Shown here in pieces: positions 1 to 24,221 of a stretch of 24,221 bases of DNA. The first letter of the stretch is position 1. Each line of letters opens with the position of its first letter. The DNA comes from a virus: positions 1 through 24,221 of the IMG/VR virus record IMGVR_UViG_3300046097_000096; one strand, written 5' to 3'. The position numbers were made by a program, and so were the translations under genes. Below the pieces are notes generated by a model that ran no database searches, was not told where the DNA came from, and worked only from the letters and a program-made list of their open reading frames with translations.

Positions 1-203
1 CCGAAATGTGGGCATCTAGCAGCGGCACCGCTTTAATGGTGGTCAAGAAGGATAGCATCGAGGAAAAGTACGGTACTAGCATCTTTCCGGTAGCGCAATC
101 CAAAACAAGTACTTCGGATGTGGGTGCCTTTACCCGTGGCGTTCGCAAAGGGCACTCCATCGATATTGACCGCAAATCTGAAACAACTAACGTACTCCGA
201 TAA
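1..203 (+). CDS. 3' end of an unrecognised phage gene (partial)
   Basis: The frame is open from the window edge (first full codon at 3) to TAA at 201-203, giving 66 residues. A Met lies at position 6, but the reading frame continues upstream, so the true start is probably outside the window. The C-terminal part is polar, with several Lys/Arg and Ser/Thr residues (KYGTSIFPVAQSKTSTSD is the most distinctive run), no membrane segment and no motif I recognise. It ends 11 bases before the first GGATCT box of the promoter serving the next gene, so it closes an upstream transcription unit. Coding status is likely but not certain, and I assign no function. Confidence 0.55.
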   Translation, partial: EMWASSSGTALMVVKKDSIEEKYGTSIFPVAQSKTSTSDVGAFTRGVRKGHSIDIDRKSETTNVLR

Positions 204-214
204 CACAGCACAGA

Positions 215-240
215 GGATCTAATAGGATCTAATAGGATCT
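215..240 (+). repeat. Three tandem GGATCT boxes at 10-bp period
   Basis: GGATCT occurs at 215-220, 225-230 and 235-240, separated by AATA. The unit is therefore GGATCTAATA, and all three copies fall on the same face of the DNA helix. The last copy ends 32 bases before a CATAAT -10 hexamer, the same distance as the single GGATCT box upstream of the large terminase gene. I read this as an array of regulator-binding sites; that is an inference. Confidence 0.7.
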
Positions 241-285
241 ATTTAATAGTAGAAGATATTAAAAAAATGGGGCATAATTGGCTCC
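235..285 (+). promoter_or_regulatory. Putative phage promoter P1 (GGATCT box + CATAAT)
   Basis: A -10-like CATAAT lies at 273-278, with no recognisable -35 hexamer 16-18 bases upstream (TAGAAG at the 17-base spacing). A GGATCT box ends 32 bases before the -10. Two other intergenic sites in the window (near 10161 and 16590) share this layout. Only 7 bases separate the -10 from the ATG at 286, so the predicted start of transcription falls on or one base before the A of the ATG. A poor -35 plus an upstream box is typical of activator-dependent promoters. Confidence 0.6.
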
Positions 286-750
286 ATGCAAGAAAATCCT
301 AATACCCATACCGATACAGAAGACTTTGATCCTGCCGATCCGGCTGGGGTATTGAATGATGATCATGATGCCCCTGTCACCTCAGATGGCTACATTGAAC
401 CAGCTTGGCTGAAGGACGTTGAGCCTACCACCCGCGCCATAGGCGCAAAGACAATGGGACGCCCCGCTGGCTCCCGCAACCAAATCGTTAAGAACGCCAT
501 CGCCGAAATGAAGGCAAGCGGTAAGCAAACTCCTCTGGAGTACTTGCTGTCTGTTATGCACGACGAAGACGAGCATCGCTTCACCCGCATGGACGCAGCC
601 AAAGCAGCTGCCCCTTATGTCCACGCCAAGCTAGCTTCCGTTACCACCCATACCCCGAACGATGCCTTGTTAGGTAAGATTCAAGCATTGTATTTCGATA
701 AGCTCATGCAAATGAAAGACGTTGGTCCACCAGCACCTACCGAATCCTAA
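286..750 (+). CDS. Terminase small subunit-like protein
   Basis: 154 residues. The N-terminal ~50 residues are acidic and low in complexity. The central part (about 57-122) begins GRPAGSRNQIVKNAI and continues through TPLEYLLSVM and RMDAAKAAAPYVHAKLASV. That pattern is familiar from small proteins next to large terminases in proteobacterial phages, usually called terminase small subunit: DNA recognition before packaging. There is no Shine-Dalgarno site, and a -10 hexamer lies 7 bases upstream, so the mRNA is predicted to be leaderless. An internal ATG at 454 sits at the edge of the conserved domain and is an alternative start. Oddly, the large terminase is nearly 9.5 kb downstream, separated by fibre and lysis genes. 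The TerS call rests on pattern recognition only. Confidence 0.62.
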   Translation: MQENPNTHTDTEDFDPADPAGVLNDDHDAPVTSDGYIEPAWLKDVEPTTRAIGAKTMGRPAGSRNQIVKNAIAEMKASGKQTPLEYLLSVMHDEDEHRFTRMDAAKAAAPYVHAKLASVTTHTPNDALLGKIQALYFDKLMQMKDVGPPAPTES

Positions 751-792
751 TCTTTTACTTTACTGTCTACCTCCTAAAAAGGATCAAGCGAA

Positions 793-2115
793 ATGACATC
801 ATGCGGACCATACAAACAAACAGCAGGCGGATGCGTACCCCACACGGAAGTGTTTTGGGCGCGCAAAGAATCAGACGCCTCTCCTGTCTTACTCTACTTG
901 CAAGTGACCTGTGTTGCAGGTCGTGCAGTCAAGACCCTGACTACCGATAAGGCTGGAACAACTCCGGCCGTTGGTTATACCGAAGCCGATAAGATTGGCA
1001 CTGTCATTAAGGGTGAGCGCGGCGCTTCTTGCGAAGACCCAGTTCATGTTAAGATTTGCGCTCCTGCCACAACGTACGACCGCGAGTTCGCTATTCTTTG
1101 CGCACCAGACGGTACTAAAGTTGCTGTTCAAAACGTGACGCCAGTAGATGCGCCACTAGGCACTGCCCCCACGTTTGAGGCATGGACATTAGATAGTACG
1201 GCTTACACTGGCGCTATTGCAGCATTGACCAACTGCGGTTCTGAAAAGATTGATGTAACTGCTACTCAATGGTTCTGTGCTAACAATGCCCCTATTTCAC
1301 GCACAGACTTCTGGGATGTGTTCTCTACGCCTAAAGCTCTTATTGGCAGCTTGTGGCAAGATGCAGCTGGCGATATCGTACCTGCACCTGCTGCTGGCAC
1401 GTACACACAAGGTGAATGCGCTAAGTGTGAAGTCACCAAACACTTTGAATTTGCTTGGTACAAAGAAGGTACTGCATGCCGCAAGATTGAAGTCTTAAAG
1501 ATTGTTGATTGTGACGATAACTTGACGCTCAAAGGCTTTGAGATTAGCGGCGCACCGATTGCAGCCTTTGACCCGCTGAACTTGTTTGCTGGTGAAGCCA
1601 AAGAACTCATGCGTGATATTTGCGTCACCCTAAAAGCAGTTGCACCTGCTACTAATGGTGTTCGTTGGGACTTGAAAGAAGTAACTACTACAACTCCATG
1701 CGGTGATACAACGGTTAAATACTTTGACCCTGATGTTAGCCCTATGGTCGAAGTAGCAGAAGATTTGATTGAGTGTATCAATGGTGAGGGTAAATGCCCT
1801 TGCTGCACTGAAACAACGCCCGTAGCCGCCCGCAAGGTGTCAGTCTACCTGCAGAGCAACGGCGGCACTGTGTCTATGGCAGACATTATAGCGGCCGTTG
1901 GCACTCAGAAAGTTCAATCAGTCACAGTGAAACAAATCTCTGGGCGCGGACACGTGGCCGCGGATGCCGGCTCTGGTGTTCCACTCGACACCGGCGAAAC
2001 TTGGAGCTGGAGTGCTATTACAGGCTCTGACGTTTGGGACCACCTTGGGGCATCTGCTCTGAGTATGGATGCTGGAGGCGGAGAACAACGCATCACAGCA
2101 ACGTATATTTTGTAA
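793..2115 (+). CDS. Cys-rich presumed virion protein, unrecognised
   Basis: 440 residues with about 18 cysteines, including CNGEG-like spacing near residue 330 and a KCPCC cluster close by. There is no signal peptide or membrane segment. The C-terminal ~90 residues (from VAARKVSVYLQSNGG) look like a compact beta-rich domain, with a segment around GETWSWSAITGSDVW that resembles the small beta-sandwich ends of phage surface proteins. A Shine-Dalgarno (AAAGGA) lies about 10 bases before the ATG and can form a short 4-bp hairpin with the TCCT just upstream. It opens the fibre block directly after the TerS-like gene. A structural role (collar, fibre base or head decoration) is inferred from position. 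I recognise no family. Confidence 0.7.
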   Translation: MTSCGPYKQTAGGCVPHTEVFWARKESDASPVLLYLQVTCVAGRAVKTLTTDKAGTTPAVGYTEADKIGTVIKGERGASCEDPVHVKICAPATTYDREFAILCAPDGTKVAVQNVTPVDAPLGTAPTFEAWTLDSTAYTGAIAALTNCGSEKIDVTATQWFCANNAPISRTDFWDVFSTPKALIGSLWQDAAGDIVPAPAAGTYTQGECAKCEVTKHFEFAWYKEGTACRKIEVLKIVDCDDNLTLKGFEISGAPIAAFDPLNLFAGEAKELMRDICVTLKAVAPATNGVRWDLKEVTTTTPCGDTTVKYFDPDVSPMVEVAEDLIECINGEGKCPCCTETTPVAARKVSVYLQSNGGTVSMADIIAAVGTQKVQSVTVKQISGRGHVAADAGSGVPLDTGETWSWSAITGSDVWDHLGASALSMDAGGGEQRITATYIL

Positions 2116-2132
2116 GTTAACTAAGGAAAATT

Positions 2133-2570
2133 ATGTCAATCACAAACGGAAGTTTTTCAGCGCCAATCGCACCAGACTTGGCAAAAGAGTTGGAATCGCA
2201 AGTTGGAACAATCGTTGCTGGCGCTGGCGCTGCAATGGTATTCAACAACCTGCAACCACAGCAAGGCGCAACCATCTATAACGTGTCCAACAACGTCATT
2301 CGCGGCACTGTCATGCTGACCGCTGGCACAGTAGCTGTGGGTGCTGCTGCTACCCGCACTTTCACCGTACCCGCTGGCGGCACATACAGTTTTGACTTGG
2401 CTGATGAAGGTGTTACCGATTCAGCAACTGGGGCTATCGGCTCTATCGACAGCATCAGTATTGTGCCGGTAACTGTACCTGCTGCGGCTGGTGTGGTTGA
2501 AGCCTCCGTGTTGGCTGTGGCTGCCGCAGCAACCGCAGGTTATGTTGTGGTCAACTGGGCTTCTGCCTAA
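2133..2570 (+). CDS. Small Ala/Val/Gly-rich presumed structural protein
   Basis: 145 residues, starting 17 bases after the previous stop with a clear AAGGA site 7 bases before the ATG. The composition (Ala, Val, Thr, Gly) and alternating hydrophobic pattern suggest an all-beta protein. The C-terminal Ala/Val-rich stretch is not a convincing membrane helix. There are no catalytic motifs and no cysteines. It lies between the Cys-rich protein and the main tail fibre and is followed by a strong hairpin. A virion accessory or fibre-attachment role is possible from context only. Confidence 0.65.
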   Translation: MSITNGSFSAPIAPDLAKELESQVGTIVAGAGAAMVFNNLQPQQGATIYNVSNNVIRGTVMLTAGTVAVGAAATRTFTVPAGGTYSFDLADEGVTDSATGAIGSIDSISIVPVTVPAAAGVVEASVLAVAAAATAGYVVVNWASA

Positions 2571-2578
2571 GTCAGGCT

Positions 2579-2618
2579 AGAGCGCCTTGGTTCTAGCCAC
2601 TTTGAGCTAGGGCGCTCT
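2579..2618 (+). terminator. Two-tier hairpin after the 145-aa gene
   Basis: AGAGCGCC (2579-2586) pairs perfectly with GGCGCTCT (2611-2618). Inside, CTAGC (2593-2597) pairs with GCTAG (2606-2610) around an 8-base loop, with a six-base bulge (TTGGTT) on the 5' side only. No U-run follows, so it may be a pause, processing or mRNA-stabilising structure rather than a true intrinsic terminator. The next gene has its own Shine-Dalgarno site just downstream. Confidence 0.6.
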
Positions 2619-2642
2619 GTCAAGAATTAACAGGAGTAACGC

Positions 2643-2891
2643 ATGAGTTTAACAGTCGGAACAAACGGCATCATTGCGCAGGAAAACGATGTTGTACAGC
2701 TTACCCGGCCGTTGGTGGCTGGTGATAACGTCATCATAACACCTCTAGGCACACCCGTCTATGAGGTTGAAGTTCGCAACAACGCAAACGGAAACATCAT
2801 CACAGCGGCAGTAGTTGCCCAGACAACTACTAGCTTCACAATAAACGTAGCTGTAGCTGTTGCGCAAGCTCAAATCCTCTGGGATAGGTAA
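2643..2891 (+). CDS. Small beta-rich protein preceding the tail fibre
   Basis: 82 residues with an AGGAG site 8 bases upstream of the ATG. The sequence (VVQLTRPLVAGDNVIITPLG, then EVEVRNNANGNIITAAVV) has alternating hydrophobic residues consistent with a small beta-sandwich, with no cysteines and no membrane segment. It ends 9 bases before the 982-aa fibre gene, so the two are probably co-translated. It could be a fibre-attachment or head-fibre protein; I cannot assign a family. Confidence 0.6.
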   Translation: MSLTVGTNGIIAQENDVVQLTRPLVAGDNVIITPLGTPVYEVEVRNNANGNIITAAVVAQTTTSFTINVAVAVAQAQILWDR

Positions 2892-2900
2892 GGCAATATC

Positions 2901-5849
2901 ATGGCAGCATTAGAAATCAATTCAGCTTTATTGCGCGAACGAATCCCCACTATCACCCTTGGCGCTTCTGGTGTTGTGGGTACGGCAGCGGCGACCGTAG
3001 ATATTGTCAGCAACATTGGTGTGACAGCATCTGCGGCGGGGCTTACGTTTACGCTACCTAACCCAACTGACACGCGCTCAGGATTGAGTACAGTAGTTAT
3101 GAACACTGGCGCCAATATTTTTTCGATGTACGCAAACTCGGTTAAGCCAAGTCAATACATTGAGTTGATTTGGGGTATTGAAGATTTATCATGGCACAGC
3201 CCTTCAGTTCCACAAGAGAGCGCCGCTGACTTTTGGCGCTCAGGCTCCCTTGCAGGTATTACACCGGATGGTGCAACCGACACACAAGACGCTATTTTCC
3301 GCTCAGGCCAAACAGTCGTTGATACAGGCACGGTAGCAGACTCAGGCTTGACACTGGACGACCTGCGCGCGACCCACGCAAACATCTCATACATGAGCAG
3401 TATGGTTGAGAATCAGAACACGGCTATCGGCGTCAACAACGCAGGTAAAGTTGTGCTGGCCAACGGCGTAGGGGTACCAGACGTTCGCGCAACTAACTTG
3501 AACCCGCAAGACTACGCTGCAGGTGTGAGCCAAGCATTCAAGCAAACGTCAGCAATAGGCATGACCGGCATCACCGGGCTACAAACCTATGTAAACCTGA
3601 CAACAACACGCCGCTACGCAACGACAACAGATTTCTCTGGCGGACCAGTGCGCCAAGACGTAGACCTCGATGATGGTCGTCAGTATTTCCGCGTTAGCAC
3701 AGGTGCTACAACTTGGGGTCCTTGGTTGCTAGAAGCATCAGGCCGCGCGCGCAATTTGCAAGAGCGATTCACTTCTCAGGCCACAACCAAAATCAGTTTA
3801 GCGGGTGAAGTACGGTGGGACGGCTTCTACCATGTGATGACACGCGGCACCAACAGCGTTGAGCCTAATGGGCATTTCCGCATTGATATGCCTGCAGATG
3901 CTTTTGCAGTGCCTGTCGCAGGCGGTGGCACACGGGCAGTTGTACCAGCAGTAGCGGGGTCATCCGTAGACACCGGTGGCATCCTGCTAAACACTTGGGA
4001 TTCTCTGTACTACAAACACCCAGTTGGCCAAAGCGCCGGCTCAGTGCCAGCTAACTTTTTGATTGTTCCCTATCTGGCAAACACCCAAGCCAACAGCGTT
4101 TTCACAGAGGCTGACGACTGGATTATGGTGGCTCGCCGTGGCGACGCATCCGAGTTCACACTCGGCACAGGCGACGTAACAGGTATAGGCGGACAGGTCG
4201 GACGCGGCGGCTTTATTAGCACGGCCAATTGGCAAGCTATGAAGCAGCGCGTCATGGGCGACGGTTATTTCTTTGTGCCCGCAGGCAACTCTGCTTTCAA
4301 CCTAGCGTTTGGCTTCACTGGCACTATCCGTTGGATTGACGGTGGCTCAACGCCTGGCGTAAACAGCACAGGCTACGTGGACGCAGGCCAAGCAGACAAA
4401 CTAGTCGGCAAGGCAATTCGTGGCGTCAACGGCGCAGCCAATCGCGCATGGCGATTGATGACAGCCGCTGAGAAACCAGGATGGTTCGGCGGTGCACAGC
4501 GAGGCACAAACCCTATCCTTGCTGCATCAACAACCGTTGTAGATTTGAACGACAACGAAACGCTGTACTACGTTCGCAACATGAACGGCGCGGCAGGACA
4601 AGGCGAGTGGGTTGTAGCCGGGTACTCAGGCTTAGTGTCCACACCGATCCACTGGTTACCTATTGCATCCAAACAAACAACAGGTGGACATAGCACAACA
4701 CAGTTGCTCCTCGGCGGTGTGCAGTACGCACTTAAAGCAGGCGACGCACGATACACCTCCACCAACGACGCTGCTATCGACGCAATTCGTAAGACGCAAA
4801 ACATCACGCACAAAGGCTTGAAGTATTGCCGCTTTGCGTTGGCTACTCAGTTCGCAGGCGCAGGAGCTAACGGATTACTCAGCTCAGCGTTCGGCATTTA
4901 CTCGTCTTGGGATGACAACACCCTGATATACGGCATCAGTGATGGGTACAGCAATTTCGGAAACCAATACACGTGGTTAAACCCGCCTACAAACGGCTAT
5001 CAGATTCCTGCCGTATCAACGAACAGCAACGTAACACGCACAGTAAAAACCATTGGGGGTCGTCGTTACATCCCATTAGGTGTGTGGGAAGCGCTGTTCT
5101 GGATTCCACCAGCGTACACTGGGGGCACTACGTCAGTGGATGGTGATTGGGTAATCAGCTACTACGGCTCAGGCAACCAACACCTGCCACCGTCAGCTGT
5201 CATGGTGCTCAAGTACGCGGGCGCTGTGTCTAGTGCGTCAGGCATAGGCCCTGCGAAGACACGCATCAAGTTTGCGGACGGCACATACATGCAGCCAGGG
5301 TACACGTACCCGCCATCTCTGGCTACAGAGTTTGAGTATGATATGGCTCAAGGCTCTGGCGACTGGCGTGCAATCACTGTCGCAGGCGGCACAGTAGCTG
5401 CTCGTACATCACCCGGTATGACAGCGCCTATGACGGCCGTCGCCGGAGTAATTGGTAACTACGGAGCACCCTACAGTGCGTTCTTCCGCTACCTACCGAA
5501 TGACAGTGACCCTCGCGGGCAGATTGAAATAGAGGGTTTGATTTCTCTCGACGGTGACGTTGCTAACGGCTCCGTTATTGCGTTTCTGCCGGGTGTGTTT
5601 GTGCGGGGCAACCCTATCCAGATGGCTCAGCTTACAGCCAGCACATTTGCAGACGCAAAGAACATTCCTGTACAGATACGCTACAGCAACGCCACAATCA
5701 ATGGTCAAAGCGGAACGCAGGTTGTAGCCCAGTCAGGCTTCATTGGAGCAAGCAACCCATACCGAACGCTTGGCGCTAACGGCGGAGCCTCTGCGGCAGG
5801 CGTAAACCAATGGGTATCACTTGGACCTTTAACACTACCGCACGCCTAA
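2901..5849 (+). CDS. Tail fibre with pyocin-knob domain
   Basis: 982 residues. The N-terminal ~130 residues probably form the virion-attachment part. Residues about 190-280 (GVGVPDVRATNLNPQDYAAG to TTWGPWLLEASG) match the pyocin-knob pattern seen in phage and pyocin fibres, with the closing W-GPW typical of that domain. The long remainder is beta-rich, with many Gly, Thr and aromatic residues, as expected for a receptor-binding shaft and tip. Only one Cys is present, unlike neighbouring virion genes. The Shine-Dalgarno is modest (TAAGG). A shorter fibre gene with a different C-terminal end follows, so the virion may carry two fibre types or a branched fibre. Confidence 0.85.
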   Translation: MAALEINSALLRERIPTITLGASGVVGTAAATVDIVSNIGVTASAAGLTFTLPNPTDTRSGLSTVVMNTGANIFSMYANSVKPSQYIELIWGIEDLSWHSPSVPQESAADFWRSGSLAGITPDGATDTQDAIFRSGQTVVDTGTVADSGLTLDDLRATHANISYMSSMVENQNTAIGVNNAGKVVLANGVGVPDVRATNLNPQDYAAGVSQAFKQTSAIGMTGITGLQTYVNLTTTRRYATTTDFSGGPVRQDVDLDDGRQYFRVSTGATTWGPWLLEASGRARNLQERFTSQATTKISLAGEVRWDGFYHVMTRGTNSVEPNGHFRIDMPADAFAVPVAGGGTRAVVPAVAGSSVDTGGILLNTWDSLYYKHPVGQSAGSVPANFLIVPYLANTQANSVFTEADDWIMVARRGDASEFTLGTGDVTGIGGQVGRGGFISTANWQAMKQRVMGDGYFFVPAGNSAFNLAFGFTGTIRWIDGGSTPGVNSTGYVDAGQADKLVGKAIRGVNGAANRAWRLMTAAEKPGWFGGAQRGTNPILAASTTVVDLNDNETLYYVRNMNGAAGQGEWVVAGYSGLVSTPIHWLPIASKQTTGGHSTTQLLLGGVQYALKAGDARYTSTNDAAIDAIRKTQNITHKGLKYCRFALATQFAGAGANGLLSSAFGIYSSWDDNTLIYGISDGYSNFGNQYTWLNPPTNGYQIPAVSTNSNVTRTVKTIGGRRYIPLGVWEALFWIPPAYTGGTTSVDGDWVISYYGSGNQHLPPSAVMVLKYAGAVSSASGIGPAKTRIKFADGTYMQPGYTYPPSLATEFEYDMAQGSGDWRAITVAGGTVAARTSPGMTAPMTAVAGVIGNYGAPYSAFFRYLPNDSDPRGQIEIEGLISLDGDVANGSVIAFLPGVFVRGNPIQMAQLTASTFADAKNIPVQIRYSNATINGQSGTQVVAQSGFIGASNPYRTLGANGGASAAGVNQWVSLGPLTLPHA

Positions 5850-5859
5850 AGGATTTAAA

Positions 5860-5895
5860 ATGTTGTCAGTTAAATTTTTACATAAAGGAAAATAA
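5860..5895 (+). CDS. Possible 11-codon leader ORF before the S74 fibre
   Basis: ATG at 5860 has an AAAGGA site 7 bases upstream and reads MLSVKFLHKGK before TAA at 5893-5895. The last codons (AAA GGA AAA) form the Shine-Dalgarno of the fibre gene starting at 5899, three bases after the stop. Ribosomes finishing this mini-ORF would occlude or hand over to the fibre start, so coupling or control of fibre expression is plausible. A chance ORF of this size is also possible. Confidence 0.3.
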   Translation: MLSVKFLHKGK

Positions 5896-5898
5896 ATT

Positions 5899-7380
5899 AT
5901 GGGAATCGCACAATGCACCCCTACCGCTACACCGCTATCATGCCCTGTAGTAGTAGCATGTATCACAGCTCAACCTACTGGAGCACCAGTAACTAGGGAT
6001 GAGCTAGTGCTCGGAGGCGATGGAGAGTTTCACTCGCTTGAGACTAAGCTAGATGTTACGCGACTTTACGGAACGGCACCTAGCGGTACGGATACTAGAG
6101 GCGTGGAGTTTACATTTTCAGAAACAACCGGCGGGCTGAGGGTTGGCGGAAGCGACTCTACCTCTTTGGACGACCAAAAAAACTTTTGGCGTGGGCTTTC
6201 CGCAGGGCAGAACACTAATGCGTGGGGTTCATTAGCTGACCAAGGGCTGTACTCAGTTGCATTTGGAAGAAACGGGGCTAGTAAAGGTGTGTACTCATCT
6301 ACATTTGGGCATGACTGCGTATCTTACGGAGTAGCTAGCATTGCTGGCGGTGCGGGGTCAGCAACGGGTAATCCAGATGCGCCCACAAACCCAGACAATG
6401 AAGGTTATTGCTCTATAGCATGGGGCAAAGGAACTATAGCACTGGGAGCAAAGTCAGCCGCTTTTGGCGAAGAGAATGAGGGGCTAGCTCGCGCCGGTTT
6501 AGTAGCTGGATACCAGAGTAAGACTGGCTCTGTGGGCGCTGATGAGGGCGTAGGCGCAATAGCACTTGGTAGAACTGTATTAGCGTACGGAACTGGCGCT
6601 TTTGGAGGAGGCAAGGAGTTACACGTAACTAATGGCGGCGCAGCACTTGGCAGTGGTATCAATTCTGGCAATCCAATGGTTGTGTCCGATGAAGTAGGTA
6701 TCGGCGCAAATGTTGCATTACCTACAGCGTATGCTACGCCGGGAACAGGGGCGGTAGATAATTATGGAGTATTTGGGGTTCGGGCGGAGAAGCAAGAATA
6801 CTTAGGGGGTACGACGCTAGTAGTTGCAGAGACAACACAGTCATTGGTTAATGGCGGTGCTGGCGGGTATGGAGAATACCACATACGCCCCAGAGTTGCT
6901 GGAGTTATTGTTGATGGCTGGAAAGTAGAGGGCGTAGCTTCGGCTGGAGTAGTATCGCTTATACCTGCGGTAGATGCCGCAATGCGCCTAGGTGCGCCTA
7001 GCAATCGAATCGACTATGCGTTTTTCGTGAATGCCCCAATCATCACCTCAGACGAGCGAGAAAAAGAAAGCGTAGGCGATATTACAGATACTGTACTTGC
7101 TGCGTGGAGTAAGATTAACTATCAGCAATACAAGTTGAAAAATCAAGTTGCCAGTGCTGGAGATTCTGCGGTTACCCACTTTGGTGTGATAGCGCAACAA
7201 GTAATTTCCGTCTTTAAAGAGTATGGGGTAGACGCTTTACAGCTGGGGCTTGTGCAGCTTAACAAGTGGGTGGACGCAGGCGGAAAAGCATGCGAGATGT
7301 ACGGAGTTAACTACACGCAAGCGATGGTCTTAGAGTGTGCTTTACTGCGAAAAAGGCTTGACACGCTAGACGTAAAGTAA
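5899..7380 (+). CDS. YadA-like fibre with C-terminal S74 self-cleaving chaperone
   Basis: 493 residues. A Cys-containing N-terminus is followed at about 115-260 by YadA-head-like repeats (VAFGRNG, STFGHD, IAWGKG, AAFGEE, IALGRT), a trimeric left-handed beta-roll pattern. The C-terminal ~110 residues are an S74 intramolecular chaperone: S384-D385 and K389 in TSDEREKES form the expected Ser-Lys dyad, so cleavage after T383 is predicted once the trimer has folded. GVIAQQV further on is also typical of the family. The Shine-Dalgarno is AAAGGA. It looks like a receptor-binding fibre or spike acting with the upstream pyocin-knob fibre. The gene ends with a helical stretch (LLRKRLDTLDVK), and a coding-like sequence continues in the +1 frame. 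Confidence 0.85.
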   Translation: MGIAQCTPTATPLSCPVVVACITAQPTGAPVTRDELVLGGDGEFHSLETKLDVTRLYGTAPSGTDTRGVEFTFSETTGGLRVGGSDSTSLDDQKNFWRGLSAGQNTNAWGSLADQGLYSVAFGRNGASKGVYSSTFGHDCVSYGVASIAGGAGSATGNPDAPTNPDNEGYCSIAWGKGTIALGAKSAAFGEENEGLARAGLVAGYQSKTGSVGADEGVGAIALGRTVLAYGTGAFGGGKELHVTNGGAALGSGINSGNPMVVSDEVGIGANVALPTAYATPGTGAVDNYGVFGVRAEKQEYLGGTTLVVAETTQSLVNGGAGGYGEYHIRPRVAGVIVDGWKVEGVASAGVVSLIPAVDAAMRLGAPSNRIDYAFFVNAPIITSDEREKESVGDITDTVLAAWSKINYQQYKLKNQVASAGDSAVTHFGVIAQQVISVFKEYGVDALQLGLVQLNKWVDAGGKACEMYGVNYTQAMVLECALLRKRLDTLDVK

Positions 7381-7480
7381 TCTTAAAGATATACAAAATA
7401 CGGAACACGTAAGATTGGAAGCTGCAAATTGCGCAGTCGCTGCCAGCATTGACCCGTCAGTTGTTTGTGATTTCAACTAA
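7376..7480 (+). other. Coding-like +1-frame extension of the S74 fibre
   Basis: Immediately after the fibre's terminal codons, the +1 frame is open for 34 codons (SNLKDIQNTEHVRLEAANCA, then VAASIDPSVVCDFN). It ends with TAA at 7478-7480, only 2 bases before the ATG of the next gene, which has no Shine-Dalgarno. There is no ATG of its own, and the upstream boundary in this frame is a TAA at 7373-7375. This suggests either a former C-terminus cut off by a one-base indel or a +1 frameshift at the AAG-TAA end of the fibre. No independent gene start is visible. Confidence 0.4.
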
Positions 7481-7482
7481 TT

Positions 7483-7731
7483 ATGCTTAAACAAACTTTT
7501 TGCTTCTTTTACACTTTATTTCTATCTAAGCTAGTTGATAGTAAGGATGACCCGCTTGTAAGGTTAATCGACTTTACGGCTGGGTCTACTTGCAAATACT
7601 GTTTAGCCCTAAGATTCGGCATGATTTGTGGCGGGTTAGGCTTGTTTAATTGGTGGGGCTTAGGTTTAATTGTTACAGCTATTTTGCTGACTATAGGTGA
7701 AAGAAAGTGGTTGTGTGATGTCAAGTCATAA
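7483..7731 (+). CDS. Small membrane protein at head of lysis cassette
   Basis: 82 residues. A hydrophobic N-terminus is followed by a polar stretch (SKDDPLVRLIDF), a CKYC pair (C37, C40) and two closely spaced hydrophobic segments (about 44-55 and 57-72), the second ending before a basic tail. The ATG has no Shine-Dalgarno, and the preceding +1-frame coding stretch stops 2 bases upstream, which would fit translational coupling. It overlaps the next gene by 14 bases. Membrane location and position suggest a lysis accessory such as an antiholin or second holin; I cannot name a family. Confidence 0.65.
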   Translation: MLKQTFCFFYTLFLSKLVDSKDDPLVRLIDFTAGSTCKYCLALRFGMICGGLGLFNWWGLGLIVTAILLTIGERKWLCDVKS

Positions 7732-8023
7732 TTCAGTTAATTCAGATAGCGTCGTAAACAAGGCGCTTGAGTCAATGCCAAGATTTGCCTGGGCTTTCAT
7801 GGGAATTATGTTTTCAATTGTAATTTTCCTAATGTTTTCTGGTCTTGATGGTGCATTTACGAGAGTTGTAAATGCATACGCTACAAGAATAGAGCGCTCC
7901 GTTGAACAGCTGGAAGCTTTTTCAACTCGCGTGACAACACTGGAAGCCAGGATAACTGCTGCTGAAAAGCGTATTGACCCAATAGAAACAGAAAATCGAC
8001 AATACCACAGGGGCTTAAAATGA
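7718..8023 (+). CDS. Membrane-anchored coiled-coil protein of lysis cassette
   Basis: 101 residues from the ATG at 7718. A GTG at 7697 in frame would add seven residues but has worse upstream spacing. One transmembrane helix (about 23-41, FAWAFMGIMFSIVIFLMF) is followed by a long heptad-like helix (about 55-95, with LEAF, VTTLEARI, AAEKRI). One TM plus a soluble coiled coil recalls i-spanins and holin-associated proteins, but Rz/Rz1 are encoded further downstream. It may therefore be a holin regulator. The stop overlaps the holin start as ATGA, so translation is coupled to the holin gene. Confidence 0.65.
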   Translation: MSSHNSVNSDSVVNKALESMPRFAWAFMGIMFSIVIFLMFSGLDGAFTRVVNAYATRIERSVEQLEAFSTRVTTLEARITAAEKRIDPIETENRQYHRGLK

Positions 8024-8235
8024 GTGACCACGTTATACAGGTTGTCGCAAAAACTGGTATGGTCAGTGGCGCAGGTGCTGGTGGCATTGGTGCATGGACG
8101 CTCAACGAGTACCTAGCTGTAGGGGGTTTTATTATTGCAACAGTAGGCTTCGGCGTCAGCTGGTACTACAATTGGAAAGATGACCGCCGCAAAGAGCTGG
8201 AGCATAAGATGCGCCTCCGAAATATGCCGCTATGA
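8020..8235 (+). CDS. Holin, HP1-type
   Basis: 71 residues. A Gly/Ala-rich first segment (about 10-26) is followed by a clear transmembrane helix (about 30-50, EYLAVGGFIIATVGFGVSWYY), then a short basic tail (NWKDDRRKELEHKMRLR). This layout, including the WYY-x-W-K-D boundary, is that of HP1-family (class II/III) phage holins, which open the inner membrane at a programmed time. Start and stop overlap the neighbours as ATGA on both sides, placing it directly before the endolysin. A weaker first hydrophobic segment could act as a signal-anchor-release (pinholin-like) helix, which would suit the SAR-type endolysin that follows. Confidence 0.82.
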   Translation: MSDHVIQVVAKTGMVSGAGAGGIGAWTLNEYLAVGGFIIATVGFGVSWYYNWKDDRRKELEHKMRLRNMPL

Positions 8236-8723
8236 ATCCACGTTTAGCTTCAGGCGCCGCTGCTGCGCTTTTAGGATTGGGGGCAATAACAAACGTTTGG
8301 TTGGCTACCCCTCCTCCGCCTAACAAGAAGCTAGCTTTGCTCCAAGCTCAGTGCAACGTTTTACATAACGCGGTTATGACCGAACTGGCCAAGCAGGGGA
8401 TCTACTTCAAAGCTGGCGAAGCTCAGCGAACAAAACAGCAGGCATCCTGGTATGCCTCGCAGGGCAAAGGAATCAAAGACTCCGCGCATATCTACTCACT
8501 AGCTTGGGATTACCACCGTGTTCTAGCCGATGGCACCTACAGCACGCTGCCTTCCGATTATGAAGCCTATGGTCAAATGTGGAAAGCGGCTGGCGACCAG
8601 CTGGCTTTAAAAAGCATCAAGATGGGGCTAAAACCTGAGCTACATACTAACTGGGGCGGTGACTTTGCCCGCTTAAAAGATTATAACCATATTTCTTGTA
8701 CAACCCGAACGGGATCTAAATGA
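8232..8723 (+). CDS. SAR-type endolysin, M15-like zinc peptidase
   Basis: 163 residues. Residues 5-25 are an Ala/Gly/Leu-rich weakly hydrophobic segment without a clear signal-peptidase site, typical of signal-anchor-release endolysins. The catalytic domain follows the VanY/L-Ala-D-Glu peptidase pattern: GEAQRT (62-67), then SAHIYSLAWD with H86 and D93, and DYNH with H153 as the third zinc ligand. The usual SxHxxGxAxD motif has Ser in place of the second-position Gly (S89). It would cut the peptide stem of peptidoglycan. The start overlaps the holin stop. The first GATC after the 7.6-kb GATC-poor block lies inside this gene, so the module junction may fall near its 5' end. Confidence 0.85.
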   Translation: MNPRLASGAAAALLGLGAITNVWLATPPPPNKKLALLQAQCNVLHNAVMTELAKQGIYFKAGEAQRTKQQASWYASQGKGIKDSAHIYSLAWDYHRVLADGTYSTLPSDYEAYGQMWKAAGDQLALKSIKMGLKPELHTNWGGDFARLKDYNHISCTTRTGSK

Positions 8724-8863
8724 AAACCTATCTGGCCTTCATTTTCTTAGCTTTATTTTCCTATATGGGGATCACCAGCGCCAATGTCTTCTTAGCCCGG
8801 TCGGGCGGGTGCCGAAGCATGCTGGTGGTCTCTACCCAACCCTTTTGGGGGGTACTTTACTGA
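8720..8863 (+). CDS. 47-aa membrane/signal-like small ORF
   Basis: The ATG at 8720 overlaps the endolysin stop as ATGA, as several neighbouring genes do. The product starts MKTYLAFIFLALFSYMG, a strongly hydrophobic helix after a single Lys, continues through SANVF (possible signal cleavage after Ala21), and has a short tail with one Cys and FWGVLY at the end. Its last 21 bases form the 5' arm of a long hairpin. It could be a small lysis accessory protein; no family is recognised. The phased overlap is the best evidence that it is translated. Confidence 0.5.
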   Translation: MKTYLAFIFLALFSYMGITSANVFLARSGGCRSMLVVSTQPFWGVLY

Positions 8864-8905
8864 AGGTGCCCAACCGTAAGGCCTACCCCATTGTACCCCC
8901 TAAAA
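8843..8905 (+). other. Long 13-bp hairpin between lysis genes
   Basis: Bases 8843-8855 (TTTTGGGGGGTAC) pair with 8893-8905 (GTACCCCCTAAAA) over 13 positions, with a single G-U wobble, around a 37-base loop. The 5' arm is the end of the 47-aa ORF. No U-run follows the 3' arm. It may set the relative level of upstream lysis genes versus downstream ones by pausing, termination or RNA stability. Confidence 0.55.
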
Positions 8906-8965
8906 TCCCAGTTATCTTTCGTTTATCTCCGTTATAACCCCAACCTTTAACCCTAGGAGCCTACT

Positions 8966-9625
8966 ATGAACCCGAATATAATCCCTTGGCTAGCAGCAAT
9001 AGCTATCTTTGCCTTAATCGCAGTGGTTATCCATCAGGACCGTAAGAGCAACAAAAAGAAGGATCCTGATCCTGTAACTCCCGAAGCCCCCCCTTACCCC
9101 TGCATTATCGAGGGATCCTTTTCTTGTCCGGATCGAGCAGCGGCCATAGCTTCTCGAAATGCGCGAATCCTTAGTAAAGGGCTAGCTCTGATAACTCCAG
9201 ACGAGCCGGATAACAATGCTCACCCAAACAATACAGCCTTAGGTGGAGGAACTCCGTACGGGGGTATATACCTGGCCGGAAATCTGCGCCTTGAGGTTGG
9301 GGCGGATGGGCAGATTAAACAAGGGTCGTATATCACGGTCTTCTCTAATGAGCAGTTCGCCGTTACCGGCGGTATCGAACCTACCGGTAAAATAGGCATG
9401 GCATCCATCGTAGGAGTTAGTATTGGTGGCAGCGTATCTAAAGAAGGTACCGTCCGTGTCATAGTCTCCGAAGGTGGACCAACCGCCAACCGTAGTCCAG
9501 AGGCTAACGATCCCCTATGGAAAGGGCTGTCTCCTGTTGACCAAGCTAACCTCTCCGGCAATGTATTTGGAACAACGATCCAATACGTGCATGGTGTGGG
9601 CAACCCGACCTACGCCCGATCATGA
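8966..9625 (+). CDS. Unknown membrane-anchored protein in lysis cassette
   Basis: 219 residues, with AGGAG 9 bases before the ATG. One transmembrane helix (about 7-24, PWLAAIAIFALIAVVIH) is followed by a very basic stretch (DRKSNKKK). Under the positive-inside rule, the C-terminal ~180 residues may lie in the cytoplasm. The soluble part has a CIIEGSFSC pair, a linker, then a Gly-rich region with regular strands (GGIYLAGNLRLEVGADGQ, TGKIGMASIVGVSIGGSVS) suggesting a beta fold. It overlaps Rz by ATGA. Placement between endolysin and spanins suggests lysis control or a superinfection function; neither can be shown from sequence. Confidence 0.7.
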   Translation: MNPNIIPWLAAIAIFALIAVVIHQDRKSNKKKDPDPVTPEAPPYPCIIEGSFSCPDRAAAIASRNARILSKGLALITPDEPDNNAHPNNTALGGGTPYGGIYLAGNLRLEVGADGQIKQGSYITVFSNEQFAVTGGIEPTGKIGMASIVGVSIGGSVSKEGTVRVIVSEGGPTANRSPEANDPLWKGLSPVDQANLSGNVFGTTIQYVHGVGNPTYARS

Positions 9626-10161
9626 TCACATCCTTCTTAATCACCCTTTGGGGGAGCAACCTCTTTCGCCAGGGGCTTGCTTTAATAGCAGCCTTCTTCA
9701 CCATCTGGTATCTTATAGCTACCTACAACAACTGGGTAATAGAAGAAGCCTTGGAAAAGAACGACGCTGAATGGACTTTGGTTGTTCAAGCCGAAAAAGA
9801 TAAGTATCTAAAATACCTAGCCGATCAAGAAATCCTACGTACCCAAGCTATAGAGGCCAACGCCAAGAAAGTAAAAGATGAACAACACAAATACAACCTT
9901 GCCCTACAAGAAGTCGCTAAGGTATCGGCTGAGCGCGATATCCTTAGGAGTAGCCACGCTAGTCTTACAAGCATGCTCGACTCTGTCGCAGCCGGCAGTG
10001 CCTGTACAACTGGAGACCGCTACTGTCGAATCATTTCAGGACTCCGAGACACACTACAAAAGTGTGAACGAGGATTTGATCGAGCTCTCGGAATCGCAGC
10101 GCAGGAGGCTGACCGAGCTCGTAAATCTGCTGCAGCCGTCGAAGCCCTGAAAAGAAAATAG
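9622..10161 (+). CDS. Rz: i-spanin (Rz-like)
   Basis: 179 residues, with an N-terminal transmembrane helix (about 14-35, LFRQGLALIAAFFTIWYLIA) and a long, highly charged coiled coil (about 45-115, rich in Glu, Lys and Ala). Two cysteines lie near residues 129 and 135, with another at about 148. This is the standard i-spanin layout: it sits in the inner membrane and spans the periplasm to meet the outer-membrane lipoprotein o-spanin, fusing the membranes in the last step of lysis. An o-spanin gene lies entirely within it in another frame. The TAG stop (10159-10161) is part of the AAAATAGGATCTAAATA promoter element of the next transcription unit. Confidence 0.85.
   Translation: MITSFLITLWGSNLFRQGLALIAAFFTIWYLIATYNNWVIEEALEKNDAEWTLVVQAEKDKYLKYLADQEILRTQAIEANAKKVKDEQHKYNLALQEVAKVSAERDILRSSHASLTSMLDSVAAGSACTTGDRYCRIISGLRDTLQKCERGFDRALGIAAQEADRARKSAAAVEALKRK
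9878..10150 (+). CDS. Rz1: o-spanin lipoprotein (Rz1-like), nested in Rz
   Basis: 90 residues, in a different frame and wholly inside the Rz gene. The N-terminus has Lys/Arg (PYKKSLRYR), a hydrophobic core (LSAISLGVATLVL) and a lipobox LQAC with the lipidated Cys at 33. The mature protein is small and polar. It is predicted to sit on the inner face of the outer membrane and bind the Rz C-terminus. Fully embedded Rz1 genes are known from lambda-like phages, so this overlap is expected rather than odd. The Shine-Dalgarno is weak (GAAAG-type). Confidence 0.85.
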   Translation: MNNTNTTLPYKKSLRYRLSAISLGVATLVLQACSTLSQPAVPVQLETATVESFQDSETHYKSVNEDLIELSESQRRRLTELVNLLQPSKP

Positions 10162-10204
10162 GATCTAAATATCTTCTAAGGATACTGGCCTAACCCCGTA
10201 TAAT
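10155..10204 (+). promoter_or_regulatory. Putative phage promoter P2 upstream of large terminase
   Basis: A perfect TATAAT lies at 10199-10204. Exactly 32 bases upstream ends a GGATCT box (10161-10166) within AAAATAGGATCTAAATA, 17 bases identical to the element at P3 near 16590. The hexamer at the -35 spacing (CTAAGG) is not consensus. Predicted transcription starts near 10211, about 23 bases before the ATG, with no Shine-Dalgarno in between. The TAG of Rz is part of the box. Confidence 0.65.
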
Positions 10205-10233
10205 GTAGCCTTAACCGCCCAACCCTTAACCCA

Positions 10234-11802
10234 ATGCTAGAAGACCTTTCCACTATAGATCCAAGCATGCTGCCATTTGCGGGAATGAACCCGCAGGATG
10301 CCATGTGGAACTTGCCAGCATTGGGGACTAAGGTTAAGATCTTGGACAAGGGCGGGCGCTTTATTCCTTTTGTGATCAATGATGCCCAGCGCAAGGTATG
10401 GGCTAAGATGGAGAAGGTTCGTTTCGAGAAGAAGCGTACCCGCCTCTTAGTCCTAAAAGCTCGCCAGCAAGGGATCAGCACTGTAATAGCTTTGGATGAT
10501 TTCCAGAAGGCGGCATTCCACTCAGGATCCCGAGTTCAGGTCATGACCCATTTGGACGATACCACTTCCGCTCTCTATGGTATGATCCAACGGTATTATG
10601 ATACCTTTCCTGGATCATCTCGTTGGCTACCGACCACCTCTTATAGCCAGAAGGGTTTGGAATTTAAGAACTCGCAGTCAATAGTTAAAGTAGCAACAGC
10701 AGGGTCAGCTACGGTCGGTCATGGCTTGACCATTACCAATTTTCATGGATCAGAGGTATCCCGCTGGTCTAATATGGACTTACACCTGTCTGGTATTATG
10801 CAAGCCGTTCCCGACACTCCTGGATCCTCTGTAATCTTAGAATCTGTGGCCAACGGACGCGGCGATGGTTGGCATAAACTTTGGCAGGGCGGGGTAGCTG
10901 GTATCAATGACTTCGATACTGTATTCGTGCCTTGGTTCCTAACTAGTGAATATGCTTCCGTTCCGGCACCTGATATTGAATTCGATGATGCTGAAATTAA
11001 GTATGCCCACCGCTTTGGACTAGACGACTGGCAGATGGCATGGCGCCGCCGTAAGATCTTAAACGACTTCGATGGTAATGCCTCTAAGTTTGCACAGATG
11101 TATCCAGCAAGTGCCGACGAGGCATTTGCACGTTCCAGTAATTCCTTAATCTCTGCCACCAAAATCGAAGAAGCTTTCAAGCGGATAGTAGATGGGCGCG
11201 GAAACATCTTAGCTGGTTACGACCCAGCAGGTGGAGGAAAAGACCGCGGGTGCTTAATTCGCCGCCAAGGCAATAAAGCCTATAACACCCAATACAACAA
11301 AGAGCCTGACGCAATGGTGCAGGCCGGCATGTTGGCTAAGGTACTATCCACGGAGCGCATCCGGATGCTCTTTATCGATGCAACCGGTGCCTCTCTCGGC
11401 CGCGCTATTGTCAACCGTCTGCACGAGCTTGGTTTTACCGACCGCGTTACTGCAGTAGGGTTTGCCGACTCCGCAGATGAAGAAGATGCCTATATTAATA
11501 AACGCGTTGAGATCTGGTACCGTATGAAGGAATGGTTTGGCGGAAACGTATCCTGCCAAAACGACAGCGCATTGGAACAAGATCTATTAGCACCTAACGA
11601 AATAGATAACGATAGTAATAACCGCCGCCGTGTTGAGTCTAAAAAAGACATGGCTAAACGGGGTATACGTTCACCGGACGGTGGGGATGCCTTAGCCCTT
11701 ACCTTTTCCTACACGGTGGCTGATCCAGAAGTAGTTAACATGGCGCGTTCCCTAGGGTTGGGCGCAGGACACGTGGCTCGCCGCGCAGGAGTAAAGCATT
11801 GA
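10234..11802 (+). CDS. terL: Terminase large subunit (TerL)
   Basis: 522 residues with both terminase domains. The ATPase part has a terminase-style Walker A (KARQQGIST, 75-83), a Walker B-like TITNFHGSE with E174, and the coupling motif ESVANG (203-208). MYPASADEAFAR (about 289-300) matches the conserved segment before the nuclease. The RNase H-like nuclease shows GYDPAGGGKDRG (D330), FIDATGASLG (D382) and SPDGGDALALT (D482, D485). It powers DNA packaging and cuts the concatemer. There is no Shine-Dalgarno before the ATG and P2 lies just upstream. The stop overlaps the portal start as TTGA. The TerS-like gene is far upstream, an uncommon separation. Confidence 0.93.
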   Translation: MLEDLSTIDPSMLPFAGMNPQDAMWNLPALGTKVKILDKGGRFIPFVINDAQRKVWAKMEKVRFEKKRTRLLVLKARQQGISTVIALDDFQKAAFHSGSRVQVMTHLDDTTSALYGMIQRYYDTFPGSSRWLPTTSYSQKGLEFKNSQSIVKVATAGSATVGHGLTITNFHGSEVSRWSNMDLHLSGIMQAVPDTPGSSVILESVANGRGDGWHKLWQGGVAGINDFDTVFVPWFLTSEYASVPAPDIEFDDAEIKYAHRFGLDDWQMAWRRRKILNDFDGNASKFAQMYPASADEAFARSSNSLISATKIEEAFKRIVDGRGNILAGYDPAGGGKDRGCLIRRQGNKAYNTQYNKEPDAMVQAGMLAKVLSTERIRMLFIDATGASLGRAIVNRLHELGFTDRVTAVGFADSADEEDAYINKRVEIWYRMKEWFGGNVSCQNDSALEQDLLAPNEIDNDSNNRRRVESKKDMAKRGIRSPDGGDALALTFSYTVADPEVVNMARSLGLGAGHVARRAGVKH

Positions 11803-13766
11803 AAAAAATACTGTCCACCGGCAATAAAGAAAAGTTGGCTATAGCGGTTCGCAACCGTTTTACCAACGATGCCGCGTTTCGGAATAAAACAAAACTGATG
11901 TCTGGTCTGAACTTTATCCAATGGTGCGACGCCATAGATAGGATGATGGCCAAGGAACACGAACCTAACGAACTCCAAGCTATTCCTGAAATGGTGCGGT
12001 ACTTTGGTTTGGGGGTTACTCGCGTAGATGCCACTGTGGCTTGGCGCCAAGATTTACTCTTAAATACCTCCGAGGCGCCATTTAGTCTTAAACCTACCGC
12101 TATACCAACTCTTTCGCCTATGGTGGTCAAAGACGTAGCCCAGAAAATCCAGCAAGAACTTTGGCTCCGCCTTAGCGGAAATATGGGCGTAGACCAACTG
12201 GTCTCCAATGGCGTTCCAATTAAGCCTGTGCAGGACTTCATCAAAAGCCAAGCACCTCGCATGAAGAAGACTCAAGCTGAGTTCTTAATGCGTGCTGCTC
12301 AGGAAGGGGCACTGGACGCTGAGACCCATGTTAAGGATATCACCTCTGAGGGTGGATGGCGCAAAGCCTTTTGGGAACTCCAAGCCCAGCAAACATTGTA
12401 CCCTGTGGCTATCCTTTGTGGTCCAGAAATTGTTCCATCGCATCTTAAAGAGTACACCCCTAGCGGCGGCGTAACCTACAAGAAGGGGCTGAGCCAGCAA
12501 TGGCGCACGGTTAATCCGCGCAACTTTTACTTTGGCTCAGATAGTACAAGCGCTAATGACGGAAGTGGCTGCACCGAAATTCGGTACAAATCACGCGCTC
12601 GTTTAATAGCTGCTATGGCGAATGAGGCCTATGATGCTAAAGCCATCAAATCCGTTCTAGACGAATTTCAGAATGCCTCGCGCGACTGGCTATCCCTCTC
12701 CTATGACGAGTCCCACCAACAGGTAGCATGGGGGGCTAACCCTAATCTAGAGATAGCGGTACTCCTGCACCATGGCCAATTCTCCGGAGCCGAACTTGAA
12801 GAAGCTAATATCACCGGATTAGACCGCTACAAGATGTACGAAGTACGCATGGAGGTAATTGGCTCTAACGTAATATATTGTGGACTAAGTGACTTCCAAG
12901 ACTCCGGTTCAGGTAAAGACGTCCAACAGGCGCGACCTTATTTTAGTACTAGCTGGAAGGTTAATCACGGTTCTCCTTATGGGCGCTCTTTGGGCATGCT
13001 CTTACGCGACCCGCAGCTAGTACTAAACCGCCTCCACTACTATATTATGGCAAACGCTTACAACGCGCATTTGCCTATGCTGGAGTTAGCTTCAGCCCGT
13101 TTGTCCTCTCCTTCTGATTGGTTCTACCAACCTGGATCTGCTTTCGAAACCCGTTCAGAGGCTAAGATTGAAGGGGAGAGTTCCGCCCTGCGAATCCATC
13201 AGACTCCTCAGAGCTTTGGGGCTTTAACTAACCTCTTTGTTACTCGCATGAAAATGGTGGACGACGAGATTGGGATCACAGCGGTGAGTTATGGATCTAT
13301 GGTCATGACCCCTGATGATAAGACCTTGGGTGGGCAACTCCAGCGTATTAGTGGATCAGCACGCGGATTAAAAGACGCTATTTACAACCAAGACCTACAG
13401 GTTATTGAACCCAGTATTGGGCGCTGCGTGCATATCCTCCAGAAGGCCGGAAAGATCACTGGCGACATTAACGTTGAAGCGCGCGGCGCTACTAGCTTAA
13501 TCCAAAAAGACGTGGTACAAGAATCGCAACGTGCCATCCTACCTATCCTCGGACAAACCGCTGCTCAGATGCCAGAGTTCCAGGCAGCTCATAAAGAGCT
13601 CCTGAGCCAGGTATTCTCCAGCATGGGTGTCCCTCGCGATCTCCTCCCGAGCTCTGCCCTAGAGCAAGAATTCACAGATGCTGGCTTATTGGGGTTACCA
13701 GCAACACCGCAACAAAAAGCAGACGGCAGAAGCCTTAATGCAGATCAAATTGGAGGTACTCTATAA
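11799..13766 (+). CDS. Portal protein
   Basis: 655 residues. The start is TTG at 11799 with a good GCAGGAG site; the TerL TGA overlaps it. A segment near the middle (about 380-430: YFSTSWKVNHGSPYGRSLGM, then LLRDPQLVLNRLHYYIMANA) is typical of podovirus portal proteins. EIGITAVSYGSM and a C-terminal helical barrel-like region follow. It would form the 12-fold ring through which DNA is packaged and to which the tail adaptor binds. It ends at TAATG with the DUF11 gene, with GGAGG upstream. Length and position (TerL-portal-scaffold-capsid) fit; the identification is from pattern and order. Confidence 0.85.
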   Translation: MKKILSTGNKEKLAIAVRNRFTNDAAFRNKTKLMSGLNFIQWCDAIDRMMAKEHEPNELQAIPEMVRYFGLGVTRVDATVAWRQDLLLNTSEAPFSLKPTAIPTLSPMVVKDVAQKIQQELWLRLSGNMGVDQLVSNGVPIKPVQDFIKSQAPRMKKTQAEFLMRAAQEGALDAETHVKDITSEGGWRKAFWELQAQQTLYPVAILCGPEIVPSHLKEYTPSGGVTYKKGLSQQWRTVNPRNFYFGSDSTSANDGSGCTEIRYKSRARLIAAMANEAYDAKAIKSVLDEFQNASRDWLSLSYDESHQQVAWGANPNLEIAVLLHHGQFSGAELEEANITGLDRYKMYEVRMEVIGSNVIYCGLSDFQDSGSGKDVQQARPYFSTSWKVNHGSPYGRSLGMLLRDPQLVLNRLHYYIMANAYNAHLPMLELASARLSSPSDWFYQPGSAFETRSEAKIEGESSALRIHQTPQSFGALTNLFVTRMKMVDDEIGITAVSYGSMVMTPDDKTLGGQLQRISGSARGLKDAIYNQDLQVIEPSIGRCVHILQKAGKITGDINVEARGATSLIQKDVVQESQRAILPILGQTAAQMPEFQAAHKELLSQVFSSMGVPRDLLPSSALEQEFTDAGLLGLPATPQQKADGRSLNADQIGGTL

Positions 13767-16144
13767 TGGCAACCACCCCTAAACCCTACAGCAAGATCCT
13801 ATTCCAGAAAGGGCAGGCCGACCTAGTTAGTGCTCCTTTCTACGTAGGCGAAAATCGCGTAGCATTATCAGCATTCGCTAACGGTACCGGACTTCCACCA
13901 GGAGCCCGAATAACTTTCCAAGAAGTGGTCTTCGTAGACGGTGGGCGCTCTGATGGCACCCTATGCACACCGGGGCAGCAGCACGACTCCAAGCAGTATG
14001 ACTACAAGCCCTTTGTGTCGTGCGGATGCGAGCCTGCCCTAACAGAGCGCCTTAGCTACATGGAGATAGATCGAGCAGGATGGTACCGCGCAGTATATGT
14101 TGGACCTTCCCGAGCTTCCGTAATGCTTACCGTTATGGAACTTAGCGTCCAAGCTGGCACTGGCTGCTGCTCTAAACCATGCTGCCCCATCGAGGTAGAC
14201 TTGGTCATCGATAAGGCTGTGTCTTCGGAGGTAATCGTATCGGGGGGTACCGGATACTTCCTGCTCACCCTTTCCAACCTTGGACCAGATGCTTCCAGAG
14301 GGGGTTACATCAAAGATGTCTTGCCCGCAGGGCTTACCTACGGTGTTCCCGTAGCGGTGTATGCAGGGCTAGCTGCTGGATCACAGCCTACCATTGCTCA
14401 GATGATAGCTGGGGACTGGCATTACACCTCGCTGCCACCGGGCGGTACCATTACCATCACCATTCCGTTTACAGCTACTTCACCGGGCAGTTGTATCCCT
14501 CGATCCAATACCGCCTCTATCCATCCTGGTAAAGACGAAGTAGATACTAACTGGGTCAACAACACTGATACCGTATTCTATAACATCATCAAACCAACGG
14601 CTGATGTAAGCATCACGAAGACCGCAGCCAACGCCACCCTGAAAGAAAACGACCCTTTCAGCTATACCCTTGTGGTTAGCAACGCCGGTCCACGCCCCGC
14701 CGACGGTACCATAGTCACCGATGTGATCCCTACTGGCTTGGTAGTCTCCAACATTGTGGCTACCTATGCCAGTGGCGCTGCGGGGGCTCAACCCACACAG
14801 GCTCAGCTAGCCGCTGGCTACACTATCCCCACGCTACCGGCACTGGGCACAGTCACCATTGTGGTTACCGGCATCGCGCCTACCGCAGGCTACTACCTCA
14901 ACTCGGCCTCTATCAAGATGCCAGCAACTGTGGATGACTCTGACCCTACTAATAACACGGCTAGTGCCTCCTTGACCGTTGGTGGCAGTAGCGTTGACCT
15001 AAGTGTTAGCAAGACTGCGGATAAGACCTCCTACGGTATCGAGCAACTCGTTACCTACACTATCCCCTTCTCTAATGCCGGACCAGACGCTGCCAATGGC
15101 GCTATCCTAAAAGATACCCTTCCCGCTACCCTTTCCGACATAATCATAGACGTTACCTTTAGCGGTGGGGCTGCCGCACCGGTGCCCTCTGTCGCGACCT
15201 TGGCGGCTGGCTGGGTAATCCCCACCCTCCCTGCTGGTGGCGCAGGAACCTTGGTGATCTCTGGGTTTACTACGGTAACCGGTGTACTCACTAATACGGT
15301 GAATATCATACCCCCTGCGGGGAGCGTAGATATCAATCTCAGTAATAACAATGCTACCGCTATCGTGGTAGTTAACCAATCGTCTAACCGCGATTTATGT
15401 GACGCCCCTATAGACGCCGGAGCTAAATACCTAACTCAGGCCAGTGTGGTGGTCTGTGATGCTGGGGTCGAACGCCCTATTCAGTGTGGAGATAAGCTCA
15501 GGGTTGTCAGTGATTGCTGCGAGGTTACCCTAGAGGTGACTGGTGACAGTGCGGGGCAATCCTTTGCGGCGTGCATTGGGGTTATCCCGCAAGCATTTGA
15601 CGCTAAAGGGCGAATCATTATACAAGGGCGCGATGCCTCAGTTGTATCAGGCGCAGCTAATTTGGTTACCAATGGTATTGCGCAGAACCTTATTACCGAA
15701 ACCATAACTAACAATTCTACCTGCCCAATGCTAGTAGAGTTTTACCTAAGACCTATTGCCAATCAAATTCCGCCAGATTTTGTAAGCCCTCAAAACGTAA
15801 CCTTTGTCTACTCTATCGGGGAGACCTTGGCTTTACCTGTCCTTGGAGTTGGATCAGGAGAAGCTGGTTCACCTTTAAACCAGTCGGTTAGCCACTTAAC
15901 CGTATCATTCGTAGGCGCGAATGCAACGCCAGTTGAGGGGCAAGTAAACTCCGTCGGTATAGCTGGGCAGGCAAACGGGGCACCAGCTATCTACCGAAAA
16001 CAATTAGCGCCGGGGCAGACTGTTACAGTTTACGGACAGTGGTGGGTCGTTATATACCAAAACTCTATAACTCCTGGAATGACTACTATTCACGCTGGAT
16101 CCGCTTTAGAGGTTCGAAAATATATAGGAGGAAGATTACTATGA
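13766..16144 (+). CDS. DUF11-repeat virion surface-type protein
   Basis: 792 residues, 15 cysteines. The N-terminal ~140 residues contain clustered Cys (SCGC near 85; GCCSKPCC at 133-140). Three DUF11-type Ig-like repeats follow at about 145-275, 278-405 and 409-540. Each opens with DLxIxK/DVSITK/DLSVSK, then xNxGPxxAxGxxxxDxxP, and carries an inner (Q)PTxAQxxAG...LPxxGT motif. The C-terminal ~245 residues form another Cys-containing region. DUF11 repeats are usually found in bacterial surface proteins. Here the gene is fused into the head operon between portal and scaffold, overlapping the portal by one base, so it is probably a head fibre or decoration that touches the cell or substrate. 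The exact virion role is unknown. Confidence 0.75.
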   Translation: MATTPKPYSKILFQKGQADLVSAPFYVGENRVALSAFANGTGLPPGARITFQEVVFVDGGRSDGTLCTPGQQHDSKQYDYKPFVSCGCEPALTERLSYMEIDRAGWYRAVYVGPSRASVMLTVMELSVQAGTGCCSKPCCPIEVDLVIDKAVSSEVIVSGGTGYFLLTLSNLGPDASRGGYIKDVLPAGLTYGVPVAVYAGLAAGSQPTIAQMIAGDWHYTSLPPGGTITITIPFTATSPGSCIPRSNTASIHPGKDEVDTNWVNNTDTVFYNIIKPTADVSITKTAANATLKENDPFSYTLVVSNAGPRPADGTIVTDVIPTGLVVSNIVATYASGAAGAQPTQAQLAAGYTIPTLPALGTVTIVVTGIAPTAGYYLNSASIKMPATVDDSDPTNNTASASLTVGGSSVDLSVSKTADKTSYGIEQLVTYTIPFSNAGPDAANGAILKDTLPATLSDIIIDVTFSGGAAAPVPSVATLAAGWVIPTLPAGGAGTLVISGFTTVTGVLTNTVNIIPPAGSVDINLSNNNATAIVVVNQSSNRDLCDAPIDAGAKYLTQASVVVCDAGVERPIQCGDKLRVVSDCCEVTLEVTGDSAGQSFAACIGVIPQAFDAKGRIIIQGRDASVVSGAANLVTNGIAQNLITETITNNSTCPMLVEFYLRPIANQIPPDFVSPQNVTFVYSIGETLALPVLGVGSGEAGSPLNQSVSHLTVSFVGANATPVEGQVNSVGIAGQANGAPAIYRKQLAPGQTVTVYGQWWVVIYQNSITPGMTTIHAGSALEVRKYIGGRLL

Positions 16145-16590
16145 AGTACGTAAAAAACTCAGCATTAGATGATTCTACCTTTACAGGGGTATCGCTTACC
16201 ATACTACCAGATGAAGCCCCTCTAAAGGGGTACCTGGCAGAGGAGATATCAAAGGAGGACTACCTAGTCTGGCAAGAGCGCATAGCTAATCCAGACAACA
16301 AGGTTTATTTTGCTGGTATTTTTCCGGGTATCGGGGTTATCAATGGGGCAACGCGAAAAGCACTAGATGCAAAAATTACAGAAGCCACCCTAGTACGGAA
16401 CAACAAACTAGACCACGCTAATCGTCTTCTCTTAATATTGGCTCAACGTGATGCCAAGGATATAGGGGAAGACCCGGAAGAAGTATTTGCGGCTAAGCAT
16501 CCACATGTGGGCGAGAGGGTTAAAGCTGAACTCTTCAAAGAACACCGCGCCAACCCATTTGCTAACGGGGAACCCCGCGGACCAAAATAG
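16141..16590 (+). CDS. 149-aa protein, unrecognised
   Basis: The start at 16141 is chosen because GGAGGA lies about 10 bases upstream and the ATG overlaps the previous TGA as ATGA; the frame is open further upstream (Met at 16039) but without such a site. 149 residues: an N-terminal part with beta pattern (TFTGVSLTILPDEAPLKGYL), then a mainly helical C-terminal half with many Lys, Glu and Arg, ending RANPFANGEPRGPK. There are no cysteines or membrane segments. The TAG stop forms part of the P3 GGATCT element. It may act in head assembly given position; no family is recognised. Confidence 0.7.
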   Translation: MKYVKNSALDDSTFTGVSLTILPDEAPLKGYLAEEISKEDYLVWQERIANPDNKVYFAGIFPGIGVINGATRKALDAKITEATLVRNNKLDHANRLLLILAQRDAKDIGEDPEEVFAAKHPHVGERVKAELFKEHRANPFANGEPRGPK

Positions 16591-16631
16591 GATCTAAATA
16601 CTATTGGGCATCCTCCATAAGATGCTATAAT
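16584..16631 (+). promoter_or_regulatory. Putative phage promoter P3 (leaderless layout)
   Basis: TATAAT lies at 16626-16631, with a weak -35 (TTGGGC, 16604-16609, 16-base spacing). The GGATCT box at 16590-16595 ends 30 bases before the -10 and sits inside the same 17-base AAAATAGGATCTAAATA found at P2. The ATG at 16638 begins 6 bases after the -10, exactly where transcription is expected to start. Confidence 0.65.
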
Positions 16632-16637
16632 ACCCCT

Positions 16638-16994
16638 ATGCAAAACGACCAATGGAGCCTCATAGTTGGTGCCGCACCGGGCACGAAAGAAACCGCCTCT
16701 GAAGGGAAGCGGATTCAGGAGGCTTTGATCACTTTGCAGTCTAATCTTCGTACTAACCCCCACGCAGCTAGTGCTCTACAAGCTTATCTAGAGTTACAGT
16801 GGTTGGCCTTAAGCCACCAAGAGCAGGCGCACGTCCCCGACGAATCCCGCGAAGCCCGTTCTAATCGAATTTCCGACTCCGTAGCAGAGCGCCGAGCGTT
16901 ACAACGCCTGTCCTCTGAAATGTTCACCGACCTAACCCCACAAGGCAAGGTCACATCTGGCGCAGGGGAAACTCCCGTCAAACATCAGCACTAG
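16638..16994 (+). CDS. Small helical protein with predicted leaderless mRNA
   Basis: 118 residues, no cysteines. The core is helical (GKRIQEALITLQSNLRTNPH, then ASALQAYLELQWLAL), followed by Arg/Glu-rich helices and a loose C-terminus ending HQH. The ATG is 6 bases from the TATAAT of P3, there is no Shine-Dalgarno, and no other in-frame Met occurs before residue 95, so translation from a leaderless mRNA is the simplest reading. It sits 9 bases before the scaffold gene. A head-assembly accessory role is possible; I recognise no family. Confidence 0.65.
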   Translation: MQNDQWSLIVGAAPGTKETASEGKRIQEALITLQSNLRTNPHAASALQAYLELQWLALSHQEQAHVPDESREARSNRISDSVAERRALQRLSSEMFTDLTPQGKVTSGAGETPVKHQH

Positions 16995-17003
16995 GACTTA
17001 CCC

Positions 17004-17957
17004 ATGAACCCCGAAATCGTAATAACCCCAGACATGACTCCAGAAGAAATTGCCGCCGTGCAAAATCCTGGTGGTGACGATGGTTCTTCTTATACGCCTC
17101 CAGCACCCACCGCGTCTGCCCAAGCGCCAGCACCCGCTGCCTCTCCAGCAGAACCCGCATCAAATGCTCAGGCGTCCATGGAAGGTCGGCTCGCCGCCGC
17201 AACGCGCGAAGCCGAGGAAGCGCGCACCCGCGCTTCATTGCTAGAGCAGAACAACCAGTTCCTGCAACAGCGCCAAAGTGAGACCGCAGCTGAGGCAGCA
17301 GCATTACGGGAGAAGGCGGATAAAGCCGAAGCTGATCGAAAAGCATTGGAATCTAAAATGGCGCGGGCAACTGCTCCCACCGTAGACCAAGCCACCATAG
17401 ATAGACTTGTGGAAGAACACGGAGAGCACGGCGCCAAACCGTTTATCTCTATGGAGAACCGCATGTTGGCTATGCGCCACGAGCATAGTCTTGATCTCGC
17501 GTCTTTGAAAGAAGCCACGACCTCTATGCCTAAGCAGATTGAAACTGCCTTGGGAGTACAACAAGCGAACGCTGCATCCTCAGCGTTCAACGCCGCTTTG
17601 ATGGATCCCACAAGTGGGGTTCCTAATCTCGGTGTCTTGTTGAAAGACCCAACGTTTGTAAGCAAGATGCAGGCTGATCCGTGGGGTGCTATGAATCCAT
17701 TTAATGCCGCTTTGGCTAGCAACGATAAGGGGTCAATCCCTACCATTCGGGCTATTGTCGAACGCATTACTGGGGTAAAAGCACCCGCTGCGGCGGATCC
17801 CGGTACTAATGGTGGGCGTAGCTCACCAGCAGCGCCTGGTTCTGGAGGAGATGGTTCTGACCGCGATGCCCTGATCACACAATGGAATGGAATGTTGGAC
17901 CGCGGTGAGATTGTGGCTGCACAAGCATTCTCATCTAAACACAAACTCATGGACTAA
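17004..17957 (+). CDS. Scaffold/capsid assembly protein candidate
   Basis: 317 residues, no cysteines. The N-terminus is acidic, followed by an Ala/Pro-rich linker (about 30-58) and a strong coiled coil (about 60-125: GRLAAATREAEEARTRASL and on, rich in Ala/Glu/Lys). A helical second half carries NPFNAAL, and a Gly/Ser/Pro-rich spacer comes before a short C-terminal helix (DALITQWNGMLDRGEIVAAQ), the usual place for capsid binding. Composition, length and position directly before the major capsid candidate are those of podovirus scaffolds, which shape the procapsid and then leave. Shine-Dalgarno AGGA is present. The absence of Cys contrasts with its Cys-rich partners. Confidence 0.78.
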   Translation: MNPEIVITPDMTPEEIAAVQNPGGDDGSSYTPPAPTASAQAPAPAASPAEPASNAQASMEGRLAAATREAEEARTRASLLEQNNQFLQQRQSETAAEAAALREKADKAEADRKALESKMARATAPTVDQATIDRLVEEHGEHGAKPFISMENRMLAMRHEHSLDLASLKEATTSMPKQIETALGVQQANAASSAFNAALMDPTSGVPNLGVLLKDPTFVSKMQADPWGAMNPFNAALASNDKGSIPTIRAIVERITGVKAPAAADPGTNGGRSSPAAPGSGGDGSDRDALITQWNGMLDRGEIVAAQAFSSKHKLMD

Positions 17958-17963
17958 AACATT

Positions 17964-18935
17964 ATGTCACTCGTTACAAATCCAGGCTCTGCCGGCCTGT
18001 TAAACATTGGCCGCGATATCAACAAGTTCCTCCGCCCAACGGAGATCACTGGTTATGTCAAACAAACGCGCTTCTGCGACTCTTTAGCCACTAAACTGGC
18101 TAATCCAACTCCACCAGCTAACCTTGGTAAGCTGCATGAGATGGGCTCAGCTATCTACGCTTGGGTACCCCGTACTCAGAGCGAAGACATGCCATGCGGT
18201 GCTGAGATTGATGACAGCTGCCACTTCTCAAACGAAGAGCCAGAACAGCATGGCTTGAATTTGAAATTTGCCCAAGTATCAATCTGCCACAAGAAAAAAG
18301 GCACTTTCAAGTTTGCTAAAGATCAGCTGTATTTGTTGTCTCCGACAAACCGTTCTTTGATCAAGAAGTTGGTTAACCAGCAAATCAGCCGCGACATGAT
18401 CGCGCGTATCGACGCCTACGGCTTGCGAACTCCTTTGTTGTACGCTTCGCCCGATAACTTCAACTCTGTAGCATTGGGCTCAGTTACCAACCCACTACCT
18501 ACGGATACCGAAGAGCAGATGCTTACCATGGTGCGTAACCTGGTGACGCATGCTGGCCAAAAAGGTATCATCTGTTCTATGGACCACAGCTTCACCGTTG
18601 TCGTATCATGGGCATTGTACATGAAGTTGGCTCAGGCATTACGTGGCACTAACTACTGCTGTGATAACTCTGCTATTGTGACCGGTAAGCTCCGCACAAT
18701 CTTCGGCTTGGACTTCGTGCCCGGTCAACGTGTGCCTTGCTACTATGATGCTACCACCGGTCAAACAGTTGAGTACGTCATGATGATTGACACTCGCGAC
18801 TACTTCGTACCGTTTGATATGTTGTACAACGAGTGGCGCGATGGTGGTCATGATATGTTGCTGGACTACAGCTACTACTATGACTCTTACCTCTTGGATC
18901 CAGACTCAGCCGTTGTGGCTACCGTCAAGCTCTAA
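17964..18935 (+). CDS. Major capsid protein candidate
   Basis: 323 residues, directly after the scaffold. It lacks a signal peptide or membrane segment and has a mixed alpha/beta pattern with a long central helix (about 185-205) and C-terminal strands, compatible with an HK97-fold shell protein. Eight cysteines are spread through it (including YCCD), which could allow disulfide or metal cross-links after assembly. Only a poor Shine-Dalgarno is seen (GGA about 12 bases upstream), surprising for the most abundant virion protein; the scaffold stop 6 bases upstream allows coupled translation. The identity rests on size, position and overall pattern; no signature motif is visible. Confidence 0.72.
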   Translation: MSLVTNPGSAGLLNIGRDINKFLRPTEITGYVKQTRFCDSLATKLANPTPPANLGKLHEMGSAIYAWVPRTQSEDMPCGAEIDDSCHFSNEEPEQHGLNLKFAQVSICHKKKGTFKFAKDQLYLLSPTNRSLIKKLVNQQISRDMIARIDAYGLRTPLLYASPDNFNSVALGSVTNPLPTDTEEQMLTMVRNLVTHAGQKGIICSMDHSFTVVVSWALYMKLAQALRGTNYCCDNSAIVTGKLRTIFGLDFVPGQRVPCYYDATTGQTVEYVMMIDTRDYFVPFDMLYNEWRDGGHDMLLDYSYYYDSYLLDPDSAVVATVKL

Positions 18936-18968
18936 TCACTAACCCTCAACTTTTAGGAACTTTATATT

Positions 18969-19649
18969 ATGACAACTTATAACATTAAAGGCGATGGCGA
19001 TCTGGACAAGATGCTTGGCATCTGCGCGCCAGCCGTTGAATGCTTCTGCGCACCTGTGGACAGCCATCTGTCCCCAGCTTCTCGCCACACGCATATCGTC
19101 ACCCTCACAGGTAACGAGATTAAGGAAAAAATCGGCGACTTGAAAAAGATCGTGGTTGGTGACTTCCTCGAGATCGGGCAGTTCAATGGCGACCAGCTGC
19201 CTTCATGGGCACGCTTGCAAGACATCGACGTCTTGGTGAACGGCGAGCCAGGCTTAGTACTTGCGCTGCGCTTCACCAATGGCTTCGTGCCGGCAGCCCC
19301 CGTGTACGCAGACCGCGAACGCGAAGTCAAGTCCTTGGTGCCCGGTGTAGCACCTACGTGTGACATCGACGTGGCTGGTAACTTGGCAGCCTTGTCCGGC
19401 GGATCAGCTACACACTCTGGTGACCATGTGATTGCCACCTTCGACAGCCTAGCTGTGGCTAACCGCGTAACGGCGCAGACGCGTGCTCGCTTCGAGGTGA
19501 TGGCATTGCCAGCACCTTTGGCCAACGAGCCCGCAGGAACAGCTAACCACTTACGTGGTGGTTTGGTCTTGAAGCTGCGTATGAACTTCATTGACCGTAG
19601 TCAATGCAGCCAGATGCGCGTTTGCGATTGCTGCGTAGCACGCACATAA
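18969..19649 (+). CDS. Cys-rich presumed head protein
   Basis: 226 residues with AGGA upstream. Cysteines cluster at both ends: CFC near residue 26-28 and a C-terminal CxxxxVCDCC (about 213-222). The middle is beta-rich (HIVTLTGNEI, KIVVGDFLEIG, DIDVLVNGEPGLVLALRF). Terminal Cys clusters could bind zinc or make inter-subunit bonds. Placed just after the capsid gene and before a strong hairpin terminator, it is likely a decoration or cement protein. No family is recognised. Confidence 0.68.
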   Translation: MTTYNIKGDGDLDKMLGICAPAVECFCAPVDSHLSPASRHTHIVTLTGNEIKEKIGDLKKIVVGDFLEIGQFNGDQLPSWARLQDIDVLVNGEPGLVLALRFTNGFVPAAPVYADREREVKSLVPGVAPTCDIDVAGNLAALSGGSATHSGDHVIATFDSLAVANRVTAQTRARFEVMALPAPLANEPAGTANHLRGGLVLKLRMNFIDRSQCSQMRVCDCCVART

Positions 19650-19666
19650 GCTAACGGGCACCCCGA

Positions 19667-19692
19667 ACTCCCGAGTAGCCATTCTCGGGAGT
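19667..19692 (+). terminator. 9-bp perfect hairpin after capsid genes
   Basis: ACTCCCGAG (19667-19675) pairs perfectly with CTCGGGAGT (19684-19692) around an 8-base loop. CCCTTTACTT follows, a weak U-tract, so termination is probably partial. It would lower transcription downstream of the capsid and decoration genes relative to those genes. Confidence 0.7.
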
Positions 19693-19718
19693 CCCTTTAC
19701 TTAATCATTAGGAATTTT

Positions 19719-20327
19719 ATGTCACAACTCGAAACCCTAGCTAAGAGCATGAGCGCCGGCACTGTAGCCCGCGAAGTTATCAACAACCCAATTACCCTCC
19801 AGAGCACCGTCAATGGCGCTTTGGTCACTGTGCAAAAGAATAGCATTGCTCACGCCGAACTTGCCCAAGGCGAGAACGGCATGCTGGTCAAGGGGTATAA
19901 CCCCCAGAATCGTGGCCGTGTATTTGCTGCTGGTGTTGGCTTTAATCCTGACGGTACTATCAAAGGCCGCGAGCACTTGGTCGGCCAACCCCAGCGCGTT
20001 CCAGGTGCTGACGTCACTGCCATCTCCCCAGCGCAAGCTGCTGTCCGAGCGCGTGGCAATGAAGCATGGGCTCCTGCTGCAGAAGTTGGCGTTCAAGAAG
20101 ACGCCTCAGCTGAGCTTGAAATTGCTGACGCTAATGACCGTGCCGCTCAAGCCGGACTGGCTACCGCTGAGGCTAACCAGAAGCTAGCGGAGTCCCAACG
20201 CCTAGTCGACGCCCAAGCTGCCGAGATTGCAGCACTAAAAGAAGCTACTAAGGCTGTTCCTGCTGACTCTTCTACCACAGCAGCACCATGGCTCCCAGCT
20301 ACCCCAGCTGAAGTCAAGAAACGCTAA
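19719..20327 (+). CDS. Coiled-coil head-region protein, unrecognised
   Basis: 202 residues with AGGAA 7 bases upstream. The N-terminal half is mixed alpha/beta (REVINNPITLQSTVNGALV, VFAAGVGFNPDGTIKGREHL). From about 130 it becomes an Ala/Glu-rich coiled coil (ASAELEIADANDRAAQAG, QKLAESQRLVDAQAAEIAAL) with a flexible Pro/Ala tail ending KKR. There are no cysteines. It follows the capsid-region terminator and precedes the adaptor genes. A head-completion or internal-protein role is possible, with no firm family. Confidence 0.62.
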   Translation: MSQLETLAKSMSAGTVAREVINNPITLQSTVNGALVTVQKNSIAHAELAQGENGMLVKGYNPQNRGRVFAAGVGFNPDGTIKGREHLVGQPQRVPGADVTAISPAQAAVRARGNEAWAPAAEVGVQEDASAELEIADANDRAAQAGLATAEANQKLAESQRLVDAQAAEIAALKEATKAVPADSSTTAAPWLPATPAEVKKR

Positions 20328-20330
20328 ACC

Positions 20331-20975
20331 ATGAAAGCATCGGACTTAGTTTGTTCTATCCGCCAACGGGTCAGCGATCAAGCTGGCAAGTTGTGGCCTA
20401 CTGGTCAACTCCTAGAGTTGATCAATTCAGCCTTGTGCGAGCATACCGCCGTGCGCCCAGAACTTTACACTAAGCCCGTTGTAGTCGCATTGACCGAGGG
20501 GTCTATCCAGCAACCCGACTGCTGCCCTAACGTAGTATCGGTGGATGTCCTAACATCTAAGGATGGTACGGCGGAGTATGGTAAGCTGCGCACAACTAAC
20601 GAACTGGCCTCAGGATTATTCGCTAATCGTTGCGGAGCTAAGACAATAGGCGGCCAACGGGTGCCTACCTCGGCTACCATCGACCCGCGCATGCCTGGAC
20701 AGTTTAAGGTAAGCCCTCCGGTAGCCAAAGGGCAGAAGTTGTGGGCGCGCGTATACTGCGTCACCCCCCCTCCTGCAATCACTGGCGAAGACTCCTGCGT
20801 AGAAGTCAATTGTGGAAACTTCGAAGACCTAATTACTTTTGTCATCTCTAAGCTGTATACGCCTGGTGATGGTGAAGTGGCTGCGTTGGCCGCTACCTCA
20901 CGTGAAACTTTTTATAAGGCTAGTGTAGCCAAACGCCAGATCAGTTACCAGACTAAGAGGGCTCCTCAGCCATGA
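20331..20975 (+). CDS. Head-tail adaptor-like protein
   Basis: 214 residues, 8 cysteines. It opens MKASDLVCSIRQRVSDQAG with WPTGQLLELINSALCEHTAVRPEL, the pattern of phage adaptor proteins (DUF6682-like) that bind the portal: short N-terminal helices with W...L...LN...A, then a beta domain and a C-terminal helix with EVAALAATSRETFYKAS. Three bases separate it from the previous stop, with no Shine-Dalgarno, so it is likely coupled. It overlaps the next gene as ATGATG. In the order portal - capsid - adaptor - nozzle it would be the first tail-side ring. Confidence 0.7.
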   Translation: MKASDLVCSIRQRVSDQAGKLWPTGQLLELINSALCEHTAVRPELYTKPVVVALTEGSIQQPDCCPNVVSVDVLTSKDGTAEYGKLRTTNELASGLFANRCGAKTIGGQRVPTSATIDPRMPGQFKVSPPVAKGQKLWARVYCVTPPPAITGEDSCVEVNCGNFEDLITFVISKLYTPGDGEVAALAATSRETFYKASVAKRQISYQTKRAPQP

Positions 20976-21703
20976 TGGTATTCTACCCAACCGATGAAAG
21001 CTGTAAGGCGCAGTGCTGCAATCTTATGGAGAGCGTTCCTACGCCGTGCCAGATAGATTGGCAGAAGTCTCCGGAAAAGGTCTTTATTGACTTAACCGCT
21101 TTTCACGACCACATGCTCTTAGCGGTGGCTAATATACCCGAACCCTTAATGGATGCCGCGATCATAAGCGGTGCCATTAAGTTTGGAGAACGAACTAACT
21201 CCATCCGCCGTTGGATCAATATGGATCTACAGAAGGGCGTAAACGAGTACACCCTTGAGCTGACCGGCAATGAGCGCATCAATAAAGTTCACCGCGTATG
21301 GGTGGACGGTGTTTGCCTTCCTATCGGAGAGCAGGAGTGTTCCTCCGGGTGTGAATGCGACCTAGGCTACAACCAGTCCTTCTGGTTCAAGGCACCGAAT
21401 ACTGTTATGGTCAAAGCTTTGGTAGAGCGCGATAAGCGCAATGCCATACGCTTTGAGGTGTCCACAGTACCTACGCGGGATGCTTGTCGCCTTGACCGCG
21501 AGTACTATGAACGCCACCTCGATGGGGTTATTGCCGGAGCTGAGCACATGCTGCGTATGTCCGATAAGGCATACGGGATGCAAGACTTTAACCTAGCCAA
21601 AGCTGCTCAGCAGCAGTTTGGCTTCGAGGTTAGCGAAACTAATCGTAATGCGGTAGAAGCAAAACACGGGGCTATCCGCCGCGTCATGGGAGGTATGGGA
21701 TGA
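20972..21703 (+). CDS. Tail adaptor/tubular protein A-like
   Basis: 243 residues, 9 cysteines (a QECSSGCECD cluster near 123-131). Helical start (VFIDLTAFHDHMLLAVANIP), central beta domain (GVNEYTLELTGNERINKVHR), and a C-terminal helical region with EYYERHLDGVIAGAEHMLRM and FNLAKAAQQQFGFEVSETN. The last part is typical of podovirus tail-tube adaptor proteins that line the channel between portal and nozzle. A GGAGG follows inside the 3' end and serves the next gene. It overlaps the genes on both sides by 4 bases, so the adaptor-collagen-nozzle genes are one tightly coupled unit. Function is inferred from pattern and order. Confidence 0.65.
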   Translation: MMVFYPTDESCKAQCCNLMESVPTPCQIDWQKSPEKVFIDLTAFHDHMLLAVANIPEPLMDAAIISGAIKFGERTNSIRRWINMDLQKGVNEYTLELTGNERINKVHRVWVDGVCLPIGEQECSSGCECDLGYNQSFWFKAPNTVMVKALVERDKRNAIRFEVSTVPTRDACRLDREYYERHLDGVIAGAEHMLRMSDKAYGMQDFNLAKAAQQQFGFEVSETNRNAVEAKHGAIRRVMGGMG

Positions 21704-22296
21704 GTGGATGTAATGCGCTTAAACCTCTGGTTAAATGCACACCAGGATGCAAAGATGGCTGGACTGTCGAAGCAGCCGACGATAGCGTTGTGGTCACCTA
21801 TGATGCCGATACTTGCAAGATCCTAATATCTTCTAAAGCCCTTTACGTAGCGCCGGAGCCCTGCTGTACTCCGGGCGTGCCTTCAGGTGGCGGAACTACT
21901 TTAGTTCCCATTCCTGGACCTGCTGGACTGTCCATCAAAGGCGATAAGGGCGACAAGGGCGACAAGGGCGATAAGGGGGACAAAGGCGATAAGGGCGATA
22001 AGGGCGACAAGGGCGATGCCGGTAATGATGGCGCGGACGGAGTCACCCCGCTCTTGGGTAAGGTGAAGTATGCTAGACCCTTACTTGTAAATTGTACACC
22101 CGCAGTTACCTCCTCTCTTCCTTTGCCTCCCGCTAAGCTAGCTCAGGCTTGGGTAGAGGAATCGGGTAGCATCTATTTTGTCCGCACTTGGGCGGAGCCT
22201 CCTGTAGCTTTGACTGGTGTCGCAGTATCTTACCCAACGCTGGCCGCTGCCATAGCCGCCGCTGATGGAGTGGCGGGTAGCTGGAGCTGCCCGTGA
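21700..22296 (+). CDS. Collagen-like phage protein
   Basis: 198 residues, 8 cysteines. A Cys-rich N-terminal part (CNALKPLVKCTPGCKDG, then EPCC) is followed by a collagen-like run at residues 81-113: eight GDK triplets, then GDA, GND, GAD. A beta-type C-terminal domain (about 120-198) carries two tryptophans and VNC/WSC. GXY repeats form trimeric rods in phage fibres, so a short tail or head fibre is likely. GGAGG lies 7 bases before the ATG. It overlaps both neighbours and sits between adaptor and nozzle genes, which suggests a fibre attached to the tail tube. Confidence 0.8.
   Translation: MSGCNALKPLVKCTPGCKDGWTVEAADDSVVVTYDADTCKILISSKALYVAPEPCCTPGVPSGGGTTLVPIPGPAGLSIKGDKGDKGDKGDKGDKGDKGDKGDKGDAGNDGADGVTPLLGKVKYARPLLVNCTPAVTSSLPLPPAKLAQAWVEESGSIYFVRTWAEPPVALTGVAVSYPTLAAAIAAADGVAGSWSCP
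21940..22011 (+). repeat. 9-bp tandem repeat encoding GDK triplets
   Basis: Eight copies of a 9-base unit (GGC GAY AAG) with only third-base variation (GAT/GAC; one GGG GAC AAA copy). The number of units can change by slippage, which would alter the length of the fibre rod without breaking the frame. Confidence 0.85.
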
Positions 22297-23876
22297 CCAT
22301 TAAATTTTACCCCTTTGGAGGGCTTTACCCAGCAGGCAGCAATGCCCTAAGTAACGCAGTTATAGCCGATGTCGCCCTCGACGTCGACCTTGAAGGGGGC
22401 TCGGTAAAGCCTTGGCGAAGTACCCAGCAATTACAGGCGGCGTTGGGGGCTCGATCCCTTTACGAAATTCAAGGGTGCTGCATTCTAACCGATCCTTCCC
22501 CGTGCACTAGTTGGGCAGAGGGTAACCCATCTACTACCTGCAGTGAAACCATTTACCGCACTAGCCCCGGATTACCTCCACAAGCCGCCACCCATGCTGG
22601 TGCCTGTGCTGGGGATTGGCGCTCTTTATCCTTTCCAATGTTTCCTAAGCTCTCCGTTGTAGCCGCACCTGTTCCAGCTACCGAGGCTATGGAGTTCCTT
22701 TATGCTTTCTATACCGTGACCGATGACTGGGGCAGGGAATCCGCGCCCTCTATGCTCTCGGACTCTTTCTACGCGGCCTTTGGGTCTTCCATACTATTCA
22801 GTGGTTTCCCCACCGCTTACCCAAATGGGAAGAGTATTAAAATTTACATCTCTCGTGCAGCTTGGGTATCCGGAAACGAACTAGGTGGCACCGAGGAGCA
22901 CAGCGGATACTACCTAGCCCAAGAGTTTCCAATAGGACCAGCTTCTAGTATGGCTTCCTTAGCTTTTCCCGGAGAGATGAATATCACTTGGGACTACGAA
23001 CCAGCCCCAGATGACTTGTGGGATATTAGCAGCTTCCGGGGTGGCCAGCTCTTAGGTCTCTCCCAGAACACCCTTCGAGCTTCTATCAAAAATACTTTCC
23101 ATGCCTGGCCTCGGAAGTTCTCTGTCCGCTTCTATGGCCAAGCACGCCGTCTAATAGCGGGGAGATCCTACGCCTACGTTTTGACTGACGAAGCACCTAT
23201 GTCCTTCCGCGTTCCTGCCGGATGTTCGGATAATAGCTGCTTCCAATCTAAGCAGGTTAACAAAGCCCTGCCTATTGCCAATCCGAGAAGTGCCGCCATG
23301 TATGGCGAGACAGTAATCTACGCAACTGCCGAAGGGCTAGTTGCCCTAACTGGCGAAGAGTGGAAAATGTTCCCCCATTGGGCTACGGCGGACTGGCAGG
23401 CGATGCGTCCGGATACCATGGTCGGTGCTGTGTATGAAGAAGCCTACTTCTTTAGCTGCTTCTCTGGTACCTACCGGCTCGACTTACGTGCACCGGCTGA
23501 ACGGGCTTTGACACGGATTAGCTCTAATCCACTAGCCATGCACACGACTACCCACGGGCGGTTGCTTATGGTCGAGGGGGCTAACATAGTGTCTTGGAAT
23601 AAGGGCGGCGGCTACTTAACCGCTAAGTGGGAGCGGCACCGTGCAGCCCTAGGTCCAATCCGCGGAGTCTCCGCCATCGATGTTGTGGGATCAGGGGCTC
23701 ATGTAATCACGCCTATTGTAGACGGCATGACCCTCAGCGCCATCAGTAACTCCGGATCATACCAAGGGCGCTTTTGCCCTTCTCGGGCACGAAGCTTTGG
23801 GATCAAAATTTCTACCCAAGGCAGGGTTGAACAGGTTATAATAGCAGGGAGTATCCATCAATTAAACCAGCTATGA
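22293..23876 (+). CDS. Tail nozzle/tubular protein B-like
   Basis: 527 residues, GTG start at 22293 with GGAG upstream; GTGA overlap with the collagen-like gene. The sequence is mostly beta, with propeller-like repeats. The stretch VIYATAEGLVALTGEEWKMF, then ATADWQAMRPDTMVGAVYEE and AYFFSCFSGTYRLDLR, is the kind of segment I associate with podovirus tail (T7 gp12-like or stabilisation) proteins. It has 9 cysteines. It would form the distal tail tube that closes the virion. It overlaps the acetyltransferase-like gene as ATGA. Confidence 0.7.
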   Translation: MTIKFYPFGGLYPAGSNALSNAVIADVALDVDLEGGSVKPWRSTQQLQAALGARSLYEIQGCCILTDPSPCTSWAEGNPSTTCSETIYRTSPGLPPQAATHAGACAGDWRSLSFPMFPKLSVVAAPVPATEAMEFLYAFYTVTDDWGRESAPSMLSDSFYAAFGSSILFSGFPTAYPNGKSIKIYISRAAWVSGNELGGTEEHSGYYLAQEFPIGPASSMASLAFPGEMNITWDYEPAPDDLWDISSFRGGQLLGLSQNTLRASIKNTFHAWPRKFSVRFYGQARRLIAGRSYAYVLTDEAPMSFRVPAGCSDNSCFQSKQVNKALPIANPRSAAMYGETVIYATAEGLVALTGEEWKMFPHWATADWQAMRPDTMVGAVYEEAYFFSCFSGTYRLDLRAPAERALTRISSNPLAMHTTTHGRLLMVEGANIVSWNKGGGYLTAKWERHRAALGPIRGVSAIDVVGSGAHVITPIVDGMTLSAISNSGSYQGRFCPSRARSFGIKISTQGRVEQVIIAGSIHQLNQL

Positions 23877-24221
23877 AATATCAAGTCCAAAAATACGTAG
23901 AAGATAAAGCCTTGGTTAGCGAGATGCTAGAGCTCGTAAATCTTAATGGACGAGAGATGTTGGGGGACGGCGTATTTGAGCCAGACGTAGTTACTATACT
24001 CCACATGTGGGCAGCGGATAACTTTAAGGTGGTGCTAGCACGTTCTGACGATGGCAAGTTAGTAGGCCACCAGCTTTGGGTATGCTCCCCCCACCTGTTT
24101 AAAGCTGGGCGAGTAGCCGCACTCAAGACCGTGTTCATGCTTAAAGAACATCGGGGCTCTGCAGATACCTTAAAAGAGTTCATCAAATATGGCTTTGACG
24201 CCATGACGATTTTTGGCTTTG
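23873..24221 (+). CDS. GNAT-like acetyltransferase (3' end beyond window)
   Basis: ATG at 23873 overlaps the TGA of the nozzle gene; 116 residues are visible before the window ends. The order of elements fits the GNAT fold: an N-terminal helix, a strand pair (VVLARSDDGKLVGHQLWVCS), then VFMLKEHRGSADTLKEFIKY, in which RGSA stands in the acetyl-CoA pyrophosphate-binding loop followed by the usual helix. GNAT-like genes after the nozzle gene are known in some podoviruses, where related proteins may be virion-internal. Substrate is unknown. There is no strong Shine-Dalgarno (GGAG about 20 bases away), so it probably depends on coupling. Confidence 0.7.
   Translation, partial: MKYQVQKYVEDKALVSEMLELVNLNGREMLGDGVFEPDVVTILHMWAADNFKVVLARSDDGKLVGHQLWVCSPHLFKAGRVAALKTVFMLKEHRGSADTLKEFIKYGFDAMTIFGF

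Follow-up and report, generated by a model that had tools for sequence, protein, structure and literature searches.

The window analysed here is the whole of one IMG/VR virus record, 24,221 bases in length. A TerS-like gene lies in its left flank, followed by a cassette of adhesin-like genes, a tail fibre gene and a holin gene; to the right of this block are an endolysin gene, a spanin-like gene, the genes for TerL and portal, and head genes. Features of the window are given below, with loci used for comparison designated by L numbers.

286–750, + strand: TerS-like gene (terminase small subunit-like) in the left flank, with normal GATC (3 sites)
787–8398, no strand: GATC desert with one site (4646), its edges located only to within a few hundred bases
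793–2115, + strand: first cassette gene, 440 aa, parts of which are 38–44% identical to genes of L046–L049
1010–8156, no strand: segment of foreign 5-mer composition, scored with GATC-containing words omitted after training without cassette DNA
2133–2570, + strand: cassette gene, 145 aa, 91–94% identical in L046, L048 and L049
2643–2891, + strand: cassette gene, 82 aa, 89% identical in L046
2901–5849, + strand: large fibre/adhesin-like gene, 982 aa, 55–58% identical in L046, L047 and L049
5899–7380, + strand: tail fibre/spike with a Peptidase_S74 (endosialidase-type) chaperone domain (Pfam E 2.3e-14), no GATC
7483–7731, + strand: small ORF, no GATC
7697–8023, + strand: small gene with a predicted coiled coil, no GATC
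8020–8235, + strand: holin (Phage_holin_2_4, Pfam E 3e-11), the last gene entirely within the desert
8232–8723, + strand: endolysin, weakly M15-like, at the right edge, with its first GATC at 8399
10234–11802, + strand: terminase large subunit (TerL) of the resident genome, 13 GATC against 8 expected
11799–13766, + strand: portal/head–tail adaptor of the resident genome, ∼26% identical to the donor-group portal

The window contains 80 GATC sites, of which seven fall in positions 1–785 (at 216, 226, 236, 328, 337, 361 and 782), 72 lie from 8399 onward, and a single site, at 4646, interrupts a desert of ∼7.5–7.6 kb. The preliminary description of this DNA had reported one GATC in the desert where about 30 were expected, seven in 1–785 and dozens in the rest, and our counts bear this out, with 29.6 sites expected in 787–8398 from base composition. 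A maximal-order Markov model predicts 20.3 sites in this region (z = −5.6), making GATC the most depleted of the 256 4-mers and the only one to occur three times or fewer. It is also the lowest among the palindromic motifs tested in the desert, and neighbouring words are little affected. For the window outside the desert, the Markov model predicts 71.9 sites and 72 are seen (z = 0.0); GATC avoidance is not genome-wide, but is confined to the block.

The avoidance is synonymous. Shuffling that preserves the codons of the desert genes yields 19.0 ± 3.4 GATC sites, with a minimum of nine in 500 shuffles, compared with the one observed; the first cassette gene has none where 4.5 are expected, and the large fibre gene has one (the site at 4646) where 6.5 are expected. 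Genes outside the desert carry 68 sites against 66.4 expected from the same procedure. Within the desert, ATC is used for 1 of 23 isoleucines that follow a codon ending in G, as opposed to 43 of 102 isoleucines elsewhere in these genes, and outside the desert ATC is used for 27 of the 48 that follow such a codon. Similarly, GAT is never followed by C in the desert (0 of 56), compared with 23 of 132 cases in the rest. The scan statistic for GATC reaches 51.2, where the maximum in 2000 random placements was 25.3. It exceeds that of every other 4-mer in the window (the runner-up, CCTT, scores 32) and ranks first among 636 scans of 16 palindromes across the fetched loci.

The edges had been described as sharp. 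The desert is indeed bounded, but profile-likelihood ranges of 370–1210 on the left and 7970–8710 on the right mean that 'sharp' should be read as within a few hundred bases. Placement of the right edge in the 5′ third of the endolysin gene agrees with our data, as the GATC at 8399 lies one third of the way into 8232–8723.

Homologues of the cassette are present in L046, L047, L048 and L049. In L046, L048 and L049 the cassette lies downstream of a TerL/portal pair unlike that of the window, with a portal ∼26% identical and a TerL that gives no match to the window TerL; L047 gave no match to either the TerL or the portal of the window. Homologues of the block, in this case of the cassette only, are therefore found in phages with other flanking genes. 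The window and L046 are 88–94% identical around 2560–3260 and ∼60% identical thereafter, and on this pattern of identity the cassette copies are themselves mosaic. The closest donor DNA, 86% identical, is in L046, which has GATC outside its cassette. For 5899–8235 we found no DNA relative and no close protein relative, and no GATC-free contig with the entire block was found. The nearest relatives of the window TerL (L001–L003) are 32–37% identical and have no cassette gene in common with the window. No close relative was found among isolated phages, which match the large fibre weakly (Streptomyces phages) and the portal, TerL and S74 fibre distantly. The cassettes of L047 and L049 contain 10 and 15 GATC sites, with 12.8 and 15.8 expected. 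Because these other copies of the cassette have normal GATC, the lack of GATC is a trait of the lineage and not a constraint imposed by the fibre proteins, and we rejected the latter explanation.

A portal search of the group that carries the cassette, which we refer to as the donor group, recovered ten members and two distant ones. Three members have no GATC at any position: L048 (9,647 bases), L056 (7,679 bases) and L062 (7,301 bases), where 22.6, 18.4 and 15.2 sites are expected, respectively. The seven others (L046, L049, L057, L058, L060, L061 and L063) have normal GATC. Codon shuffling gives the same picture, with 0 sites seen and 22.2 expected for L048 and 31 seen and 29.7 expected for L046. 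The loss in L048, L056 and L062 extends over the TerS, TerL and portal genes. L048 and L056, which carry different sample numbers, are 99.6% identical over 6.9 kb, and in a TerL–portal tree they form one clade with L062, on long branches. L048/L056 and L062 belong to one clade yet are only 75.6% identical, and the purge has therefore been maintained over a long divergence. None of the 19–28 aligned GATC sites of normal members is kept in L048 or L062, unlike words of all kinds, which are kept at 26–35%. The GATC-free L062 and the GATC-normal L061 share a sample number.

Recombination has occurred between GATC-free and GATC-normal members. Over the first ∼600 aligned columns, the TerL genes of L061 and L063 are 78–84% identical to the GATC-free members, as opposed to 61–65% identical to L046, and contain no GATC; from column 800, identity to L046 is mostly 90–98% and GATC is normal. 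L061 and L063 thus appear to illustrate a TerL patch acquired from the GATC-free clade that ends where GATC resumes. This case illustrates the process but does not prove it alone, because the patch contains few sites. In L046, coding sequence 5450–7474, which includes the piece common to L046 and the window, has no GATC where 3.8 are expected (P = 0.005). A GATC-free end of 2.4 kb in L059 was discounted, since just 4.1 sites are expected there. GATC deserts also occur in a repetitive gene of a distant relative (L064 4132–6713 and L065 4612–7193); CATG is missing there too, and we set this case aside as probably a product of the repeats. HNH-type genes are found near TerL/portal in the donor group at L062 1368–2036 (NUMOD4/HNH_3 by Pfam) and L049 8056–8709 (HNH-like by eye).

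The donor group and the right-hand part of the window were also compared using a 5-mer score that skips all words containing GATC. This score, for which the right-hand part itself served as the contrast in training (with leave-out), is positive in every piece of 793–8235 and negative in 1–785 and 8236–10161; the left flank scores negative though it lies outside the training set. The maximum-scoring segment is 1010–8156 (shift p = 0.003) when training used parts of the relatives without the cassette and 774–8155 (p = 0.0008) when the cassette was included. The segment of foreign composition takes in 5899–8235, the region with no DNA relative found. The signal is not perfectly clean, because the score rises again at ∼18–19.6 kb. 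Composition other than GATC shifts at the borders of the block, independently marking an import.

A second word is missing from both parts of the window. GGSCC (GGCCC or GGGCC) is found at a single position, 5247, in the 24.2-kb record, where the codon shuffle expects ∼34; outside the desert (8399–24221) there are 0 sites compared with 25.4 expected, and within it 1 compared with 8.8. GGCC is likewise depleted on both sides. The window is the lowest in GGSCC among 52 loci or parts with sufficient expectation, and avoidance across a whole record is not seen in most of the sampled relatives: tested regions of L046, L047, L048, L049 and L062 have GGSCC close to the shuffled count, and L060 and L058 are somewhat low. 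This shared stamp suggests either that the imported block has been resident for some time or that its donor was under similar pressure. The preliminary description had viewed the resident packaging and head genes as free of the pressure acting on the block, a view that is right where GATC is concerned but fails for restriction-like pressure more broadly, given the avoidance of GGSCC across the window. An unrelated phage contig (L016) is depleted throughout in both words, with 14 GATC where 73 are expected and 2 GGSCC where 14.8 are expected.

We consider it probable that the fibre–holin segment recombined in from a GATC-purged lineage and that restriction best explains the purge. A donor phage lineage would have lost GATC throughout its genome by synonymous substitution during long exposure to GATC-cutting hosts, with DpnII/MboI-type enzymes as candidates, or DpnI-type enzymes if the DNA was Dam-methylated. 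The segment from ∼790 to ∼8150–8400, comprising the adhesin cassette, S74 fibre and holin, would have been acquired from this donor by recombination, and the resident genome (TerS, endolysin, TerL, portal and head genes) would come from a lineage without a GATC purge. A fibre–holin module shaped by pressure against GATC and later joined to packaging and head genes had been proposed in the preliminary description, and this gains support from the cassettes beside other TerL/portal types, the GATC-free clade among their carriers and the agreement of non-GATC composition. We infer which enzyme and host were involved, as well as when and in which direction the transfer took place; the direction, from the GATC-free lineage into the window genome, is read from flanks that are normal for GATC. 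A GATC-cutting enzyme in former hosts is the likely cause of the purge, because the loss is complete, word-specific, synonymous and lineage-wide, as with Type II restriction. GATC is under expectation in 46 of 46 phages whose hosts encode corresponding enzymes (PMC6286503). A host search using fibre and portal alignments against genome contigs found no relative.

Other explanations account for these observations less well. Chance, or codon and amino acid composition, has a negligible probability: the alanine/threonine-rich fibre proteins are compositionally unusual, but we found one site compared with 20.3 (Markov) and 19.0 ± 3.4 (codon shuffle, never below nine), together with a scan value that no random placement approached. 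The preliminary description had named agreement of GATC counts with local codon and base composition as what would refute it, and the counts show no such agreement. Both chance and composition were rejected on these three tests. It is very improbable that the fibre–lysis region was forced to avoid GATC in place, whether as the first DNA into the cell, facing the enzyme without protection, or because expression would be disturbed by methylation sites within it. The coincidence of the desert with a functional block running from fibre to holin favours such a constraint, but it is largely refuted by the near-expected GATC counts of the homologous cassettes in L047 and L049. In addition, the loss in L048, L056 and L062 reaches genes for TerS, TerL and portal, and composition other than GATC changes at the edges as well.

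The record is a metagenomic contig judged from its assembled sequence alone and the donor group includes GATC-free phages, so a chimeric assembly joining a GATC-free phage stretch to another phage must be weighed. We regard it as unlikely, since it requires two separate false joins, each falling between genes or close to where a gene begins and with a sensible gene order. The GGSCC stamp is common to both parts and is not shown by relatives of the cassette, and therefore argues against a chimera. Slightly less likely again is import of a segment whose GATC was removed by a process unconnected with restriction, for instance a mutational bias, cutting at this word during repair, or an enzyme that the phage encodes and that acts on the word. 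Genome-contig scans identified no restriction system or host, which would fit this alternative, but the loss hits one palindrome with little effect on neighbouring words, is complete in three contigs, and was kept over a long divergence, as is usual where Type II sites are avoided (PMC6286503).

Import from a GATC-purged lineage would bring together two phenomena, site avoidance and mosaicism, that are each well known already. Tailed phages evolve modularly (mosaic), exchanging tail-fibre and lysis modules. The window resembles such phages in having a host-recognition and lysis block flanked by packaging genes that are unrelated to it, and in that homologues of the block adjoin other types of TerL and portal, but differs in that its block has a restriction-avoidance stamp that delimits it even where there is no known DNA relative. 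GATC-specific restriction enzymes are of the DpnII/MboI kind, which act on unmethylated sites, and the DpnI kind, which act on methylated sites. The word lost from the window is exactly GATC, although genome-contig scans found no matching enzyme or host for this phage. Avoidance of restriction sites in phage genomes, with GATC among the avoided sites, has been documented by Rusinov et al. 2018 (PMC6286503), and the desert resembles such cases in the near-complete, word-specific loss of a Type II palindrome through synonymous replacements. In contrast to that study, which scores avoidance per genome and whose main text does not contain the words 'mosaic' or 'recombin', avoidance in the window is limited to one block in an otherwise GATC-normal genome. 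In open-licence papers we found no description of a sharply bounded avoidance block in a normal genome with both GATC-free and GATC-normal relatives.

Scoring of site avoidance is normally done genome by genome, but a stamp limited to a block shows that avoidance travels with recombining modules. GATC alone marks the origin of the block as well as its start and end, and such a stamp marks transfers even when no similar donor is known, as for 5899–8235. It also ties genes that determine host range to the restriction background of their evolution, and related GATC-free and GATC-normal phages make the rate and cost of site purging measurable. We give roughly even chances to the broader proposal that layered restriction-avoidance stamps record module ancestry, with GATC on the imported block and GGSCC on the whole genome. 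If this is true, the stamps on each module could reveal the restriction backgrounds through which each part passed, and in what order.

Three further features of the flanks were observed. Directly 5′ of the TerS-like gene, at 214–243, a 10-base unit (AGGATCTAAT) is present in three head-to-tail copies, which account for three of the seven left-flank GATC sites and could be a regulatory site. Between the portal and head genes, a 792-aa gene (13766–16144) contains three repeats of DUF11 (Pfam E 2.7e-51), a domain common in surface proteins. A 198-aa gene at 21700–22296 contains a short collagen-like run of GDKGDKGDK repeats.
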